Positions 1 through 64,000 of a DNA stretch of 64,000 nt are shown in pieces. Source of the stretch: Mesoterricola sediminis (lineage in GTDB: Bacteria; Acidobacteriota; Holophagae; Holophagales; Holophagaceae). Each line of letters opens with the position of its first letter. Positions within the stretch are counted from its first letter, which is position 1. Both the position numbers and the translations under genes were made by a program. The notes below the pieces were generated by a model that was given only the letters and a program-made list of their open reading frames with translations, did no database searches and had not been told where the DNA came from. Where the stretch lies: NCBI RefSeq assembly GCF_030295425.1, contig NZ_AP027081.1, forward strand, positions 1,178,001 to 1,242,000. Reading direction: 5' to 3'.

Positions 1-14
1 ACGAAGGGGTTCAT
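1..14 (-). CDS. Start of a gene running off the left edge
   Basis: An ATG on the minus strand (positions 14-12) is preceded at 23-28 by a GGGAGG ribosome-binding site with 8 nt spacing, and continues as Met-Asn-Pro-Phe before the window ends. Only four codons are visible, so no product can be named. The gene lies downstream of and in the same direction as the LysR gene at 109-1047. A copy of the sequence that precedes that LysR gene lies upstream of it (68-111), which suggests it is a regulatory target. The call rests only on the ribosome-binding site and context. Confidence 0.45.
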
Positions 15-67
15 GGGGGGGACCTCCCGGATCTGGACGCATCCAGGATCGGTTCCCCGTAAGCTCA

Positions 68-111
68 CCAAAAGGCATTATTTATTCAAAGGTGAACACC
101 AAAAGTGGTCA
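68..111. promoter_or_regulatory. Left copy of a 44-bp inverted repeat flanking lysR
   Basis: This copy matches 1063-1106 in inverted orientation: a 16-bp block with one mismatch, a 9-bp unmatched spacer of identical length, and a 19-bp block with two mismatches. The 19-bp block (93-111) is pseudo-palindromic, TGAACAC-N5-GTGGTCA. It overlaps the stop codon of lysR and lies upstream of the gene that begins at 14. The simplest reading is a LysR operator/promoter shared by the two sites. Confidence 0.6.
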
Positions 112-1047
112 TGCGCCGCGCTTGCCGCAGCCCTTGCGGCCGGCAGGAGAGGCGCACCAGCGTGCGACCTGGTGCTTCATGAGGTCGGCGAAGGCCCTGG
201 CCACGGGGGTGAGGGGCACGTCCACCCGTGTGATGAGGCCGATGTCGCTGGGGGGCGGGGGGTCCTGCAGGGCCACCGCCCGGATCCCCTGGGTTTCCGG
301 GCAGTCGAGCAGACCCATGGGCATGAAGGTGATGACATCCGTGTTGCGCACGAGGCTCAGGGCCGAAAGGACGGATTCGCACTTGAGGATGCGGGCGGGG
401 GCAGGCAGGCCGGCCTCGCTGAAGTACCCGAGGAGGCGCGTGCCCAGGCCGTGGGTGCCGAAGCTGGTGGCGAGCCACTCCTGGTCCTGGAGGTCCTTGA
501 GGCGGCGGGCGCCGGCGCAGGGGTGGCCCTCCCGCAGGACCACGGCGTTGGAGGCCCTGAACCAGTGTTCGAAGGCCAGGTCCTCACCCACGGCCTCCCC
601 GGCGATGACGAGCACGCCGAAATCCAGGTGGCCCTGGCGGACGCCCGGAAGGGCGATCCCCTCCAGGCCCTCCACCACGTGCAGTTTCACGTGCTTGAAG
701 GTGCGCCGAAAGGCGGCCACGGCGTGGGGCAGGACGGTCAGGGCCACCAGGGGGGTGACGCCCACCGCCACGCTCCCTTCATCGGCGCCCTTGGCCTGCT
801 GGATCTCGGCCCGGGCGAGGGCCGCCTGGCGGAGCATCAGGTCAGCCCGGGCCAGCAGGCGCCTGCCGTCCACCGTGAGCTGGATCCCTCGCACGCTGCG
901 GTGGATCAGGGCGGTGTCCAGGTCCTGTTCCAGTTCCTTGAGGGCCTTGGTGAGGGCGGACTGGGACAGGGACATGCGGCGGGCGGCGGCCCGGATGCTT
1001 CCCGTTTCCACGGCCGCGCGGAAGGCCTCGAGTTGGTGGAGCTTCAT
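109..1047 (-). CDS. LysR family transcriptional regulator
   Basis: A 312-residue protein of normal LysR length. The N-terminus (about residues 1-60) is the winged helix-turn-helix, with the family pattern LxxFxAAVETGSxRAAARRMSLSQSALTKALKELE; the remainder is the two-lobed effector-binding domain. It is divergent from an MFS transporter-porin-hydrolase run, the usual arrangement for a LysR protein that senses a small acid and controls its uptake genes. The start is supported by AGGAGG just upstream (minus strand) and by the HTH beginning at residue 4. A 44-bp inverted repeat encloses the gene exactly, with the right arm 16 bp before the start codon and the left arm over the stop codon. The ligand is not evident from sequence. 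Confidence 0.93.
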   Translation of the reverse strand: MKLHQLEAFRAAVETGSIRAAARRMSLSQSALTKALKELEQDLDTALIHRSVRGIQLTVDGRRLLARADLMLRQAALARAEIQQAKGADEGSVAVGVTPLVALTVLPHAVAAFRRTFKHVKLHVVEGLEGIALPGVRQGHLDFGVLVIAGEAVGEDLAFEHWFRASNAVVLREGHPCAGARRLKDLQDQEWLATSFGTHGLGTRLLGYFSEAGLPAPARILKCESVLSALSLVRNTDVITFMPMGLLDCPETQGIRAVALQDPPPPSDIGLITRVDVPLTPVARAFADLMKHQVARWCASPAGRKGCGKRGA

Positions 1048-1062
1048 GGGGCCCCCTCCTGG

Positions 1063-1106
1063 TGAACACTTTTGGTGGTCATTCTACCCAAAATTATGCC
1101 TTTTGG
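1063..1106. promoter_or_regulatory. Right copy of the 44-bp inverted repeat; lysR/MFS operator region
   Basis: This is the inverted counterpart of 68-111. It contains the pseudo-palindrome TGAACAC-N5-GTGGTCA at 1063-1081 and the conserved 16-bp block at 1091-1106. It sits between the divergent lysR and MFS genes, where LysR proteins normally bind to control themselves and the divergent operon. The five central bases are TTTTG here and CAAAA in the other copy, so the centres are inverted while the outer arms keep the same orientation. Confidence 0.6.
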
Positions 1107-1247
1107 GGTCCGGGGGCGGAGCCCATACTTCCCCATCGAACCGGACAAGCATGGGCGCACGGACGCCCCAACGTAGGGGCCCCACCCCCTGACCTGGGGG
1201 GTGCGCATGGGCCTTGGCCTCCACCTGATCCAACCCAGGAGCGATCC

Positions 1248-2678
1248 ATGTCTCACCTGCCGCAAGCTGCCGCAATGCCGGCCGGGGGCACCGGGAAGGG
1301 ATACGTTTGCCCCCCCAGCGTGCTGTTCGGGATGTGCATCGCCGTTTCCATCTATTGGCTCTTCGCCCTGTCCATGAATCCGCTGGTGCCGAGCATCGCC
1401 CGGGACCTCCACCTGCCCCTGGGCGTGGCGGACCCCAACCTGGCCCTGGCGGTCAGCTTGGCTGGATTGACGGCGGGCATCTGCATCATGCCCATGGGGG
1501 GGCTGGCCGACCAGTTCGGGCGCATCCGCCTGACCCGGATCGGCCTGGGCGTGGGCCTGGTCGGCGCGTTGCTTTGCGGCCTGGCACCCAGCATCGGGCC
1601 GCTGGTGGCCGGGCGGTTCTTCCTGGGGCTGTCGGCGGCCATCGTCATGCCCGCCACCCTCGGCCTGGTGAAGGTTTATTACGGCGATGCCGAGCGGCCC
1701 CGGGCCATCACGTACTGGTCCCTGGCCACGGCCGGCTGCGCCAGTTTCTCGAGCCTCTTCGGGGGCATCCTGGCCACCCACGCGGGCTGGCGCTGGGCCT
1801 TCCTCCTGGCCGTCCCCTGCATCCTGGGGGCCTTCTTCCTGCTCCGGTCCGCGCCGGAGCGGAAGGCCCCGGCCACGGGCCGGCGGCCCTTCGATGGGGT
1901 CGGGTTCTCGGCCCTCATTCTCGGCCTCCTGGCGCTGAACCTCTTCATCAGCAAGGGCAAGGCCTGGGGCTGGACGAGCCTGCCCACCCTGGGCAGCCTC
2001 GGCCTCTTCGCCCTGATGCTGGCGATCTTCATCCCGAACGAACGGCGCCAGGCCGCTCCCATCGCCGATCTCTCCCTGTTCCGCAGCCGGGCCTTCACCG
2101 GGGCGGTGGTCGCCAACCTGTTCGTCAATTCCCTCCTGGGGGTGCTGGTCGTGATCATGATCTACCTGCAGAAGGGCCGGGGCCTGTCCGCCATGCAGGC
2201 GAGCCTCCTGACCTTGGGCTACGCCTTGGCGGTGCTGGCCCTGCTGCGGGTCGGCGAGAAGGTGGCCCGGATCACCGGCCCCCGCCTGCCCATGATGCTG
2301 GGCGGCCTCAGCCTCATCGGCCTGGTGGTTCCCCTCGCCTGTACGTTCGTTCAGAGCAATGTGCTCTATTTCACCTGGGTCTTCATCGGCCTCGCCTTCC
2401 TGGGCGTGGGGCTGGGCCTCTTCATGACCCCGGCAACGACCCTGGCCATCAACGAGGCGCCCGCGGACAAGGCGGCCCTCGCCGGCGGGATCTTCAAGAT
2501 GGGCAGCTCCCTGGGCGGCGCCTTCGGCATCGCCATCCACCTGGCCATTTTCGGCGCGGTCCTGCAGAGCACCGGCAGCCTCCACGCGGCGGCCCGGACC
2601 AGCATCGCCTTCGGCCTGGTGGCCGCGGTCCTGGCCTGCCTCGTCCCCAGCTTCCTCACCCCCACCCACGCCGCGTGA
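1248..2678 (+). CDS. MFS transporter, DHA2-like (about 14 membrane segments)
   Basis: A 476-residue inner-membrane permease. Motif A follows the second helix (GGLADQFGRIRLTR) and is repeated imperfectly in the second half; the size and spread of hydrophobic segments fit the 14-helix DHA2 branch. The open frame extends further upstream, but the ATG at 1248 is preceded by an AGGAGCG ribosome-binding site and starts just before the first helix, so I chose it. It is the first gene of a run with a porin (23 bp later) and an alpha/beta hydrolase, divergent from a LysR gene. This suggests proton-driven movement of an organic acid or ester controlled by that regulator. DHA2 members are mostly drug exporters, so export cannot be excluded. 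Confidence 0.88.
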   Translation: MSHLPQAAAMPAGGTGKGYVCPPSVLFGMCIAVSIYWLFALSMNPLVPSIARDLHLPLGVADPNLALAVSLAGLTAGICIMPMGGLADQFGRIRLTRIGLGVGLVGALLCGLAPSIGPLVAGRFFLGLSAAIVMPATLGLVKVYYGDAERPRAITYWSLATAGCASFSSLFGGILATHAGWRWAFLLAVPCILGAFFLLRSAPERKAPATGRRPFDGVGFSALILGLLALNLFISKGKAWGWTSLPTLGSLGLFALMLAIFIPNERRQAAPIADLSLFRSRAFTGAVVANLFVNSLLGVLVVIMIYLQKGRGLSAMQASLLTLGYALAVLALLRVGEKVARITGPRLPMMLGGLSLIGLVVPLACTFVQSNVLYFTWVFIGLAFLGVGLGLFMTPATTLAINEAPADKAALAGGIFKMGSSLGGAFGIAIHLAIFGAVLQSTGSLHAAARTSIAFGLVAAVLACLVPSFLTPTHAA

Positions 2679-2701
2679 GTTCCCTTCCCCGAGGAGTCCC
2701 C

Positions 2702-4012
2702 ATGAAGCGCCTTCCCGCCCTCCTGCTCTGCGCCGGCCTGCCCGCCCTGGCCCAGGCCCCCGCGAACCCCCTGTCGATCGCCACCGACGCGTTCTCCGCC
2801 ACCCTCTACGGGCTCCTGGACGCCGGGGTGGGCTACATGCCCCACAGCCTCAACTGGGATGGCACCTTGCCGCCGAGCACCGCGCCGGTGGCCCTGACGG
2901 GCCGCAAGGCGGTCTTCGGCATGTTCGCCGGCGGCGTCTCCCAGTCCCGGTGGGGCATCCGGGCCTCCGCGGACCTGGGCGGCGGCTGGAAGGCCATCGC
3001 CCACCTGGAAGCCTGCCTCGTGGGCACCTCCGGGGTGGTGGGCAACTCCGCCGTCGGCCTGGCCAGCAACACGGCCCTGGGTCCCGGCTGGGCGGGGGAT
3101 TCCGCCGTGAACAACCAGCTCTTCGCCCGCGCCTGCTATGCGGGCGTCAGTTCGGAGCGCTACGGCACCCTCACCTTCGGGCGCAACATCAGCCTGATGA
3201 TGGAGAACGCGGTGGCCTACGATCCCCTCGGCGCGGCCCAGCTGTTCTCGCCCCTGGGCTTCTCGGGCACGTACGGGGGCGGCGGCTCCACGGAGCAGTC
3301 GCGGGTGGACAGCAGCCTGAAGTACAAGGTCAGGCTCGGCGCCTTCAACCTGGGGGCCCTGTACAAGTTCGGCAACGTGGCCGGCGCGCCGGGGGCGCAG
3401 AGCGGGATCCAGGCCAATGCGGGCTACGAGCGGGGCCCCCTGGGCCTCCAGGTCAGCTACCAGGCCTCCCAGGACGCCTTCGCCCTGGGCAGCCCCAACG
3501 GCACCACCCAGCCGCTGGGCACGGTGGTGGCCACGGCCTTCGACACGGCCTCCTGGATGGCGAACCTCAAGTACGGCTTCGGTCCCGTCACCCTGAAGGC
3601 CGGGTACCAGCGCCTCACGTACACGAACCCCAGCCATCCCGTGGAGGACCAGGCCCTGGACAGCCTGTTCTCCGTGCTCATCGCCAAGCCGGTCAACGTC
3701 ACCCGGTACGCCAACGGCGCCCGCAAGCTGAACGTCACGTGGCTGGGCGGGTCCTGGGACGCGACGTCCAGGCTCGTGGTCCAGGCCGCCGTCTACCACG
3801 TCGACCAGAACGATCATTCCGGCGGGAACCCCATCGCCTCCGCCAAGCACGGGACGTCCAGGTACGTGTCGGTGCTCGTGGACTACCGCATCACCCGGCG
3901 GTTCGAGGTCTACGCCGGCCACATGGGCAACGAGGCCTCGGGCGGCATGGCGATCCCGGGCTGCTACACCACCAACGGCCTCACCGGCGTGGGGTTCCGC
4001 TTCGCTTTCTAG
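2702..4012 (+). CDS. Outer-membrane porin (general porin fold)
   Basis: A 436-residue protein with a cleavable signal peptide (MKRLPALLLCAGLPALAQA). The rest alternates polar and hydrophobic residues as in a beta-barrel and ends in Phe (GVGFRFAF), the C-terminal signal for barrel insertion. The opening of the mature protein (ATLYGLLDAGVGY) and the QSRWGIRASADLGGGWKAIAHLE stretch are typical of proteobacterial trimeric porins with 16 strands. It follows the MFS gene by 23 bp with a GAGGAG ribosome-binding site, so the two are probably co-transcribed and carry the same substrate across the outer and inner membranes. Substrate specificity cannot be read from the sequence. Confidence 0.88.
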   Translation: MKRLPALLLCAGLPALAQAPANPLSIATDAFSATLYGLLDAGVGYMPHSLNWDGTLPPSTAPVALTGRKAVFGMFAGGVSQSRWGIRASADLGGGWKAIAHLEACLVGTSGVVGNSAVGLASNTALGPGWAGDSAVNNQLFARACYAGVSSERYGTLTFGRNISLMMENAVAYDPLGAAQLFSPLGFSGTYGGGGSTEQSRVDSSLKYKVRLGAFNLGALYKFGNVAGAPGAQSGIQANAGYERGPLGLQVSYQASQDAFALGSPNGTTQPLGTVVATAFDTASWMANLKYGFGPVTLKAGYQRLTYTNPSHPVEDQALDSLFSVLIAKPVNVTRYANGARKLNVTWLGGSWDATSRLVVQAAVYHVDQNDHSGGNPIASAKHGTSRYVSVLVDYRITRRFEVYAGHMGNEASGGMAIPGCYTTNGLTGVGFRFAF

Positions 4013-4070
4013 ACGGCCCGAACCTCCTGCCCCGCCGGCGCACGCCTGGAAAGGGCCGTGAGGGGAGGGC

Positions 4071-4868
4071 ATGTTCCGGGATCGGATCAGGAGCGAGGGG
4101 ACGGGGCGAGGGCTGGTGTGCCTCCATGGGCTCGGCGGGAGCGGGAAGGTGTGGGAACCGCTCCGCTCCGACCTGGCCCGGGACCATCAGGTCGTTTGCC
4201 TGGATTTGCCGGGGCATGGGGGGACGCCCCTGCGGCAGCCCCGCGTGGACCTGGAGGACCTGGCGGACGCGACGGCGGCGGCGGTGGACCGGTTGGACCT
4301 CCCGGATCCGGTGCTCGTCGGCCATTCCCTGGGCGGGTACATCGCGGCCCTGGCCGTGCGGCGGCACCCCGCCTGCGCCCGGGCCCTCGTGCTGATCGAC
4401 CAGACGTTCCGCCTCGAGGCCCCCCTCCCGCCGGCGGCCCTGGCCGCCGTCGCCCGGGACCCGGAGCCGGTCCTGCGGGTGATGCTCGGCAGCAGGGCCG
4501 CTTCCCCCGCCCAGGGGCGGGCGCGGGTCGCCGAGGCGCTGGCGGTGGGCCCCGAAGTGCTGCTGGGCTACCTGGCGAGCCTGGGGCGCGGGGAGGGGGC
4601 GGAGCTCGCCGCCGGCCTGACCGTGCCCGTCCTGGTCTGCGTCCGGCAGGCGCCCGAACCGGGGTCCCGGGCCTTCCGCGCCTGGATGGCGGCCCAGGGC
4701 CTGGACCGGATACCTCGGGTCGCCGTGGCGGTTTTCGCGGGCGCCGGGCATTGGATCATGCTGGACCGCCCCCGCTCCCTGGCGGGGGCCATCCGGGAAC
4801 TGGAGGCGCGGCTGGCTAGCGCGCCGCGGCCAGGGCCGCCTCGAGGGGGGTCTCCTCGCCGGTGGTGA
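4071..4868 (+). CDS. Alpha/beta hydrolase
   Basis: A 265-residue cytoplasmic alpha/beta-hydrolase-fold protein. The oxyanion-hole motif is LHGLGGSGKVW near residue 19, the nucleophile elbow is GHSLGG near residue 85, and the catalytic His lies in FAGAGHWIM near residue 226. Family members include esterases, enol-lactonases and C-C hydrolases. It follows the porin by 58 bp and is probably the last gene of the LysR-controlled run, so it may act on the imported compound. Its last 53 bp overlap the convergent helicase gene. The exact reaction is unknown. Confidence 0.87.
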   Translation: MFRDRIRSEGTGRGLVCLHGLGGSGKVWEPLRSDLARDHQVVCLDLPGHGGTPLRQPRVDLEDLADATAAAVDRLDLPDPVLVGHSLGGYIAALAVRRHPACARALVLIDQTFRLEAPLPPAALAAVARDPEPVLRVMLGSRAASPAQGRARVAEALAVGPEVLLGYLASLGRGEGAELAAGLTVPVLVCVRQAPEPGSRAFRAWMAAQGLDRIPRVAVAVFAGAGHWIMLDRPRSLAGAIRELEARLASAPRPGPPRGGSPRRW

Positions 4869-7377
4869 GGTTGACGCGCAGGAGCCGGGTCTCGCCATGG
4901 ATGGGGACCACGGAGGCCGCGCGGACGAGCCAGCTGGACACCTTGGGGTCGGTGGGGACGAGGTCCACCATCAGGCCCTTGGGGGTGAACCGCCAGCCCT
5001 TCACGGTGACTTCGTCCGCGCTGCCGACGTCCTCGCGCAGGAGGGCCCGGGAGCCGGGGGCGGGGAGGGTGGCCCAGTCCTCGTCGCCGGCGGGGACGAC
5101 CGCAGCCTGGCGGCAGGCCTTCTGCTTCGTGGCCAGGGTCAGGTCCAGGAGGGCCTGCAGCCCATCGGTGAGTTCCTGGCTCGCGTCGGGGTCGTCCTCG
5201 GCGAAGGCCAGCGCGGTCTCGATCACGTCGGGGAAGGCCTCGATGAGCTGCTGGGTGAGCCGGAGGCTCCCGTGGGCCGCGTCGTAGACGCAGAGGCCGC
5301 TGCAGACGCCCAGTCCGTTGGGCCCTTCCTGGGTATAGAACTGGCCGAGTCCCAGGTCGCGGGCCGCGATGCCGAACTTGGCGCAGAAGGCCAAGAGGAG
5401 GGCCTGCCCGAGCTCCTCGGTGAGCACGGCGCGGTCGTCGAAGTACCAGCAGACGCCGGTGGTCTCGAAGAACCGGGTCAGGGGGCGCTGGGCCCAGGCG
5501 CAGTCGGGCCCGTACTGGACCTGGAGCCGGGCGCTGCCCCGCTGCTCCGTGAAGCCCACGATGCGCTCGCTGACCTGGACCTCGGCCTCGGCGATGAAAC
5601 CCTCCTCGCTTGCGGTCAGGTTCAGGGTGCCGCCCGTGAACTTGGGGAAGACCTTGCTCTGGAGCGTGGCTTTCGTCGTGACGCGCCTCTCGGGCTTGAC
5701 GCTGATCTCGCCGTTGCGCAGCTTGTATTGGAAGACCCGGTAGGGCCGCCCCATGTAGTAGTAGACCGCCCCCGGGAAGGCCTCGCGCAGGGACTGGGAG
5801 AAGGAGACGCTGCCGAGGGGCTGGAGGTGGGGCCCGCGCTGGAGGCGGATGGCGAGGCTCTTCTCGATGCCGGAGCGGACCGGAAACTCCAGGTGCGGGC
5901 CGCCCTGGGCGCGCTGCTTCAAGGGGTAGAGGTCCTCGGGGACGGCCAGCGACGGGTTCAGCTCGTTGTCCAGGAGGCTGCTGAACAGCTCCGGCAGGTT
6001 GGAGAAGACGCTCCGGTCCACGGCCCGGGGGTCGGCGGCGGAGAGCTCGAAGGCGGCGCACAGGGCGTTGGCGTACTGGACGTAGCGGTTCTCCAGGTAG
6101 AGCCAGCTCTCCTCGACGGGGCGGGCCAGGAAATCCTCGAAGGACTGCCCCCCCGCGGTCGCGAGGCCCCGGTCGTCGACCACCAGGCAGATGCCGTAGG
6201 CCCGCCGCCCGACGCGCCCCGCTCGCTGCCAGAAGGCCTTCATGGAGGCCGGGATCCCGAGCATGACCACGATGTGGAGGTCGCCGATGTCGAGCCCCAG
6301 CTCAAGGGCGCTGGTGGACACCACGCCCAGGAGCTCCCCCTTCTCCATGGCCGACTGGATCATCTTCCGGTCATCATCCTCGTAGCCTGCGCGGTAGGGG
6401 AGGACTGCGGCCCGCTCCAGGCCCTCGGGGGCAGGCTCGTCCTCGGAGCCTTCGGGGGCGCCTTCGGACCGGGAAAGGGCGGAGACGATCTGTTCGACCA
6501 TCTTCCTGGAGTCGGCGAAGGCCAGGAAGCGTCCCGCGCCCTGCTTGAGGAGGGCCCGCAGGAGGCCCACGTGCTGCTCGAAGGCGCCCTTCCCGGCGGG
6601 GCGGAGCAGGAGGAGGGTCCGGCCCGGGCGCCCCGTGCCGTCCGAATCCTGGTCGAAGACGGTCATGGTCCGGCCCGTGAGCTTTTCCAGGAAGGTGCCC
6701 GGATCGCCGACGGTGGCGGTGCTGGCGATGATCTGGCGGAGTGCGCTCACGGCCTGGAGGCGGTGGAGGAGGTAGGCCATGTTGGTGCCGAAGACGCCCT
6801 CGTAGACGTGGGCCTCGTCCAGGACCAGCAGGCGGAGCTCGGCAAGGAACCGCCGGACGGCGGCGTGCTCCAGGTGGCTCAGCATCCAGGCGTGGAGCAC
6901 GTCGGGCGTCATGAGGATCACCGGGTGCTGCTCGAGGAGGGCAGCCCGGCTCGCGGGGGGGACGCTCCCATCGATGAAGGCGCAGGAGAGGCCCAGGGGA
7001 TCGAGCAGCCGCCTCCATTTGTCGAGCTGGTCCTGGATGAGGGCCTTGACCGGGTAGAGCGCCAGGACCCGGGTGCCGGGGCGGCTGAGCACCGCGTGGA
7101 GGGCGGTGGCCATGAAGACGAGGCTCTTGCCTGAGGCCGTCGGGGTGGCGAGGCACAGGTTCTCCCCGGCGAGGCCGGCGGCGATGCCCTCGGCCTGGTG
7201 GGCATACAGCCCCTGGGGGACCTGCTGGGCGAGGAGGGCCCGGAGCCTGGGGTGGAGGCCTTCGGGGAGGGGCCGCACCCGGGCGGGGCAGCCAGGCAGG
7301 GTCACCTCGGCGCAGGGGTCCAGACCCAGGGCCAGGGCGGCGGTTCGGATCGAATCGAGGGATCGGGCAGCATCCAT
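4816..7377 (-). CDS. DEAD/DEAH-box helicase, Hrq1/MrfA-like
   Basis: An 853-residue SF2 helicase. Walker A is TPTASGKS (residues 78-85), motif II is DEAH (187-190), motif III is STAT, and the C-terminal RecA lobe carries STSALELGLDIG and QRAGRVGRR (motifs V and VI). The C-terminal part resembles the DUF1998/MrfA domain found in bacterial Hrq1-like DNA-repair helicases (for example at VCSGLCVYDAAHGSLRL). The four-cysteine zinc cluster normal for that domain is not evident; only scattered Cys remain. MrfA-type enzymes are 3'-5' DNA helicases in mitomycin-lesion repair, so a DNA-repair role is likely. It is transcribed alone, convergent with the hydrolase and tail-to-head with a MutS-like gene. 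Confidence 0.9.
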   Translation of the reverse strand: MDAARSLDSIRTAALALGLDPCAEVTLPGCPARVRPLPEGLHPRLRALLAQQVPQGLYAHQAEGIAAGLAGENLCLATPTASGKSLVFMATALHAVLSRPGTRVLALYPVKALIQDQLDKWRRLLDPLGLSCAFIDGSVPPASRAALLEQHPVILMTPDVLHAWMLSHLEHAAVRRFLAELRLLVLDEAHVYEGVFGTNMAYLLHRLQAVSALRQIIASTATVGDPGTFLEKLTGRTMTVFDQDSDGTGRPGRTLLLLRPAGKGAFEQHVGLLRALLKQGAGRFLAFADSRKMVEQIVSALSRSEGAPEGSEDEPAPEGLERAAVLPYRAGYEDDDRKMIQSAMEKGELLGVVSTSALELGLDIGDLHIVVMLGIPASMKAFWQRAGRVGRRAYGICLVVDDRGLATAGGQSFEDFLARPVEESWLYLENRYVQYANALCAAFELSAADPRAVDRSVFSNLPELFSSLLDNELNPSLAVPEDLYPLKQRAQGGPHLEFPVRSGIEKSLAIRLQRGPHLQPLGSVSFSQSLREAFPGAVYYYMGRPYRVFQYKLRNGEISVKPERRVTTKATLQSKVFPKFTGGTLNLTASEEGFIAEAEVQVSERIVGFTEQRGSARLQVQYGPDCAWAQRPLTRFFETTGVCWYFDDRAVLTEELGQALLLAFCAKFGIAARDLGLGQFYTQEGPNGLGVCSGLCVYDAAHGSLRLTQQLIEAFPDVIETALAFAEDDPDASQELTDGLQALLDLTLATKQKACRQAAVVPAGDEDWATLPAPGSRALLREDVGSADEVTVKGWRFTPKGLMVDLVPTDPKVSSWLVRAASVVPIHGETRLLRVNLTTGEETPLEAALAAAR

Positions 7378-7471
7378 GGGGAACTCGCGGGGCCTTCCGG
7401 GGCCGGGGGAAAGAAGACCGGGGAACGGTCCTGCTGTCGGGGGGATGAACGCCTCAGTATGATGGGTTCGC

Positions 7472-7494
7472 TAACCTTTGGCACGGAAAGGTTA
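7472..7494. promoter_or_regulatory. Inverted repeat upstream of the helicase gene
   Basis: Two perfect 8-bp arms, TAACCTTT and AAAGGTTA, are separated by 7 bp, about 95 bp upstream of the helicase start (minus strand). The A+T-rich arms stand out from the G+C-rich surroundings. It could be an operator or part of a promoter. It has no T-run after it and so is not a clear terminator. Confidence 0.35.
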
Positions 7495-7540
7495 ACCGTG
7501 CAGGCCCAGGTGCGGCCGGCCCCTGCAGGATAGGGCCGAC

Positions 7541-7568
7541 CGCGCGACAGGGGCTGTCCTGGCGCGCG
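7541..7568 (-). terminator. Hairpin after the MutS-like gene
   Basis: Two 11-bp arms with one mismatch (CGCGCGACAGG and CCTGGCGCGCG) enclose a 6-nt loop, 38 bp past the stop codon of the MutS-like gene. The stem is strong but no U-tract follows in the direction of transcription, so it is a terminator candidate only. The rest of the gap at 7378-7605 shows no gene. Confidence 0.35.
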
Positions 7569-7605
7569 GGGGATTCCACCTGGAATCGGATCCCACGTTT
7601 GGTTT

Positions 7606-9132
7606 TCAGGCCGGGGCGGAGACGGAGCCCGCCAATCGACGGGCCTCCTCGGTGACGGGGGCGGGGAAGCCCGACAGCTCCAGAAGCCGGATGGCGTTGC
7701 GGGTGTAGACGGGACCCGGCCGCAGCCGGTAATCGAAGCCGAAGGCGTCACCGGTCACCTGCTCCGCGAAATGGTGGACGTCGAATCCGTCGGCCAGGGC
7801 CTGGCCCACCTCCAAGTCGTGGGTGGTGACGAGGACGAGGTGGGTGGCGCCCAGGTGGCGGAGCAGGGCGGTGGAGGCGGCGACCCGCTCGACGGTGTTG
7901 GTGCCGCGGAGGATCTCGTCGATGAGGAGGAGGTGGGGCCGGGGGGTGTCCGCGAAGGCCTTCAGGCGCTGGATCTCCACGAGGTAGTAGCTCTGGCCCG
8001 CCTCGAGGCGGTCCTCCCGGCGGATGGAGGAGGCCACCGGCAGGCGGGGGAGGGTGGCCTGGGCCGCCCGGACCAGATGCAGGGTCTGGGCCAGGACCAG
8101 GTTGACGCCCACGGTCTTGATGAAGGTGGTCTTGCCAGCCATGTTGGAGCCGGTGATGAGGACCGAGCGCCCGCGCACGGCCAGGTCGTTGCCCACCGGG
8201 TCCGCCAGGAGGGGGTGGGTCAGGTCCCGCACGTCCAGGTCCCGGCCGGTCCCGAAGGCCGGGGTGATGAAGGCTCCGGGCGCGGCGTCCAGGACGGCGG
8301 CGATGGCCAGGTCCGCGTCCAGCTCGCCGAGGGCCTCCAGGGCGGCCAGCAGGTCGCCGCGGTGGCGCAGGAGGGCTGGGACGGCCCAGAGGAAGGCCAC
8401 CACGTCCAGGAGGAAGAGGATGTTCAGGTAGCCGAAGACGACGGCCGCCAGCTCCGGCAGCTGGCTGCGGTCCACGGCCAGGGTGCTCAGGCGCGCCTGG
8501 ACGCGGGCCAGGGCCGGCCGGAGGGCCAGGAGCCGCGCCCGCGCGGGAAGGGGGGGGCCGCCGGGGAGCGTGGCCAGGGCGTCGGCCGCGGCGAGGAGGG
8601 CGTGGAGCCGGGAGAAGGCCGGGCCATGCACGGAGAGCCGGCGCCCCACGGTCTCGTTGAGGACGATGTTGACGAAGAGGAAGGCCAGCGACGCGATCAG
8701 GAGCCAGGGTGCGACCAGACCCCCCAGGATGCAGGCGAGGGGGGCCAGGGCGCAGGCGATGTAAAGCCCGGGGCTGGGCAGCTGGTCGGGCAGGCCGTGG
8801 ATGAGGAAGGGGGCCAGGAAGGGGGTTCCGGGGCCGCCCAGGGGCGCCAGGACCCGCCGGGCCCTGGCGGCCCAGGCCGGGTCCGCGCGCAGGGCCGCGT
8901 AGGCGCGGGTCCGGGCCTCCAGGTCGGCGTCGTCCGCGGCCAGGACGCGCAGGCGCCGGTAGAGCATCTGGCTCCCCATCCAGCTCGCGGTCCGGTCAAA
9001 GCGCCGGAAGACCTCGTCCAGCGCCAGGTCGGCCCAGGTGTCGCCGTCCACCGTCCCGGGCGCATCGCCCAGGGCCTGGTGGTAGAGCCGGACGAGGTCC
9101 AGGTCGCGGGGTTCCGGGGGCGTCGGAGGCAT
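7606..9132 (-). CDS. MutS-family ATPase with membrane segments
   Basis: A 508-residue protein with the C-terminal MutS ATPase domain: Walker A GSNMAGKTT near residue 325, Walker B LLLIDEILRGTN, and a switch His in VTTHDLEVG. The N-terminal mismatch-recognition, connector and full clamp domains of MutS are missing. In their place is a helical region with two strongly hydrophobic stretches (about residues 123-163), probably a membrane hairpin. This architecture is known as a MutS-related family of unknown function and is unlikely to be canonical mismatch repair. It is encoded alone between the helicase and the hydrogenase locus, with a weak ribosome-binding site at the ATG used. Confidence 0.85.
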   Translation of the reverse strand: MPPTPPEPRDLDLVRLYHQALGDAPGTVDGDTWADLALDEVFRRFDRTASWMGSQMLYRRLRVLAADDADLEARTRAYAALRADPAWAARARRVLAPLGGPGTPFLAPFLIHGLPDQLPSPGLYIACALAPLACILGGLVAPWLLIASLAFLFVNIVLNETVGRRLSVHGPAFSRLHALLAAADALATLPGGPPLPARARLLALRPALARVQARLSTLAVDRSQLPELAAVVFGYLNILFLLDVVAFLWAVPALLRHRGDLLAALEALGELDADLAIAAVLDAAPGAFITPAFGTGRDLDVRDLTHPLLADPVGNDLAVRGRSVLITGSNMAGKTTFIKTVGVNLVLAQTLHLVRAAQATLPRLPVASSIRREDRLEAGQSYYLVEIQRLKAFADTPRPHLLLIDEILRGTNTVERVAASTALLRHLGATHLVLVTTHDLEVGQALADGFDVHHFAEQVTGDAFGFDYRLRPGPVYTRNAIRLLELSGFPAPVTEEARRLAGSVSAPA

Positions 9133-9201
9133 GGGGGATCCAGGGCCCCGCGGGGATCGATGGTCCGGGGGCGCTGGGACAGCATACCCGGCGATGGGCG
9201 C

Positions 9202-10617
9202 CTACGGGCCCAGGCGGCGCTTGGCGAGGCGGGGGTCGGCGAGGGTGCAGGGACCGGAGACGCACCCGCCCTCGCAGCCCATGCCCTCCAGGAAGCGCGC
9301 GGGGCCCTTGCCCGACGCATAGGCGCGCAGGGCCTTCTGGGTGTCGGGGCCCAGGCCCGCCAGGGCCTCCGAGGCCGGGGCTTCGCCGGCGAGGTGGGCG
9401 AGCACGGCGGCCCGGACGCCGCCTGCGGCGGCGAAGCCGCGGCCGGCGGGGCTGGCCTGCAGGTCGGGGTCGACGGGGGCGCAGGCGGCGATCTCCAGGC
9501 CGCGGGCGAGGAAGAGGGAGCCCAGTTCCTCAACGGTGAGCACGTGGTGGGCCCCGTCCCCCTCCAGGACCTCCCGGCGCTTGGCGACGCAGGGGCTGAT
9601 GAAGACCCGCCTGGCCCCGGGAAAGCGCGCCTCGGCCAGGCCCGCGGCCACGGCCAGGGGGGTGGGGGTGGCGGAGATCCGGGGGGCGAGGGCGGGGAAT
9701 TTGGCCCGCACCAGCCCGGTGAAGGCGGGGCAGCAGCTGGTGGTCAGGACGGGCTCGCCGGCCTCCAGGCGCTCGACGAGCTCGGCGGCCTCCTGCCGGG
9801 CCACGGCGTCGGCGCCGGCGGCCACCTCCACCACGCCCTGGAAGCCGGCTTCCCGCAGCGCCCCGGCGAGGTGGGGCAGGGACACGTCGAACTGGGTCGC
9901 CAGGGCCGGGGCGAGGAGGGCGACCAGGGCCTCCCCCCGGGCGAGGGCCCCGGCCACGTCCACCAGCTCGGACACCTCGGCCACGGCGCCGAAGGGGCAC
10001 TTGGCCAGGCACTGGCCGCAGGCCACGCAGCGGGCCCTGTCGATGACCTGCTTGCCGTCCTCGCCCCGGGCGATGGCTCCGGCCGGGCAGGCCCGCTCGC
10101 AGGGGGCGGACAGCTTGTGGATGGCCTGGAAGGCGCAGAGGTCGCGGCATTTGCCGCAGTTCACGCAGGCGGCGGGATCGATGACGGCCCGGCCGTACTC
10201 CAGGCGGATAGCGTGCTTGGGGCAGGCCAGGGTGCAGGGGCGGGCAGCGCAGCCCCGGCAGGCGTCGGTGACCGTGTGGCGGCCCCGTTCGCAGGCGCTG
10301 CAGGCCTCGTCGATGACGGTGAGAAGGCGGTCGTCCCTGCGGCGGCGGGCCAGGGCCTCCCGGGCATAGGCGGCCAGGGGCTTGAGCTCGTCGGTCTCGT
10401 CCTCGGCGCCGAAGCCCAGCAGGGCCATGATCCGGTAGCGGAGGATGGCCCGCTCGCTGTGCACGCAGCACCGGAGGGGATCGGGGCGGGGGTGGCGGGG
10501 GCGGAGCTCCAGGGGGAGGCGGTCCACCCGCTCGGCCAGGGTGCCCTCCTGGATCCCCCGGGCCAGGTGGACCATGAGTTCGCGGCGCAGGCGGCTGGTC
10601 TGGGTTTCGTTGGGCAT
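9202..10617 (-). CDS. [FeFe]-hydrogenase catalytic subunit, group B-like
   Basis: A 471-residue iron-sulfur enzyme for reversible H2 oxidation/proton reduction. The N-terminal third has the CCVHSERAI motif I associate with group B, then several cysteine clusters of [4Fe-4S] ferredoxin type (CRGCAARPCTLACP, CVNCGKCRDLC, CVACGQCLAKCP). The H-cluster domain has TSCCPAF (P1, with the proton-transfer Cys retained), FISPCVAKRRE (P2) and EGMGCEGGCVSGP (P3). Group A enzymes have TSCCPGW, so P1 also points to group B. It is the last gene of the minus-strand rex-HydS cluster, 81 bp after the [2Fe-2S] gene and behind a strong hairpin. No hydB flavoprotein and no hydEFG maturases are in the window, so the electron partner is probably a ferredoxin. 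The group assignment comes from motifs only. Confidence 0.9.
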   Translation of the reverse strand: MPNETQTSRLRRELMVHLARGIQEGTLAERVDRLPLELRPRHPRPDPLRCCVHSERAILRYRIMALLGFGAEDETDELKPLAAYAREALARRRRDDRLLTVIDEACSACERGRHTVTDACRGCAARPCTLACPKHAIRLEYGRAVIDPAACVNCGKCRDLCAFQAIHKLSAPCERACPAGAIARGEDGKQVIDRARCVACGQCLAKCPFGAVAEVSELVDVAGALARGEALVALLAPALATQFDVSLPHLAGALREAGFQGVVEVAAGADAVARQEAAELVERLEAGEPVLTTSCCPAFTGLVRAKFPALAPRISATPTPLAVAAGLAEARFPGARRVFISPCVAKRREVLEGDGAHHVLTVEELGSLFLARGLEIAACAPVDPDLQASPAGRGFAAAGGVRAAVLAHLAGEAPASEALAGLGPDTQKALRAYASGKGPARFLEGMGCEGGCVSGPCTLADPRLAKRRLGP

Positions 10618-10653
10618 GGGTTCCTCGTGGGCGCCCGGGGGCGCCGGCAGGCT

Positions 10654-10678
10654 GCCGCCTCGCCTCTAGCGAGGCGGC
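10654..10678 (-). terminator. Strong intercistronic hairpin before the hydrogenase gene
   Basis: A perfect 10-bp stem (GCCGCCTCGC/GCGAGGCGGC) with a 5-nt loop lies in the 81-bp gap between the [2Fe-2S] protein gene and the group-B hydrogenase gene. There is no U-tract. It may be a partial terminator or an RNA-stabilising or processing structure that sets the level of hydrogenase relative to the upstream sensory genes. Confidence 0.5.
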
Positions 10679-10698
10679 GGACGTGGGGCCGATGGGGG

Positions 10699-10950
10699 TC
10701 AGCCCAGGCGTTCTTCCAGGCGGGCCACCACCTTGGCGACGGTGGCGCGCCCCATCAGTTCGTCCCCGATGAGGACGTAGGGGGCCTCCAGGCCCCGGCC
10801 TTCCCGGCAGTGGTCCAGGCAGCGGGCGCCGCGGACGCGGACGCGCCCCCGCAGGCCCTCGGGCAGCTGGTCCTCCAGCAGGAGGAGGCCGGTCCCGTCC
10901 ATGACGGTGCAGGCGGTTCCGGCGCAGATGGTGACGGTGAGGGGTTCCAT
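10699..10950 (-). CDS. Small thioredoxin-fold [2Fe-2S] ferredoxin (NuoE/HydC C-terminal-like)
   Basis: An 83-residue protein with the cysteine pattern C-x4-C (CAGTAC) and C-x3-C (CLDHC) of the thioredoxin-like [2Fe-2S] domain found in NuoE and in the HydC subunit of bifurcating hydrogenases. The helical N-terminal part of NuoE is absent, so only the cluster domain is present. It starts 11 bp after the phosphatase gene in the same operon and precedes the group-B hydrogenase. It most likely shuttles electrons between a hydrogenase and an unknown donor or acceptor. A similar protein is encoded at 13851-14150, so the locus has two, one on each side of the sensory genes. Confidence 0.88.
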   Translation of the reverse strand: MEPLTVTICAGTACTVMDGTGLLLLEDQLPEGLRGRVRVRGARCLDHCREGRGLEAPYVLIGDELMGRATVAKVVARLEERLG

Positions 10951-10961
10951 GGCGATCCTGC

Positions 10962-12137
10962 TCAGAAGTACGAGGTGGCGGTGGTCTTGAGGTGGCGCTG
11001 CTCGAGCAGCGCCGCGATGCGCTTGACGACGTTGCGGCGGATGTCCAGCTCCACGGGGAGGGCCGGATCCTGGTGGGCCTCGTTCACGCGGGTGCCCACC
11101 ATGAAATGGATGACGTCGCTCTCCAGGAGGAGGTCCATCATCCGGCTCGCGGCGTTGCGGCGGGGGGCGGCCCCGGCCTCCAGGTACTCGGCGACCTTGC
11201 CGAGGGTGAGGCAGCCTTCGGTGACGAGCTCCACGCCCGGCATGGTGGAGGGCACCGGGACCTCCCGGTCGTACTGGCCGAGGTCCATCTCCACTTCCAG
11301 GCCCAGCTCGCGGGCCACGATGGTGGACGTGGTGCCGCCCGAGACCACCTTCCGCACGCCCGGGGTCCGGGCCAGCTCCGCGAATTCCCGGTCCCGGGCC
11401 TCGTCGTAGGGAGGACCCGTGAGGACGTAGAGGGTTCGGGGGTGACGGAACTGGATGATGCCGCAGGTGATGTCGTCCCCCGCGGTGCCCCCGTCGTTCC
11501 AGAGGGCCCGGTCGACGAGGAGCTCGCTGAGCCGGCGCGCCCCGATGTCCGGGTTGCGCCGCACCTTGCCCAGCAGGAAGTCGCGCATGGGTCCCTCCCC
11601 CCAGCCCAGGGGATGGGCGTCGCTGCCCATGCCCGACTGGGTCACGCCGTCGGAGCAGAGCACGATGCGGTCGCCGATCCGGCTCTCGAATTCGCTCACG
11701 TGGAGGCGCCGGTTCCCCCAGCGGGGATGCGTGTGGCAGCGGCGCTCCACCTCGGCGGCCTCGCCGTCGCGGACGAGCAGGAAGGGGGGATTCCCGTGCT
11801 CGAAGATGCGCGTCCGGCCGTCCACGCGCGCGTCCACGATGGTGAAGGTGGAGTAGCTGACCCGGCGGACCGCATCCACGGGCAGGGAGTCCATGAGGAT
11901 GGTGGCGGCGCGCTCGGTGTCGATGTTCCAGGCCACGTATTCCTGGGCCATGGCGGCGGTGACCGATCCCAGCACCGCCGCCTCCGGGCCCGAGCTGAGG
12001 CCGTCGGCGAGGACGGAGACCACGCGCCCCTCCTCGATCTTGCGGCTGAGGAAGACGTCGCCGGCGAGCCGCTCGCGGTCGCAGGCCAGGGCGTGGTGGT
12101 CCACCTCCACGAAGAGGGCCTCAGGGGCGGGGCTCAT
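10962..12137 (-). CDS. SpoIIE/PP2C-type serine phosphatase of the hydrogenase locus
   Basis: A 391-residue protein. Its first two thirds form a SpoIIE-type PP2C phosphatase domain: the metal-binding Asp residues are visible in SVLADGLSSG near the N-terminus, in VLCSDGVTQSG, and in GDDITCGII. The last third is a conserved extension with no domain I recognise. Phosphatases of this kind are known next to group-C [FeFe]-hydrogenase sensors, where they are thought to relay the H2 signal. The ATG at 12137 has GGAGG five bases upstream and overlaps the hydrogenase-sensor gene by 17 bp, which indicates translational coupling. A GTG two codons earlier is less likely. The phosphoprotein substrate is not identifiable here. 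Confidence 0.88.
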   Translation of the reverse strand: MSPAPEALFVEVDHHALACDRERLAGDVFLSRKIEEGRVVSVLADGLSSGPEAAVLGSVTAAMAQEYVAWNIDTERAATILMDSLPVDAVRRVSYSTFTIVDARVDGRTRIFEHGNPPFLLVRDGEAAEVERRCHTHPRWGNRRLHVSEFESRIGDRIVLCSDGVTQSGMGSDAHPLGWGEGPMRDFLLGKVRRNPDIGARRLSELLVDRALWNDGGTAGDDITCGIIQFRHPRTLYVLTGPPYDEARDREFAELARTPGVRKVVSGGTTSTIVARELGLEVEMDLGQYDREVPVPSTMPGVELVTEGCLTLGKVAEYLEAGAAPRRNAASRMMDLLLESDVIHFMVGTRVNEAHQDPALPVELDIRRNVVKRIAALLEQRHLKTTATSYF

Positions 12138-13854
12138 GGGCACCTCCCCCGGTCCGCTCCTGTCCGGAGAACTCGGCGATGATGGAGTTGAGGATGCCCT
12201 CGGAGCGGGCCGCGTTGCGGCCCAGGCTGAAGGCGATCTCCTGGACGTTGCCGAGCATGTTCTGGATCACCAGCTCGGCCTTCCCGATGACCTGGCGGCG
12301 GCGCTCCTCCTCGCCCGTGACGTCCAGGAGGAGGGCGCCCGCGACCTGGTGGGGCTCCACGGCGAAGATCGTGGCGCTGAGGACCTTCTCGCCGCACTGC
12401 AGGTTCTGGCGGATGATCTCGTCCCCGCCGGCCAGGACCTCCCGGAACCGGTCGCCGAAGGGCACGAACTTCTCGAGCCGGGCGTCGGCGAGGCCGGGGA
12501 TGGCCTGGTAGGCGGTCAGGGCGTCCTCGCCCATGATGCGGGCGAACTCCTCGTTGCTCTCGATGATGCGGAGGTCCTGGTCGACGATCACCACCCCCAG
12601 GGGCAGGGTGCGGAGCAGGGCGTTGGCCTTCTTCTCGGCCAGGCGCCGCAGGTTGGAGACGCACATGAGCCCTTCCGCGTCGCCGGCCAGGATGGCGGAG
12701 GCCAGGGCCCTGCAGGTGTCGTACCCGCAGGCGCCGCAGTTGAGCTCGTCCCCGGCGCAGCGCTTCCCGATCTGGTGCAGGGCTGCCTCCAGCTGGTCGT
12801 CCCGGAAGACCGGGCCCGCCTGCGGACGCGGGTCGTAGGTCCGCCCCAGCCCGGGGCCCCAGGAGCGGGGGTAGGCGCCGGGCTCCGTCCGGGCCGCGTC
12901 CAGGATGCGCATGTAGGCCTCCACGGGGGAGCGCCGGGTGGCCTTGGGCCCCCGCACGCAGCCGCCTTCGCAGGCCAGGAGCTCCAGGAACAGGTTGCCC
13001 TCCGCCGGGGGGCGGAGGCCTTCGAGGGCCTCCCGGATGGCGGTGACGCCCGCGAGGGTGAGGAAGCGCGTCCGGTCCGTGGCCATGTTCAGGCGGGTGG
13101 CCCGGGCCATGCCGCCCTCCACGGGATAGAAGGCGCCCTCGGCCGCGGGGCCTCCGGCGAAGGCGTCGTCCGGCCCCGGCTCCAGGTCGGCGGGCGCCAG
13201 GCCCGCGTCGTCCAGCCAGGTCCGCAGGTCCTCGAAGGTGAGGGCCGCGGCGAGGAGGCCGGGGTGGCTCTCCGCCTCCAGCTTCTTGCCGATGCAGGGG
13301 CCGATGAAGACCACCTTGGCCTCCGCGCCGAAGGCGCGCTGGAGCATCGCCGCGTGGGCCTGGGCCGGCGAGGCCACCGGGGTGAGGTGGGCGGCCAGGT
13401 CGGGGCGGGTGCCGCGCACGAGGCTCACCGCCACGGGACAGGCGGTGGACAGCCAGAGGCGGCCCTTCTCCCGGTCCAGGTCGCGGGCGATGCGGGCGCT
13501 CACCTCCTGGGCGCCCAGGGCCGTCTCGCCGGCCCCGGCGAACCCGAGGCGGCGCAGGGCGGCCGCCATGCGGGCCGGGGCCAGCCCGGGGAACTCGGAG
13601 ATCCAGGAGGGCGCCAGGGACGCCACCACGGGGCCGCTTCCGGCCACCAGGCCCTTCACCCGGGGCAGGTCGTCCCGCACCCGCTTCGCGCCCGCGGGGC
13701 AGGCCTCGACGCAGGCGCCGCAGGCGACGCAGCGCTCCGGATCGATGGCCGCGTGGCCCTGGGCCACCCGGATCGCCTTGACCGGGCACTGGCGCAGGCA
13801 CTTGTAGCAGTCCTGGCACTGGGCCGCTTCGGAGCGGACGGGGCCGCTCCTCAC
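12121..13854 (-). CDS. hydS: Sensory group-C [FeFe]-hydrogenase with PAS domain (HydS-like)
   Basis: A 577-residue protein. An N-terminal pair of [4Fe-4S] clusters (CQDCYKCLRQCP, CVACGACVEACP) precedes an H-cluster domain with STACP (P1), FIGPCIGKKLE (P2) and LACEGGCVRGP (P3). The first Cys of the usual TSCCP is Ala, the change expected for sensory group-C enzymes that lose the proton-transfer Cys. Then come a further Fe-S motif (CGACGYDTCRALA...C, about 370-400) and a PAS domain (about 410-520) with a helical C-terminus, so it probably signals rather than turns over H2. The GTG start at 13854 overlaps the preceding stop codon as GTGA; an upstream in-frame start would run through the ferredoxin gene and was rejected. 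The partner is likely the phosphatase encoded next. Confidence 0.9.
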   Translation of the reverse strand: MRSGPVRSEAAQCQDCYKCLRQCPVKAIRVAQGHAAIDPERCVACGACVEACPAGAKRVRDDLPRVKGLVAGSGPVVASLAPSWISEFPGLAPARMAAALRRLGFAGAGETALGAQEVSARIARDLDREKGRLWLSTACPVAVSLVRGTRPDLAAHLTPVASPAQAHAAMLQRAFGAEAKVVFIGPCIGKKLEAESHPGLLAAALTFEDLRTWLDDAGLAPADLEPGPDDAFAGGPAAEGAFYPVEGGMARATRLNMATDRTRFLTLAGVTAIREALEGLRPPAEGNLFLELLACEGGCVRGPKATRRSPVEAYMRILDAARTEPGAYPRSWGPGLGRTYDPRPQAGPVFRDDQLEAALHQIGKRCAGDELNCGACGYDTCRALASAILAGDAEGLMCVSNLRRLAEKKANALLRTLPLGVVIVDQDLRIIESNEEFARIMGEDALTAYQAIPGLADARLEKFVPFGDRFREVLAGGDEIIRQNLQCGEKVLSATIFAVEPHQVAGALLLDVTGEEERRRQVIGKAELVIQNMLGNVQEIAFSLGRNAARSEGILNSIIAEFSGQERTGGGAHEPRP

Positions 13855-14150
13855 AGCACCCGCTCCAGCAGGGCCTCCAGGGCCTCGGGAGACACCCCGT
13901 GGACGAGCTCGCCGTCCAGGCGGAGGTTGGGGCCCTGCTGGCACATGCCCTCGCAGCGGCTCCCCTTGAGGGTGACCCGGTCCTCCAGGCCCCGCGCGCG
14001 AAGCCATTCCTGGATGTGGGGCAGATGGTCGTCATTGCCCCGGGTGAAGCAGGAGCTGCCGAGGCAGACGGTGAGGACCGGCTTGGGGGCGGCGGGCGAA
14101 GCTTCCGCCGGACCCGGGCCGGGGCCCGGGTGCGGTTCGTTGGCTGGCAT
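13851..14150 (-). CDS. Thioredoxin-fold [2Fe-2S] ferredoxin
   Basis: A 99-residue protein with a Pro/Ala-rich first 25 residues, then a [2Fe-2S] thioredoxin-like domain whose cysteines follow C-x4-C (CLGSSC) and C-x3-C (CEGMC). It lies between rex and the sensory hydrogenase and is translationally coupled to the latter through a 4-bp overlap. The start has a GAGGAG site five bases upstream. Homologous small proteins occur in the same position in clostridial rex-hydS-hydABC clusters, where their role is presumed electron transfer. It differs clearly in sequence from the second copy at 10699-10950. Confidence 0.87.
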   Translation of the reverse strand: MPANEPHPGPGPGPAEASPAAPKPVLTVCLGSSCFTRGNDDHLPHIQEWLRARGLEDRVTLKGSRCEGMCQQGPNLRLDGELVHGVSPEALEALLERVL

Positions 14151-14179
14151 GGGGACTCCTCAGGGAAGGGGGAGGCGGT

Positions 14180-14851
14180 TCAGACCGGGACCTCCCCGAT
14201 GGGGGCCGGCACGACCCGCCCCTGGGCGGACAAACGTGCGGAAAGGACGGCGAGGCCGACGGCGATGTCCTGGTTCTGGACGATGACGGCCGGGGGCAGG
14301 TCGAGGGTCGCGCCGGTGAAGTTCCAGATGCCCTCGATGCCGGCGGCCGCCAGGCGGCGCGCGGCCTCCTGGGCCGCCTCGGGGGAGACGGTGAGAATGG
14401 CCATCCGGGCGCCCAGTTCGGGGAGGCGGGCTTCCAGCTCGTGCATGGGGTGCACGGGGATGCCGTGGACCTCCCCGCTCCGGGGATCGAGGTCGAAGGC
14501 GGCGCGGATCTCCAGCCCGTGGTTGGCGAAGCCCCGGTAGCCCAGGAGGGCCTGGCCCAGGTGCCCGGCCCCCACGAGGATCGCGGCGGAGACCCGGTTC
14601 CAGTTGAGGTGGCCCTCGATGGCCTCCACCAGCTCGGAGGTGCGGAAGCCGATCTTGGGGCGGCCCACGATGCCGATCAGGCCGAAATCCTTGCGGACCT
14701 GGACCGGGTCCAGGCGGAGGAGCTCGCCCAGGCGGGCGCTGGAGACCACCTCCCGGCCCGCGCGGTGCATCTCCCGCACCACCCGCAGGTAGTTCGGCAG
14801 CCTCTGGACGGTCGTGAGGGGGAGCCCTCCGATCCGGTACCCGAAGACCAT
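14180..14851 (-). CDS. rex: Redox-sensing transcriptional repressor Rex
   Basis: A 223-residue protein. The N-terminal winged helix (about residues 10-75) has the Rex signature LPNYLRVVREM...LDPVQVRKDFGLIG and GRPKIGF; the Rossmann domain has the NADH-binding GAGHLGQAL, and the C-terminal helix is present. Rex binds DNA when NAD+/NADH is high and releases it when NADH rises, turning on fermentative and hydrogenase genes. It is first in the minus-strand hydrogenase operon, so it probably represses the whole locus including itself. The ATG at 14851 has AGGAGG five bases upstream. The longer frame lacks a ribosome-binding site and would include the operator-like repeats upstream. Confidence 0.95.
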   Translation of the reverse strand: MVFGYRIGGLPLTTVQRLPNYLRVVREMHRAGREVVSSARLGELLRLDPVQVRKDFGLIGIVGRPKIGFRTSELVEAIEGHLNWNRVSAAILVGAGHLGQALLGYRGFANHGLEIRAAFDLDPRSGEVHGIPVHPMHELEARLPELGARMAILTVSPEAAQEAARRLAAAGIEGIWNFTGATLDLPPAVIVQNQDIAVGLAVLSARLSAQGRVVPAPIGEVPV

Positions 14852-14880
14852 GGGTGCCTCCTGGCGGTTCGGATATCGTT

Positions 14881-14910
14881 CAATTGATATCGATACCGCA
14901 AGATCAATTG
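14881..14910. promoter_or_regulatory. Promoter/operator region of rex with inverted repeats
   Basis: Perfect 8-bp arms CAATTGAT (14881-14888) and ATCAATTG (14903-14910) are separated by 14 bp, with the palindrome TATCGATA (14888-14895) between them. This is 30-60 bp upstream of the rex start in an A+T-rich island. Half-sites of the type TTG...CAA recall Rex boxes, but the classic 18-bp Rex palindrome is not exact here. Autoregulation by Rex is an inference. Confidence 0.5.
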
Positions 14911-15032
14911 TGCCCCGGTCCGGACGGATGTCAAGGCCCGTGCCGGATCCTGCAGATGATAGGGCTCGACTCAACCAGGCATCCCGGCTGAGGCCAGGTT
15001 GAAGGTTGGATCAGGGCCATCCCCGTCATCCT

Positions 15033-15157
15033 GCCCATCTGCGTTCATCCGCGTTTCCGCAGGGCCAGCCAATGGTCGGGTAGGCGCACGCCTGACCTGC
15101 ACGCGCCGACCCACGCCTTCCCTGGCCCTGCGGAAACGCGGATGAACGCAGATGGGC
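15033..15157. repeat. Intergenic element: perfect 36-bp inverted repeat
   Basis: The 36 bp at 15033-15068 recur exactly, reversed and complemented, at 15122-15157, with 53 bp between them. The arms contain phrases such as GCGTTCATCCGCGTTTCCGC, which I recall as widespread dispersed intergenic sequence in high-G+C genomes. No coding frame fits. The transcript would form a very stable hairpin between rex and the hydrolase gene. The rest of the 14852-15388 gap holds the rex promoter and no gene that I can support. Confidence 0.8.
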
Positions 15158-15388
15158 GGGGTGAACGGGGATCTGGCTTCAGCAGGCTGGTTCATTCGAA
15201 AGCCAAGGCTGGCTGTCCCGGCCCGAATGCCCTTGGCCAGGGTGCCGCTCTGCAGTTGGCCCGACTCGGGCAGGAACCGCGCCAGGACTCGGCGGAAGGG
15301 CTCCCACCCGGGGGGAGATGGTGACAGGCGGAGGACAGATCTGGCTCGACAACAATAGGAAAATCAGATTTTGCGAAGGGTGCAACCT

Positions 15389-16399
15389 CTATTTCAGGTC
15401 CTCAACGGCTGGATCCGGCCTCAGGCCTGCCAGCAGCGCCGCGTGGAAGGTCGCCGGGTCCTGGATCTGGGGGGCGTGGCCCAAGTCGGGGAAGGGCACC
15501 AGCACGGCGCCGGGGATGGTCTTGGCGGCCCGGCGGCCCAGCTCCGGGTAGTGGCCCAGGCGCGCCGCCACGGCGGGGGGGGCCGCATCCTTGGCGATGG
15601 CCGTGGTGTCCTTCTGGCCGATCAGGAGGAGGGTGGGGACCTTCAGCTGACCGAGTTCGTACACCACGGGCTGGGTGCAGATCATGTCGTAGATGAGGGC
15701 CGAATTCCACGCCACCCGCTCCCGTCCGGGTCCCTGGAACAGGCCCGCGAGCATGCGCACCGGGGCCTCGAACTCGGGCCGCCATTGGCCCGCGTAGTAC
15801 GTGGCCCGCTCGTAGGCGCGGAGGCGTTCGGCGCTGAAGGCCAGTTCCCGCTGGTACCACTGGTCCACCGTGAGGGCGGGGACCCCCTCGGCCTGCCAAT
15901 CCTCCAGGCCGATGGGGTTGGCCAGGACCAGGTGCTCCACCTCCGCGGGGAACATGAGGGCGTAGCGGACCGCGAGCATGCCTCCGGTGGAATGCCCGAC
16001 CAGGACGGCCTTCCGGATCCCCAGGGAGGTCAGGAGGGCCCGGGTGTTGTGGGCCAGTTGGCGGAAGCTGAACTGGTAACGGGCCGGCTTGGTGGATTTC
16101 CCGAACCCGATCTGGTCGGGCGCGATCACCCGGAAGCCCGCCTGCGCCAGGGCGCGGATCGTGCCCTCCCAGGTGGCGGCGGTGAAGTTCTTGCCGTGGA
16201 GCAGGACGGCAGTTCGGCCATTGGGCTTTTCCGGGGCCACGTCCAGGTAGGCCATGGCCAGGTCGAGGCCCTGGGACCGGAAGGCGTACCGATGCACTGG
16301 GAAGGGGTAGTCGAAGCCCTCCAGCTCGGGGCCAAAGGCGGCCGGAGCCTGGGCGGCCAGGACGGCGGGGACGAGCAGCGTGATGGCGCGCGGGCGCAT
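15389..16399 (-). CDS. Secreted alpha/beta hydrolase
   Basis: A 336-residue protein with a signal peptide (MRPRAITLLVPAVLAAQAPA). The alpha/beta-hydrolase fold shows LLHGKNFTAATW (oxyanion hole), GHSTGG (nucleophile Ser, about residue 153), a cap region, and the late Asp (LIGQKDTT) and His (DLGHAPQ) of the triad. The ATG at 16399 has GGAGGT five bases upstream; the longer frame has no such site and would delay the signal peptide. It is divergent from the U32 gene and has no operon partner. Resemblance to epoxide-hydrolase and haloalkane-dehalogenase type enzymes is general, and the substrate is unknown. Confidence 0.85.
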   Translation of the reverse strand: MRPRAITLLVPAVLAAQAPAAFGPELEGFDYPFPVHRYAFRSQGLDLAMAYLDVAPEKPNGRTAVLLHGKNFTAATWEGTIRALAQAGFRVIAPDQIGFGKSTKPARYQFSFRQLAHNTRALLTSLGIRKAVLVGHSTGGMLAVRYALMFPAEVEHLVLANPIGLEDWQAEGVPALTVDQWYQRELAFSAERLRAYERATYYAGQWRPEFEAPVRMLAGLFQGPGRERVAWNSALIYDMICTQPVVYELGQLKVPTLLLIGQKDTTAIAKDAAPPAVAARLGHYPELGRRAAKTIPGAVLVPFPDLGHAPQIQDPATFHAALLAGLRPDPAVEDLK

Positions 16400-16514
16400 G
16401 GGCACCTCCCGGGCCCAGGGTACACCGGGGGCGGCGAGGCGGCGGTTAGCGACCGACCGACCATGGCCCCCCGGTGCCCCAGTCCGGGCGGGCGCCGGCT
16501 GATACCCTGGAGGC

Positions 16515-18350
16515 ATGGGTCTCGAACTGCTGGCGCCGGCCAAGAACGCGGAACAGGGTCTCCTCGCGCTCCGGTGCGGGGCGGACGCCCTCTACATGGG
16601 AGGCCCCCGCTTCGGGGCACGGGCGGCCGCGGGCAACGGCCTGGCGGATTTCGAGGTGCTGACCCGGGAGGCCCGCCTCTGGGGCGCCAAGGTCTTCGCC
16701 ACCCTCAACACGATCCTCTACGACGGGGAGCTGGAGGACGCGCGCCGCCAGGCCTGGGCCCTGTACGAGGCGGGCGTGGACGCCCTGATCATCCAGGACA
16801 TGGCCTACCTGGAACTGGACCTGCCGCCCCTGCCGCTCCACGCCAGCACCCAGGCCGCCTGCGACAGCCCGGCCAAGGTGGCCTTCCTGGCCGGGGCGGG
16901 CTTCACCCGGGCGATCCTGGCCCGGGAACTGGGGCTGGCGGACATGGCGGCCATCCGCGCCGCCGCCGACATCGAGCTGGAGGCCTTCGTCTTCGGGGCC
17001 CTCTGCGTGGGCGAGAGCGGGCACTGCTACCTGAGCGGCTCCATCTGCGGCCGCAGCGGGAACCGGGGCGAGTGCGCCCAGCCCTGCCGCGCCCCCTGGA
17101 ACCTGCTGGACGGGACGGGCCGCGTCCTCGTGCGGGAGAAGCACCTCCTCAGCATCCGGGACCTGGACCTGTCCGGCCATATCGAGGCCATGGCCGACGC
17201 GGGCGTCACCAGCTTCAAGATCGAGGGCCGCCTCAAGGACGCCGACTACGTGAAGAACGTGGTCAGCCACCTGCGCGGCAAGCTCGACGCCGTCCTGGCG
17301 CGTCGTCCGGAGCTGGGGCGGGCCTCCCTGGGCACCGTCGCCGCCGCCTTCGCGCCCGACCCGGCCAAGACCTTCCAGCGCGGGCTGTCCTCGTACCGCA
17401 TCGACGGCGCGCGCCGGTCCATGGGGACGCCCCACGCGGCGCGCCACCTGGGCGAGCCCGTCGGCGTGGCGAAATCGGTCCAGGGCGACCGGGTCGTGCT
17501 CGACGTCCCCGCCGACCTGCACCCCGGCGACGGCCTCGCCTTCGTGGACGGGGCCGAGGTGGCGGGAACCGTGGTCAACGCCGTCGAGGGCCGCCAGGTC
17601 TTCGTGCAGGACCCATCCCGGATCCGCCCCGGCGCGCGCCTCCACCGGAACCTGGACCTCCACTGGCTCCGCGCCCTGCGCGCCGCGAAGGTGGACCGCC
17701 GGATCCCGGTGGCGGCCCGCCTGGACTTCCCGGACGGGGAGGCCCGCCTGCGGCTGGAGGACCCCAGCGGGCTCGCCGTGGAGGCCCGCGCCGCCGGAAC
17801 CTTCCCGCCCGCCCAGGATCCGGCGCGGGTCCAGGAGGCCGCGCGGGAGGCCGTCGGCCGCCTGGGCGGCACCCCCTTCGCGCTGGCGGCCTTCGACCTG
17901 GCCGAGCCGCGCTTCGTGCCCGTCAGCGCCCTCAATGCCCTTCGGCGCGAGGCGGCCGGAGCCCTGGAGGCCCTGCGCCGGGCCCCGCGGCCCCGGGAGG
18001 GGCGCCGCGCGCCCGCCCCGGCGCCCCTCCCCGCCGGCGAGCTGGACCTCACCTGGAACGTGGCCAACGCCGCCGCCCGCGCCTTCTATGAGCGGGCCGG
18101 GGCCCGCGTGCTGGAGCCCGCCGCGGAGCTCCAGGCCGACCTGCGCGGGCGGGTGGTGATGACCACGCGCCACTGCGTGAAGTACGAGCTGGGCTGGTGC
18201 TCCGTCCATCCCAACCCCGAGCCCTGGCGCCGGCTGGACGAACCCGAGGGGCCCCTGTTCCTGGAGAACGGCCCCACCCGCCTCCGCTGCCGCTTCGACT
18301 GCGCCCGCTGCCGCATGGAACTCATCCTGGAAGGGGAGGCCCGGGCTTGA
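16515..18350 (+). CDS. U32 family protein, RlhA-like
   Basis: A 611-residue protein. The first half is the U32 'peptidase' barrel (LELLAPAKNAEQGLLALRCGADALYMGG at the start; ASTQ; a cysteine-rich CGRSGNRGECAQPCRAPW near residue 190), followed by a DUF3656-like domain and a C-terminal part with more Cys (CVKYELGWCS, CRFDCARCRMEL) that probably bind Fe-S or metal. E. coli RlhA, with similar length and domains, is needed for hydroxylation of 23S rRNA C2501; TrhP relatives act on tRNA. An RNA-hydroxylation role is more likely than proteolysis. It overlaps the next gene by 4 bp (TTGA), so the two are co-translated. Confidence 0.85.
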   Translation: MGLELLAPAKNAEQGLLALRCGADALYMGGPRFGARAAAGNGLADFEVLTREARLWGAKVFATLNTILYDGELEDARRQAWALYEAGVDALIIQDMAYLELDLPPLPLHASTQAACDSPAKVAFLAGAGFTRAILARELGLADMAAIRAAADIELEAFVFGALCVGESGHCYLSGSICGRSGNRGECAQPCRAPWNLLDGTGRVLVREKHLLSIRDLDLSGHIEAMADAGVTSFKIEGRLKDADYVKNVVSHLRGKLDAVLARRPELGRASLGTVAAAFAPDPAKTFQRGLSSYRIDGARRSMGTPHAARHLGEPVGVAKSVQGDRVVLDVPADLHPGDGLAFVDGAEVAGTVVNAVEGRQVFVQDPSRIRPGARLHRNLDLHWLRALRAAKVDRRIPVAARLDFPDGEARLRLEDPSGLAVEARAAGTFPPAQDPARVQEAAREAVGRLGGTPFALAAFDLAEPRFVPVSALNALRREAAGALEALRRAPRPREGRRAPAPAPLPAGELDLTWNVANAAARAFYERAGARVLEPAAELQADLRGRVVMTTRHCVKYELGWCSVHPNPEPWRRLDEPEGPLFLENGPTRLRCRFDCARCRMELILEGEARA

Positions 18351-19648
18351 AGGGGGACCCCGGCACCGGGCCCCTGCCGCCGGGCCCCTGGGACGTGGCC
18401 GTCGTGGGCGGCGGGCCCGCGGGGCTCCTCGCCGCGGGGCGCGCCGCCATGCTGGGCGCGCGGGTCCTGCTGCTGGAGAAGATGGAGAAGCCCGCGCGCA
18501 AGCTGCGGATCACGGGGAAGGGCCGGGCCAACATCACGAACATGCGGCCCCTGGAGGAGCATCTGCGCGAGATCCGGCCCGAGCCCCGCTTCCTCCGGGG
18601 CGCCTTCGGGGCCTTCTTCAACCGCGATCTGGTGGACCTCCTCGCGGCGGAGGGCGTCGAGGTCCGGGTGGAGCGGGGGGATCGGGTCTTTCCCGCCAGC
18701 GGCCGCGCCTGGGACGTGGCCGAAGCCCTGGCCGCGTGGGCGGTCCGCCAGGGCGCGGTCCTGGTGCCCCGGGCCCGGGTCGAGGCGCTTGTCGTCCACG
18801 ACGGGGTCTTCGCCGGCCTCGAGGTGGTCCGCACCGGGTCCGGCCTCCGGCAGCGCGTGGAGGCGCCGCGGTGCGTCCTCGCCACGGGCGGGCTGTCCTA
18901 CCCGGGCACCGGCTCGACGGGGGACGGCCTGGCCTTCGCCGAGGCCACGGGCCACCGGCTCACGGCGCCTTTCCCCTCCCTCGTGGGCCTCCGGACCCGG
19001 CCGGCCCTCGAGGAGGTCCAGGGGCTGGACCTGCGCAACGTGGCCCTCACGGTCTGGATCGACGGCCGCAAGCAGGACACCGAGTTCGGCGAGGCCGACG
19101 TCACGGCCCGGGGCCTGGGGGGACCGATCGTCCTCCGCCAGAGCCGGCGCATCGTGGAGGCCCTCGCCGCCGGCCGGCGCGTGGAGGCGGCGCTGGACCT
19201 CAAGCCCGCCCTCGATCCGCCCACCCTGGAGGCCCGCCTCGCCCGGGAACTGGAGGCCCGCCGCACCTGCGGGGACCTCCTGCGGTCGCTGCTGCCGCCG
19301 CTCCTGGTGCCCGTCTTCCTGGCGCGCCTCGGGCTCGACGCGGCCGCGCCCGCCGCGCGGCTCCAGGAGGGCCTCCGCCGGCGCCTCCTGGCCCTCCTCA
19401 AGGACTTCCGCCTGGAGGTGGTGGGCCACGGCGGCTGGGAGGAGGCCATCGTGACCGCCGGCGGCGTCTCCCTGAAGGACGTGGATCCGCGCACGCTGGC
19501 CTCGCGCCGGGTGGCCGGGCTCCATTTCGCCGGCGAGGTGCTGGACCTGGACGCCAACACCGGCGGCTACAACCTGCAGATCGCCTTCTCCACCGGGTGG
19601 CTCGCGGGCGAGGCCGCGGCCCGCGCGATCCTGAACCCCGGCGAATAG
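18347..19648 (+). CDS. BaiN/YhiN (HI0933) family flavoprotein
   Basis: A 433-residue FAD-dependent oxidoreductase. The dinucleotide-binding loop is VAVVGGGPAGLLAAGRAA near residue 15, followed by the family signature ARKLRITGKGRANITN, and at the C-terminus by the FAD-contacting VTAGGVSLKDVDPRT and LHFAGEVLDLDANTGGYNLQIAFSTG. Family members are conserved bacterial NAD(P)/FAD-dependent proteins whose reactions are mostly undefined; clostridial BaiN was linked to bile-acid reduction. I chose TTG at 18347 because it overlaps the U32 stop codon as TTGA, has GGGGAGG upstream, and begins 12 residues before the FAD loop. A later GTG within the FAD strand is the alternative. Confidence 0.88.
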   Translation: MKGDPGTGPLPPGPWDVAVVGGGPAGLLAAGRAAMLGARVLLLEKMEKPARKLRITGKGRANITNMRPLEEHLREIRPEPRFLRGAFGAFFNRDLVDLLAAEGVEVRVERGDRVFPASGRAWDVAEALAAWAVRQGAVLVPRARVEALVVHDGVFAGLEVVRTGSGLRQRVEAPRCVLATGGLSYPGTGSTGDGLAFAEATGHRLTAPFPSLVGLRTRPALEEVQGLDLRNVALTVWIDGRKQDTEFGEADVTARGLGGPIVLRQSRRIVEALAAGRRVEAALDLKPALDPPTLEARLARELEARRTCGDLLRSLLPPLLVPVFLARLGLDAAAPAARLQEGLRRRLLALLKDFRLEVVGHGGWEEAIVTAGGVSLKDVDPRTLASRRVAGLHFAGEVLDLDANTGGYNLQIAFSTGWLAGEAAARAILNPGE

Positions 19649-19720
19649 GTCCATTAGGATCCTGAACATCGCGGCCGGATCCATTGACGGGCGCGGAGGC
19701 GGGGCCGACCATGGCCAGAC

Positions 19721-19861
19721 ATGAGAACCCTGGCCGCCACCTCCGCCTCCGCCGCCGGCAACCCCGGCGAGGCGGCGCTCTGGGCGGCCGCGGCGGCCCT
19801 CGTATGCGCGAGCCTGTTCCTCGGCGTGCTGCTGATTGGCACCGGGGCGGGGGCCTCCTAG
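19721..19861 (+). CDS. Possible 46-residue single-span membrane peptide
   Basis: An ATG-to-TAG frame of 46 codons. After an Ala/Ser-rich start with one Glu, residues about 18-40 form one uninterrupted hydrophobic segment (ALVCASLFLGVLLIG), as in small membrane proteins. It lies 72 bp after the flavoprotein gene and 24 bp before a good terminator, so it could be the last gene of the U32-flavoprotein transcript. No proper ribosome-binding site precedes the ATG, and in this base composition Ala-rich frames arise by chance, so support is weak. Confidence 0.35.
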   Translation: MRTLAATSASAAGNPGEAALWAAAAALVCASLFLGVLLIGTGAGAS

Positions 19862-19885
19862 CCGGATCCGACAGGAACCCACCCG

Positions 19886-19922
19886 CCCCGCACCCCTCCA
19901 GGTCGCGGGGCTTTTTCCTTTT
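19886..19922 (+). terminator. Intrinsic terminator after the U32-flavoprotein run
   Basis: CCCCGC (19886-19891) pairs with GCGGGG (19905-19910) over a 13-nt loop, followed directly by CTTTTTCCTTTT. This is the clearest rho-independent terminator in the window and probably ends the transcript that begins at the U32 gene. Confidence 0.7.
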
Positions 19923-19947
19923 CCCCCCACCCTTCTCCGAGGTCCCC

Positions 19948-20121
19948 ATGAGCCCCCGCCGCCCCGAAGCCACCCGCGCCGCCGCCTCCGCCCCCTCCAG
20001 CCACCCCTCCGCCCGGGCCCAGGGCGGGACCGGGGCCCGGGGCCCCGCCGCCCGCACCCAGGACCCCCAGGCCGAGATGTGCCTCCAGGCCGACGGCTGG
20101 AACTTCCGGCTCCTCGTCTAG
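19948..20121 (+). CDS. Possible 57-residue hypothetical protein
   Basis: A short frame starting ATG at 19948 with GAGGT five bases upstream. The product is rich in Ala, Pro, Arg, Ser and Gly for the first 40 residues and ends in a less biased tail (AEMCLQADGWNFRLLV). It begins shortly after a terminator and stops 3 bp before the A+T-rich sequence that leads into the broken transposase. I do not recognise it. It may be a real small protein or a chance frame; the ribosome-binding site and the differing tail are the only positive evidence. Confidence 0.35.
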   Translation: MSPRRPEATRAAASAPSSHPSARAQGGTGARGPAARTQDPQAEMCLQADGWNFRLLV

Positions 20122-20209
20122 GCTGTGTTCGGAATCTATATATTAGATAAATAGTTAACTTGTACTCATACGTAAAGGCTCGTACACCACGAATTTTCCT
20201 GGGGTAACG

Positions 20210-20865
20210 ATGCCGAGAGGTTTCCTGACCGATGCCATGTGGGCAAAGCTTGAACCGCTCCTTCCGCCGGAGGAATTTGGACCTTGGACAAGCGTGTACA
20301 CGCGATTTGAGGCCTGGACCAAGCGCGGCGTGTGGCAAAGGATCCTGGAGTTCCTGCGCAAGGAAGCCGACCTGGAGTGGGTCATGCTGGATGGCACCAT
20401 CATTCGCGCTCATCAACCTTCAGCAGGCAAAAGGGGGGGCTCTGGAACCAGGCGCTCGGACGATCTCGGGGTGGATGCTCGACCAAGATCCATTTGATCT
20501 GCGATGCCCACGGTAATCCTTTGGATTTCCTGGTCACTCCGGGGCAAGCCCATGAAAGCCGGTCTGCTGAAGGATTGCTGTGCGGTTGGCAGGCAGAGTA
20601 CGTGTTCGGAGATCGGGCCTACGATGGGAACCCGGTAAGGAAGGCGATCGAGGCCATGGGTGCGACAGCCGTCATCCCACCTCATCCCCGGCGCAAGAAT
20701 CCGGCGGCCTGGGACTCACACCTATACAAGGCCCGCCATGCCATCGAGCATGGGTTCGCCAAGCTCAAACAGTTCAGGGCGCTGGCCACCAGGTTCGACA
20801 AAACGGCGCGAAGTTTCTCAGCCCAGGTGGCTTTGGCCTGCATCGTGATCTGGCTGAGGCTATGA
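20210..20865 (+). pseudogene. IS5-family (IS427-group) transposase, frameshifted and internally deleted
   Basis: The frame from 20210 begins like IS427-group OrfA (LTDAMWAKLEPLLPP), carries the first catalytic Asp in MLDGTIIRAHQ, then meets A4G7 at 20429-20439. The protein continues in the -1 frame as OrfB (GRSRGGCSTKIHLICDAHGNPLDF), with the second Asp in FGDRAYDG and the Glu in ARHAIEHGFAKLKQFR, stopping at 20865. This group normally uses programmed frameshifting at such a site, so the shift alone is not damage. However, the segment between LLPP and EEFGPW, usually about 30-35 residues ending in RTGAPWRDLP, is missing in frame, so the enzyme is probably dead. Clear terminal inverted repeats and target duplications are not visible. 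Confidence 0.8.
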
Positions 20866-20907
20866 GCGGAGGGTGACAAGCGTTCCGGATCCTCATTGAT
20901 CCTATGA

Positions 20908-20951
20908 AACGCGGAGGCGCGGAGGATCTCGCAGAGGGTCGCGGAGGAAAG
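20908..20951. repeat. Left arm of inverted dispersed repeat (CGCGGAGGCGCGGAG type)
   Basis: This 44-bp sequence matches 21224-21266 in inverted orientation with two substitutions and one single-base indel. It begins AACGCGGAGGCGCGGAGGAT. Sequences of this type are, as I recall, found around GxxExxY-type genes in many genomes, and here the pair encloses such a gene remnant. Confidence 0.75.
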
Positions 20952-21001
20952 CGCTCCTGGAACCTGCCACCTCCCAATGACACGTCCCAACGGGAGGCGT
21001 G

Positions 21002-21223
21002 ATGGGAAGGCATTGGGGAGAGGTCGACGGGGAGGATCATCCGCACAAGGAGATCACCCAGGCCATCATCGGGGAGGCCATCGAGATCCAGAAGGCTCTG
21101 GGGCACGGACTCCTGGAAGATCCCTACAAGGTCTGTCTGGCGCACTCCCTGAGACTGGCCGGCCATAAGGTGAAGCGGGAGGTTTTCCTGGATATCGAGT
21201 GGAGGGGGCTTGTGGGCTTGATC
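21002..21223 (+). pseudogene. Truncated GxxExxY protein gene
   Basis: The frame encodes about 74 residues of a GxxExxY-family protein: KEITQAIIGEAIEIQKALGHGLLEDPYKVCLAHSL includes the name-giving G-LL-E-DP-Y, followed by LAGHKVKREVFLDIEW. The family normally continues for another 50-60 residues with a nuclease-like core (Asp, then E-x-K); here the reading frame enters the right-hand repeat arm at 21224 and loses that part. The function of the family is unknown. The gene is enclosed by the inverted repeats at 20908-20951 and 21224-21266, so repeat and gene probably moved together and the 3' end was lost. Confidence 0.7.
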
Positions 21224-21266
21224 CTTTCTCCGCGAGCCTCAGCGAGATCCTCCGCGCCTCCGCGTT
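21224..21266. repeat. Right arm of inverted dispersed repeat
   Basis: This 43-bp sequence, reverse-complementary to 20908-20951, replaces the 3' end of the GxxExxY gene. After it, 21267-21394 holds no gene that I can support. Confidence 0.75.
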
Positions 21267-21394
21267 CCAATAGGATGCTGCGAATGCGCGGCGCCATCAG
21301 GCACTGCAGCACAGACTCACTATTCCAGCTCCTCCATGCTCCGGCACGGATGGGTATTAGCCATTACTATCCTAGATTACGAACACACCCTGGC

Positions 21395-21487
21395 GCAGCG
21401 TCCGCAACGTTGCCTGAATCATCCGAGGGGAGCGGCCGCTGCACGTCCATCGCGTACGGATGATCCAAGAGCCTTGGCGGACGCGGC
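21395..21487. repeat. 93-bp palindromic repeat element, copy 1
   Basis: Two imperfect 31-bp arms (21395-21425 and 21457-21487) flank a 31-bp centre that includes the palindrome AGCGGCCGCT. The same arrangement with the same lengths occurs at 34085-34177, and most bases agree between copies, including all of CCTGAATCATCCGAGGGGAG. It ends one base before the stop codon of the tetR gene, so it may act in transcript termination or stability. Confidence 0.85.
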
Positions 21488-21488
21488 C

Positions 21489-22079
21489 CTAGGTCGACAC
21501 CGGGTTCAGGAGCACGTCCTCGAGCATCGCCGTGAAGAGGCGCTCGCCGTCGGGGCGGGCGCCCACCAGTTCCAGGAGGGGGATGGCCAGGGTCGCCACG
21601 ATGCGGCCGGTGAGCACGGGGTCCCCCACCCGCAGGATGCCGGCGGCCTGGGCCCGGCCCAGGATGGCCATGACCTGGCCGAGGAAGACCCCGTGGATCT
21701 CGGCCAGGGTGCCCAGGCGTTCCTTGCGGAGGCGGTAGCTGGCCCGGAGGGCGTCCGGGGACAGGGACCAGAGGGTCCAGTAGAGGGCGATGAGGCCGCG
21801 CACGGCCTCCCGGGGGGGGAGGGCGTGGAGCGGGGCGGCGGCCTCCAGGCTCCGCGCGAAGAGGGGCCGCACCACCGCGTCGATCAGCGCCTCCTTGGTG
21901 GGGAAGTGGCTGTAGAGCGTGCCCCGGGCCGCGTCGGCGGCCTCGGCGAGGTCCTCCATGCGCATGCCGTCGGGCCCGTGCTCGGCCAGGGCCTGGGCCG
22001 CAAGGCGCAGGATGGCTTCCCGCCGCTGCTCGCGCCGGCGCTGGACCCGGGGGGGGCTTGTTTGAACACGGGTGTTCAA
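21489..22079 (-). CDS. TetR family transcriptional regulator
   Basis: A 196-residue protein. The N-terminal HTH (about residues 14-62) reads RREAILRLAAQALAEHGPDGMRMEDLAEAADAARGTLYSHFPTKEALI, typical of TetR; the rest is the helical ligand-binding/dimer domain. It is divergent from an HlyD-ABC-MFS efflux run and is most likely its repressor, released by a transported compound. No ATG precedes the HTH; TTG at 22079 has GGAG seven bases upstream and is the best start. That TTG lies inside a perfect 18-bp palindrome, so the protein would cover its own start codon when bound. Confidence 0.92.
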   Translation of the reverse strand: MNTRVQTSPPRVQRRREQRREAILRLAAQALAEHGPDGMRMEDLAEAADAARGTLYSHFPTKEALIDAVVRPLFARSLEAAAPLHALPPREAVRGLIALYWTLWSLSPDALRASYRLRKERLGTLAEIHGVFLGQVMAILGRAQAAGILRVGDPVLTGRIVATLAIPLLELVGARPDGERLFTAMLEDVLLNPVST

Positions 22080-22099
22080 TTTTGAACTCCAGTGTTACT
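22062..22099. promoter_or_regulatory. Tandem TetR operators between tetR and the efflux genes
   Basis: The first site is a perfect palindrome, TTGAACACGGGTGTTCAA (22062-22079). A second, imperfect copy (TTGAACTCCAGTGTTACT, 22082-22099) starts 20 bp later, about two helical turns. The sites fill the gap between the divergent tetR and HlyD genes and overlap the tetR start codon, as expected for autoregulated TetR systems. Confidence 0.75.
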
Positions 22100-22123
22100 T
22101 TAGCATGGCCGATGGGTGGGACC

Positions 22124-23278
22124 ATGAATCGAACCAAGCTGTTGGGGGGTGCCGCCGCAATGGCCGCCCTGCTCCTCGTAGGACTGGCCGGACCCCGGGT
22201 CCTGCGCGGCCCGGTGCTGCCGGCGGCCCGGGTCCGCCGGGTGGACCTGGAGCGGACCCTGGTCCTGAACGGCCGGGTGCTGGCCCCCCGGAAGGTGTCC
22301 GTGGGCGCCCTCACCACGGCGGTGGTCGCCCGGCGTCTGGCGGAGGAGGGGGACCGGGTGAAGGCCGGGCAGGTCCTGGCCGACCTGGAGGCTTCCGAAC
22401 AGCGGGCCAGTCTGGCCCAGGCCCGCGCCAAGCTCGCCCAGCTCCTGGAGAGCGCCGCGCCCACCGCCCGGGCGGCCCTCGCCCAGGCGGACAGCGCCCT
22501 GCGGCAGGCCCGGCTGGCCTGGGAGCGGGGCCAGCGCCTGGCGGCCGATGGCATCCTCAGCGACAGCCAGCTCGATGACCTGCGCAAGGCCCACGAAACG
22601 GCCCTCGCCGCCCGGGAGGCGGCCCTGGCCCAGGCCCGGAGCGCCGAGGGCGGCCCCGATCTCCGGGCGGCCCAGGCGGCCGTGGACCTGGCCGAGGTCA
22701 AGCTCCGGCAGATGCGGGTGCTCGCCCCCGCGGCGGGGGTGGTGCTCACCCGCGCCCTGGAGCAGGGGGACCTGGTCCAGCCGGGGAAGGTCCTGTACAC
22801 CCTCGCCCTGGACGAGCCCCTGCAGCTCCTGGTGCAGCCCGACGAGAAGAACCTGGGGCTCCTGGCCCTGGGGCAGCGGGCCCTGGCGAGCACCGACGCG
22901 CGTCCCCTGGACCGGTTCGAGGCCGAGGTGGTCTACCTGGCGCCGGGGGTGGACGCCACCCGCGGCACGGTGGATCTCAAGCTGCGCGTCCCCGCGCCGC
23001 CGCCCCACCTGCTGCCCGACATGACCGTCTCGGTGGAGATCCGCCTGGGGCGCCGTCCCGGCGCCCTCGTGGTCCCCCTGGCCGCGGTGCGCGACATCGC
23101 CGGGGCGCCCCACGTGCTCGCCCATCGCGGCGGCCGCGCCGTCCGGGTTCCGGTCGGCATCGGGTTCCGGGGCGACGGCACGGTGGAGATCACCCAGGGC
23201 CTGGCCGAGGGCGAGACGGTCCTGACGGCCCCCCAGGCCCGGGACGGGCGCCGGTGCCGCGCCTCGGTGGAACCGTGA
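22124..23278 (+). CDS. HlyD-family periplasmic adaptor of an ABC efflux system
   Basis: A 384-residue membrane-fusion protein. One hydrophobic N-terminal segment (about residues 5-25) anchors it. The lipoyl halves are split by a long alpha-helical hairpin (about residues 75-195, Ala/Gln/Arg-rich), with [18 protein letters not shown] in the second lipoyl half and a beta-barrel with [12 protein letters not shown] near the C-terminus. Length and order match MacA-like adaptors. It is the first gene of a coupled run (GTGA overlap with the permease), under divergent TetR control. No outer-membrane factor is encoded nearby, so a TolC-like partner must lie elsewhere. Confidence 0.9.
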
Positions 23279-24513
23279 CGCCGGAGCCCCCGGGCCTGCC
23301 CTTCATCTGGGCCGTTGCGCTGCGCTTCCTGCGGGAGGGCCGCACACAGACCCAGCTCATCCTGCTCGGCATCGGCACGGGCGTGGGGGTGATCGTCTTC
23401 CTCTCCGCCCTCATCACGGGGCTCCAGGGGAGCCTGGTCGAGAAGACCCTGGGCACCCAGGCCCACATCGTCCTCCGGCCCCCGGAGGACGTGGCCCGGC
23501 CCCAGCTGGACCGCGCCGGGGCGGCGGTGGCCGGCCGCGTCCAGCCCCCGGAGCAGCGCCTGCGCACCATCCTCGACTGGCCGAAGGCCCTGGCCGCCCT
23601 GCGCGCGACCCCGGGCGTGACCGCCGCCAGCCCCACCGTTGCCGGGAGCGCCTTCGCCTTCCGGGGGAACGCCAACCGCAGCGTGGCCCTCCGCGGGGTG
23701 GACCCGGAGACCTTCCCGGCCATCCTCGACCTGGGGCCCCGGCTCGTGGAGGGGGACGGGGACCTGGGCGCGACCCGGGCCCTGGTCGGCACCGAGCTCG
23801 CCCACGACCTGGGCCTCTCCGCGGGGGACCGGGTCCGGATCCAGGCTCCGGGGGGGCAGGACGCGGTCTTCACGGTCGCGGGGGTCTTCGACGTGGGGAA
23901 CAAGGACCTGAACCAGCGCTGGGTCTTCGTGAGCCTGCGCAACGCCCAGACGCTGCTGGACCTCGCGGGCGGGGTGAGCACCCTGGAGGTGAAGGTCGAC
24001 CGCATCTTCGAGGCGGAGGCGCTCGCCCAGCGCCTGGGGGCGGCCACGGGGCTCCAGGCCGACAGCTGGATGAAGCTCAACGCCCAGCTCCTCGTCGGCC
24101 TCCGGAGCCAGAACAGCAGCTCGATCATGATCCAGGTCTTCATCATCGTGGCCGTGGTGCTGGGCATCGCCTCGGTGCTCGTCGTCTCCGTGGTCCAGAA
24201 GTCGCGGGAGATCGGCATTCTCCGGGCCTTCGGCACCAGCCGGCGCCAGGTCATGGGCATCTTCCTCCTCCAGGGGGGCCTCCTGGGCCTGGCCGGCGCG
24301 GCCGGAGGCTGCCTCCTGGGCATGGTCCTCGGCCTCTTCTTCCAGACCCTCGCCACCAACCCCGACGGGAGCCCCACGTTCCCCGTCGCCCTCGACACCG
24401 CCCTCTTCCTGCGCACCGTGGCCATCGCCGTGGGCACGGGTCTGGTCGGGGCGTGGCTTCCCGCGCGGCGCGCGGCCCGCATGGACCCCGCCGCCGCCAT
24501 CCGGCACACATGA
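23275..24513 (+). CDS. ABC transporter permease (FtsX/MacB-type)
   Basis: A 412-residue inner-membrane protein with one membrane segment near the N-terminus ([24 protein letters not shown]), a large periplasmic domain of about 250 residues, and three C-terminal segments forming the FtsX-like domain ([37 protein letters not shown]). This four-segment layout fits MacB/LolCE permeases, which act mechanically on periplasmic or outer-membrane substrates. The GTG start overlaps the adaptor stop codon. The ATPase is encoded next with an ATGA overlap, so adaptor, permease and ATPase form one transporter. Confidence 0.9.
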
Positions 24514-25199
24514 GCGGCGCCTCCCCGACCCCCGTCCTCCGCCTCCGGGGCGTGCGGAAGTCCTACGGCGACACCGTCGTCACCGAGGTCCTCCACGGCA
24601 TCGACCTGGACATCGCGGCCGGCGCCATGACGGCCCTCGTGGGCCCCTCCGGCAGCGGCAAGAGCACCCTCCTCAACCTGCTGGGCCTCCTCGACCGGCC
24701 CACGGCGGGCTCCATCCAGCTCCAGGGCCGGGAGACGACGGACCTGGACGACGCGGCCCTGACGGAGCTGCGGGGCCGGTCCCTGGGCTTCGTCTTCCAG
24801 TTCCACCACCTCCTCCCGGCCTTCACGGCGCGGGAGAACGTCCTCCTCCCCCTCCACGCGCGCCGGGGCCGCCTGGACCGCGCGCTGTGGGACCGGGCCG
24901 GGGCCCTGCTGGGCCGCATGGGGCTCCGGGGCGAGATCGACCGCCTGGCCTCGCAGCTGTCGGGGGGCCAGCAGCAGCGGGTGGCCATCGCCCGGGCCCT
25001 CCTCCACGATCCGGGCCTCGTCCTGGCGGACGAACCCACCGGGAACCTGGACACGGTCACGGGCCGGGAGGTGTTCGACCTCATGCGGGACCTCAACCGG
25101 GAACGGGGGACCGCCTTCCTGGTCGTGACCCACGATCCGGGCCTGGCGGCCCTATGCGAACGGACGATCGAATTGGTGGATGGCCGCGTTCACCTTTGA
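24510..25199 (+). CDS. ABC transporter ATP-binding protein (MacB/LolD-type)
   Basis: A 229-residue ATPase with Walker [10 protein letters not shown] (about residue 42), Q-loop [18 protein letters not shown], signature [15 protein letters not shown], Walker [13 protein letters not shown] and H-loop VVTHD. The EPTGNLD form and the length match the LolD/MacB branch that partners FtsX-like permeases. The ATG at 24510 overlaps the permease stop codon as ATGA. Together with the adaptor it probably forms a tripartite exporter; substrate unknown. Confidence 0.93.
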
Positions 25200-25257
25200 G
25201 CGGCCGGGCGAAAGGGGCATTCCCCTCCCGCGCCGGAGCGGGCATGGTGGAAGAGGC

Positions 25258-26679
25258 ATGGAAGCACCCCGCACGCCCAGTTACCGGACCACCGCCATCA
25301 TCGTCGCCAGCGCCCTCTTCATGGAGCAGCTGGACGGGACTGTGCTGGCCACGGCCCTCCCCACCATGGCCCGCACCTTCGGGGTCTCGCCCCTGCACAT
25401 GAGCGCGGCCCTGACCTCGTACCTCCTGGCCCTGGCCATGTTCATCCCCGCCAGCGGCTACGTGGCCGACCGCTTTGGCGCCAAGAAGACCTTCCGCCTG
25501 GCCATCCTGATCTTCACCCTGGGATCCATCGCCTGCGGGCAGGCTCGGACGCTTCCCTTCCTGGTGGTTGCCCGGTTCCTCCAGGGCACGGGCGGGGCCA
25601 TGATGGTGCCCGTTGGCCGCCTCGTCCTCCTGCGGAGCGTCGCGAAGGCCGACATGGTGAGCGCCATGTCCTGGTTCATGGTGCCGGCCCTGCTGGGACC
25701 CGTGGTGGGGCCGCCCCTGGGCGGGTGGATCGTCACTTTCGCCTCCTGGCGCTGGATCTTCTACCTGAACGTGCCCATCGGCCTCCTGGGCATGGTCCTC
25801 GTCACCCGCTACATCGCCAATTTCAAGGAACCTCCGGCGGGGCCCTTCGACCTGCGGGGCTTCGTCCTCTCCAGCCTCGCCCTGTCCTGCCTGGTGTTCG
25901 GCCTCGAGATCGGCGCGCGGCGGGAGGGGGTCTCCCCGGCCTGGACCCTGGGCACCCTCGCCTTCGGGGCCGCCATGGCCCTGGCCTACCTGCGCCACGC
26001 GCGGCGCACCGCCCACCCCCTGCTGGACCTGACCCTCCTGCGCCTCCCCACCTTCGGGATCTCGGTGGCCAGCGGGGCCCTCACCCGGATCACGGGCGGC
26101 GCGCTGCCCTTCCTGCTGCCCCTGATGCTGCAGGTGGGCTTCGGGGTCTCGGCCGCGCGGAGCGGCCTCATCACCTTCAGCACCGCCGTCGGCTCCTTCC
26201 TCATGAAGCTCACCGCCCCGCCCATCCTCCGGCGCTTCGGCTTCCGGTCGACCCTGGTCTACAACGCCCTCATCGCCAGCGCCCTGCTGGCGGTGTGCGC
26301 CGCCTTCAGGCCGGGCTGGCCCATGCTCCTGATCAATGGCCTCCTCCTGGTGGGCGGGTTCTTCCAGTCCCTGCAGTACACGGCCCTCAACACGGTGGCC
26401 TACGCCGACGTGGCCCAGGACCGCATGAGCCTCGCCACCAGCCTCTATTCCACCGTCCAGCAGCTGATGCTGAGCATGGGCATCTGCGTCTCGACGCTGG
26501 TCCTGGCGGCCTCGACCCGGCTGCAGGGCCACGACGCCCCCCACCTCGGGGACTTCTCCGCGGCCTTCCTCGTCGTCACCTTCATCTCCCTCCTCGCTTC
26601 CCCCATCTGCGCCCGGCTCCCCCGGGACGCCGGCGCCGTCATGACCGGCCACGGGGCGGGCCTTCCCCATCCGAATTGA
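25258..26679 (+). CDS. MFS transporter, DHA2 (14-segment) drug-efflux type
   Basis: A 473-residue permease starting just before the first helix (TAIIVASALFMEQLDGTVLATALPTMA). It has the DHA2 features LDGTVLATALP in helix 1, motif A GYVADRFGAKKTF and motif C-like GPVVGPPLGGWI in helix 5. It resembles EmrB/MdtD exporters that use proton exchange. It begins 58 bp after the ABC ATPase gene on the same strand and is probably part of the same TetR-controlled efflux operon, which would then hold two exporters with different energy sources. The ATG at 25258 follows AAGAGG; the longer frame has no good site. Confidence 0.88.
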   Translation: MEAPRTPSYRTTAIIVASALFMEQLDGTVLATALPTMARTFGVSPLHMSAALTSYLLALAMFIPASGYVADRFGAKKTFRLAILIFTLGSIACGQARTLPFLVVARFLQGTGGAMMVPVGRLVLLRSVAKADMVSAMSWFMVPALLGPVVGPPLGGWIVTFASWRWIFYLNVPIGLLGMVLVTRYIANFKEPPAGPFDLRGFVLSSLALSCLVFGLEIGARREGVSPAWTLGTLAFGAAMALAYLRHARRTAHPLLDLTLLRLPTFGISVASGALTRITGGALPFLLPLMLQVGFGVSAARSGLITFSTAVGSFLMKLTAPPILRRFGFRSTLVYNALIASALLAVCAAFRPGWPMLLINGLLLVGGFFQSLQYTALNTVAYADVAQDRMSLATSLYSTVQQLMLSMGICVSTLVLAASTRLQGHDAPHLGDFSAAFLVVTFISLLASPICARLPRDAGAVMTGHGAGLPHPN

Positions 26680-26783
26680 GAACGCGCATCCCCGCCTCGG
26701 CCCTGCTGAACCTCAACGCTGTCGCGAAGATCGCGCTCCTGGAAGGCATCGTCCGTAGACGGCTTCCGGAGATGTTGATAATA

Positions 26784-26811
26784 AAAAACGATCAAATACA
26801 TAAAAACGATC
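26784..26811. promoter_or_regulatory. Direct repeats upstream of dps
   Basis: AAAAACGATC occurs at 26784-26793 and again at 26802-26811, an 18-bp period, in an A+T-rich stretch about 100 bp before dps. This is probably the dps promoter region with a repeated protein-binding site. The binding protein cannot be named. The remainder of 26680-26905 shows no gene. Confidence 0.4.
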
Positions 26812-26905
26812 TTTTGGACCTATCGTTCGCCCGGCGGGATCCTGGGGCACGGCGCGACGGTCGCGCCCCGCCCGCCGGATCCGGGCGACCCCGAAGGAGA
26901 ACCCC

Positions 26906-27349
26906 ATGAACCCAGCCGTCATCGACCTGCTCAACGTCCAGCTCGCTTCCGCGCAGATGCTCCTCCTCAACGCCAAGCGGTACCACTGGACCGTCTCCGG
27001 CCCGAACTTCCGGGACTACCACCTGCGCTTCGAGGAGCTCTACCAGGCCGTGCTGCCCATGGTCGACGAACTGGGGGAGCGCGTCCGCGCCCTGGACGGG
27101 ATTCCCGTCACGACGCCCCAGCAGATCACCGCCGCCTCGGTGGTGCCGGCCTCCGACCCCTCCCGGCCCCTGAAGGCCCAGGAGATGGTGGCCGAGGCCC
27201 TGGCCTCCGTGGAGGCGGTCGTCGCCGCCCAGGCCTCCGGGATCGACGTGGCCACCGCCGCGGGCGACGCGGGGACGGCGGACCTGCTCACCGGCTTCAT
27301 CCAGGTGTTCCAGAAGGAGGCCTGGTTCCTGCGGGCGATGCGGGGCTGA
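26906..27349 (+). CDS. dps: Dps-family ferritin-like protein
   Basis: A 147-residue four-helix protein. The ferroxidase residues lie across the dimer interface: His in KRYHWTVSGPNF (about residue 27), then HLRFEELYQ and DELGERVRALDG. The length is close to that of other Dps proteins, which assemble as 12-mers, oxidise Fe(II) with H2O2, store iron and protect DNA. The start is preceded by AAGGAGA at good spacing. The gene stands alone, convergent with hemY, behind A+T-rich direct repeats. A role in oxidative or starvation stress is known for the family. Confidence 0.93.
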   Translation: MNPAVIDLLNVQLASAQMLLLNAKRYHWTVSGPNFRDYHLRFEELYQAVLPMVDELGERVRALDGIPVTTPQQITAASVVPASDPSRPLKAQEMVAEALASVEAVVAAQASGIDVATAAGDAGTADLLTGFIQVFQKEAWFLRAMRG

Positions 27350-27354
27350 CCCGG

Positions 27355-28689
27355 TCAGGCCCAGCTCGAGGCCCAGGCCTCGACGCCCTCGGCGAGGTCC
27401 GGGAGTCCGGGCCCGAAGCGGGCCGAGCCCAGCCAGTGGAGGCCCCGGGGCAGGTCGGCGAGGATCCGCCCGGTCCGGGCCGCGTGGCCCCGGCCCAGGA
27501 TGGGGAAGGCCGCGGGGGCCCGCTCCTCCCGGACCTGGACGGCGGGGCCGAGGTCGGGGAGCCAGCGGCGCAGTTCGGCGTGGACGCCGGGCCAGGCGTC
27601 CAGGGCCGGGTCCACGGGCCAGGCGCCGCCCAGGTAGGTCCGGACCTGGAGCAGCCCGGGCACGGCCCGGGGATCCTCCCGGGCCATGGACACGAGGCCG
27701 AGGACGCCCCGGCCTTGCGGGGGATGGATCAGGAGCCCGACGCCGTGCTCCCAGCCCCGCACCGGCGCGTGGCGGCTGTGCCAGACCCGGAGGTCCGCGT
27801 GGGGGATGGCCAGGAGGGCGGTGGCCGCCCGGGGGGCCACGGGCTGGAGGAGGCGGGAGGCGGCCGCGGCGGGCACGGCCAGGACGACCGTGTCCACCTC
27901 CCGGGCGAAGCCCCGGGTCCGGACCCGCCAACGGCCGCCCTCGGCGGGCTCCAGGGATTCGGCGGCCCGGTCGGTGCGCACGCAGCCGAGGTGGCGGGCC
28001 AGGGCCCGGGTGAGGGCGCCGGTGCCCGGATAGGGCCCGTCCTGGGGGTAGCGGGTGCGCAGGGGGCCCTGGGCGAGGCCGCCCCGCAGCAGGCCTCCCG
28101 CGGCTTCCATGCGCAGGAGCCGGGGCAGGGCCTCGACGCCGATGCGATCCGGGGGGGCGGCGAGCACTCCGGCCACCAGGGCCGGCAGGATCTCCCGGGC
28201 GAAGGCCGGGCCGAGGCGGCGGGTGATGTAGGCCTCCAGGTCCTCGGTGGTGTTCGGCCGGCAGGGGATGAAGGGCTCGCCCAGGAGGCGCAGCTTGTCC
28301 AGCGGCCCCAGGCCCGGGGCCGCCAGGAGGCCCCGGAGGCTGGCGGGGTTCGGGTGGAGGCGGCCGTCCTTGCCGAGCCAGCGGGGACCCTTGATCTCTT
28401 GCCGGCGCAGGGTGAGGCCCAGGTCCCGCACGAGGCGCTCCAGGGGGCCGTCCCGGCCCACCAGCAGACCCTGGGGCCCCCGCTCCAGGTAGCCGGGGGT
28501 GCCATCGGGGCCTGGCCAGGCCAGGGTGCGGGCCCAGCCGCCGGATTCGGCGCTGGCCTCCCAGACCTCCACGGCCCGGCCGGCCCGCTTCAGGCGCAGG
28601 GCCGCCAGGAGACCGGTCACCCCGCCGCCCAGGACGAGGACGCTGGCGCCCGGCGCTTCCTTATCCAACGCGTTCGGCCTCGTCGCCAT
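27355..28689 (-). CDS. hemY: Protoporphyrinogen/coproporphyrinogen oxidase, HemY type
   Basis: A 444-residue FAD-dependent amine-oxidase-fold enzyme with the N-terminal FAD loop VLVLGGGVTGLLAALRLKRAG (residues about 17-37), the family stretch YLERGPQGLLVG, and a C-terminal FAD contact in GLPDLAEGVEAW. HemY enzymes oxidise protoporphyrinogen IX or coproporphyrinogen III in haem synthesis. The gene overlaps the end of ubiX by 29 bp and is third in a run with an SLC13 transporter, an odd neighbourhood for a haem gene. HemY needs O2 in many species, so its presence suggests some oxygen use or tolerance. The fold is certain; the exact substrate is not. Confidence 0.88.
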   Translation of the reverse strand: MATRPNALDKEAPGASVLVLGGGVTGLLAALRLKRAGRAVEVWEASAESGGWARTLAWPGPDGTPGYLERGPQGLLVGRDGPLERLVRDLGLTLRRQEIKGPRWLGKDGRLHPNPASLRGLLAAPGLGPLDKLRLLGEPFIPCRPNTTEDLEAYITRRLGPAFAREILPALVAGVLAAPPDRIGVEALPRLLRMEAAGGLLRGGLAQGPLRTRYPQDGPYPGTGALTRALARHLGCVRTDRAAESLEPAEGGRWRVRTRGFAREVDTVVLAVPAAAASRLLQPVAPRAATALLAIPHADLRVWHSRHAPVRGWEHGVGLLIHPPQGRGVLGLVSMAREDPRAVPGLLQVRTYLGGAWPVDPALDAWPGVHAELRRWLPDLGPAVQVREERAPAAFPILGRGHAARTGRILADLPRGLHWLGSARFGPGLPDLAEGVEAWASSWA

Positions 28690-29263
28690 CGGCGCCCCAG
28701 CGCTTGAACCGGGGGAGCTCCAGCCCGAAGATGTCCAGCATCTTGCCGACCATGTGGCGGGTCATGTCCTCGATGGACTGGGGCATGTTGTAGAAGGTGA
28801 GGACGGGGGGCAGGATCACCGCGCCGAGTTCGGAGCAGGTCTGCATGTTGCGGATGTGCAGGGGGCTCAGGGGGCTCTCGCGGGCGACGAGCACCAGCTT
28901 CCGCCGCTCCTTGATGACCACGTCCGCGGCCCGGAGGAGCAGGTTGTCGGAATAGCCCGAGGCCACGCCGGCCAGGGTCTTCATGCTGCAGGGAGCGATG
29001 ATCATGCCCTGGGTCTTGAAGGTGCCGCTGGCGATGCTGGCGCCCACGTCCTCGAGGGCGTGGCAGCGGGTGGCCAGGGCTTCCACCTCGGCGGCGGCGT
29101 AGGGGGTCTCGTGCTCGATGGTGCGCCGCGCCCCGGAGGAGATGACGAGGTGCGATTCCCACTCGGGGAATTCCCGGATCGCCTTGAGCAGCTCGATCCC
29201 GAGGATGGCGCCGCTGGCGCCGCTGATGCCGACGACGATGCGCCTGGCGTTCTGGGTGCTCAT
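28661..29263 (-). CDS. ubiX: UbiX-family flavin prenyltransferase
   Basis: A 200-residue flavoprotein with the N-terminal FMN-binding VGISGASGAILGIELL, then TFKTQGMIIAPCSMKTLAGVASG and the C-terminal PLSPLHIRNM, all diagnostic of UbiX/Pad1. The enzyme transfers a dimethylallyl group to FMN to make the prenyl-FMN cofactor used by UbiD-family decarboxylases. Two such decarboxylases are encoded at 32338-33810 and 36704-38221, so this protein is the likely cofactor source (the BsdB/LpdB role). It lies 81 bp downstream of the SLC13 transporter gene and overlaps hemY by 29 bp. Confidence 0.95.
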   Translation of the reverse strand: MSTQNARRIVVGISGASGAILGIELLKAIREFPEWESHLVISSGARRTIEHETPYAAAEVEALATRCHALEDVGASIASGTFKTQGMIIAPCSMKTLAGVASGYSDNLLLRAADVVIKERRKLVLVARESPLSPLHIRNMQTCSELGAVILPPVLTFYNMPQSIEDMTRHMVGKMLDIFGLELPRFKRWGADGDEAERVG

Positions 29264-29344
29264 GGGGGTGCTCCCGTGGTCGGAGGATGGGGGTGCGCCC
29301 CCCCCGGGGATGGGCTCCGGGGAGGGCGCGCGGTTCAGGCGGCC

Positions 29345-30802
29345 TCAGTGGATCAGGCCGATGATCTTCCACCAGGTGATCTCCACCAGGACGGTGGTGA
29401 CCAGGACGACGAGGGTCAGGGGCAGGCCGAACTTGATGACGTCCGCGTCCGTGTAGCGGCCTCCCGTCTCGCCGGATCCCACCAGCACGTTCATGTGGTG
29501 GAAGGGCAGCACGAAGTGCATGCCGACGGCGGTGTAGACGAGGAGGGAGGGCACGATCGGGTTCAGGCCCGAGGCGGCGGTGAAGGCGACGATGGTCGGC
29601 GTCACGATGCCCATGACGGCCAGCACGGAACCCAGGCACATGTGGATGAGCACGGAGAAGGCCGTGACCATGAGCGCCAAGACGTAGATGTTGCTGGGCA
29701 CGCTGCCGGGAAGCAGCACGGAGGCCAGCCACTTGTTCATGCCGGTGACGGCGCCCACCGACCCGATGCCGAGGGCGGCGGTGAGGAAGAACAGGGTGCC
29801 GAGGCCGAACTTGTTCCAGTCCGGAGCCTTGAGCACGTCGCCCACGCGGGGGAGGCTGAGGCCGATGCCGGCGGCCAGGGCGATCCAGCCGGGGTGGATG
29901 TGGTGCAGGAAGTCCGTGGCCCAGAAGGCGATCGCGAGGACCACCCAGGAGAGCACGGTCTTCTCGGAACGGCTCATGGCGCCCAGGCCCTTCAGCTGGG
30001 TGGCGATCTCGTCCTTCTCGATCTTGAAGTCCGCGGGGGGCTTGAAGAGGGTGATGTGCATGAAGAAGGTCAGGAGGCTGGCGATGATGCCGGGGACGCC
30101 CATGTACAGGGCCCACTTGAGCCAGGAGGCCTCCATGCCGGCGAAGTTCATGGCCACCACGTTGATGGCGGAGTCGCCGGTGAGCAGGATCATGGACACG
30201 GGCACGGAGCCCGCGAAGACCGACAGGCCGATGGACGCGGCCTGCTTCGGCGGCAGGTTCGTCGCCTTGATGATCATCCCCATGACGGCCATGATCATGA
30301 ACGACCGGGGCCAGGGGTGGGGGATCATGAAGCTCAGGATGAGCCCGAGGACATAGCCCGCGGCCACGATGCTCGTGAAGCTGTTCACGTAGTGGAGGAT
30401 GAAGTAGTAGGCGATGCGCTTGCCGAGGCCGGAGTTCTCCACGGCGGTGGCGATCATGTACCCGCCCAGCACGATGTAGATGAGGGGGGTCGTCCAGAGG
30501 CGGAAGACCACCGCCGGCTCCGCGGTCTTGGTGAGGACCCAGGACAGCAGGAGGAGGACGGCCGTGAAGCCGGGGTGGGTCACGCTGGTGGCCCACCAGA
30601 TGACTGCGAGGAGACTAAGCGCCAGGCAGTGGCGGCCCTGGGGGGTGAGTCCGGAACCGGCGGGCAGGGCGAACCATACCAGCAGACAAACAACGATCCC
30701 CAGGATGGCGCCGATTTCGCGCTTGTACTTGGAGAAAAGGGCGCCGAGGCCCATCTCCGAGGGGGTCGTCAAGGTTCCGGCCGATGCTGTTCCATTGGCC
30801 AT
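29345..30802 (-). CDS. SLC13/DASS-type anion:sodium symporter
   Basis: A 485-residue permease with about 12 hydrophobic segments. Landmarks include VIWWATSVTHPGFTAVLLLL, LLTGDSAINVV, and near the C-terminus LGSVLAVMGIVTPTIVAFTAASGLNP, as in Na+-coupled carboxylate/sulfate carriers. It is first in a run with ubiX and is divergent from a LysR regulator and the bsdCD decarboxylase genes, so an aromatic carboxylate is a likely substrate. The ATG at 30802 has AGGAG eight bases upstream; the longer frame starts with a Pro/Arg-rich stretch and no ribosome-binding site, so I rejected it. Confidence 0.87.
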   Translation of the reverse strand: MANGTASAGTLTTPSEMGLGALFSKYKREIGAILGIVVCLLVWFALPAGSGLTPQGRHCLALSLLAVIWWATSVTHPGFTAVLLLLSWVLTKTAEPAVVFRLWTTPLIYIVLGGYMIATAVENSGLGKRIAYYFILHYVNSFTSIVAAGYVLGLILSFMIPHPWPRSFMIMAVMGMIIKATNLPPKQAASIGLSVFAGSVPVSMILLTGDSAINVVAMNFAGMEASWLKWALYMGVPGIIASLLTFFMHITLFKPPADFKIEKDEIATQLKGLGAMSRSEKTVLSWVVLAIAFWATDFLHHIHPGWIALAAGIGLSLPRVGDVLKAPDWNKFGLGTLFFLTAALGIGSVGAVTGMNKWLASVLLPGSVPSNIYVLALMVTAFSVLIHMCLGSVLAVMGIVTPTIVAFTAASGLNPIVPSLLVYTAVGMHFVLPFHHMNVLVGSGETGGRYTDADVIKFGLPLTLVVLVTTVLVEITWWKIIGLIH

Positions 30803-30948
30803 GAAGCAACTCCTAAGGAAGTCTGAAGAGGGGAAGGGCGCGCGCGGGCGCGTGGGCCTCCAGGGAGGCCCGGGCCGGGGCGGGCGCAGGAAGATCACGA
30901 CAGGTCGCATCCATGAGCGCGATCCAGCTGCGGTGAATACAAAGGGCC

Positions 30949-31145
30949 GCGGAGGCCCCGGGGCCCCGCGGTAGCTCGCTTAAGCGTCCTCGGGCGGGCA
31001 GGACACCGCCGGTCGAGGGGGCTCAAAGATCTCCTGATAACCTGATCCGGTATTCAAATGCCGTCCAATGCAAAGAAGTAGGGGATCTGATAATAAAAGT
31101 TCATCAATCGGGCCTCCCGGAGCCGTGGTATTCGATGTTGTATTC
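30949..31145. promoter_or_regulatory. Divergent promoter region of transporter/ubiX and LysR/bsdCD
   Basis: The gap at 30803-31261 holds no gene. A G+C palindrome at about 30949-30973 (CCGCGGAGGCCCC facing GGGGCCCCGCGG, one bulge) could be an attenuator for the transporter. From about 31020 to 31145 the DNA is A+T-richer and contains GTATTC three times (31050, 31128, 31140), the last two in a 12-bp direct spacing. This is plausible LysR-binding DNA, as members of the CatM/BenM group use GTAT half-sites. Confidence 0.4.
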
Positions 31146-31261
31146 TCGATTAAGCCCGGGGGACCGGGAACCTGGGAGCCGCGGACCCGCTTCGCTCCAG
31201 CCGTCCGCAGGCGGCCCTCCCAGGTCTGGGACCGCCTAGGATCCTGCGCTGGGGAGGCGCC

Positions 31262-32185
31262 ATGGAACTTCGCAAGCTGAAATACTTCATCGCCACCGCG
31301 GAGGAGCTCCACTTCCGCAAGGCCGCGGACCTCGTGAATGTCACGCAGCCGGCGCTCAGCAAGCAGATCCACGAACTGGAAGAGGAGATCGGCGTCCCCC
31401 TCTTCGACCGGACCAAGCGGAAGGTCGAGCTTACGCCGGCCGGGCGGGTCTTTTATGAACGGGCCCGGGTCATCCTCGACAGCGCCAACAAGGCCCTCCA
31501 CGAGGCCCGCGGGGTGGGCCGGGGCCTGGTGGGGACGGTGCGCATCGGCTTCCTCAGCACGGCCGCCATGAAGGTGCTGCCCCAGGCGCTCGCCCGATTC
31601 AGGGCGGCCATCCCCACGGCCGAGGTGGATCTCTGGGAGCTGAGCCCCGAGGAGCAGATGGACCACCTCCAGAAGGGATTCCTGGATGTCGGCATCCTCA
31701 TCGCCGAGATCCTGGACGAGGGCTTCGAAGTCGCGGAACTCCTCCGCACCCGTCTGGTGGCGGCCCTTCCGGACACGCCCGAGTTCCGGGCCATGTCCGA
31801 GGTGTCGCTGAAGGACCTGGCCAGCTACACCTCGATCGTCCCGGCCCGCCACAGCCGCCACGGCTTCTACGAGATGGTGATGGAGGCCTACCAGAAGGCG
31901 CGGGTGAAGCCGGAGCGCATCCAGGTGGTGCGCATGATCCACACGGGCATCCAGCTGGTGGGCGCGGGCCTGGGCATCTCCCTCGTGCCCGAGGCCTTCA
32001 ACTGCAGCCAACCCAGCGGCGTGATCTTCCGTCCCCTGGCGGACGTGCACCAGGAGATCGCCGTCGTCGCCACCTGGCGCCACGACAATTGCTCCCCCCT
32101 GCTGCGGGAGTTCATCCGGGCGCTGACGAGCCAGGGCTGCGGCGCTCCGGGCGCCGATAACGCAGAGGCATCACTTCGGCGATAA
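31262..32185 (+). CDS. LysR family regulator (BenM/CatM/CbnR-like)
   Basis: A 307-residue LysR protein. Its N-terminus [22 protein letters not shown] and [24 protein letters not shown] matches the branch that includes BenM, CatM and CbnR, regulators of aromatic-acid pathways that respond to pathway acids. The effector domain follows with normal length. It sits between the divergent transporter-ubiX run and bsdC, 152 bp upstream of the latter, so it probably controls aromatic-acid uptake and decarboxylation in both directions. The start is preceded by GGGGAGG. Confidence 0.92.
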
Positions 32186-32337
32186 AGATTCATTGGACAG
32201 GTTGACAGGGGCGCCGAATCCTGATCATGCATCCATGAGCCGATCCGCCTGACGGAAGCTCCCACGCTTTCCTCAACCCACGTCCCCGCGGCCCGCCGCG
32301 AGGACAACCAACCCATTCCAGAATGGAGCGAGAACCC

Positions 32338-33810
32338 ATGCCCACGTCCACAGCGAACGGCATCGTCATCCCCTCGGCTGCCGATTCCAAGGTCTACCAC
32401 AACCTCCGCGACTTCCTGACCGAGCTCGAGGCCAACGGCCAGCTCGTGCGCGTCAAGGACGAGGTCGATCCCGAGGAGATCGGCGCCGCCGGCCGCGCCT
32501 CCGCCAACCTCAAGAACGGCCCCGCCGTCCTCTTCGAGAAGGTGCGCGGCTACCGCAATCCCGTCGTCACCATGGTCCACGGTTCCTGGGCCAACCACGC
32601 CCTCATGATGGGCATGGACAAGGACACCTCCGTCAAGGACCAGTTCCACGAGCTGAACCGGCGCTGGAGCATGTATCCGGTCCCGCCCGTCGTCGTCGAC
32701 GACGCCCCGGTGAAGAAGAACCGCGTCACCGAGAACATCAACCTGTTCGAGATCCTCAGCCTCTACCGCATCAACACCTACGACGCCGGCTGCTTCCTGT
32801 CCAAGGCCTGCATCGTCTCCCCCGACCTCGACGAGCCCGAAAGCCACGGCAAGACCAACCTCGGCACCTACCGCATGCAGGTCAAGGGCAAGGACAAGCT
32901 GGGCATCCAGGCCCTGCCGTTCCATGACATCGGGCTCCAGCTGGCCAAGGCCGAGTCCATGAACAAGCCGCTGCCCGTCGCCATCTGCCTGGGCTGCGAC
33001 CCCATCACCACGTTCATGGCCTCCACGCCCATCCGGTACGACCAGTCCGAGTACGACTACGTCGGCGCCCTCAACAACGGCGTGCCCATGCAGATCACCA
33101 AGGCCCCCCAGACGGGCATGATGATCCCCGCCGGCTGCGAGGTCTGCATCGAGGGCTACATCGAGCCCCGCGTCCGCGAGTGCGAAGGCCCCTTCGGCGA
33201 GTTCCCCGGCTCCTACTCCGGCGCCCGCCTCCAGGGCGTCGTGCGGGTGACCTCCGTCAGCTTCCGCGACAACCCGATCTTCGAGAACCTCTACCTGGGC
33301 ATTCCCTGGTCCGAGATCGACTACCTCATGGCCCTGAACACGTCGGTGCCCCTCTACCAGATGCTGAAGGACACCTTCCCCGAGGTCCAGGCCGTGAACG
33401 CGATGTACACCCACGGCATCGGCGTCATCGTCAGCACCAAGGTCCGCTTCGGCGGCTTCGGCAAGGCCGTGGCCATGCGCCTGCTCACCACCCCCCACGG
33501 CATGGCCTACAACAAGGTCATCATCGTGGTGGACGAGTACGTGGACCCCTTCAACCTCGAGCAGGTCATGTGGGCCATGACCACCCGCGTCGACCCCGAC
33601 AAGGACGTCAGCATCATCAAGAACTGCCCCGGAATGCCCCTCGATCCCTCCAGCAACCCTCCGGGCATGCACAACAAGCTCATCATCGACGCGACCACGC
33701 CCAAGCCGCCCGAAGCCGTGTGCCGCGAGACCGAGCTGCTCGTGGCCCCCGCCGGGACCGAGCGCTGGGAAGGCATCATCGCCAACCTCGTCAAGAAGGC
33801 CCGCGGCTGA
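32338..33810 (+). CDS. bsdC: UbiD-family hydroxyarylic acid decarboxylase, subunit C type
   Basis: A 490-residue UbiD-family enzyme. The catalytic Glu pair is visible in EGPFGEFPG (residues about 283-291), and the metal/prenyl-FMN-binding region around YRMQVKGKDKLGIQ is present. It is followed 48 bp later by a gene for the small subunit D, and ubiX is nearby, so it corresponds to the vanillate/4-hydroxybenzoate decarboxylase system (BsdBCD/VdcBCD/ShdBCD). The reaction is non-oxidative, reversible decarboxylation of a hydroxybenzoate to a phenol. The ATG at 32338 is preferred because a GGAGCGAG site precedes it; another ATG at 32323 lies on that site. Confidence 0.93.
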   Translation: MPTSTANGIVIPSAADSKVYHNLRDFLTELEANGQLVRVKDEVDPEEIGAAGRASANLKNGPAVLFEKVRGYRNPVVTMVHGSWANHALMMGMDKDTSVKDQFHELNRRWSMYPVPPVVVDDAPVKKNRVTENINLFEILSLYRINTYDAGCFLSKACIVSPDLDEPESHGKTNLGTYRMQVKGKDKLGIQALPFHDIGLQLAKAESMNKPLPVAICLGCDPITTFMASTPIRYDQSEYDYVGALNNGVPMQITKAPQTGMMIPAGCEVCIEGYIEPRVRECEGPFGEFPGSYSGARLQGVVRVTSVSFRDNPIFENLYLGIPWSEIDYLMALNTSVPLYQMLKDTFPEVQAVNAMYTHGIGVIVSTKVRFGGFGKAVAMRLLTTPHGMAYNKVIIVVDEYVDPFNLEQVMWAMTTRVDPDKDVSIIKNCPGMPLDPSSNPPGMHNKLIIDATTPKPPEAVCRETELLVAPAGTERWEGIIANLVKKARG

Positions 33811-33858
33811 TCCCGCGCCATCCCGCCAACCTTGAACCCTGATCGAAAGGAACCCAAC

Positions 33859-34083
33859 ATGATCTGCCCCCGCTGCGAATCCGAAAAGGTCGAGCTGCTG
33901 GTGAAGTCCCCCGTCGGCAACGTGTGGGAGATGTACATCTGCGGCACCTGCACCTACTCCTGGCGGTCCACCGAGACCCCGGACAAGACCGATCCCAAGC
34001 ACTACAACGCCAAGTTCAAGATCAACCCGGCGCACATCGACAAGATGCTGATGATCCCGCCGATCCCGCCCCTCAAGGGCTAG
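33859..34083 (+). CDS. bsdD: Hydroxyarylic acid decarboxylase small subunit D
   Basis: A 74-residue protein with two CxxC zinc-ribbon-like pairs, MICPRCESEKVELL and ICGTCTYSWRSTE, and the conserved tail KINPAHIDKMLMIPPIPPL. It matches the VdcD/BsdD/ShdD subunit found only with subunits B and C of non-oxidative hydroxybenzoate decarboxylases; its role is structural or unknown. It follows bsdC by 48 bp with a GAAAGGA site. A palindromic repeat begins 1 bp after its stop codon. Confidence 0.93.
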   Translation: MICPRCESEKVELLVKSPVGNVWEMYICGTCTYSWRSTETPDKTDPKHYNAKFKINPAHIDKMLMIPPIPPLKG

Positions 34084-34084
34084 T

Positions 34085-34177
34085 GCAGCGTCCGCAAAGT
34101 CGCCTGAATCATCCGAGGGGAGCGGCCGCTGCACTCCCATCGCGTCCGGATGATTCAGGAGACTGGGCGGATGCGGC
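34085..34177. repeat. 93-bp palindromic repeat element, copy 2
   Basis: Arms at 34085-34115 and 34147-34177 (31 bp each, about five mismatches) surround a 31-bp centre with AGCGGCCGCT. It is the same element as 21395-21487, in the same orientation. It abuts the bsdD stop codon and lies 72 bp before ribBA, so it separates the decarboxylase and riboflavin genes and could limit read-through or protect the bsdCD transcript. Confidence 0.85.
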
Positions 34178-34248
34178 ACCCTCGACTGGAATCCCCGGGG
34201 CCGGCTCCACCGGCCCCGGGGGCCTCAGGACCGCTGGAAGGAGCCGAC

Positions 34249-35454
34249 ATGCCGCTGGCAACCATCAACGAGGCCATCGAGGACATCCGCCAGGGGCGGA
34301 TGGTGATCCTGGTGGATGACGAGAACCGGGAGAACGAGGGTGACCTCACGCTGGCCGCCGACCACGTGACCCCCGAGGCCATCAATTTCATGGCCACCCA
34401 CGGCCGCGGCCTCATCTGCCTGAGCCTGACCGGCGACAAGGCCGCCGCCCTGGGCCTCGAACCCATGGTGCGGGAGAACGATTCGCCCTTCGGGACGGCC
34501 TTCACGGTCTCCATCGAGGCCCGGAAGGGTGTCACGACGGGCATTTCCGCGCACGACCGGTCCACCACGATCCGCACCGCCGTGCGCGACGGGTCCGGCC
34601 CCGGGGACCTGGTCCGGCCGGGCCACGTCTTCCCGCTCATCGCCCGGGAGGGCGGGGTGCTGGTGCGGACGGGCCAGACCGAAGGCTCGGTGGACCTGGC
34701 GCGGCTGGCCGGGTGCCGCCCGGCCGGCGTCATCTGCGAAATCATGAAGGACGACGGCACCATGGCCCGCATGCCGGACCTGGAGGTCTTCGCCGCGGAG
34801 CACGGCCTGAAGATCGTCTCCGTCCGCGACCTCATCGCCCACCGCGTCCGGTGGGAGCGCCACATCACCCGCGCCGGCGAGGCCGCCATGCCCCTCCGGG
34901 AGGGCGGCGCCTTCCGGGCCGTCGCCTACGAGGACGGCATCACCGGCCTCACACACATCGCCCTCGTCAAAGGGGAGATCGATCCGGACGCGCCGGTCCT
35001 GGTGCGCGTCCACAGCGAGTGCCTCACCGGAGACGCGTTCGGTTCCCTGCGCTGCGATTGCGGGGAGCAGCTGAAGACCGCCCTGCGCCGCATCGAGGCC
35101 GAGGGCGCCGGCGTGCTGCTCTACATGCGCCAGGAGGGCAGGGGCATCGGGCTGGGCAACAAGATCCGCGCCTACGCGCTCCAGGACAAGGGCTGCGACA
35201 CCGTCGAGGCCAATGAGCGCCTGGGCTTCCAGGCCGACCTCCGGGACTACGGCATCGGGGCCCAGATCCTGCGCGACCTCGGGGTGCGGAGGATGCGCCT
35301 CCTCACGAACAATCCCAAGAAGATCATCGGCCTGGAGGGCTACGGCCTCCACGTCGAGGAGCGGGTGCCGCTGGAGATGCCCTCCGGGGCCGAGAACCGG
35401 CGCTACCTCGCCACCAAGAAGCTGAAGCTCGGCCACCTCCTGAACTGCGTGTAA
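34249..35454 (+). CDS. ribBA: Bifunctional DHBP synthase/GTP cyclohydrolase II
   Basis: A 401-residue fusion. Residues 1-205 are 3,4-dihydroxy-2-butanone-4-phosphate synthase, with the acidic loop [11 protein letters not shown] and [11 protein letters not shown]. Residues 210-401 are GTP cyclohydrolase II, with the three zinc Cys in [18 protein letters not shown] and the catalytic [21 protein letters not shown]. Together they supply both precursors of riboflavin. The ATG at 34249 has GGAAGGAG upstream; the longer frame runs back into the palindromic repeat. ribD follows 24 bp later. No FMN riboswitch is seen upstream, so regulation may differ from the usual riboflavin operon. Confidence 0.96.
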
Positions 35455-35478
35455 CGACGGACGGGCTGGGAGGCGTTG

Positions 35479-36627
35479 ATGTACCAGGAACCCGTCCAGA
35501 CCGGCGCCGGGGCCGGGTGGCTGCCCGACCCAGCCCGGGCCGTGGCGGGGGGACCGGAGGACCTGGGGACCTTCGAGGCGGCCACGGGCGGGCCGTGGCC
35601 CCGGCCCTCCCATCTCCAGGGGGATGCCCGCTTCATGGCCATGGCCCTGCGGGAAGCGCTGGGGGGCGTGGGGCTGGCCAGTCCCAACCCCCCGGTAGGC
35701 TGCGTGCTCGTCCAGGCGGGTGAGGTCATCGGCGCGGGCGCGCACACCCGGACCGGCGGCCCCCACGCGGAAATCGTGGCGCTGACCGAGGCCCGCCGGC
35801 AGGGCCGGGACCCGGCCGGGGCCACCGCCTACGTCACCCTGGAGCCCTGTTGCCACCAGGGCCGTACGCCGCCCTGCGCGGACGCCCTCGTGGCCGCCGG
35901 CATCCGCCGGGTGGTCGCCGGCGCCATCGATCCCAATCCCCGGGTGGATGGCGGCGGTCTCCGGCGGCTGCGGGCCGCTGGCGTGGAGGTCGGGCGTAGG
36001 GTCCTGGCCGAGGCCTGCGAGGCCTTCCACGCCCCCTTCTTCAAGCGCGTCCGCACGGGCCTGCCCTGGGTCACCTTCCTCGGCCACCCGGCCCCGTCCC
36101 TGGCGGGGCCGGATCCGGTGTTCCGGCGGGTCCAGGCCGCCTTCCGGTGCGCCGCGGACGCGGTGGCCACCGATCTGCCGACGCTCCGCATCCATGCCCT
36201 TCGCCTGGGCGACCCCTGGGTGGACCCGCCCGCCCATCGCCGGCTCCGGCGGGTCATCCTCGACCCGGAGGGCCACCTGGAGGCGGCCCACCCCATCTGG
36301 GAACACGGCCCCTGCCTCCGGGCCGTGGCCGGCCTCCGGGCGCCCCTGCCCGGCGTCGGCGACCTCCCCTGCGGGGGCCGGTCGGGGGATCTGGACCTGG
36401 GGGCCCTCCTGGGCGCCCTGGCCGACCAGGGCGTGGGGCGGATCCTGTTCGAGGGCGGCGAGGCCCTGGGCCGGAGCCTCCTGCGCCGGGGCCTCCTGGA
36501 CGAGGTGGTGGCCTTCCGCAGCGCCGGCGCGCCGGCCGGACCCCAGGGTTGCGGCCTGCCTTGCGAGGGGACTCACCGCCACCGCTTCGCCGTGGAGGGC
36601 GGGGCCTGGGAGATCTACCGGATCTGA
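35479..36627 (+). CDS. ribD: RibD-like deaminase with a divergent reductase domain
   Basis: A 382-residue protein. After a non-conserved 50-residue N-terminal extension, the deaminase domain is clear: zinc ligands in GPHAEIVAL and EPCCHQGRTPPC, and PNPPVG. The reductase half keeps ILFEGGEALGRSLL near the end, but the usual K-x-A-x-S-L-D-G segment reads LGHPAPSLAG, so the Lys and Asp are lost, and the T-V-x-x-D-x-P region is altered to VATDLPTLRIH. It may therefore be a deaminase with a weak or changed reductase, or a paralogue. The ATG at 35479 has GGGAGG six bases upstream. It is the last gene of the ribBA-ribD pair. Confidence 0.82.
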   Translation: MYQEPVQTGAGAGWLPDPARAVAGGPEDLGTFEAATGGPWPRPSHLQGDARFMAMALREALGGVGLASPNPPVGCVLVQAGEVIGAGAHTRTGGPHAEIVALTEARRQGRDPAGATAYVTLEPCCHQGRTPPCADALVAAGIRRVVAGAIDPNPRVDGGGLRRLRAAGVEVGRRVLAEACEAFHAPFFKRVRTGLPWVTFLGHPAPSLAGPDPVFRRVQAAFRCAADAVATDLPTLRIHALRLGDPWVDPPAHRRLRRVILDPEGHLEAAHPIWEHGPCLRAVAGLRAPLPGVGDLPCGGRSGDLDLGALLGALADQGVGRILFEGGEALGRSLLRRGLLDEVVAFRSAGAPAGPQGCGLPCEGTHRHRFAVEGGAWEIYRI

Positions 36628-36630
36628 CGC

Positions 36631-36685
36631 CGGGCCCGGTCCATGGGGCGCGCCCATCCTGCGCGCGCCCCTCGGACCGGGCCCG
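36631..36685. terminator. Bidirectional terminator hairpin between ribD and the convergent decarboxylase
   Basis: 23-bp arms at 36631-36653 and 36663-36685 pair with only two mismatches and leave a 9-nt loop. The hairpin lies between two converging stop codons (36627 and 36704) and would work for both transcripts, although no long T-run is present on either side. Confidence 0.65.
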
Positions 36686-36703
36686 GGCCGGGTCCCCCGC
36701 GGC

Positions 36704-38221
36704 TCAGAGGTCCAGGGGCCGGCTGGAGGGCACGAGGAAGGGGGCCGGATCCACGTCCAGGAAGGGGGCGCGGTGGAACCGGCCCTTCTGGTCGAAGGGC
36801 ACCGTGCAGTCGAAGATGGCCTTGCAGGTGATCCCCTTCGCGCGGATGCTGGGGCTCATTTCAGGCATCTGGCTGGGATCGAGGGGGTGGCAGCGCACGC
36901 CGGGGATGGGGATGATGTCGACGTCGGCCTGGAAACGGGTGGTCATGGCCCACATGACGTCGTTGGAGTCGAAGAGGTCGACGTCGTCGTCCACCAGGAT
37001 CACGTGCTTGAGTTCGGAGAAGGAGGAGAAGGCGAGAAGCGCGGCCTGGCGGTGGCGGCCCTCGTCCGGGGGCGCGCTCTTGCGGACCTGGAGCACGGCC
37101 ACGTACTTGCCGCCGCCGCATGGGTGGGCGTACACGTTCTGGAGGAGGCCCGGCAGGGCGCGGTTGACCATGGTGATGATGCTGGCCTCGGTGGGGATGC
37201 CGGCCAGGTTGACATGCTCCTCCGAGGGGCCGATGCAGGTCTGCATGATGGGCCGGATGCGGTGGGTGACCGCCGTGACGCGGATGACGGGCAGGGAGGG
37301 GTTCGCGGGCCCGTTGTAGCCGGGGAATTCCGGCATGGCCTTGCCGGTGCCGCTGCTCTGGTCCTCGACCATGCGCAGGTCGGGGAGGAGCTCGCCCTCG
37401 ATGACGAATTCGGCCGCGGCGATGGCCTTGGCGTCCACCGTGAGGCAGGAGGCCATCTCCACGGGGCGGCCGCGGAGCGCGCCGGCGATGCCCAGCTCGT
37501 TGAAGCCGAGGGGCGTGCTGGGCGCCTCGAAGCAGGCCGCGATGTAGACGGCGGGGTCCAGGCCGATGCTGATGGAGATGGGCTGGGGCTTGCCCGCCTT
37601 CTCGGCCTTCATGCGGAAGCTGTCCAGGTGGCGGCCCGGGACGAAGTACATCGAGATGGTGTCGGGCCCCTGGACGCAGAGCCGGTGGATGGTGACGTCC
37701 TCTTCCCCCGTCTCGGGATCGCGGCCGTAGCAGAGGCCCATGGTGATGTAGGGACCGGCGTCCTCGGGGGTGTTGGTGGGGGTGGGCAGGAGCTTGCGGA
37801 GATCGAAGCCCGGATCGGAGGCCCGGTGCACCACTTCCTGGCAGGGGGCCGCGCCCTTGACGGGGATGGGCTGGATGGGATTGTTCAGGGCCTCGCACAT
37901 GTGGAAACCGAGGCGCTGGGGCGTCGTGCCCAGGAGGGCCGCCACGCGGCGGCGGTCGGCCAGCATGCCGATGGAGATCCGGTGGCCTTCGTAGCCTTTG
38001 ATGGTGTTGAAGATCATGGCGGGCCCGGCCTTGGTGGGGCGCATCACGGTGCCGCCCGCGCCCACATGGCGATAGACCCCGCTCAGCTCGGCGATGGGAT
38101 CGACGGGGGTGTCGGTGACCAGGAGCTGGCCTGGCATCTCCGACAGGAGGCGGAGGGCGCTGCGGAGATCCGTGACGGCGGTCGCGGCGGACGGTGCTGG
38201 CGCAAGGGGGGCGGGGCTCAT
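36704..38221 (-). CDS. lpdC: UbiD-family decarboxylase, gallate decarboxylase (LpdC)-like
   Basis: A 505-residue protein. It shares long signatures with Lactobacillus LpdC: GVYRHVGAGGTVMRPT, GPAMIFNTIKGYEGHR, PTNTPEDAGPYITMG, GLDPAVYIAACFEAP, TGKAMPEFPGYNG and IGPSEEHVNLAGIPTEAS. LpdC decarboxylates gallate and protocatechuate and needs prenyl-FMN, here presumably from the UbiX encoded at 28661. The catalytic Glu appears in MPEFPG; the E-x4-E pair seen in BsdC is not conserved in that form. It is convergent with ribBA-ribD, and no lpdD-like small-subunit gene is adjacent. The ATG at 38221 lies behind a TGGAAGGT-like site. Decarboxylation of gallate to pyrogallol would suit anaerobic trihydroxybenzene metabolism. 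Confidence 0.9.
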   Translation of the reverse strand: MSPAPLAPAPSAATAVTDLRSALRLLSEMPGQLLVTDTPVDPIAELSGVYRHVGAGGTVMRPTKAGPAMIFNTIKGYEGHRISIGMLADRRRVAALLGTTPQRLGFHMCEALNNPIQPIPVKGAAPCQEVVHRASDPGFDLRKLLPTPTNTPEDAGPYITMGLCYGRDPETGEEDVTIHRLCVQGPDTISMYFVPGRHLDSFRMKAEKAGKPQPISISIGLDPAVYIAACFEAPSTPLGFNELGIAGALRGRPVEMASCLTVDAKAIAAAEFVIEGELLPDLRMVEDQSSGTGKAMPEFPGYNGPANPSLPVIRVTAVTHRIRPIMQTCIGPSEEHVNLAGIPTEASIITMVNRALPGLLQNVYAHPCGGGKYVAVLQVRKSAPPDEGRHRQAALLAFSSFSELKHVILVDDDVDLFDSNDVMWAMTTRFQADVDIIPIPGVRCHPLDPSQMPEMSPSIRAKGITCKAIFDCTVPFDQKGRFHRAPFLDVDPAPFLVPSSRPLDL

Positions 38222-38408
38222 GGAGACTCCTGGAAGGTGGATGGCTCCACTGTCCGCCTGCGTCCGAGGGCCCGTCCAATCGCTTTTTGGGGGCCGGGTG
38301 ATGCGCGCAAGGCATGCATGCCCTGGCGTTATCAGAGGCCCGCCTGTGATCACCCGCGCGCGCGGGATCGGGCCCTGGATCTGCGAATGAGTCGAGAAGT
38401 CAGACGAA

Positions 38409-38422
38409 TGTAAACCTTTCCA
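38409..38422. promoter_or_regulatory. LacI-type operator-like sequence near lpdC
   Basis: TGTAAACCTTTCCA differs at two positions from the operator TGTAAACGTTTTCA at 39964-39977. It lies 188 bp upstream of the lpdC-like gene and just after the GPH symporter stop codon. It may be chance or a weak LacI-family site. The gap at 38222-38427 shows no gene. Confidence 0.25.
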
Positions 38423-38427
38423 TACCC

Positions 38428-39837
38428 TCAGGCCGGCTCCGCCGCGGCCCGGCGCTTCTGGAGGATCTCCTTCACCTCGTAGGACCGGGCCTCCGTCAGT
38501 GGGTAACCCAGCAGGATGAGGATGCCGGCGCCGCAGAGGGCCGTGGGCAGGCCGATCTCCCAGAGGCGGAGGCGCCAGAGGGCCGCGGCGCTCTGGGTGG
38601 CCAGGCCCTCCACGAAGCCCGTGCCCTGCAGGAGGTAGCCCCCGGCCACGGAGGCCACGGAGACGCCCGCCTTCCACCACCAGTTGTAGACGGCGAAGTA
38701 GACGCCCTCCTTGCGGACGCCTTCGCGGACCTCCTCCTCGTCGCAGATGTCCGCGATCATGGAGTTCACGAGGGAGAAGCAGAAGACCATGCCCAGGGAG
38801 AGGCCCACCGTGGGGATGTAGGTGAGCCAGGGGCGGGCGGGATCGTAGCAGACGATCTTGAGGAGGTTGGCGGCGGCGATGAGGGCGAAGGAGAGGATCA
38901 CCGTCCCCTTCTTGCCGAGGGCCTTGGAGACCCAGACCATGGGAATCGCGCCGGCGATGCCGACCGCCGCCCACAGCGTCCCGTTCTGGGCCATCAGGGC
39001 GCTGGCGGCGTCCTTGTCGCCGCCGAAGAGGTAGAAGATCGTCGTGAAGTTGCTGAAGCCCATGACGACCTGGAAGCCGACGATGAGGAGGCTGAAGGCC
39101 GCCACGAGGCGCAGGAAGGCGCGGTTGCGGTAGGTGGCCTTGAAGCCCTCCATCACGGGGATGCGGGCCTGCTCGCGGGCCTGGGAGAACTTGCCCTCCT
39201 TGCACACGAAGGCGCACACCAGGGCCGAAATGGTGAGGAAGGCGCTCATGCCCAGGCAGACCCAGCGGATCCCGGCCACCGTGTCGCCCTTGAAGACGGG
39301 CCGGTTGGCCAGGTAGTAGACCCAGGGGAGGCAGAAGGCGCCCACGTTGCCGATGAAGCTGGCGAAGGCGAAGAGGGAGGTCTTCTCGTGGGGATCCTCG
39401 GTCATCTCGAGGCCCAGGGCGCCGTGGGGGATCGCATAGATGGGGACCACGGTGTAGAAGAACACCGAGGCCGCCAGGAAGTAGGCGAACATGGCGCCGT
39501 GGCTCCAGTTCCGGGGGACGGTCCAGAGCAGGAAGAAGGCGATGCCCAGGAGGACGCCCCCGACGACGAGGTAGGGGATCCGGCGCCCGTAGCGCGTCCG
39601 GGTGTTGTCGGAGAGGTTGCCGAGGAAGGGGTCCACGAGGGCGTCCCAGAGGCGGGGAAGGGCCTGCGCGTAGCCGATCCAGACGGCGCTGATGCCCAGG
39701 CCGACCACGTACACCAGGCCCGTTAGCTGGATGACCGAATTCACGGCGACGATGGTGACGATGGACCCCATCCCGTAGGCGAGCTTCTGGCTGATCGGGA
39801 TGCGGTCGATGGCGAGCGGGGGGCGGGATTCGGACAT
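38428..39837 (-). CDS. GPH-family sugar:cation symporter
   Basis: A 469-residue MFS-fold permease of the glycoside-pentoside-hexuronide family, with PRLWDALVDPFLGNLSDNTRTRYGRRIPYL after helix 2 and MIADICDEEEVREGVRKEG in the second half, both diagnostic. Such carriers import disaccharides or oligosaccharides with Na+ or H+. It is divergent from a LacI-type repressor, and a saccharide-degradation run follows beyond it, so it probably imports the oligosaccharides made in the periplasm. The ATG at 39837 begins just before the first segment; the longer frame crosses the lacI operator and was rejected. Confidence 0.9.
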   Translation of the reverse strand: MSESRPPLAIDRIPISQKLAYGMGSIVTIVAVNSVIQLTGLVYVVGLGISAVWIGYAQALPRLWDALVDPFLGNLSDNTRTRYGRRIPYLVVGGVLLGIAFFLLWTVPRNWSHGAMFAYFLAASVFFYTVVPIYAIPHGALGLEMTEDPHEKTSLFAFASFIGNVGAFCLPWVYYLANRPVFKGDTVAGIRWVCLGMSAFLTISALVCAFVCKEGKFSQAREQARIPVMEGFKATYRNRAFLRLVAAFSLLIVGFQVVMGFSNFTTIFYLFGGDKDAASALMAQNGTLWAAVGIAGAIPMVWVSKALGKKGTVILSFALIAAANLLKIVCYDPARPWLTYIPTVGLSLGMVFCFSLVNSMIADICDEEEVREGVRKEGVYFAVYNWWWKAGVSVASVAGGYLLQGTGFVEGLATQSAAALWRLRLWEIGLPTALCGAGILILLGYPLTEARSYEVKEILQKRRAAAEPA

Positions 39838-39963
39838 GGGACCTGCCGGGGGAGGGGATACAAGGGTTTGGTTTGCTTGGATCTTAGGCGCGTAGGTGGA
39901 GGTCTTTGACTTTTTCACTTGCGGGAGGGATGGCATGGGTATATTACTTTTCTGCTCCCACGA

Positions 39964-39977
39964 TGTAAACGTTTTCA
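39964..39977. promoter_or_regulatory. LacI-family operator between GPH symporter and lacI
   Basis: TGTAAACGTTTTCA contains the central AAACGTTT palindrome with the CG core typical of LacI/GalR operators. It lies in the 174-bp gap between the divergent symporter gene and lacI, 34 bp before the lacI start. A nearby A+T-rich TATATTAC (about 39942) may belong to a promoter. Confidence 0.65.
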
Positions 39978-40011
39978 TTTCCCCCCCCGAGTCTTCCGCG
40001 GACGAAATCCC

Positions 40012-41073
40012 ATGAGCGAGCCCAGCCGAGAAGCGCCCGTCCGTAGCGAAACCGCCGACGTCACCATCCACGACGTGGCGCGGGAAGCGCGGGTCTCCAT
40101 CGCCACGGTGTCGCGGGTCCTCAATGGCACCAACCCGGTGAAGGGCGCAACGAGTGAGCGGGTGATGGCCGCCGTGGAGCGCCTGGGCTACATCCCCCAC
40201 AGCGGCGCCCGGAGCCTCATCAAGCGGGAGACCCGGACCCTGGGCGTCCTGCTGCCGGACATGTTCGGCGAGTTCTTCAGCGAGCTGATCCGCGGCCTGG
40301 ACCTGGTGGCCCGCCGCCGGGGCTTCGCCCTCCTCGTGACCTGCACCCACGGCGAGGCCAGCGCCGCCGAAACCATGCTCCGCACCATGCACGGGAAGGT
40401 GGACGGCATGGTGATCCTCAGCTCCGACCTGGACCTCGACGCGGGCCTATGCCGGCTTCTTGGCCGTACGCCAACCGTCTTCCTGAACCAGCCGGACGGG
40501 CCGCAGGCCGCCAGCTACGACGCCATCAGCGTGGACAACCACGGGGGCGCCCTCTCCATGACGCGCTACCTGCTGGGGCTGGGCCACCGCCGCATCGCCT
40601 TCATCGGCGGGCCCGAGCACAACATGGACGCGCGGCAGCGCCTGGAGGGCTGGCGGGAGGCCATGGCCTCCCTGGCCGCCGAGCCCGACCCCGCCCTGGA
40701 GGTGCCGGGCGATTTCAGCGAGGCCTCGGGATACCGGGCCGCGTGCCGCCTGCTCAAACTGCCGACCCGGCCCACGGCCATCTTCGCCGCCAACGACGAC
40801 ATGGCGCTGGGCGCCCTGGCCGCCCTTCGGGACCAGGGGGTCAAGGTGCCCGAGGACATCAGCCTGGCGGGCTTCGACGACGTGCCCATCGTGCGTTACC
40901 TCTCCCCGGCGCTCACGTCGGTGCGGGCGCCCATTCCCGAGCTCGGGGCCCGCGCCGCCGAGCGGTTGCTCAACATCATCGAGGCCGGCGGCGCCAGCCA
41001 GGCCCGCCAGGAGACCCTCGACGTCGTGCTGGTGACGCGGGCCTCCACCTGTCCCCCCCGCCTGACCCCCTGA
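40012..41073 (+). CDS. LacI family transcriptional regulator
   Basis: A 353-residue repressor. The N-terminal HTH (about residues 17-65) is VTIHDVAREARVSIATVSRVLNG, with the hinge helix GARSLIKRETRTLGVLLPD, followed by a periplasmic-binding-protein-like sugar domain (AIFAANDDMALGALAALRDQGVKVPEDISLAGFDDVPI). It is divergent from the GPH symporter and upstream of the TonB receptor and glycosidase genes, so it probably represses the locus until a sugar from it binds. The start is fixed by context, since the HTH begins soon after; no strong ribosome-binding site is visible. Confidence 0.93.
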   Translation: MSEPSREAPVRSETADVTIHDVAREARVSIATVSRVLNGTNPVKGATSERVMAAVERLGYIPHSGARSLIKRETRTLGVLLPDMFGEFFSELIRGLDLVARRRGFALLVTCTHGEASAAETMLRTMHGKVDGMVILSSDLDLDAGLCRLLGRTPTVFLNQPDGPQAASYDAISVDNHGGALSMTRYLLGLGHRRIAFIGGPEHNMDARQRLEGWREAMASLAAEPDPALEVPGDFSEASGYRAACRLLKLPTRPTAIFAANDDMALGALAALRDQGVKVPEDISLAGFDDVPIVRYLSPALTSVRAPIPELGARAAERLLNIIEAGGASQARQETLDVVLVTRASTCPPRLTP

Positions 41074-41154
41074 TTCCGCATCCATTCCGGGACGGGATGG
41101 CCCGTTCCGCCGTTTCTTCACCCTTCCCTTCCCAAACCTTCCATGGAGCCACCC

Positions 41155-44010
41155 ATGTCCAACCTCCTCCGAACCCGGTCCGGTTCGATCCCGGCCCTGG
41201 CCGTCCTGCTCGCCGCCGCGGCGATGCCGGCCGTCCTCCAGGCCCAGACCACCAACGCGGTCCTGCGCGGCCGCGTGCGCGCCAAGGATGGCCGCGCCAT
41301 CCCCGGCGCCGTCGTCATGGCCGTGAACAAGGCCAACGGCTACAGCACCAGCACCGTGGTTCGCCCCGACGGCACCTACTTCCTCAGCCTCGACCCCGCC
41401 ACCTACAACCTGACCGTCACCGCCCAGGGTCAGGCCCGGGCCGCCAAGACCATCCGCGTGCAGGTGGGCCAGGCCCTCGACCTGGACTTCAACCTGGCCC
41501 CCATGGCCGAGGCCTCCGCCACCGTGGAGGTGACCGGGACCCTCAGCGAGATCCGCACCGCCGAGGTGGCCACCAACATCACCACGGAGCAGCTGGAATC
41601 CCTGCCCCAGGGCAACCGCAACTTCCTCAACTACGCCGCCCTGGCGCCTGGCATCAAGATCAGCAATGACGAGATGAACCAGTCCTTCTCCTCGGGTGGC
41701 CAGACCAACCAGCGCACCAACATCTTCATCGACGGCGCCAGCTACAAGAGCGACCTCCTCTCCGGCGGCTCCGTCGGCCAGGACAGCAGCCGCGGCAACC
41801 CGTTCCCCCTCACCGCCGTGCAGGAGTTCCGCGTCCTGACCGAGAACTACAAGGCCGAGTACCAGAAGGCCTCCGGCGCCGTCATCACCGCGGTGACCAA
41901 GTCCGGCACCAACGAGTTCCACGGCGACATGTTCACCTACTACCAGAACAAGAACCTGGTGGCGAACAACTGGTTCGCGGCCCACCGCGGCCAGCCCAAC
42001 CCCGAGTACTCCCGCACCCAGTACGGCCTCAGCGTCGGCGGCCCCATCCTCAAGGACCGGATGCACTTCTTCCTGTCCTACGAGGGCCAGAACCAGAACC
42101 GCGACAACCTGGTCTACCTGGGCGGCACCAGCATGGCCGGGGCCTCCCAGGCCCTGAAGGACAAGCTGAACAGCTACGCCGGCAGCTACCCCTCGCCGTT
42201 CCGCAGCGACCTGGTCTTCGGCAAGGTCGACTACCAGATCAACCCCCAGCAGATCCTCGAGTGGACCATCAACTGGCGCAACGAGCACGAGAAGCGCGAC
42301 TTCGGCGCGCAGACCTCGTACGAGCGCGGAACGGACATGGCGAACAACGTGCTGACCAGCACCCTGAAGCACAAGTTCACCACGGCGTCCTGGGTCAACG
42401 AGGCCATGGTCAGCTTCCAGCGCGCCGAGTGGAACCCCAAGCCCCTGCACTCCGACCTCGTCGGCAAGGACTACCAGGGCATCATCGTCATCGGCGGCAA
42501 CGAGACCACGCAGGACTTCGTCCAGAAGCGCACCTCCCTGCGCGACGACTTCACCTACCTGGGCGTCTCCGGGCACACCATCAAGACCGGCCTGACCCTC
42601 GACTTCCTGGACTACAAGGTCCAGAAGTGGCAGGTGGGCAACCCCGTCTACCGGTTCAACACCTCGTACGACCCGACCCTCACCATCCCCTTCCAGGCCC
42701 AGTACGGCGTCGGCAACCCCGACATGAGCGCCGACAACAAGCAGTTCGGCATCTACGTGCAGGACGACTGGAACGTCACCCCGCGCCTGCAGGTGAACCT
42801 GGGCGTCCGCTGGGACTACGAGTCCCACATGTTCAACGAGGACTACGTCACGCCCGCGAACGTGGTGTCCACCCTCAGCTCCCTGTACCCGTCCAACTAC
42901 TTCAGCGACGGCAGCCAGCGCAAGCCCTACTACGGCGCCTTCCAGCCCCGCATCGGCTTCACCTATGACGTCAAGGGCAACAACACCCTGGTCGTCTTCG
43001 GCGGCGTCGGCCGCTACTACGACCGCGAGTCCTTCAACAACGTCCTGGACGAGCGCTTCCGCCTGCAGTGGGGCGTCCGCACCTTCACGTTCAGCGCCGA
43101 CGGGTCCCCCGTCAACGGCACGCCCGCCATCAAGTGGGATCCCAGCTACCTGACCAAGGCCGGCCTGGACACCCTGATCGCCAAGGGCGTGGCGCCCAAT
43201 CCCGAAGTCTTCCTCCTCGACAACAACGCCAAGCCGGCCTACTCCGACCAGGTCAGCCTGGGCGCCCGCGGCGTGCTGGGGGCCTGGAACTGGTCCGTGA
43301 CCCTGACCGACGTCGAGAGCAAGAACTCCCTCACCTGGAAGTGGGGCAACCGCGACGCCAACCTCAACTACATCTCCGTCCCCGGCTTCTCCAACGTGCT
43401 CCTCAGCGACACCAAGAAGACCTGGTACCAGGCGATGTACGTGACCTTCGAGAAGCCCTACAGCGAGGCTTCCGGCTGGGGCTTCGGGGTCCGCTACACC
43501 CTGTCGAGCGCCAAGCAGACCGGCAACGACCTGTTCAGCCTCGACTACGTGAACGCCGACGCCTACGGCAAGCACCCCACCGCCGACGACGAGCGCAACC
43601 GCCTCATCTTCGACGGCATCGTGAAGCTGCCCTGGGGCTTCAAGCTGAGCGGCCTCATCACCCTCAGCACCGGCCTGCCCTACACCATCTGGGACGTGAC
43701 CAACGGCTGGGACTACAGCAAGCGCCACTTCCAGTACAACGCGGGCCGGCCCATCAAGTACAGCTTCATCATCCCCAACGCCTGGGGCTACCGCTCCGTC
43801 GACCTGAAGCTCCAGAAGGACTTCAAGATCGGCAAGGCCAAGCTGGGCGTCAACGCCGAGTGCATCAACGTGTTCAACTACAACAACTGGATCTACGGCT
43901 GGGATTCGGGCTACATCGACGGGTCCGACGGCGCCAAGGCGCGGTTCGGCCAGCCCGTGGACGTCCTGCGCGGCCGCCGCGTCCAGTTCGGCGCGACCCT
44001 CCAGTTCTGA
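41155..44010 (+). CDS. TonB-dependent receptor with N-terminal carboxypeptidase-like domain
   Basis: A 951-residue outer-membrane protein of the acidobacterial OAR-like type. After a signal peptide ending near AVLQAQ, a carboxypeptidase-regulatory-like domain (VLRGRVRAKDGRAIPGAVVMAVN, residues about 40-115) precedes the plug (QLESLPQGNRNFLNYAALAPGI; TNQRTNIFIDGASY) and a 22-strand barrel ending in Phe (VQFGATLQF). Such receptors import large saccharides or chelates using TonB energy. It lies 81 bp after lacI and directly before a PF10091 lipoprotein gene, so an oligo- or polysaccharide ligand is likely. No SusD gene is present. The second of two ATGs (41155) has GGAG at proper spacing. Confidence 0.9.
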   Translation: MSNLLRTRSGSIPALAVLLAAAAMPAVLQAQTTNAVLRGRVRAKDGRAIPGAVVMAVNKANGYSTSTVVRPDGTYFLSLDPATYNLTVTAQGQARAAKTIRVQVGQALDLDFNLAPMAEASATVEVTGTLSEIRTAEVATNITTEQLESLPQGNRNFLNYAALAPGIKISNDEMNQSFSSGGQTNQRTNIFIDGASYKSDLLSGGSVGQDSSRGNPFPLTAVQEFRVLTENYKAEYQKASGAVITAVTKSGTNEFHGDMFTYYQNKNLVANNWFAAHRGQPNPEYSRTQYGLSVGGPILKDRMHFFLSYEGQNQNRDNLVYLGGTSMAGASQALKDKLNSYAGSYPSPFRSDLVFGKVDYQINPQQILEWTINWRNEHEKRDFGAQTSYERGTDMANNVLTSTLKHKFTTASWVNEAMVSFQRAEWNPKPLHSDLVGKDYQGIIVIGGNETTQDFVQKRTSLRDDFTYLGVSGHTIKTGLTLDFLDYKVQKWQVGNPVYRFNTSYDPTLTIPFQAQYGVGNPDMSADNKQFGIYVQDDWNVTPRLQVNLGVRWDYESHMFNEDYVTPANVVSTLSSLYPSNYFSDGSQRKPYYGAFQPRIGFTYDVKGNNTLVVFGGVGRYYDRESFNNVLDERFRLQWGVRTFTFSADGSPVNGTPAIKWDPSYLTKAGLDTLIAKGVAPNPEVFLLDNNAKPAYSDQVSLGARGVLGAWNWSVTLTDVESKNSLTWKWGNRDANLNYISVPGFSNVLLSDTKKTWYQAMYVTFEKPYSEASGWGFGVRYTLSSAKQTGNDLFSLDYVNADAYGKHPTADDERNRLIFDGIVKLPWGFKLSGLITLSTGLPYTIWDVTNGWDYSKRHFQYNAGRPIKYSFIIPNAWGYRSVDLKLQKDFKIGKAKLGVNAECINVFNYNNWIYGWDSGYIDGSDGAKARFGQPVDVLRGRRVQFGATLQF

Positions 44011-44027
44011 TCGGAGTCCGGAAGATC

Positions 44028-45542
44028 ATGGGAATGCCTGAATCGAACCTGAACGGCGCCGCCGGGAACCGCAGGAAGGAGGGCCGCCGGCCCTCCCCCC
44101 TGCGGGGCCTGCTCGGTGGCTGCGTCCTGCCGGCCCTGCTCCTGTTCTCCACCGGCTGCCAGGCCGCAACCCCCGCACCCTCCGCCCCCGTCCTGACCGA
44201 TCAGGCGTTCCTGGATCTCCTGGAAAGGCGCACCTTCCAGTTTTTCTGGGACACGGCGGATCCCACGACCGGCCTCGTGCCGGACCGCTACCCCACCCCC
44301 TCCTTCGCCAGCATTTCCGCCGTGGGCTTCGGCCTCACGGCCTACGTGATCGGCGCGGAGCGGGGCTATGTGACCCGCGACCAGGCGGCGCAGCGCGTGC
44401 TCCTCACGCTGCGCTTCCTGGACAAGGCCCCCCAGGGTGACGCCGCCACCGGCATCGCCGGGTACAAGGGCTTCTACTACCACTTCCTCGACATGAAGAC
44501 CGGGCTCCGCTACCAGAAGGTGGAGCTCAGCAGCATCGACACCGCCCTCCTCCTGGCCGGCGCCCTCACCTGCCGGGCCTACTTCGACCAGCCCTCCGCG
44601 GCCGAGACGGAGATCCGCGACATCGCGGTCCGCCTCAACGCCCGCGCCGACTGGGCCTGGTTCTCGGCCCGGCCCAACCTGGTGAGCATGGGCTGGACGC
44701 CGGAAGAGGGCTTCAACACCTACGACTGGCACGGCTACATGGAAGGCATGCTCCTGGTGCTGCTGGCCATGGGCTCCCCGGCCCACCCCGTCAGCCCCGC
44801 CGCGTGGCCCGCCTACACCGCGACCCAGAAATGGGGCACCTTCGAGGGCCAGTCGTTCTTCCAGTTCGGGCCCCTCTTCGGGCACCAGTTCAGCCACATC
44901 TGGGTGGATTTCCGGGGCATCCGCGACGCGGCCTCCGCCGCCCGGGACCTCGACTACGCCGAGAACACCCGGCGCGCCACCTACGCCCAGCGGGCCTATG
45001 CCCTGCGCAACCCTGGCGGATGGAAGGGCTACGGCGCCAACGGCTGGGGCATCTCCGCCTGCGACGGACCCGTGGACGGCACCCTCACGGTGGACGGGAC
45101 GAAGCGCACCTTCCTCACCTACGCCGCCCGGGGCGCCGGCGGGGAAGGGATCCTGGACGACGGGACCCTGACGCCCAACGCCGCGGCCGGATCCATGCCC
45201 TTCACGCCGGAGATCTCCCTCCCCGCGCTGCAGGCCATGCGGACCACGTACGGCGACGCGCTCTTCTCCACCTACGGGTTCCTCGACGCCTACAACCCCA
45301 CCTTCCCGGTCGGCCAGAAGACCTACCACGGCCGCACCGTGTCCGGCCTGGGCTGGTTCGACACGGACTACCTGGGCATCGACCAGGGCCTGATCCTGAC
45401 CATGATCGAGAACCACCGGTCCGGGCTCGTGTGGAACCTGATGAAGCGGGATCCCACCCTCCTCCGGGGCCTCGCCCTGGCGGGCTTCAAGGGCGGTTGG
45501 GTGGACGCGGCCCCCGCGGCCCTGAAGCGTCCGGTCCGCTAG
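44028..45542 (+). CDS. PF10091 'glycoamylase' lipoprotein, probable GH144 endo-beta-1,2-glucanase
   Basis: A 504-residue lipoprotein. A 43-residue N-terminal signal region ends in the lipobox LFSTGC (Cys 44). The rest is one (alpha/alpha)6 domain of the Glycoamylase type, from LLERRTFQFFWDTADPTTGLVPDRYP to MIENHRSGLVWNLMK. This domain is shared by GH144 endo-beta-1,2-glucanases and by the middle part of cyclic beta-1,2-glucan synthases. With a GH94 phosphorylase, GH1 enzyme and TonB receptor around it, beta-1,2-glucan cleavage at the cell envelope is the best guess; other beta-glucans remain possible. It follows the receptor by 17 bp and precedes the next gene by 8 bp. Confidence 0.82.
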   Translation: MGMPESNLNGAAGNRRKEGRRPSPLRGLLGGCVLPALLLFSTGCQAATPAPSAPVLTDQAFLDLLERRTFQFFWDTADPTTGLVPDRYPTPSFASISAVGFGLTAYVIGAERGYVTRDQAAQRVLLTLRFLDKAPQGDAATGIAGYKGFYYHFLDMKTGLRYQKVELSSIDTALLLAGALTCRAYFDQPSAAETEIRDIAVRLNARADWAWFSARPNLVSMGWTPEEGFNTYDWHGYMEGMLLVLLAMGSPAHPVSPAAWPAYTATQKWGTFEGQSFFQFGPLFGHQFSHIWVDFRGIRDAASAARDLDYAENTRRATYAQRAYALRNPGGWKGYGANGWGISACDGPVDGTLTVDGTKRTFLTYAARGAGGEGILDDGTLTPNAAAGSMPFTPEISLPALQAMRTTYGDALFSTYGFLDAYNPTFPVGQKTYHGRTVSGLGWFDTDYLGIDQGLILTMIENHRSGLVWNLMKRDPTLLRGLALAGFKGGWVDAAPAALKRPVR

Positions 45543-45550
45543 GAGGCAGC

Positions 45551-48500
45551 ATGGCCCCTTTCCCGCGCACGCCTTCCCGGTTGGCCCTTGGCCTGGCTTG
45601 CGCCGCCCTCCTGGGCGAAGCACCTCCCAGGGTCCTGGACGCCTTCCCGGATATCCGGGCCTGGACCGCGGCGCCCTCGGACGGGGTCTCCCTCCGCCTG
45701 GGGCACGCCCGGGGCCCCGGGGGCCAGGGCGCCCTGCGCCTGGACTTCGATTTCAACGGGCGGGCCGGGTACGCGGCCGCCCGCAGGACCCTGCCGGTGA
45801 AGCTCCCGGCCAACTACGAGCTGTCCTTCTGGATCCGCGGCGAAGGCCTGCCCAACGCCCTGGAGTTCAAGCTGGTGGATCCCTCCGGCGACAACGTCTG
45901 GTGGGTCCGCAAGCCGGACTTCACGCTGCCGGGGGGCTGGACCCGGATCGTCCTCAAGAAGCGCCATGTGAGCTTCGCCTGGGGGCCCGGGGGGGCGGAC
46001 CCCTCGGTCATCGGCGCCCTGGAGTGGTGCGTCACCGCCGGGCAGGGCGGGAAGGGCTTCGCGGAGTTCAGCGGCCTCACCCTCCGGGAACTGCCCCCCG
46101 AGCATCCCTACGCCGGCACACCGGTGGCGTCGGCCTCGGCTTCGCAGCCTGGGTTCGGGCCCTCGGGACCGCCGGCCAAGGCCTGGCGGGCTCCCCGGGA
46201 GGGGGGCTGGTTCCAGCAGGCCTTCGGCGAATCCCGCGTCTTCGGCGGCGTGCGCGTGGACTGGGACGGCGAGGCGCCCTTGGACTTCGACCTCCAGGCC
46301 TCGGACGACGGCCGGAGGTGGACCACCCTCAAGGAGGTGCGCGGCGCTGGGGGCGCCGCCAGCCTCCTTCAGACGCCGGAGACCGAGGCGCGCTTCCTGC
46401 GCGTGGTCTGCCGGCGGACCCGGGGCGGGGGACCCTGGGGCGTGCGGGCCCTGACCGCGCAGCCCCTGGCCTTCGGGGCGTCCGCGAACGCCCTCTTCGA
46501 GGCGGCCGCCAAGGCCGCCCCCCGGGGCGACTATCCCCGCGGCTTCCTGGGCGAGCAGGGCTACTGGACCCTCGTGGGCGTGGACGGGGGCGTCGACAGC
46601 GCCCTGCTGTCCGAGGACGGCGCCGTGGAGCCCGGCCGGGCCCGGCCGGCCCTGGAACCCTTCCTCTGGGACGGGACCCGGCTCCTGGGCTGGGCCCAGG
46701 CCGACAGCACCCAGACCCTGGAGGGGGAGGGCCTGCCCATCCCCACCGTCACGCGCCGCATGGGCGACCTGGTCCTGCGCGTCACCGCCTACGGGGCCGG
46801 ACGCCCCGGGGCCCCCGTGGTGCGCTGCCGCTACCGCGTCTCCCGGGAGGGGGGCCGGCCCTGGAAGGGCGCCCTCTTCCTGGCCCTGCGGCCCTTCCAG
46901 GTGAACCCCCCGGCCCAGTTCCTGGGCACCTCCGGGGGCGTCGCCCCCGTGCGGCGCCTGACCTTCGACGCCCGGGGCGTCCAGCTCGACGGCCGCCGCT
47001 ACCTGACCACCCTGACGCCGCCCAGCGGGGCCGGGGCCAAGCCCTTCGCCGCGGGCCCCCTCCTGGAGGACCTGGGGCGGGGCCGCCTCCCCGCCGCAGC
47101 CTCGGTGGAGGACCCGGACGGCTGGGCTTCCGGGGCCCTGCGGTACGACCTGGACCTGGGGCCCGGCGAGACCCGGGACCTGTACGTGGATCTGCCCCTG
47201 GCCGGGGATCCCGGTCCGCTGCCGGCCTTCGAGGACGGCCTGCGGGCCGAGGCCGAGGCCTGGGCGGAGCGCCTGGGGCGCGTGGGCCTGGACCTGCCCG
47301 AGCCCGGCGCCTCCGCCACCCTCCGCACCTGCCTGGCCCACATCCTCATCAGCCGCCAGGGCCCGGCCCTGCGGCCCGGAACCCGCGCCTACGCCCGCTC
47401 CTGGATCCGGGACGGGGCCATGATGGGGGCCGCCCTCCTGCGCCTGGGCCATGCCCAGGCCGCCAAGGACTACCTGGCCTGGTACGCCCCGAACCTCTTC
47501 GAGGACGGCAAGGTGCCCTGTGTGGTGGACGGCCGCGGGTCCGACCCGGTGCCCGAGAACGACAGCCACGGGGAATTCATCCACCTCCTGGCCGAGATCG
47601 GCCGCTTCACGGGCGACCGGACCTTTGTGGCCGCCTGGTGGCCCCAGGCCCGGGCCGCTGCCGCCTGGATGGCCCGGCATCGCGAGCCCTCGGACGGGCA
47701 CCAGGGCGAGCCCTGGCGGGGCCTCATGCCCCGCAGCATCAGCCATGAGGGCTATTCCGCCAAGCCCATGCACAGCTTCTGGGACGATTTCTGGGCCCTG
47801 CGCGGCCTGAAGGACGCGGCCTGGATCGCCGGCTTCCTGGGCGAGCAGGCCGAGGCGGCGCGCTGGGCGGGGGAGGCCGCCGACTTCCGGGCGTCCGTCC
47901 TGCGGGCCCTGGACGGGTCCCGGGCCCGGCACGGCATCCCCTACCTGCCCGGGTGCGTGGAACTGGGCGACTTCGACGCCACGTCCACCACCATCGCGCT
48001 CCTGCCGGGCGGGGAACAGGCTCACCTGCCCGCCGAGGCCCTCCTGGCCACCTTCGAGCGCTTCCACGCCGAAGTGTCCGGCCGGCGCCGGGGCGAGGGG
48101 GACGGCCGCTACACCCCCTATGAATTGCGGGCCATCGGTGCCTATGCCTTCCTGGGCTGGGGCGACCGGGCGGCGGAACTCCTGGAGGGCTACCTGGCGG
48201 ACCGGAGGCCCCTGGCCTGGAACCAGTGGCCCGAGGTGATCGTGCGGAACCCCCGGGAATCCACCTTCCTGGGCGACCTGCCCCACGCCTGGGTGGGCTC
48301 GGACTACCTGCGCTCCCTCCTGGCCCTGCTGGTGGTGGACCGGGAATCGGACGGCGCCTGGGTCCTGGGCGGCGGCCTGCCGGCGTCCTGGGTCTCCCGT
48401 CCGGGCGGCGTCGGCATCCGGAACCTGCGGATGCCCGGGGGCGCCCTGACCTACCAGGTCCGCGCGGAGGGGGGCCGGGTGGTCTGGGAACTCGGCGGCG

Positions 48501-48649
48501 GCGTGGAGCCGCCCCAGGGGGGGCTGGTCCTGCGCTGGCCCCTGCCCGGGGGCTTCCGGCGCGCCACGGTGGACGGCCAACCTGTCGAGGTTGCCGGCAA
48601 GGAAATGATCATCAGGCGGCTCCCCGCCCGGGTGGTCATGGAACCATGA
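45551..48649 (+). CDS. Secreted 1032-residue protein with an alpha/alpha-barrel-like domain, unassigned
   Basis: An N-terminal signal peptide (SRLALGLACAALLGEAPP) is followed by a beta-rich carbohydrate-binding-like part (about 30-185), a discoidin/F5-8C-like part (about 200-310: GGVRVDWDGEAPLDFDLQASDDGRRW), a second beta-sandwich (about 330-550), and a helical domain (about 570-940) with features of six-hairpin glycosidases such as YARSWIRDGAMMGAALLRLG, VPENDSHGEFIHLLAEIGRF and FWDDFWALRGLKDA. I cannot assign a glycoside-hydrolase family. Acidic residues in WIRDGA and ENDSHGE are candidate catalytic groups. It lies between the GH144-like and GH94 genes with an AGGAGG site overlapping the upstream stop, so it is in the operon and probably acts on the same glucan outside the cytoplasm. 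Confidence 0.75.
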   Translation: MAPFPRTPSRLALGLACAALLGEAPPRVLDAFPDIRAWTAAPSDGVSLRLGHARGPGGQGALRLDFDFNGRAGYAAARRTLPVKLPANYELSFWIRGEGLPNALEFKLVDPSGDNVWWVRKPDFTLPGGWTRIVLKKRHVSFAWGPGGADPSVIGALEWCVTAGQGGKGFAEFSGLTLRELPPEHPYAGTPVASASASQPGFGPSGPPAKAWRAPREGGWFQQAFGESRVFGGVRVDWDGEAPLDFDLQASDDGRRWTTLKEVRGAGGAASLLQTPETEARFLRVVCRRTRGGGPWGVRALTAQPLAFGASANALFEAAAKAAPRGDYPRGFLGEQGYWTLVGVDGGVDSALLSEDGAVEPGRARPALEPFLWDGTRLLGWAQADSTQTLEGEGLPIPTVTRRMGDLVLRVTAYGAGRPGAPVVRCRYRVSREGGRPWKGALFLALRPFQVNPPAQFLGTSGGVAPVRRLTFDARGVQLDGRRYLTTLTPPSGAGAKPFAAGPLLEDLGRGRLPAAASVEDPDGWASGALRYDLDLGPGETRDLYVDLPLAGDPGPLPAFEDGLRAEAEAWAERLGRVGLDLPEPGASATLRTCLAHILISRQGPALRPGTRAYARSWIRDGAMMGAALLRLGHAQAAKDYLAWYAPNLFEDGKVPCVVDGRGSDPVPENDSHGEFIHLLAEIGRFTGDRTFVAAWWPQARAAAAWMARHREPSDGHQGEPWRGLMPRSISHEGYSAKPMHSFWDDFWALRGLKDAAWIAGFLGEQAEAARWAGEAADFRASVLRALDGSRARHGIPYLPGCVELGDFDATSTTIALLPGGEQAHLPAEALLATFERFHAEVSGRRRGEGDGRYTPYELRAIGAYAFLGWGDRAAELLEGYLADRRPLAWNQWPEVIVRNPRESTFLGDLPHAWVGSDYLRSLLALLVVDRESDGAWVLGGGLPASWVSRPGGVGIRNLRMPGGALTYQVRAEGGRVVWELGGGVEPPQGGLVLRWPLPGGFRRATVDGQPVEVAGKEMIIRRLPARVVMEP

Positions 48650-48692
48650 AGGAGGACGGCCCACGGGCCGGCCTGGAAAGGAAGACGTAGGC

Positions 48693-51600
48693 ATGACTCA
48701 CTCCAAGGACAACGCCGGACGCCCGGCCGCGACGCCCGTCCCGGGCGAACGGCGCGGCCACATCCTGAGCGATGGGCGCTACCGGGTCCTGATCACCGAC
48801 CGGGGCACCGGCACCTCCGCCTGCGGCGACCTGGCCCTGACCCGGTGGGCCGGGGACCGGCTCACCGATGCCGACGGCTTCTTCCTGATCCTGCGGGAAC
48901 CCGCCGTGGGGACCAGTTGGTCCGCCGGCCTTCGGCCCGCCTTGCGCCAGCCGGACACGTATGCCGCGCACTTCACGGACGGCCGCGCGACCTTCGTCCG
49001 GGAGGACGCGGGCCTCGTCACCACCCTGGAGGTGGCCGTCGTCCCCGGCCGGGATGCGGAACTCCGCCGCCTGACCCTCGAGAACCGGTCCGGCGCCGCC
49101 CGGACCGTGGACCTCACCTCCTGCCTGGAGGCGGTGCTGAACCACCGGGAGGCGGACCGGGCCCACCCGGGCTTCTCCAAGCTGTTCGTGGAAACCTTCT
49201 GGCGGCCGGAGGCCCGGGCCCTCCTGGCCCGGCGGCGCCCCCGGGGCGCGGACGAGGCGCCCCAATGGATGGTCCACTGGATCGCCGCGGGCGCCGAGGG
49301 CGAAGTCTCCCACGCCTCCGAACGGGCCGCCTTCCTGGGGCGGGGCCGCACCCTCGCCGAGGCGGCGGCCCTGGCGGCCCCAGGCCCCCTCACCGGCGGC
49401 ACCGGCGCGGTGCTGGATCCGGTCCTCGCCCTCCGCACGGCCCTGACCCTGGCCCCCGGGGCGCGCCGCACCGTCACCGTGGGCCTCGCCGCCGCGCTGG
49501 ATGAGGCCGGCGCCCTGGCCACCTGCGCGGCCCTGGCCGGCGCCGAGGCCGTGGACGCGGCCTTCGAAGCCGCCGAACGCCAGGCCCGGGCGGACCGGGA
49601 GGCCTGCGGGCTCGACGCCCCGGCGGCCCTGGAAGCCGCCCGCCTCGCCGTGGACCTGGCCTACGGGGCGCCCCTGCCGGCGGCGCCCCAGGATCCCGCC
49701 CAGCCCCTGCCGGCCTTGCCCGGCCTGGGTGGCGCGCCCCGGCTCGTCGTCGACCTGGATGGGGCCGAGGGCCCCGCCCGGGGCGAGGCCGCCCTGGCCG
49801 CCCTGGCCCTCTGGCACCGCCAGGGGCTGGACGCGCGGGTGGCCCTCGTGGGCCCCGCGGCCCAGGCCGGCCTCTGGGCGCCGAAACTGGCCGCCCTCCC
49901 CGATCCCGGCCGTGCCGCCTATCTGGCTGTGGAATCCCTGGGCGCCGCCGGGCTGCGCGCCGTTCACCGCCATGCCCGGGCCGTCGTGCCCGGAACCCGA
50001 CCCCCCGTCGCCGCGTCCGAGCGGGTCTACGCGCCCTTGCGTCCGGCCGGGCCCCAGGTCCCGCCGCCGGCGGAGACCGTCCTGGACAACGGCCTTGGCG
50101 GCTTCTCCCCCGATGGGCGGGAGTACCGCCTGCGCATCCTGCCGGGTCCGGACGGGCTGCCCGTCCTGCCCCCCATGCCCTGGTCCAACGTGCTGGCCAA
50201 CGAGACCTTCGGCCTCATCGCCACCGAACGGGGCCTCACCTGCACCTGGAACCTGAACAGCCGCCTGCGCCGGCTCACGCCCTGGCTGAACGATCCCATC
50301 GGCGATCCGCTGCCCGAGGCCCTCTTCATCCGGGATGAGGCGGAGCGCACCGTGTGGTCCCCCATGCCGGGCCCCGCCGGCCGGCACCTGGCCTTCACGG
50401 TCCGCCACGGCTTCGGCGCCACCGTGTGGGAAAGCCAGGTGGAGGACCTGGCCCAGACCGTCACCGTCTTCGTGGACCCCCAGGCGCCCGTGCGCTACCT
50501 GACCGTCCGCCTTGAGAACCGGGGCGGCCGCACGCGCCGGCTGGGCCTCGTGTGGGGCGCCGAACTGGTACTGGCCGAGAGCCCGGAGCGCAGCAAGGGC
50601 CTCCTGGACGTGCGCCGGGAAGGGGCCGAACTCTACGCCTGGCACACGGCCCCCGGGCCCTTCCACGGCCAGGTGGCCTTCGCCACCGCCCTGGGCGGCA
50701 CGGTGCGGGCCTCGGGAGACCGGGCCGCCTACCTGGGGCCCGACGGGGATCCCGCGGCCCCGGCCGCGGCCTTCTCCGCCGCGGGCCTGGTGCCGGGCGC
50801 CGATGTGCCCGCCGAGCCCGGCTTCGCCCTCCAGTCCGCCCTCACCCTGGCCCCGGGGCAGACGGCCACCTGCGTCTTCGTCTTCGGCGAGGCCCCGGAC
50901 CTGCGGGAGGCCCGCCGCCTGGCGGCCACCGCCCCCCGGGCCGAGGCGGTCCTGGCCGAGGTCCGCGCCTTCTGGGAAGACACCCTCTCCGGCCTGCGGA
51001 TCACCACCCCCGAACCGGCCCTGGATGTGATGGTGAACGGGTGGCTGGCCTACCAGAACCTGGCCTGCCGCATGTGGGGCCGCACGGCCTACTACCAGTC
51101 CGGCGGCGCCTTCGGCTACCGCGACCAGCTCCAGGATTCCGCCGGCCTCCTCTTCCTGCGGCCGGACCTCACCCGGCGCCAGCTCCTGCTCCATGCGGCC
51201 CACCAGTTCGTGGAGGGCGACGTCCTCCACTGGTGGCACCCCCCCGTGGAGGAGGGCATCCGGACCCGTTTCTCCGACGACCTGCTGTGGCTGCCCCTCC
51301 TCACCGCCACCTACCTCCGGAGCACCGGCGACTGGGCGGTGCTGGACGAAGTCGCCCCCTACCTCACGGCGCCCGCCCTGGCCCCCGGCCAGGACGAGGC
51401 CTACCTGGCGCCCGTCGATTCGGGCCAGCGCGGGGACCTCTACGACCACTGCTGCCGGGCCCTCGACCTCGCCCTCAGCCGCGAGGGCGTCCACGGCCTG
51501 CCGCTCATGGGCACGGGCGACTGGAACGACGGCATGAACCGGGTCGGCCGGGAAGGGCGGGGGGAGAGTGTCTGGATGGCCTTCTTCCTCTACGCCATCC

Positions 51601-52505
51601 TCGAGGCCTTCGAGCCCCTCTGCCTGCGCCGGGGGGACGAGGCCCGGGTCCTCCGCCACCGGGCGCGCCGGGAGGCGCTCACCGAGGCCCTGGAGGCGTC
51701 GGCCTGGGACGGCGGCTGGTACCGCCGGGCCTACTTCGACGACGGCACCCCCCTGGGCGGGGCCGCCAACACCGAGTGCCGCATCGACTGCCTGGCCCAG
51801 GCCTGGGCGACCCTCTCCGGGGCCGTGCCCCCCGCCCGCGCGGAGCAGGCCCTGGCCGCCATGGAGGAACAGCTGGTGGACGAGCAGGCTCACCTCATCC
51901 GCCTCCTCACCCCGGCCTTCGATCGCTGCCCCCACGACCCCGGCTACATCAAGGGCTACCTGCCCGGAGTCCGGGAGAACGGTGGCCAGTACACCCACGG
52001 GGCCCTCTGGGCCGTCAAGGCCATCGCCGCTTCCGGCCGCAGGGACCGGGCCGCCCAACTCCTCACCATGATGAGTCCGGTCAGCCACACGGCCACGCCC
52101 GAGCGGGTCGCCGTCTACCAGACCGAACCCTACGTGGTGGCCGCCGACGTCTACGGTGTGGCGCCCCACACCGGGCGCGGCGGGTGGACCTGGTACACCG
52201 GCTCGGCCGGGTGGTTCTACCGGGTGGCCGTGGAGGACGTGCTGGGCTTCACCCTGGAGGGGGGCCTGGGCGCCCGCCTCGATCCTCGTCTGCCGGAGCG
52301 TTGGCCCTCGGCGTCCATCCGCTACCGCGATCCCCGCTCGGGGAGCGTTCTGGACATCCAGGTGACCCGGGAGGCCGCGATGCCGACGGGCGTGCTGGAG
52401 GCCTGGATCGACGGCGCGCCCCTGACGCCCACGGGCGGCGCGTTCTTCCTCCCCTTCGGTCCCGCTGGCGCCGTCCGGACCGTCCGCGTCCGCGTGGGGG
52501 CCTGA
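48693..52505 (+). CDS. GH94 phosphorylase resembling the C-terminal part of cyclic beta-1,2-glucan synthase
   Basis: A 1270-residue cytoplasmic protein without signal peptide. Two beta-sandwich regions (about 25-330 and 450-750) precede an (alpha/alpha)6 barrel with the GH94 signatures [36 protein letters not shown] and [14 protein letters not shown]. The Asp of GDWNDG (residue 943) is the expected general acid; [21 protein letters not shown] and [13 protein letters not shown] follow. The sequence is like the stand-alone C-terminal portion of NdvB/ChvB, without the GT84 domain, and similar in size to 1,2-beta-oligoglucan phosphorylases. It would release glucose-1-phosphate from imported sophoro-oligosaccharides. 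It lies 43 bp after the 1032-residue gene and 2 bp before the GH1 gene. Confidence 0.85.
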   Translation: [1270 protein letters not shown]

Positions 52506-52507
52506 CC

Positions 52508-53854
52508 ATGGGCGAGCCGCGCTTCCCTGAAGGCTTCCTCTGGGGGGCCTCCACGTCCGCCTACCAGATCGAGGGCTCGCCCCTCGCCGACGGGGCCGGA
52601 CCCAGCAACTGGCATCGGTTCACCCAGCCCGGCGGCAAGGGCGCCCATCTGGCTCCCGGCGGCGCGGTGGCCTGCGACCACTACCGCCGCTGGCGCGAGG
52701 ACCTGGCCCTCATCCGGTCCCTGGGCTTCACCTCGTACCGGTTCAGCGTGAGCTGGAGCCGGGTGATGCCCGAGGGCCGGGGCCGGGTGAACCCGGCGGG
52801 CCTGGACTTCTACCGGCGCCTCGTGGACGGCCTCCTCGAGGCCGGCATCCGCCCGATGACCACGCTCTTCCACTGGGACCTCCCCGCGGCCCTCGAGGAC
52901 CAGGGCGGCTGGGTGAACCGGGACACCGCGGGCTGGTTCGCCGACTACGCCCACACCGTCGTCCAGGCCCTGCCCGGCGTCGCCCTGTGGTCCACCCTCA
53001 ACGAGCCCTGGGTGGTCACGGACGCGGGCTACCTGCACGGGGACCATCCCCCGGGGCACCGGAACCCCGCCGAGATGCCGCACGTGGCCCACAACCTCCT
53101 GCGCGCCCACGGCATGGGCGCCCAGGCCTGCCGCGCCGCGGGCGCCCGCGACGTGGGCATCGTCATCAACATCGAGCCCAAGCACCCCTTCTCCTACCGC
53201 CCCGAGGACGTGGCGGCGGCGCGGCGCGCCGACGCCTACATGAACCGCGCCTTCCTGGACCCCCTCGTCCTGGGCCGGGACCCGGAGGAGATGCCAGAGA
53301 TCTACGGCGCCGCGTGGCCGACGTTCCCCGCCGCCGACTACGATCTCATCCGCCAGCCCCTGGACCACCTGGGCCTCAACTACTACAGCCGCAGCCTCAA
53401 CGTCCACGATCCCGAGGCCCCCTTCGGCCAGTGGCGGGCCGTGCCTCACCCCACCCACCCGAGGACGGAGATGGACTGGGAGGTCTACCCCGAGGGCCTC
53501 ACCGAGACCCTGCTCTGGCTCCGGCGGCGCTACGGGGCGATCCCCCTCTACGTGAACGAGAACGGGGCGGCCTTCGCCGACCCGGACACCGCGCCCCCCG
53601 AAGGCGTGCGGGACCCGCTGCGGGTGGACTACTTCCGCACCCACCTCCTCGCCGTGGCCGAGGCCATGGCCCAGGGCGCCGACGTCCGGGGCTACAGCGC
53701 CTGGAGCCTCCTGGACAACTTCGAGTGGGCCTTCGGGTTCTCCAAGCGGTTCGGCATCGTCCACGTGGACTACGCCACCCAGAATCGGACCCCCAAGGCG
53801 AGCGCCCGCTTCCTGGCCGAGGTGATCGCGACGCGGGGGGCGTGCCTGGCGTAG
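52508..53854 (+). CDS. GH1 beta-glucosidase
   Basis: A 448-residue (beta/alpha)8 enzyme of normal GH1 length. It starts FPEGFLWGASTSAYQIEGSP; the acid/base Glu is in STLNEPWV (residue 165) and the nucleophile Glu in YVNENGAA (residue 351); the C-terminal GYSAWSLLDNFEWAFGFSKRFGIVHVDY binds sugar. It is cytoplasmic (no signal peptide), starts 2 bp after the GH94 stop codon and ends the operon, so it would hydrolyse the short beta-glucosides left by the phosphorylase to glucose. GH1 enzymes are often broad, and activity on sophorose is inferred from context. Confidence 0.94.
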   Translation: MGEPRFPEGFLWGASTSAYQIEGSPLADGAGPSNWHRFTQPGGKGAHLAPGGAVACDHYRRWREDLALIRSLGFTSYRFSVSWSRVMPEGRGRVNPAGLDFYRRLVDGLLEAGIRPMTTLFHWDLPAALEDQGGWVNRDTAGWFADYAHTVVQALPGVALWSTLNEPWVVTDAGYLHGDHPPGHRNPAEMPHVAHNLLRAHGMGAQACRAAGARDVGIVINIEPKHPFSYRPEDVAAARRADAYMNRAFLDPLVLGRDPEEMPEIYGAAWPTFPAADYDLIRQPLDHLGLNYYSRSLNVHDPEAPFGQWRAVPHPTHPRTEMDWEVYPEGLTETLLWLRRRYGAIPLYVNENGAAFADPDTAPPEGVRDPLRVDYFRTHLLAVAEAMAQGADVRGYSAWSLLDNFEWAFGFSKRFGIVHVDYATQNRTPKASARFLAEVIATRGACLA

Positions 53855-53974
53855 GACCAGGGCGCGGAGGAGCAGGAGCCTGGCGTGTCGATGTGGCCCC
53901 GAAATCCGAAAAGTCGAAAAGTCGTCCTGCCGGCCGGATGGGCGGTACATGAAACCGGCCGCAGCCCTGGAATT

Positions 53975-54118
53975 ATCCCAAGCCTCCCCGTGCATCCCCT
54001 TTATCCCCGCTGGAAATACAGCCGGGATGGGGCGGCGCATCCGTTACCCGATTGCGCCGTCCCATCCCTGCGATTTCATTCGCCGGGGATAAAGGGGATG
54101 GACGAGGATGCCTGGGAT
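53975..54118. repeat. 144-bp nested palindromic element
   Basis: Outer arms 53975-54009 and 54084-54118 (35 bp, four mismatches; shared core ATCCCCTTTATCCCCG) enclose an inner hairpin with arms 54024-54039 and 54053-54068 (16 bp, one mismatch that is a G-U pair in RNA). It lies in the 385-bp gap between the GH1 gene and dctA, where no gene is visible. The shape is that of a dispersed repeat or a structured RNA. Confidence 0.8.
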
Positions 54119-54239
54119 GCTGCCCCTGCTTCCTCGCCCTGACCCTCGCCTCTACGCGCTCAATCGGCCAGTGTCGTGCTGGCTGTGGAGCTATCCGCTG
54201 TAATCGGTAGTGATCGATCGTGTGGGTCGGAAAATTGGG

Positions 54240-55511
54240 CTAGATCGTGGACTGGCTGCCGCGCGCGAGCTCGGCCTTGAAGGTGTCCCAGTCGAGTTCC
54301 TTCTCCCAGATCGCCATGAGTACCGCCGCCACGCAGTTGCCGATGTGATTGGTGATGGCCCGGGCCTCGCTCATGAACTTGTCGATGCCGAGGATCAGCA
54401 CCATGCCAGTGACCGGGATGCCCGGAACCACCGCCAGGGTCGCCGCGAGGGTGATGAAGCCGGAGCCGGTGACGCCCGTCGCGCCCTTCGAGGTGATCAT
54501 GGCCACCACGAGGATGCTCATCTGCTGGCCGAGGGTGAGGTGGATGCCCAGGGCCTGCGCGATGAAGAGGGAGGCCAGCGTCATGTAGATGTTGGTCCCG
54601 TCCAGGTTGAAGCTGTAGCCCGTGGGGACCACGAGGCCCACGACGCTCTTCGAGAGGCCGATACGCTCCAGCTTCTCCATCAGCGGGATGAGGGCGGATT
54701 CCGAGGAGCTGGTGGCGAGGACGAGGAGGAGCTCGCTCTTGATGTAGCTCAGGAGCCGCAGGATGTTGAAGCCCGCGAAGGCGCAGATGGTGCCGAGGAC
54801 GAGCACCACGAAGACCGCGCAGGTGGCGTAGAAGAGCAGGATCAGGGTGCCCATGGGCAGCAGGGAACGGAGGCCGAACTTGCCGATGGTGAAGGCGATG
54901 GCCGCGCCGGCGCCCAGGGGGGCGGTGTAGAGGATCAGGCGCATGACGCCGAAGAGCCACTTGCTGACCTTCTCGAAGCCCGCGACGAGGGGCTGGCGGA
55001 TGTCGTCCTTCAGGTGGGCCAGCGCGAAGCCGAGCAGGACGGACACGAGCAGGACCTGGAGGATGTCGCCCTCGGTGAACGCGCTGAAGAGCGTCTTGGG
55101 GATCATCTTCATGAAATGATCGGCGACGGTCATGTGGGCGGCCTTGTCCACGTAGGTGGCCACGAGCTTGGGGTCCAGCTTGGCGGGATCCACGTGGAAA
55201 CTGGCGCCCGGCTTGAAGAGGTTGGCCATCGCCAGGCCCACCACGAGGGCGAAGGTGGAGACCACCTCGAAGTAGAGGATGGCCTTGCCGCCGACCCGCC
55301 CGGCCTTCTTCATGCTGCCGCTGCCGGCGATGCCGATGACGATGGTCACCATGATCACCGGGGGGATCAGCATCTTGATGAGATTGATGAATCCTTCAGC
55401 TACCGGCTGGAGCGCCACGCCCGCCTTCGGGTAGAAGTGCCCGAGCAGCGTCCCGAGGATGATCATCAGGGCGACCCAGTTGTAGAGCTTGGAACCGAAG
55501 CGTTTCAGCAT
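54240..55511 (-). CDS. dctA: C4-dicarboxylate/glutamate symporter, DctA-like
   Basis: A 423-residue sodium:dicarboxylate symporter. Signature segments of the DAACS family are present: [17 protein letters not shown] (Ser-rich re-entrant loop), [41 protein letters not shown] and the conserved [15 protein letters not shown]. The length equals that of DctA. It imports succinate, fumarate, malate or similar acids with H+ or Na+. The ATG at 55511 has AGGAGAGG upstream; two earlier in-frame starts lack sites. It is a single-gene unit with a long upstream gap; no DctBD or DcuSR sensor is nearby. Confidence 0.92.
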
Positions 55512-56072
55512 GCGTCCTCTCCTGGCGGTGGACATGACAATAAACATCCCCGGAAGGGCAGGGCCTTTCCGAAGCGTAAACCCGGGATCCGGCGGGGAGG
55601 GCGAGGCGGTAAAAGCGACCTCAACCTCCTCAAAACTGGGGAGCTGTTAAAGAATTGAATAGACGAAAAGTAGACGGCGACCGAAGGGGTGTCAACCAGT
55701 ACATTTTTCACGATATTTCTTGAACGGTAAATTCCTACAAGGAGTGAAACCCAGGGGGCCGCGCCGGGGGACAGGGGCCTGGATGCCTGGCACGCCCTGG
55801 CCGCGGGCCCCTGGATCGGAGACGCGTGTCGGTTGGATTTGGGGCCTCGGCTGAAATAAAGACATCTTTAGGCGCGGTAGGGGGATCCGGAAGCCGGGTT
55901 CCCGGCGCCCGGCCAGGGCCCTGGCGACCCGGAGGGGCAGCGAGGAAGCTCCCCGGGCGCCAGGCACCGGGGAGAGGCCGGACCCGGAGGCGCGGGGTCA
56001 CGGCGGTCATGAGCCGTTCCGTGGCCTCCTCCGGCCAGGGAACGCTAGGCTGCGCGGGGAGATGCCGGGCCG
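55512..56072. other. 561-bp gap between divergent dctA and Rpn-type gene
   Basis: No convincing coding frame is present. The dctA-proximal part (to about 55735) contains several A+T-rich stretches (for example around 55640-55665 and 55700-55730), consistent with a promoter region for dctA. The other half is G+C-rich with many GGCC-type short palindromes and no obvious long repeat. Confidence 0.5.
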
Positions 56073-57011
56073 ATGCACATCGCGAATCCCATCTACGACG
56101 TGGTGTTCAAATACCTCCTCGACGACGAGAAGGTGGCCCGGATCCTGCTCTCCGCCCTCCTGGGCAAGGAGGTGCTCGATCTCCAGTTCCGCCCCACCGA
56201 GGTGCATCAGGAGGCCTCCGGCTCCGGGGGCGCCCAGCTCCTGGTCCTGCGCATGGACTTCGCGGCCATGGTGCGGCTGGAGGATGGAAGCCGCAAGCTG
56301 GTCCTGATCGAGATCCAGAAGGCGCGCAGCGCCTGGGATGTGCAGCGGTTCCGGCGCTACCTGGGCACCAACTACGCCAGTCCGGAGAACGTCCACCTGG
56401 ATGCCGACGGCAGGACGCACCCGCTGCCCCTCGTTACCATCTACTTCCTGGGCGAGGGCCTGGAGCGCGTCGACGTGCCGGTCCTCAAGGTCAACCGCCA
56501 CTACCTGGACGTGGCCACGGGCGACGAGGTGCGGGTCACGGACCCCTTCGTCGAGGCGCTCACCCACGACGCCATCGTGGTCCAGATCAACCGCCTCAAG
56601 AACCGCCGGCGCACCGAACTGGAGCGCCTCCTGGAGGTGTTCGACCAGGGGCTGGCGTCCCGGACGGATCCACACCTGCTGGACATCCTGGAGGAGCATT
56701 TCCCGGAGCGCTACCGCGAGGTGCTCCGTCGCCTCCTGCGCGCGAGCGCTGAAAAGGAGGTGCGGGACCGGATGGACGTGGAGGACGACATGCTGGCCGT
56801 CTTCCGGGACCAGGCCCGCGAGTCGTCGGACCTGCGCCAGACCCTCGCCGAGAAGGACCAGGCCCTGGTGGAGAAGGACCAGGCCCTGGTAGAGAAGGAC
56901 CAGGCCCTGGTGGAGAAGGACCAGGCCTTGGCGGAGAAGGATCGCCTGATCGCGCACCTGCGGCAACGCCTGTCGGCCCCGCCTTCCGACGCGCAGGGGG
57001 GAGGCCCGTGA
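56073..57011 (+). CDS. Rpn-family PD-(D/E)XK nuclease-like protein
   Basis: A 312-residue protein. The N-terminal two thirds match the Rpn/'PD-(D/E)XK nuclease family transposase' group: NPIYDVVFKYLLDDEKVARILLSALLG, then the nuclease core with MDFAAMV (Asp) and VLIEIQKAR (E-x-Q in place of E-x-K), and FRRYLGTNYA. The last quarter is a heptad-like coiled coil, LAEKDQALVEKDQALVEKD, encoded by four near-identical 21-bp units. Rpn proteins in E. coli raise recombination and cleave DNA; short C-terminal products and repeat-number changes are known to affect them. It stands alone between dctA and an M28 peptidase. Confidence 0.85.
   Translation: MHIANPIYDVVFKYLLDDEKVARILLSALLGKEVLDLQFRPTEVHQEASGSGGAQLLVLRMDFAAMVRLEDGSRKLVLIEIQKARSAWDVQRFRRYLGTNYASPENVHLDADGRTHPLPLVTIYFLGEGLERVDVPVLKVNRHYLDVATGDEVRVTDPFVEALTHDAIVVQINRLKNRRRTELERLLEVFDQGLASRTDPHLLDILEEHFPERYREVLRRLLRASAEKEVRDRMDVEDDMLAVFRDQARESSDLRQTLAEKDQALVEKDQALVEKDQALVEKDQALAEKDRLIAHLRQRLSAPPSDAQGGGP
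56850..56933 (+). repeat. Four tandem 21-bp units in the Rpn-type gene
   Basis: Units start at 56850, 56871, 56892 and 56913, each encoding EKDQAL plus Val or Ala; a fifth partial unit follows at 56934. Units 1 and 3 are identical, and the others differ by one to three bases. The period is a multiple of three and seven residues, so changes in copy number lengthen or shorten a coiled coil without frameshift. Confidence 0.9.
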
Positions 57012-57030
57012 CCCGGCCCGGGGCCCCGCC

Positions 57031-58638
57031 TCACTTCAGGGGCTGGGGGGCGGCATCCGGGCTGGGGGGGAGGGTGTCCTTGCCGAAGAAGGGCAGGCGC
57101 TCCTCGCGATTGGCCAGGTGCCAGGCCACGGACGCGAGGACGGCGGCGGTGCGCTTCACGTCCTCGGGGGGCACGCGCTCCAGGGTGTCGATGGCGGTAT
57201 GCCAGGTGTATTCGAAGTATTCGAGGCCGTCCTGCACGACGTTGATCACCGGGAGGCCGGCGGCGCTGAAGGAGGCGCTGTCCGAGGAGGGGCCGGGGCG
57301 CTTCCGCGAGGGCCGGTTGGCGCTGGCGGAGGCGCCCTTCACGGCGAGGTCGGCGAAGGGGGCCAGCAGTTCGCGCAGGACCTGGGCGCCCGCGGGAGGC
57401 CCGAAGAGTCCGAGGCCGCGGACCTGGCCGGCCCCGCTGTCGACATTGAAGGCGGCCACGAGGCTGCCGTGCCCGGGCAGGGGCTGCTCGGCGTCCCCGA
57501 AGTGGGCCTTCACGTAGGCGGCGGAGCCCAGCAGGCCGTGCTCCTCCGCGTCCCAGAGGGCGATGCGGATGGTGCGGCGGGGTTTCGCGCCGGCGGCGGC
57601 GAGGATGCGCCCGGCCTCCATCATCACCGCGGCCCCGGTCCCGTTGTCCGTGGCCCCCGTGGCGGTGTGCCAGGCGTCGAGGTGCGCGCCGAGGAGGACG
57701 ACCTCCCCCGCCTTGTCGGAGCCGGGCAGGTCCGCGACCACGTTCAGCCCCTTCGTCCCCTCCGGATGGAGGCGGTTCGCGACCTCCAGGGCGAGGCGGA
57801 CCTCCACGCCGTCCTGGAGGAGCCGGGCGATGCGTCCGTAGTCCTCGTGGCGCATGACGACGGTGGGGACGATGCGGGCCGGGTCGTAGGTGCGGTTGGA
57901 GAAGGCGCGGATCTGCCCGTGCCGAAGGCCCGCGTCGTTGATCCGCGCGAGGGCCTTGTGGGCCAGGAGGAAGGCGTCGACGCGCTCGTTCACGGCGCGG
58001 GGCTCGAGAGCGCCGGGCCGGCGGGGAGCCTGGGGGCGCGGGCCCATGGGGGTCGGGTGGGCGGGGTCGAAGCGCTTCGCCAGGGCCTCGTCCGCGTGGC
58101 GCAGGGGCATGGGGGCGGGGTTCAGGGCGGGGAGGTCCCGGAGGGCGCCGGCCAGGACGAGGCGGCCCTTCACGGCGTCCCCCGCCGCGGCCAGGATCGC
58201 CGTCAGTTCGGCCTCCGTGGGCTCCTCCGGGACCGGCAGGAGCAGGGCGGCGCCCCGGACCGTTCCTTCCGTGGACGGTCCCCAGGCCAGGGGCTCCACC
58301 TCGAGGCGGCCCGTCCAGGGGGCCTCGGCGTGGGCGGCGCAGCGGAGGTTGGTCCAGCCCGGGTGGCCCCAGTCCCAGGCTTCCAGATGGGCGTCCGACA
58401 GGCCCCAGGCCTTGAGCTGGTCGGCGGCCCACTGGGCCGCGGCGCGGTAGCTGGGGGATCCCGTCAGGCGGGGGCTGTGCACATCGGTGAGTTGGTGCAG
58501 GGTGGCCATGATCTGCGAGCGCTGGAAGGCCTCCTCCCGGATCCGGGCGTTCAGGTCCCGGTCGATGGGCTCCTGGGCCGAGGCCAGGGCCACGGTCAGG
58601 CAGGGGAGAACCAGGCGGAGGGCTGTACGGGGATGCAT
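57031..58638 (-). CDS. Secreted M28-family metallopeptidase with PA domain
   Basis: A 535-residue protein with a signal peptide (TALRLVLPCLTVALASAQ). A PA-like insert lies at about residues 110-280. The M28 zinc site is visible in VVLLGAHLDAWHTATGATDNGTG (His, Asp, Asp), LWDAEEHGLLGS (catalytic Glu and metal Glu), FNVDSGAG and a late His in YTWHTAIDTLE. Such enzymes are aminopeptidases or carboxypeptidases acting in the periplasm or outside. The ATG at 58638 directly precedes the signal peptide. The longer frame runs into neighbouring genes and was rejected. It stands alone and is convergent with the Rpn-type gene. Confidence 0.9.
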   Translation of the reverse strand: MHPRTALRLVLPCLTVALASAQEPIDRDLNARIREEAFQRSQIMATLHQLTDVHSPRLTGSPSYRAAAQWAADQLKAWGLSDAHLEAWDWGHPGWTNLRCAAHAEAPWTGRLEVEPLAWGPSTEGTVRGAALLLPVPEEPTEAELTAILAAAGDAVKGRLVLAGALRDLPALNPAPMPLRHADEALAKRFDPAHPTPMGPRPQAPRRPGALEPRAVNERVDAFLLAHKALARINDAGLRHGQIRAFSNRTYDPARIVPTVVMRHEDYGRIARLLQDGVEVRLALEVANRLHPEGTKGLNVVADLPGSDKAGEVVLLGAHLDAWHTATGATDNGTGAAVMMEAGRILAAAGAKPRRTIRIALWDAEEHGLLGSAAYVKAHFGDAEQPLPGHGSLVAAFNVDSGAGQVRGLGLFGPPAGAQVLRELLAPFADLAVKGASASANRPSRKRPGPSSDSASFSAAGLPVINVVQDGLEYFEYTWHTAIDTLERVPPEDVKRTAAVLASVAWHLANREERLPFFGKDTLPPSPDAAPQPLK

Positions 58639-58691
58639 CGCAATAGGATGCTCCTGGGGGCCGATCCTGGCAAGGGCGTTCTCGGGCGGGC

Positions 58692-59897
58692 TCAGGCCCC
58701 CGAGAGCACCAGGTCCACCGCCTGGAGGAGGGCCTCGGGGGGCGCGGGCCGCAGGTGGAGGTGGAGGGCCTCGGCATTGCGGGCCGCGTCCCGGCTGATC
58801 TCGTTTTCCCGGTCCGCCAGGAGGATGGCCGGCGCCTCCGCGAGGAGGCCCCGGTTCCGGGCCCCGGCCAGGAGGCCATGGCCCCAGTACCCGCCCACCT
58901 TCAGCTCCACGAGCACGAGGTCGAACCGGTGGGCCGCCGCCAGGCGCTGCACGCCGGCGGGGTCGTGGGCGGAAAGGATGTTGCGGTAGCCCTCCTGCCA
59001 CAGGAACTGGGCGAGGGGGTGGGCGTCGGCCGGTTCGGAGGCCAGGAGGAGGATCCGCCGGCCCATGCGGCGCAGGCGCAGGACGGCGGGCAGGCGCAGG
59101 GCCTCCGCCGCCCGCTCCGGCTCCCCGGGGGGCTCGGGGGCCAGGGGCTGGACCACCTCCGGCGCGCGGGGGGCCTCCTTGACCGGCGTGGGGGCCCCGG
59201 GCCGCTCCCCCACGTCCGTCTTGAGCTTGCGGGAGGGGAAGGCCCGGCCGAAGGAGGCGGGCATGCGCCGGGCCAGGATCCGCTCCAGGGCGAGGCGGTC
59301 CAGGGGGCGCAGGGCTTCGAGGGCGAGGCCGGCCTCGCCGCCCTGGACGTTGGCCACCCGGCCCGCGCAGAGCACCGGGGGCGTGTGGGGCAGTCCATCC
59401 AGACAGAGCAGGGCGAACCGGTCTCCGGGCCGGGGTCGCTGGCCCGCATCCAGGGCCAGGCGCAGCCCCTGGAGGCTCAGGTCCAGCACCCGCCCGGAAA
59501 GGACCCGGCCGCCGAGGACGGTGTCCTCCACCTGCTCGACGGCCAGGACCCGGACCCCCTCGGCCTCCTGGAAGGCCCCCCGGGGGGCGGCGCGCCGTTC
59601 GCCATGGGTGATGAAGGTGGGGAAGGAGAAGATCCCGGTGCCCAGCACCTGCACCGCCGTGGTCAACCACCGGCCCTCCAGGAGGAAGCCCAGGTGGACG
59701 GATTGGCCGGGCTCCAGGGGCGGGGTGGCGGTGACGGTGAAGGTGTCGGCCCCCAGGTGCTCCAGGGTGGTCTGGAAGGGCAGGGGATCGGGCTCCCCCC
59801 GGGACAGGCGCACCGGCAGCTTCAGGCGGACGGCCTCGTCCAGGTAGGCCCGGATGACCCGCGCGTCCCTGAGTTCCGGTCTGCCGGCCTGCATCAT
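58692..59897 (-). CDS. PilZ-domain protein with C-terminal pseudo-receiver
   Basis: A 401-residue protein. The N-terminal part (about 25-110) looks like the YcgR-type flagellar-brake domain, followed by a PilZ-like domain (about 95-215: ERRAAPRGAF..., LSGRVLDLSLQGLRLAL, with the D-L-S-x-x-G motif for c-di-GMP). A Pro-rich linker leads to a receiver-like domain (about 275-400: RILLLASEPADAHPLAQFLWQEGYRNI) in which the phosphoacceptor position reads LVLVELKVGG, Glu instead of Asp. It therefore probably cannot be phosphorylated in the normal way. It is likely a c-di-GMP effector for motility or surface behaviour. No partner genes are adjacent. Confidence 0.8.
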   Translation of the reverse strand: MMQAGRPELRDARVIRAYLDEAVRLKLPVRLSRGEPDPLPFQTTLEHLGADTFTVTATPPLEPGQSVHLGFLLEGRWLTTAVQVLGTGIFSFPTFITHGERRAAPRGAFQEAEGVRVLAVEQVEDTVLGGRVLSGRVLDLSLQGLRLALDAGQRPRPGDRFALLCLDGLPHTPPVLCAGRVANVQGGEAGLALEALRPLDRLALERILARRMPASFGRAFPSRKLKTDVGERPGAPTPVKEAPRAPEVVQPLAPEPPGEPERAAEALRLPAVLRLRRMGRRILLLASEPADAHPLAQFLWQEGYRNILSAHDPAGVQRLAAAHRFDLVLVELKVGGYWGHGLLAGARNRGLLAEAPAILLADRENEISRDAARNAEALHLHLRPAPPEALLQAVDLVLSGA

Positions 59898-59961
59898 GGC
59901 GAAGCTGCCTCCTTCCTTTGAGGATAACGGCCCTCGCGTCCGGGATCACCCTGCGCGGGAA

Positions 59962-59991
59962 GGCCCGGCGGATCCTTCGATCCGCCGGGCC
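59962..59991 (-). terminator. Hairpin after the DASS transporter gene
   Basis: A perfect 13-bp stem (GGCCCGGCGGATC/GATCCGCCGGGCC) with a 4-nt loop begins 18 bp after the transporter stop codon at 60009. It is a probable terminator of the leuC-leuD-transporter operon, although the U-tract is poor. Confidence 0.6.
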
Positions 59992-60008
59992 CGCGAGGTG
60001 AGGCCGGT

Positions 60009-61466
60009 TCAGCCGACGGGGTGGATCACCGTCAGCCAGGGCATGCCGATGGCCATGAGGGCGGCGATGAAGATCAGGCCGAAGACCAGGCCCAGGGACC
60101 AGAAGGCCCTGCGGCTGATGAAGCCGCCCGCGTAGTAGACCGGGGCGGGGCCCGTGGCGTAGGGCGTGATGACGCCCATGATGCCCAGGGAGAAGACCAG
60201 CAGCATGGCGAAGGCGCGCACCGGCATGTTGGGGATCGCGATACCGGTGGCGAGCACGACCGGGAGCACGGCGGCGGTATGGGCCGCGAGGCTCGCGAAG
60301 AAGTAGTGGACGAAGAAGAAGAAGGCGACGAGGACGGCCATGACCGTCAGGGGCGCGTAGCCCATGAGGTGGCTGGACACGTACTTGGCGACCCAGGTCA
60401 CGAAGCCCACCTTGTTGAGGCCGTCGGCCAGCGCCACGAGGGTGGCGAACCAGACCAGGACGTTCCAGGCGCCCTTGCTGCCCAGGATGTCGTCCCACTC
60501 CACCACCTTGAAGATGATCATGCCCGCGATGACCACGAGCACGACGCCGGTGGCGTCGATGAAGTTGGTGCCGAGGAAGGGGAGGCGGATGTTCTTGTTG
60601 GAGCCCACGATCCACAGCAGCACGGCCAGGACCACCAGGGCGGCCATGACGATCTCCTGGATCTTCATGGGGCCCATCTTGCGGATCTCCTCGCCGGCCC
60701 AGGCGGGCACTTCCTCGGAGGCCTTGATCTCGGGGGGATAGATCCAGTAGACGAGGAGGGGGAGCAGCGCGAGCAGGGGCAGGGCCACCGGGAGGAAGCC
60801 CAGGAACCACTGGGTCCAGGTGATGTCCAGCTTCGCGGTCTGCTTCACGATCGCCAGGGCCGCGGCGTTGGGGGCCAGGGACGTGACGAACATGGAGGAG
60901 GTGATGCACGTGGTGGCGAAGGCCACCCACATGATGTACGAACCGATCTTCCGGGCCGTGGGGCCGGGGGCGGAGCCGTACAGGTCGGGGATGTTGCGGA
61001 TGACCGGGAAGATCGTGCCGCCGCTGCGGGCGGTGTTGCTGGGGGTGCCGGGGGCCAGCACCAGGTCGGCCAGCATGACGGCGTAGCCCAGGCCCAGGGT
61101 GCGGCGGCCCAGGAGCTTCACCAGCTGCAGGGCGATGCGCCTGCCGAGGCCGCTCTTGGCGTAGCCGATGGAGAAGACGAAGGCTCCGAAGATCAGCCAC
61201 ACGGTGCGGTCGGAAAAGCCCGCCAGGGCCCAGCTGATCGACTTGGAGGGATCCGGATCCACGTAGCGCAGGCACCCGGCGACGGCGATGCCGATCATGC
61301 CGATGGCCGCGGCGGGGATGGGCTCGAGGATCAGCGCCAGGATGACGCCGGCGAACACCGCGAAGTAGTGCCAGGCCGCGGGCGTCAGGCCGGCGGGCGT
61401 GGGGATGAGGGCGAGCAGGAGCCACAGCAGCAGTGGTCCCGCGATCTTCCAAGCGTTGCCTTTCAT
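60009..61466 (-). CDS. DASS-family dicarboxylate transporter (TtdT/CitT-like)
   Basis: A 485-residue permease with about 12 segments. The family motif APGTPSNTARSGGTIFPVIRNI is characteristic of the CitT/TtdT/SodiT1 branch, which exchanges tartrate, citrate, oxoglutarate or succinate. Also visible are WLIFGAFVFSIGYAKSGLGRRIA at the start and GVITPYATGPAPVYYAGGFI near the end. It is third in an operon after leuC and leuD homologues, 31 bp from leuD with an AGGAGG site. This suggests that it brings in the acid acted on by the hydro-lyase encoded upstream. The longer frame lacks a ribosome-binding site. Confidence 0.9.
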   Translation of the reverse strand: MKGNAWKIAGPLLLWLLLALIPTPAGLTPAAWHYFAVFAGVILALILEPIPAAAIGMIGIAVAGCLRYVDPDPSKSISWALAGFSDRTVWLIFGAFVFSIGYAKSGLGRRIALQLVKLLGRRTLGLGYAVMLADLVLAPGTPSNTARSGGTIFPVIRNIPDLYGSAPGPTARKIGSYIMWVAFATTCITSSMFVTSLAPNAAALAIVKQTAKLDITWTQWFLGFLPVALPLLALLPLLVYWIYPPEIKASEEVPAWAGEEIRKMGPMKIQEIVMAALVVLAVLLWIVGSNKNIRLPFLGTNFIDATGVVLVVIAGMIIFKVVEWDDILGSKGAWNVLVWFATLVALADGLNKVGFVTWVAKYVSSHLMGYAPLTVMAVLVAFFFFVHYFFASLAAHTAAVLPVVLATGIAIPNMPVRAFAMLLVFSLGIMGVITPYATGPAPVYYAGGFISRRAFWSLGLVFGLIFIAALMAIGMPWLTVIHPVG

Positions 61467-61497
61467 GGTGCCTCCTTGGGGCGGATGGATTCGGGCC

Positions 61498-62106
61498 TCA
61501 GGCCAACCAGGGATTCGCCTGGTGATGGGCCTTCTCGAAGGACTGGATGGCGTTGGCTTCTTCAAGTGTAGCCGCAATCGCGTCGTGGCCCCGGAGGAGG
61601 GCCTCCTTCCTCCGGGCGTCCAGCGCGAATGCGACGCAGGTTCCATCGTCCCCGAGGAGGGTCTGGGCGGGGAGGTCGATGGTCAGGCGGTTGTGGGCGG
61701 GGTCCTCCGCCAGGCGCAGGAGGACGGCGAGGTCGTCCGGGGGCAGGCCGAGGGCGAGGATGCCGTTGTTCAGGCAGTTGTCGAAGAAGATGCCGCCGAA
61801 CGTCGTGCCCAGGATGGCGCGGATCCCCAGCTGGCGGAGCCCCCATACGGCGTGCTCGCGGCTGGAGCCGCATCCGAAGTTGGGCCCCGTCACGAGGATG
61901 CTGGCCCCGCGCCAGGGTCCGCGATTGAGGATGAAGTCGGGCCGGGGCGAGCCGTCCCCGGCGAAGCGTAGGAAGTGGAAGACGCCGTCGCGGAGGCCCT
62001 CCCGGTCGATGCCCTTGAGGAACTGCTTGGGCATGATGACGTCGGTGTCGACGTTGGCCGCGGGAAGGGGGGCGGCGATGCCGGTGAGGCGGATGAGGGG
62101 TTCCAT
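61498..62106 (-). CDS. leuD: LeuD-family hydro-lyase small subunit
   Basis: A 202-residue aconitase-domain-4 protein: VDTDVIMPKQFLKGIDREGL near the N-terminus, then ILVTGPNFGCGSSREHAVWGLRQLGIRAILG and IFFDNCLNNGIL, all standard in LeuD. With LeuC it isomerises 2- to 3-isopropylmalate, but closely related LeuCD pairs hydrate maleate, citraconate or similar acids. It starts 2 bp after the leuC stop codon. A dicarboxylate transporter follows, and no leuA or leuB is visible. I therefore treat the gene symbol as family-level and the leucine role as uncertain. Confidence 0.88.
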   Translation of the reverse strand: MEPLIRLTGIAAPLPAANVDTDVIMPKQFLKGIDREGLRDGVFHFLRFAGDGSPRPDFILNRGPWRGASILVTGPNFGCGSSREHAVWGLRQLGIRAILGTTFGGIFFDNCLNNGILALGLPPDDLAVLLRLAEDPAHNRLTIDLPAQTLLGDDGTCVAFALDARRKEALLRGHDAIAATLEEANAIQSFEKAHHQANPWLA

Positions 62107-62108
62107 GC

Positions 62109-63521
62109 TCAGGCCTCCAGGGCGCGGACGTCGCAGATGCGGCCGGCCACGGCTGCCGCCGCCACCATGGCGGGGCTCATGAGGTGGGTGCGGGCGCCGG
62201 GTCCCTGGCGCCCCTCGAAATTGCGGTTGGTGCTGGAGGCGCAGCGGTCCCCGGGACCGAGGACATCGTCGTTCATGGCCAGGCACATGGAACAGCCGGA
62301 CTGGCGCCATGAAAAGCCCGCCGCCCGGAAGATATCCGCCAGCCCTTCCGCCTCGGCCTGGGCCCGGACCCGGGTGGAGCCCGGCACCACGATGGCCTGG
62401 ACGCCCGGGGCCACCCGGCGCCCCCGCAGGACCTGGGCGGCGGAGCGCAGGTCCTCGATGCGCGCGTTGGTGCAGGAGCCGATGAAGGCGTGGGACACCG
62501 GGATGGCGGCCAGCGGCGTGCCGGGGGCCAGGCCCATGTAGGCCAGGGCCCGCTCCATGCCCCGCCGCTTCACGGGATCCGGTTCCGTGGCGGGATCGGG
62601 GACGGCCCCGTCCACGGCCTCCGCCTGGTCCGGGCTCGTGCCCCAGGTGACCAGGGGGACGAGGGTAGAGACGTCCAGGCGGGCCTCCCGGTCGAAGGGG
62701 GCGTCCGGGTCCGACCGCAGGCCCAGCCAGGCTTCCGCCGCCGCCTCCCACAGGGCGCCCGTGGGCGCGCCGGGACGGCCCCGCAGGTAGTCCAGCACCT
62801 GGGCGTCCGGGGCCACCAGGGCGCCCCGCGCCCCGGCCTCCACGATCATGTTGCAGAGGGTCATGCGCCCTTCCACGCTCATGGCCTCCACGGCCGGGCC
62901 CTGGAACTCCACCGCCGCGCCCGTGGCCCCGTCCGCGCCGATGGCCCGGACGACGCCCATGATGATGTCCTTGGGCGTCACCCCGGGCCCCGGAACCCCG
63001 TCGAGGACGATGCGGAGGGTCCTCAGCCGCCGGTAGGGCAGGGTCTGGGTCGCCAGGTAGTGCTCGATGTCGGAGGTCCCGATCCCGTAGCCGAGGGCCC
63101 CCAGGGCGCCGTACGTGGTGGTGTGGCTGTCGCCCGCGGCCACCACCATGCCGGGCAGGACCCGGCCCTGCTCCGCCATCACCACGTGCTCGATGCCCTG
63201 GTCCGGGCTCATCTGGTCGAAGAGCTCGATGCCGAAGTCGGCGGCGTTCCGTGCGAAATAGGAGGTCTGGAGGGCGGCCCCGGCGTCGGCCATCTCCGGC
63301 ACCCGCGCCGGGGCCGTGGGGTTGACGTGGTCCACCACCATCAGGGCGGAGGAGGGCGACCACACCTTCCGTCCCGCCTCCCGGAGGCCGCTGAAGGCCT
63401 GGGGACTCGTGTACTCGTTGAGGACGGTGCGGTCGACGTAGAGCAGCACGAGGCCGTCGTCGTCGAGAGCGCGCACCGTGTGCGAATCGACGAGCTTGTC
63501 GTAGAGGGTCCTGGGGGTCAT
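62109..63521 (-). CDS. leuC: LeuC-family hydro-lyase large subunit
   Basis: A 470-residue aconitase-superfamily protein. The [4Fe-4S] cysteines are in FIGSCTNARIEDLRSA and SGCSMCLAMNDD; the AGDSHTTTYGALGALGYGIGTSDIEH and STNRNFEGRQGPGARTHLMSPAMVAAAA stretches are typical of LeuC. The length equals that of E. coli LeuC. It is first in an operon with leuD and a dicarboxylate transporter, divergent from a LysR regulator across a perfect inverted repeat. Leucine synthesis or a catabolic hydratase (for example maleate or citraconate hydratase, which are LeuCD homologues) are both possible; the context favours catabolism. Confidence 0.9.
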   Translation of the reverse strand: MTPRTLYDKLVDSHTVRALDDDGLVLLYVDRTVLNEYTSPQAFSGLREAGRKVWSPSSALMVVDHVNPTAPARVPEMADAGAALQTSYFARNAADFGIELFDQMSPDQGIEHVVMAEQGRVLPGMVVAAGDSHTTTYGALGALGYGIGTSDIEHYLATQTLPYRRLRTLRIVLDGVPGPGVTPKDIIMGVVRAIGADGATGAAVEFQGPAVEAMSVEGRMTLCNMIVEAGARGALVAPDAQVLDYLRGRPGAPTGALWEAAAEAWLGLRSDPDAPFDREARLDVSTLVPLVTWGTSPDQAEAVDGAVPDPATEPDPVKRRGMERALAYMGLAPGTPLAAIPVSHAFIGSCTNARIEDLRSAAQVLRGRRVAPGVQAIVVPGSTRVRAQAEAEGLADIFRAAGFSWRQSGCSMCLAMNDDVLGPGDRCASSTNRNFEGRQGPGARTHLMSPAMVAAAAVAGRICDVRALEA

Positions 63522-63585
63522 GGCGGGCCTTTCGGGAGCGTCGGTCGATCCAGTATCCTGGCCCAGGCCCGGCCCGGGCCAATGC

Positions 63586-63613
63586 GGATTCCGCATGGCG
63601 GCATGCGGAATCC
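63586..63613. promoter_or_regulatory. LysR operator candidate between leuC and lysR
   Basis: A perfect inverted repeat with 12-bp arms (GGATTCCGCATG and CATGCGGAATCC) and a 4-bp spacer. It lies in the 132-bp gap between the divergent leuC and lysR starts, about 65 bp before leuC and 40 bp before lysR, where LysR proteins bind to control both. Confidence 0.7.
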
Positions 63614-63653
63614 ACATGGAAGCCGACGTTTTAACACCCATTTCGGATCCCCC

Positions 63654-64000
63654 ATGGAATTCACCTGGCTCGACGATTTCCTCGCCCTGGCGGAAACGGG
63701 CCACTTCTCCCGGGCCGCCGAGCGCAGGAACCTCACCCAGCCGGCCTTCAGCCGACGGATCCAGGCGCTGGAGGACTGGGTGGGCGCGCCCCTCTTCCAT
63801 CGGGATGCGCGCCCCGTGGCCCTCACGGAGGCCGGGGAGCGCTTCCGGCCCGCCGCGGAGGAGGCGCTGGGCGCCCTGGCCCGGGGGCGGACCGAGGCCC
63901 GGGAGGCGGGGGGCGCCGCCGCGGCCACCCTCCGCTTCGCCGCCACCCACGCCCTGAGCCTCACCTTCCTGCCGGCCTGGCTTCACACCCTCGAGGCCGA
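63654..64000 (+). CDS. LysR family transcriptional regulator (cut by window end)
   Basis: The first 115 residues are visible. The HTH is MEFTWLDDFLALAETGHFSRAAERRNLTQPAFSRRIQALEDWVGAPLFHR, and the effector domain begins at about residue 90 (TLRFAATHALSLTFLPAWL). It is divergent from the leuC-leuD-transporter operon with a 12-4-12 inverted repeat between them, so it probably regulates that operon in response to its acid substrate. The 3' part lies outside the window. Confidence 0.93.
   Translation, partial: MEFTWLDDFLALAETGHFSRAAERRNLTQPAFSRRIQALEDWVGAPLFHRDARPVALTEAGERFRPAAEEALGALARGRTEAREAGGAAAATLRFAATHALSLTFLPAWLHTLEA

Follow-up and report, generated by a model that had tools for sequence, protein, structure and literature searches.

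A secreted GH15-like protein in a beta-1,2-glucan operon of Mesoterricola sediminis: a candidate exo-glucosidase that may act on an alpha-glucosidic bond

What does a large protein of no recognised glycosidase family do inside an operon for glucan use? Linear and cyclic beta-1,2-glucans are important to symbiosis, pathogenesis and adaptation; genes for enzymes that degrade beta-1,2-glucan have been found only since 2014. The question is raised by a 1032-residue protein encoded in the window (the whole 64,000-nt stretch of Mesoterricola sediminis DNA that was analysed), which a first-pass annotation had located between a putative endoglucanase and a phosphorylase.

The operon and the gene

The two flanking genes encode an endoglucanase, of GH144 type, and a phosphorylase, of GH94 type, the two activities that annotation had supposed. 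In particular, the upstream gene (44028..45542, plus strand) encodes a GH144-type endo-beta-1,2-glucanase, predicted from a lipobox-like STGC to be a lipoprotein, whose best PDB match (8xul, 505 bits) is XCC2207 (XcSGL), a proven beta-1,2-glucanase, while the downstream gene (48693..52505, plus strand) encodes a GH94 phosphorylase (PF17167, 385.5 bits) that has no apparent signal peptide and in the PDB best matches the GH94 portion of cyclic beta-1,2-glucan synthases. The plus strand also carries open reading frames for a LacI-family regulator (40012..41073) and a TonB-dependent receptor-like outer-membrane protein (41143..44010), and a GH1 beta-glucosidase-like gene (52508..53854) named by sequence recognition; an open reading frame for an MFS/GPH-type sugar transporter (38428..39978, minus strand), named in the same way, diverges from the operon. 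Judged by its sequence, this is a beta-1,2-glucan operon, and because it is devoted to that polymer, the 1032-residue protein is likely to be an enzyme acting on the same material as its neighbours, as had been proposed.

The open reading frame at 45551-48649 (plus strand, as are all features within it) is real: it translates into 1032 residues and one stop codon, has AGGAGG upstream of its ATG, starts 8 bp past the GH144 stop codon and has a coding pattern of G+C by codon position (0.755/0.570/0.941). Residues 1-24 (45551..45622), a charged and then hydrophobic stretch without a lipobox, form a predicted Sec signal peptide with a guessed cleavage site, which agrees with the signal peptide annotated earlier; the assignment uses a hydropathy rule, not SignalP, and 64 of 81 sequences, with start codons chosen by us, pass the same rule. 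We infer from this N-terminal hydropathy that the protein is exported.

Fold and family relationships

The AlphaFold model of the protein (mean pLDDT 92.3; 33 of the 81 sequences were removed at 80% identity prior to folding) comprises, in order, a CBM11-like domain, a CBM32-like domain, a beta-supersandwich, an (alpha/alpha)6 barrel and a C-terminal beta domain. The first two correspond to the two kinds of carbohydrate-binding-like beta domain, and the barrel to the six-hairpin-like helical domain, that the first-pass annotation had described. Specifically, the CBM11-like beta-sandwich (residues ~25-188, 45623..46114) reached a pLDDT of 93.9 in a separate model, built from the window protein and 39 of the 47 loci of the first model, and matches 6r3m, 6r31 and 1v0a with Z-scores of 17.8-17.9; residues 25-188 match no Pfam family, so that the CBM11 family-model cut-off is not reached despite the likeness in fold (6r3m, Z 17.9). 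The discoidin (F5/8 type C) or CBM32-like domain (residues ~189-305, 46115..46465) belongs to CBM32 both by fold (4zy9 and 4zz5, Z 16.6-16.7; 4zy9, Z 16.7) and by family model (PF00754, F5_F8_type_C, residues 209-300, 33.4 bits against a cut-off of 28.2), and its binding of carbohydrate is predicted. The beta-supersandwich (residues ~312-550, 46484..47200) and the C-terminal beta domain (residues 931-1032, 48341..48646) are taken from AF2 secondary structure, the former lying within the alignments to 9ju0, 1lf6 and 1ug9, and the barrel region (47228..48340) is defined by the AF2 model, GH15 fold matches and an hhalign match to GH15.

Sequence searches of Pfam, NCBIfam and the PDB gave no placement for the clade, and the NCBI label for the clade is merely 'discoidin domain-containing protein'. 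The family stands far above chance, with at least 574 confirmed relatives among at least 595 pattern matches. The relatives include Xanthomonas and Stenotrophomonas. The GH15 model of Pfam (PF00723, cut-off 22 bits) has no match in the window protein and none above cut-off in 10 further members (0/10, best 17.6 bits), and the protein is therefore not filed as GH15. The earlier statement that it could not be placed in a glycoside hydrolase family thus holds as far as curated families go, since none in Pfam or NCBIfam exceeds its cut-off over the catalytic part.

That statement does not hold for remote kinship, for which Foldseek, Z-scores, HMMER and hhalign all point to GH15 and clan GH-L. The fold search on the predicted structure returned as its top match the GH15 dextran dextrinase (DDase) 9ju0 (E 2.2e-17), which superposes with a Z-score of 31.8 at 3.8 Å over 554 residues, followed by the GH15 isomaltose glucohydrolase 5z3c-e (Z ~29), the glucoamylase 1lf6 and the glucodextranase 1ug9. 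GH65, GH78 and GH116 folds have Z-scores just a few below GH15. A 24-member profile searched against the PDB likewise ranks 9ju0 first (E 4.2e-4), and in hhalign the 24-member set matched GH15 with Prob 96.2, E 2e-9 and a score of 74.8, compared with a top score of 28.8 among 40 column-shuffled control sets and with E-values of 1e-3 for GH78, 0.05 for GH65, 0.14 for GH94 and 0.056 for GH144. With the most distant members (L012 and L013) removed, GH15 falls to Prob 35.5 and E 3.9e-4, with GH78 close at 1.3e-3. FAR_L018, L028 and L030 were left out before the tree, and L029 was left out of the FAR set, a set of distant relatives whose gene neighbourhoods were uninformative.

Four other families were weighed as homologues. 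The GH65 alpha-1,2-glucosidase FjGH65A (7fe3) shares the clan GH-L barrel, an acid and a base Glu and a fold Z-score of 29.1, but the profile-profile score (E 0.05), in a comparison with 3 GH65 sequences, is at noise level. GH94 was rejected, as PF17167 has no match in the 1032-residue protein and its hhalign E-value is noise. The GH144/SGL clan was also rejected: XcSGL acts on beta-1,2-glucan and a close homologue of it is the operon partner, but the 1032-residue protein has no PF10091 match and no detectable sequence kinship with GH144, the hhalign match covering 32 columns. GH78 gives a Pfam signal, in that 19 of the 24 members match Bac_rhamnosid6H at E up to 1, 2 of 10 pass the cut-off of that model (PF17389) and 1 of 10 passes that of GDE_C, and automatic annotation of the family will consequently be inconsistent. 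Identity with GH78 was rejected because the hhalign match spans other helices only and because the clade has WIRDG[AS] and lacks the QRDER[LM]GW-type motif; RDER is present in 10 of the 11 GH78 sequences used (3 of 14, being fragments, were left out), and the GH78 profile alignment stops short of that region.

Fold, active site and profile-profile comparison, then, mark the protein as a remote relative of GH15 and clan GH-L, as far as sequence and model indicate. Dextran dextrinase from Gluconobacter oxydans (9ju0) is alike in its N-terminal beta modules, supersandwich, (alpha/alpha)6 barrel, WxRD and PENDSxG motifs and acid and base loops, but shares only ~15% identity over the 554 aligned residues; it converts alpha-1,4 glucans into alpha-1,6 dextran, whereas the window clade sits in a beta-1,2-glucan operon. 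We know of no dextran dextrinase in an operon of that kind. The alpha-1,6-acting exo-enzymes isomaltose glucohydrolase and glucodextranase (5z3a-f, 1ug9) share the barrel, the -1 subsite motif and the acid and base positions, but have 15-17% identity and a Pro-Glu-Gln base motif. We refer to the family as uncharacterised on the basis of searches of Pfam, NCBIfam and the PDB; it may have been classified earlier, for instance in CAZy.

Predicted active site

Residues Y614, W618, R620, D621, E733 and E895 are each invariant in 81/81 sequences. In GH15 enzymes, the general acid lies in the alpha5-alpha6 loop and the general base in the alpha11-alpha12 loop of the (alpha/alpha)6 barrel (PMC12446779). 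In the AF2 model, E733 (SISHE733GY, 47747..47749) and E895 (W-[AGP]-E895-V, 48233..48235) sit in those loops, and we infer from sequence and model that they are the catalytic pair, acting as acid and base, respectively, with inversion. E733 adjoins DDase E671 in the HMMER alignment, offset by one residue, and hhalign does not pair it with the GH15 acid; it is retained in L012/L013 and in Methylosinus and Methylocystis. For E895, hhalign finds a partner in the Glu that the GH15 set conserves.

The first-pass annotation had singled out the acidic motifs WIRDGA and ENDSHGE as conserved-looking, which made their acids candidates for catalysis. Conservation is confirmed, as W618, R620, D621, G622, E669 and D671, and hence the acids D621, E669 and D671, are kept in all 81 sequences. 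The proposed role is reassigned: by alignment with DDase and by the DDase paper, the two motifs match the GH15 substrate-binding regions S1 and S2, and E733 and E895 lie outside both. Specifically, Y614-x3-W618-I-R620-D621 (47390..47413) supplies the Tyr, Trp, Arg and Asp of region S1 and is predicted to form the -1 subsite for glucose O4/O6, including the base-positioning Tyr; the four residues align with TtGA Y337/W341/R343/D344 and DDase Y535/W540/R542/D543, several of which have published roles. The S2-like E669-N-D671 (47555..47563) aligns with PENDSQG of DDase, and E669 was rejected as the acid because that segment does not hold the acid of DDase, which lies in SIWED. E858 in YTPYE (48122..48124) is conserved in 81/81 clade sequences and in Croceibacterium, is V/A in Methylosinus and Methylocystis and G in L012/L013, and may act in +1-side specificity.

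The residues around E895 bear on mechanism. Inverting GH15 enzymes have Gln directly after the general base, and the retaining GH15 cluster is marked by a Gly-Glu dyad (PMC12446779). The clade has Val (79/81) or Ile (2/81) after the base, with Gln found in the distant L012/L013 only. That dextran dextrinase tops both the fold and the sequence matches would suit a retaining transglucosidase that remodels the glucan instead of degrading it, a reading that we consider highly improbable; dextran dextrinase, which is retaining, has Gly-Glu-Ser at its nucleophile, whereas the clade has [AGP]-Glu-[VI], with Gly at residue 894 in 9 of 81 sequences, Pro in the window protein and Ala in most.

The predicted exo-type -1 pocket, set in this operon, would also fit a beta-1,6-glucosidase that debranches osmoregulated periplasmic glucans. 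Branched glucans of this class are common in nature, and those of E. coli have a beta-1,2 backbone with beta-1,6 side glucoses. Beta-activity sits poorly with a GH15-like site, and we regard this debranching role as very unlikely.

Conserved neighbourhood and proposed function

Of the 70 homologous loci with sufficient upstream DNA, 69 have a GH144 gene ahead of the family member and in the same orientation. Among 80 loci, homologues of the TonB-dependent receptor occur in 61 (that of L158 being annotated as such), of the LacI regulator in 60 and of GH1 in 24. Among Acidobacteria, 9 of 10 strong matches have a PF10091 gene within 6 kb, and such a gene is present in 10/10 acidobacterial genomes with strong matches versus 130/396 genomes overall. 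The 'discoidin domain-containing protein' homologues of Croceibacterium, Methylosinus and Methylocystis have 40.5%, 31.2% and 29.9% identity, respectively, and of the three only the Croceibacterium copy adjoins GH144; L012 and L013 also have no GH144 neighbour. The pairing with GH144 recurs in many unrelated bacteria. A search of open-licence PMC literature for the XCC/XAC locus tags found just XcSGL itself and unrelated mentions, and no prior naming of the Xanthomonas locus.

It is probable that the protein is a GH15-like glycosidase serving beta-1,2-glucan use. Which bond it cleaves is more evenly balanced, the main rival to an alpha bond being exo-beta-1,2-glucosidase or sophorohydrolase activity, in which the GH15-like barrel has been repurposed to cut the beta-1,2 bonds of GH144 oligosaccharides, releasing glucose or sophorose either in the periplasm or outside the cell. 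This activity, which we hold possible but doubtful, is favoured by the strict association with GH144 and by the 40 of 59 fully flanked loci in which GH94, GH1 and GH3 probes have no match within 10 kb, where the protein could be the sole exo-enzyme. It is also consistent with a glk homologue within 10 kb in 27 of the 59 loci, with edd-pgl-glk-zwf directly downstream in Xanthomonas sacchari, and with the beta-acting GH94 and GH116 among the related (alpha/alpha)6 folds. Against it, the nearest sequence kin is GH15, a family known for action on alpha-glucosides, and an external activity would destroy the oligosaccharides meant for a Lin1841-like importer and cytosolic GH94; a Xanthomonas SBP matches Lin1841, a sophorooligosaccharide binder, best after its own X. 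citri homologue (228.7 bits; next, 124.6).

We favour, at roughly even chances, a GH15-like exo-glucosidase that is secreted, works by inversion, takes part in beta-1,2-glucan use and most likely cleaves an alpha-glucosidic bond; alpha specificity, taken by itself, is about as likely to be right as wrong. An alpha target is preferred because the partners already handle beta-1,2 bonds and characterised GH15 enzymes act on alpha-glucosides. The two N-terminal modules would anchor the enzyme to the glucan, the barrel would take one glucose into the -1 pocket (Y614, W618, R620, D621), and cleavage would proceed by direct inversion, E733 serving as acid and E895 as base. Working alongside the secreted GH144 endo-beta-1,2-glucanase in this uptake operon, the enzyme would remove an alpha-linked glucose or a junction, and the pieces would be taken up and broken down further in the cell by GH94 and GH1.

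The leading candidate is the alpha-1,6 bond of alpha-1,6-cyclised beta-1,2-glucans, which exist in Xanthomonas, Ralstonia and Cereibacter and whose known maker is GH186. A limited search of open-licence PMC literature found no dedicated enzyme for this bond. That the cyclised glucan is the target is a tentative proposal, as is the suggestion, which we put forward with similar reserve, that the protein is the founding member of a new clan GH-L family that resolves the alpha-1,6 junction. MdoG/GH186 is absent from the window genome; of the 39 host genomes queried, out of those of the 80 loci, 21 have it. As a test of a link to the host's own cyclised glucan, this pattern neither favours nor disfavours the alpha-1,6 idea.

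If the alpha-1,6 reading is true, cleavage of the junction would fill in the missing alpha-step in the breakdown of beta-1,2-glucan; if the enzyme is instead beta-1,2-specific, it would be equally new, as to our knowledge no beta-acting enzyme uses a GH15-type active site. In either case, hundreds of genomes carry a likely enzyme behind the label 'discoidin domain-containing protein', and a widely conserved, secreted partner of GH144 with a GH15-like site offers a concrete candidate for the alpha bond.

Gene order and substrate of the operon

The study gene (45551-48649, + strand) encodes 1032 residues of a predicted secreted GH15-like glycosidase, shows a coding pattern in G+C by codon position, and is present in one copy in the 4.52-Mb host genome. 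Its start, preceded by AGGAGG, is 8 bp downstream of the stop codon of a GH144-type gene (44028-45542). The operon, all on the + strand, begins with LacI (40012-41073), a TonB-dependent receptor (41143-44010), and GH144, and continues after the study gene with GH94 (48693-52505) and GH1 (52508-53854); a transporter gene (38428-39978, − strand) is divergent from it. Elsewhere in the window, the ORF at 56073-57011 (+) has, by eye, an Rpn/PD-(D/E)XK nuclease-type look and carries C-terminal tandem repeats of about LVEKDQA.

The top PDB match of the GH144 neighbour is 8xul, XcSGL (locus tag XCC2207), for which passages of PMC12102758 describe hydrolytic activity on beta-1,2-glucans and a complex with the sophorooligosaccharide Sop7. 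For the GH94 neighbour, the closest counterpart is the phosphorylase portion of cyclic beta-1,2-glucan synthases. The sugar-binding protein (SBP) at the X. euvesicatoria locus (L056) matches 3uor (X. citri) with 1000 bits, followed by Lin1841 (228.7 bits; next match, 124.6), a binder of Sop3-5 according to passages of PMC12369401. These three sets of matches therefore identify the operon as a beta-1,2-glucan operon.

Scanning GTDB genome contigs yielded at least 574 confirmed relatives among at least 595 pattern matches, and the best 80 of the at least 574 served as the locus set for synteny. These loci come from Xanthomonas, Stenotrophomonas, Lysobacter, Luteimonas, Pseudoxanthomonas, Dyella, and Steroidobacter, and also from Acidobacteria, Gemmatimonadetes, Rokubacteria, and one Polyangiaceae MAG; because the set is rich in Xanthomonadaceae, the loci are not independent, and the spread over phyla carries more weight. 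GH144 lies upstream on the same strand in 69 of the 70 best-80 loci having at least 4.5 kb of upstream DNA (the exception is L044), with 50-73% identity over all best-80 loci having a copy. For nine loci lacking GH144 in the contig, a strong GH144-type gene is present elsewhere in seven of the genomes; the other two have a GH144-type match solely in a frame of cyclic-glucan-synthase size. In the host phylum, 31 of 396 genomes match the study protein at E <= 1e-3, 10 of them strongly (E < 1e-80). PF10091, the Pfam model of GH144-type genes, has a background of 130/396 genomes and is present in all 10; in nine it shares the contig and lies no more than 6 kb away, and in one (G254) the distance is about 55 kb.

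In the 59 best-80 loci having both 10-kb flanks, probes for SBP and permease match everywhere (59/59), with lower counts for glk (27), GH1 (14), GH3 (4), and GH94 (3). The annotated order in Xanthomonas sacchari is LacI, TonB receptor, 'glucoamylase family protein' (GH144), SBP, two permeases, the study-gene position, and edd-pgl-glk-zwf; Croceibacterium has TonB receptor, GH144, and the study-gene homologue in order, with GH3 nearby. At the X. sacchari locus L158 (NZ_CP010410.1, 10001-12895), the study-gene copy matches in three pieces and has no listed gene, and therefore looks broken; the other operon members are all listed as genes.

Relationship to GH15

A profile of 24 catalytic domains retrieved from the PDB first 9ju0, the GH15 dextran dextrinase (DDase) of Gluconobacter oxydans (E 4.2e-4); ranked below it were further GH15 and related entries. 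In hhalign comparisons with family sets assembled in this analysis, a 22-member set matched GH15 at E 3.9e-4 and GH78 at 1.3e-3; with the two most distant members (L012, L013) added, the values were 2e-9 (Prob 96.2) for GH15, 1.1e-3 for GH78, 0.05 for GH65, and 0.14 for GH94. The match to GH144 had E 0.056. Column-shuffled profiles (40 shuffles each) reached at most 28.8 and 24.7, versus 74.8 and 37.4 for the real ones. Taken as one set, 17 more distant relatives matched GH15 at 5.5e-13 and the study clade at 3.1e-35. In a 52-row tree, one branch (96/98) separates the 22 members from all other rows, and another (100/99) does so for the 11 GH15 rows; the joining of the two is unsure, because long branches meet there.

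The AlphaFold2 model (48 input sequences from the window and related loci; model residue equals protein residue minus 24) has pLDDT 92.3 and pTM 0.91. Its top Foldseek PDB match is again 9ju0 (E 2.2e-17), ahead of GH94 entries, exo-arabinanase, glucodextranase, GH116, GH95, rhamnosidases, GH63, and GH65. VIA-align likewise ranks 9ju0 first (Z 31.8, 3.8 Å, 554 residues, 15%), followed by GH15 isomaltose glucohydrolase (29.3), glucoamylase 1lf6 and GH65 7fe3 (both 29.1), glucodextranase (28.7), and rhamnosidases and GH116 (27-28.6); fold likeness by itself does not demonstrate function. In the N-terminal part, modelled separately (pLDDT 93.9), two modules are predicted, the first resembling CBM11 (Z 17.9) and the second CBM32 (Z 16.7).

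Pfam returned F5/8 type C models alone, with F5_F8_type_C at 209-300 above cut-off; NCBIfam returned a sub-threshold oligosaccharide amylase model (14.6 bits; cut-off 820.7); and phmmer against the PDB returned discoidin-type modules only. Since the study protein does not attain the Pfam GH15 cut-off, we do not assign it to GH15; it is predicted to work as GH15 enzymes do. NCBI labels its relatives 'discoidin domain-containing protein', and literature searches by locus tag and subject found no description of it. Three members of one clade (L035:11681-12781, L066:11732-12832, L056:11666-12763) pass different Pfam cut-offs, two that of rhamnosidase PF17389 and one that of debranching GDE_C, so conflicting names are to be expected for the family.

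Several more distant relatives were observed. L012:889-3675 and L013:1432-4200 (27% identity) begin with a module of GH2 type, and their base motif is WAEQ; their genomes contain no PF10091 match and the adjoining DNA no obvious glucan genes. Loci L014-L031 of the phylum (for example, L016:1324-3744 and L019:709-3144) are diverse, mostly 22-33% identical, and, with a match to GH15 at E 5.5e-13 for 17 of them as a set, probably represent further uncharacterised GH15-like families; L014, L019, L020, and L025 have no Pfam match at E up to 0.5. A Luteimonas locus (L061) has a second relative, 33% identical, downstream on the opposite strand (15500-17992, −). A methanotroph plasmid of Methylosinus sp. 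C49 (L159; 6460-7938 and 11560-14433) has a 31%-identical relative near an annotated GH15 gene, with no GH144 neighbour.

Predicted active site and proposed role

HMMER aligns Y614, W618, R620, and D621 of the study protein with Y337, W341, R343, and D344 of the GH15 enzyme TtGA and with Y535, W540, R542, and D543 of DDase, numbering being anchored on residues named in passages of PMC8626586 and PMC12446779. According to those passages, the Tyr hydrogen-bonds to the base, and in DDase O4 of the −1 glucose is held by Arg and Asp, and O6 by Asp. PENDSHG aligns with DDase PENDSQG, 65 residues ahead of the DDase acid, E671, whose SIWED aligns with SISHEG at an offset of one residue. In the model, E733 is placed in the alpha5-alpha6 loop, where GH15 acids sit, and E895 in the alpha11-alpha12 loop; hhalign pairs E895 with a conserved Glu of the GH15 set. 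Y614, W618, R620, D621, E669, D671, E733, E858, E895, D909, and H912 are each present in 81/81 sequences; E733 is the putative acid and E895 the putative base. Nine of 81 sequences contain the Gly-Glu dyad typical of the retaining cluster around DDase, and none (0/81) has the Gln found in inverting enzymes; inversion is therefore likely, but not certain.

We propose that GH144 would cut the chain and that the study enzyme would act beside it, held by its two N-terminal modules; a closed −1 pocket would accommodate a single glucose, and cleavage would be inverting. Exo-beta-1,2 activity would place the enzyme in competition with the importer and the cytosolic phosphorylase; as an alpha-glucosidase, it would take off what these two cannot. 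Such a bond, alpha-1,6, occurs once in each alpha-1,6-cyclised beta-1,2-glucan of Xanthomonas, Ralstonia, and Cereibacter. Against this bond as the target, 40 of the 59 fully flanked loci match none of the GH94, GH1, and GH3 probes and so show no other exo-enzyme nearby, which favours a beta-1,2 activity; GH186 (MdoG), the maker of these glucans, has no tie to the study family; and an internal junction would require an open O2 side.
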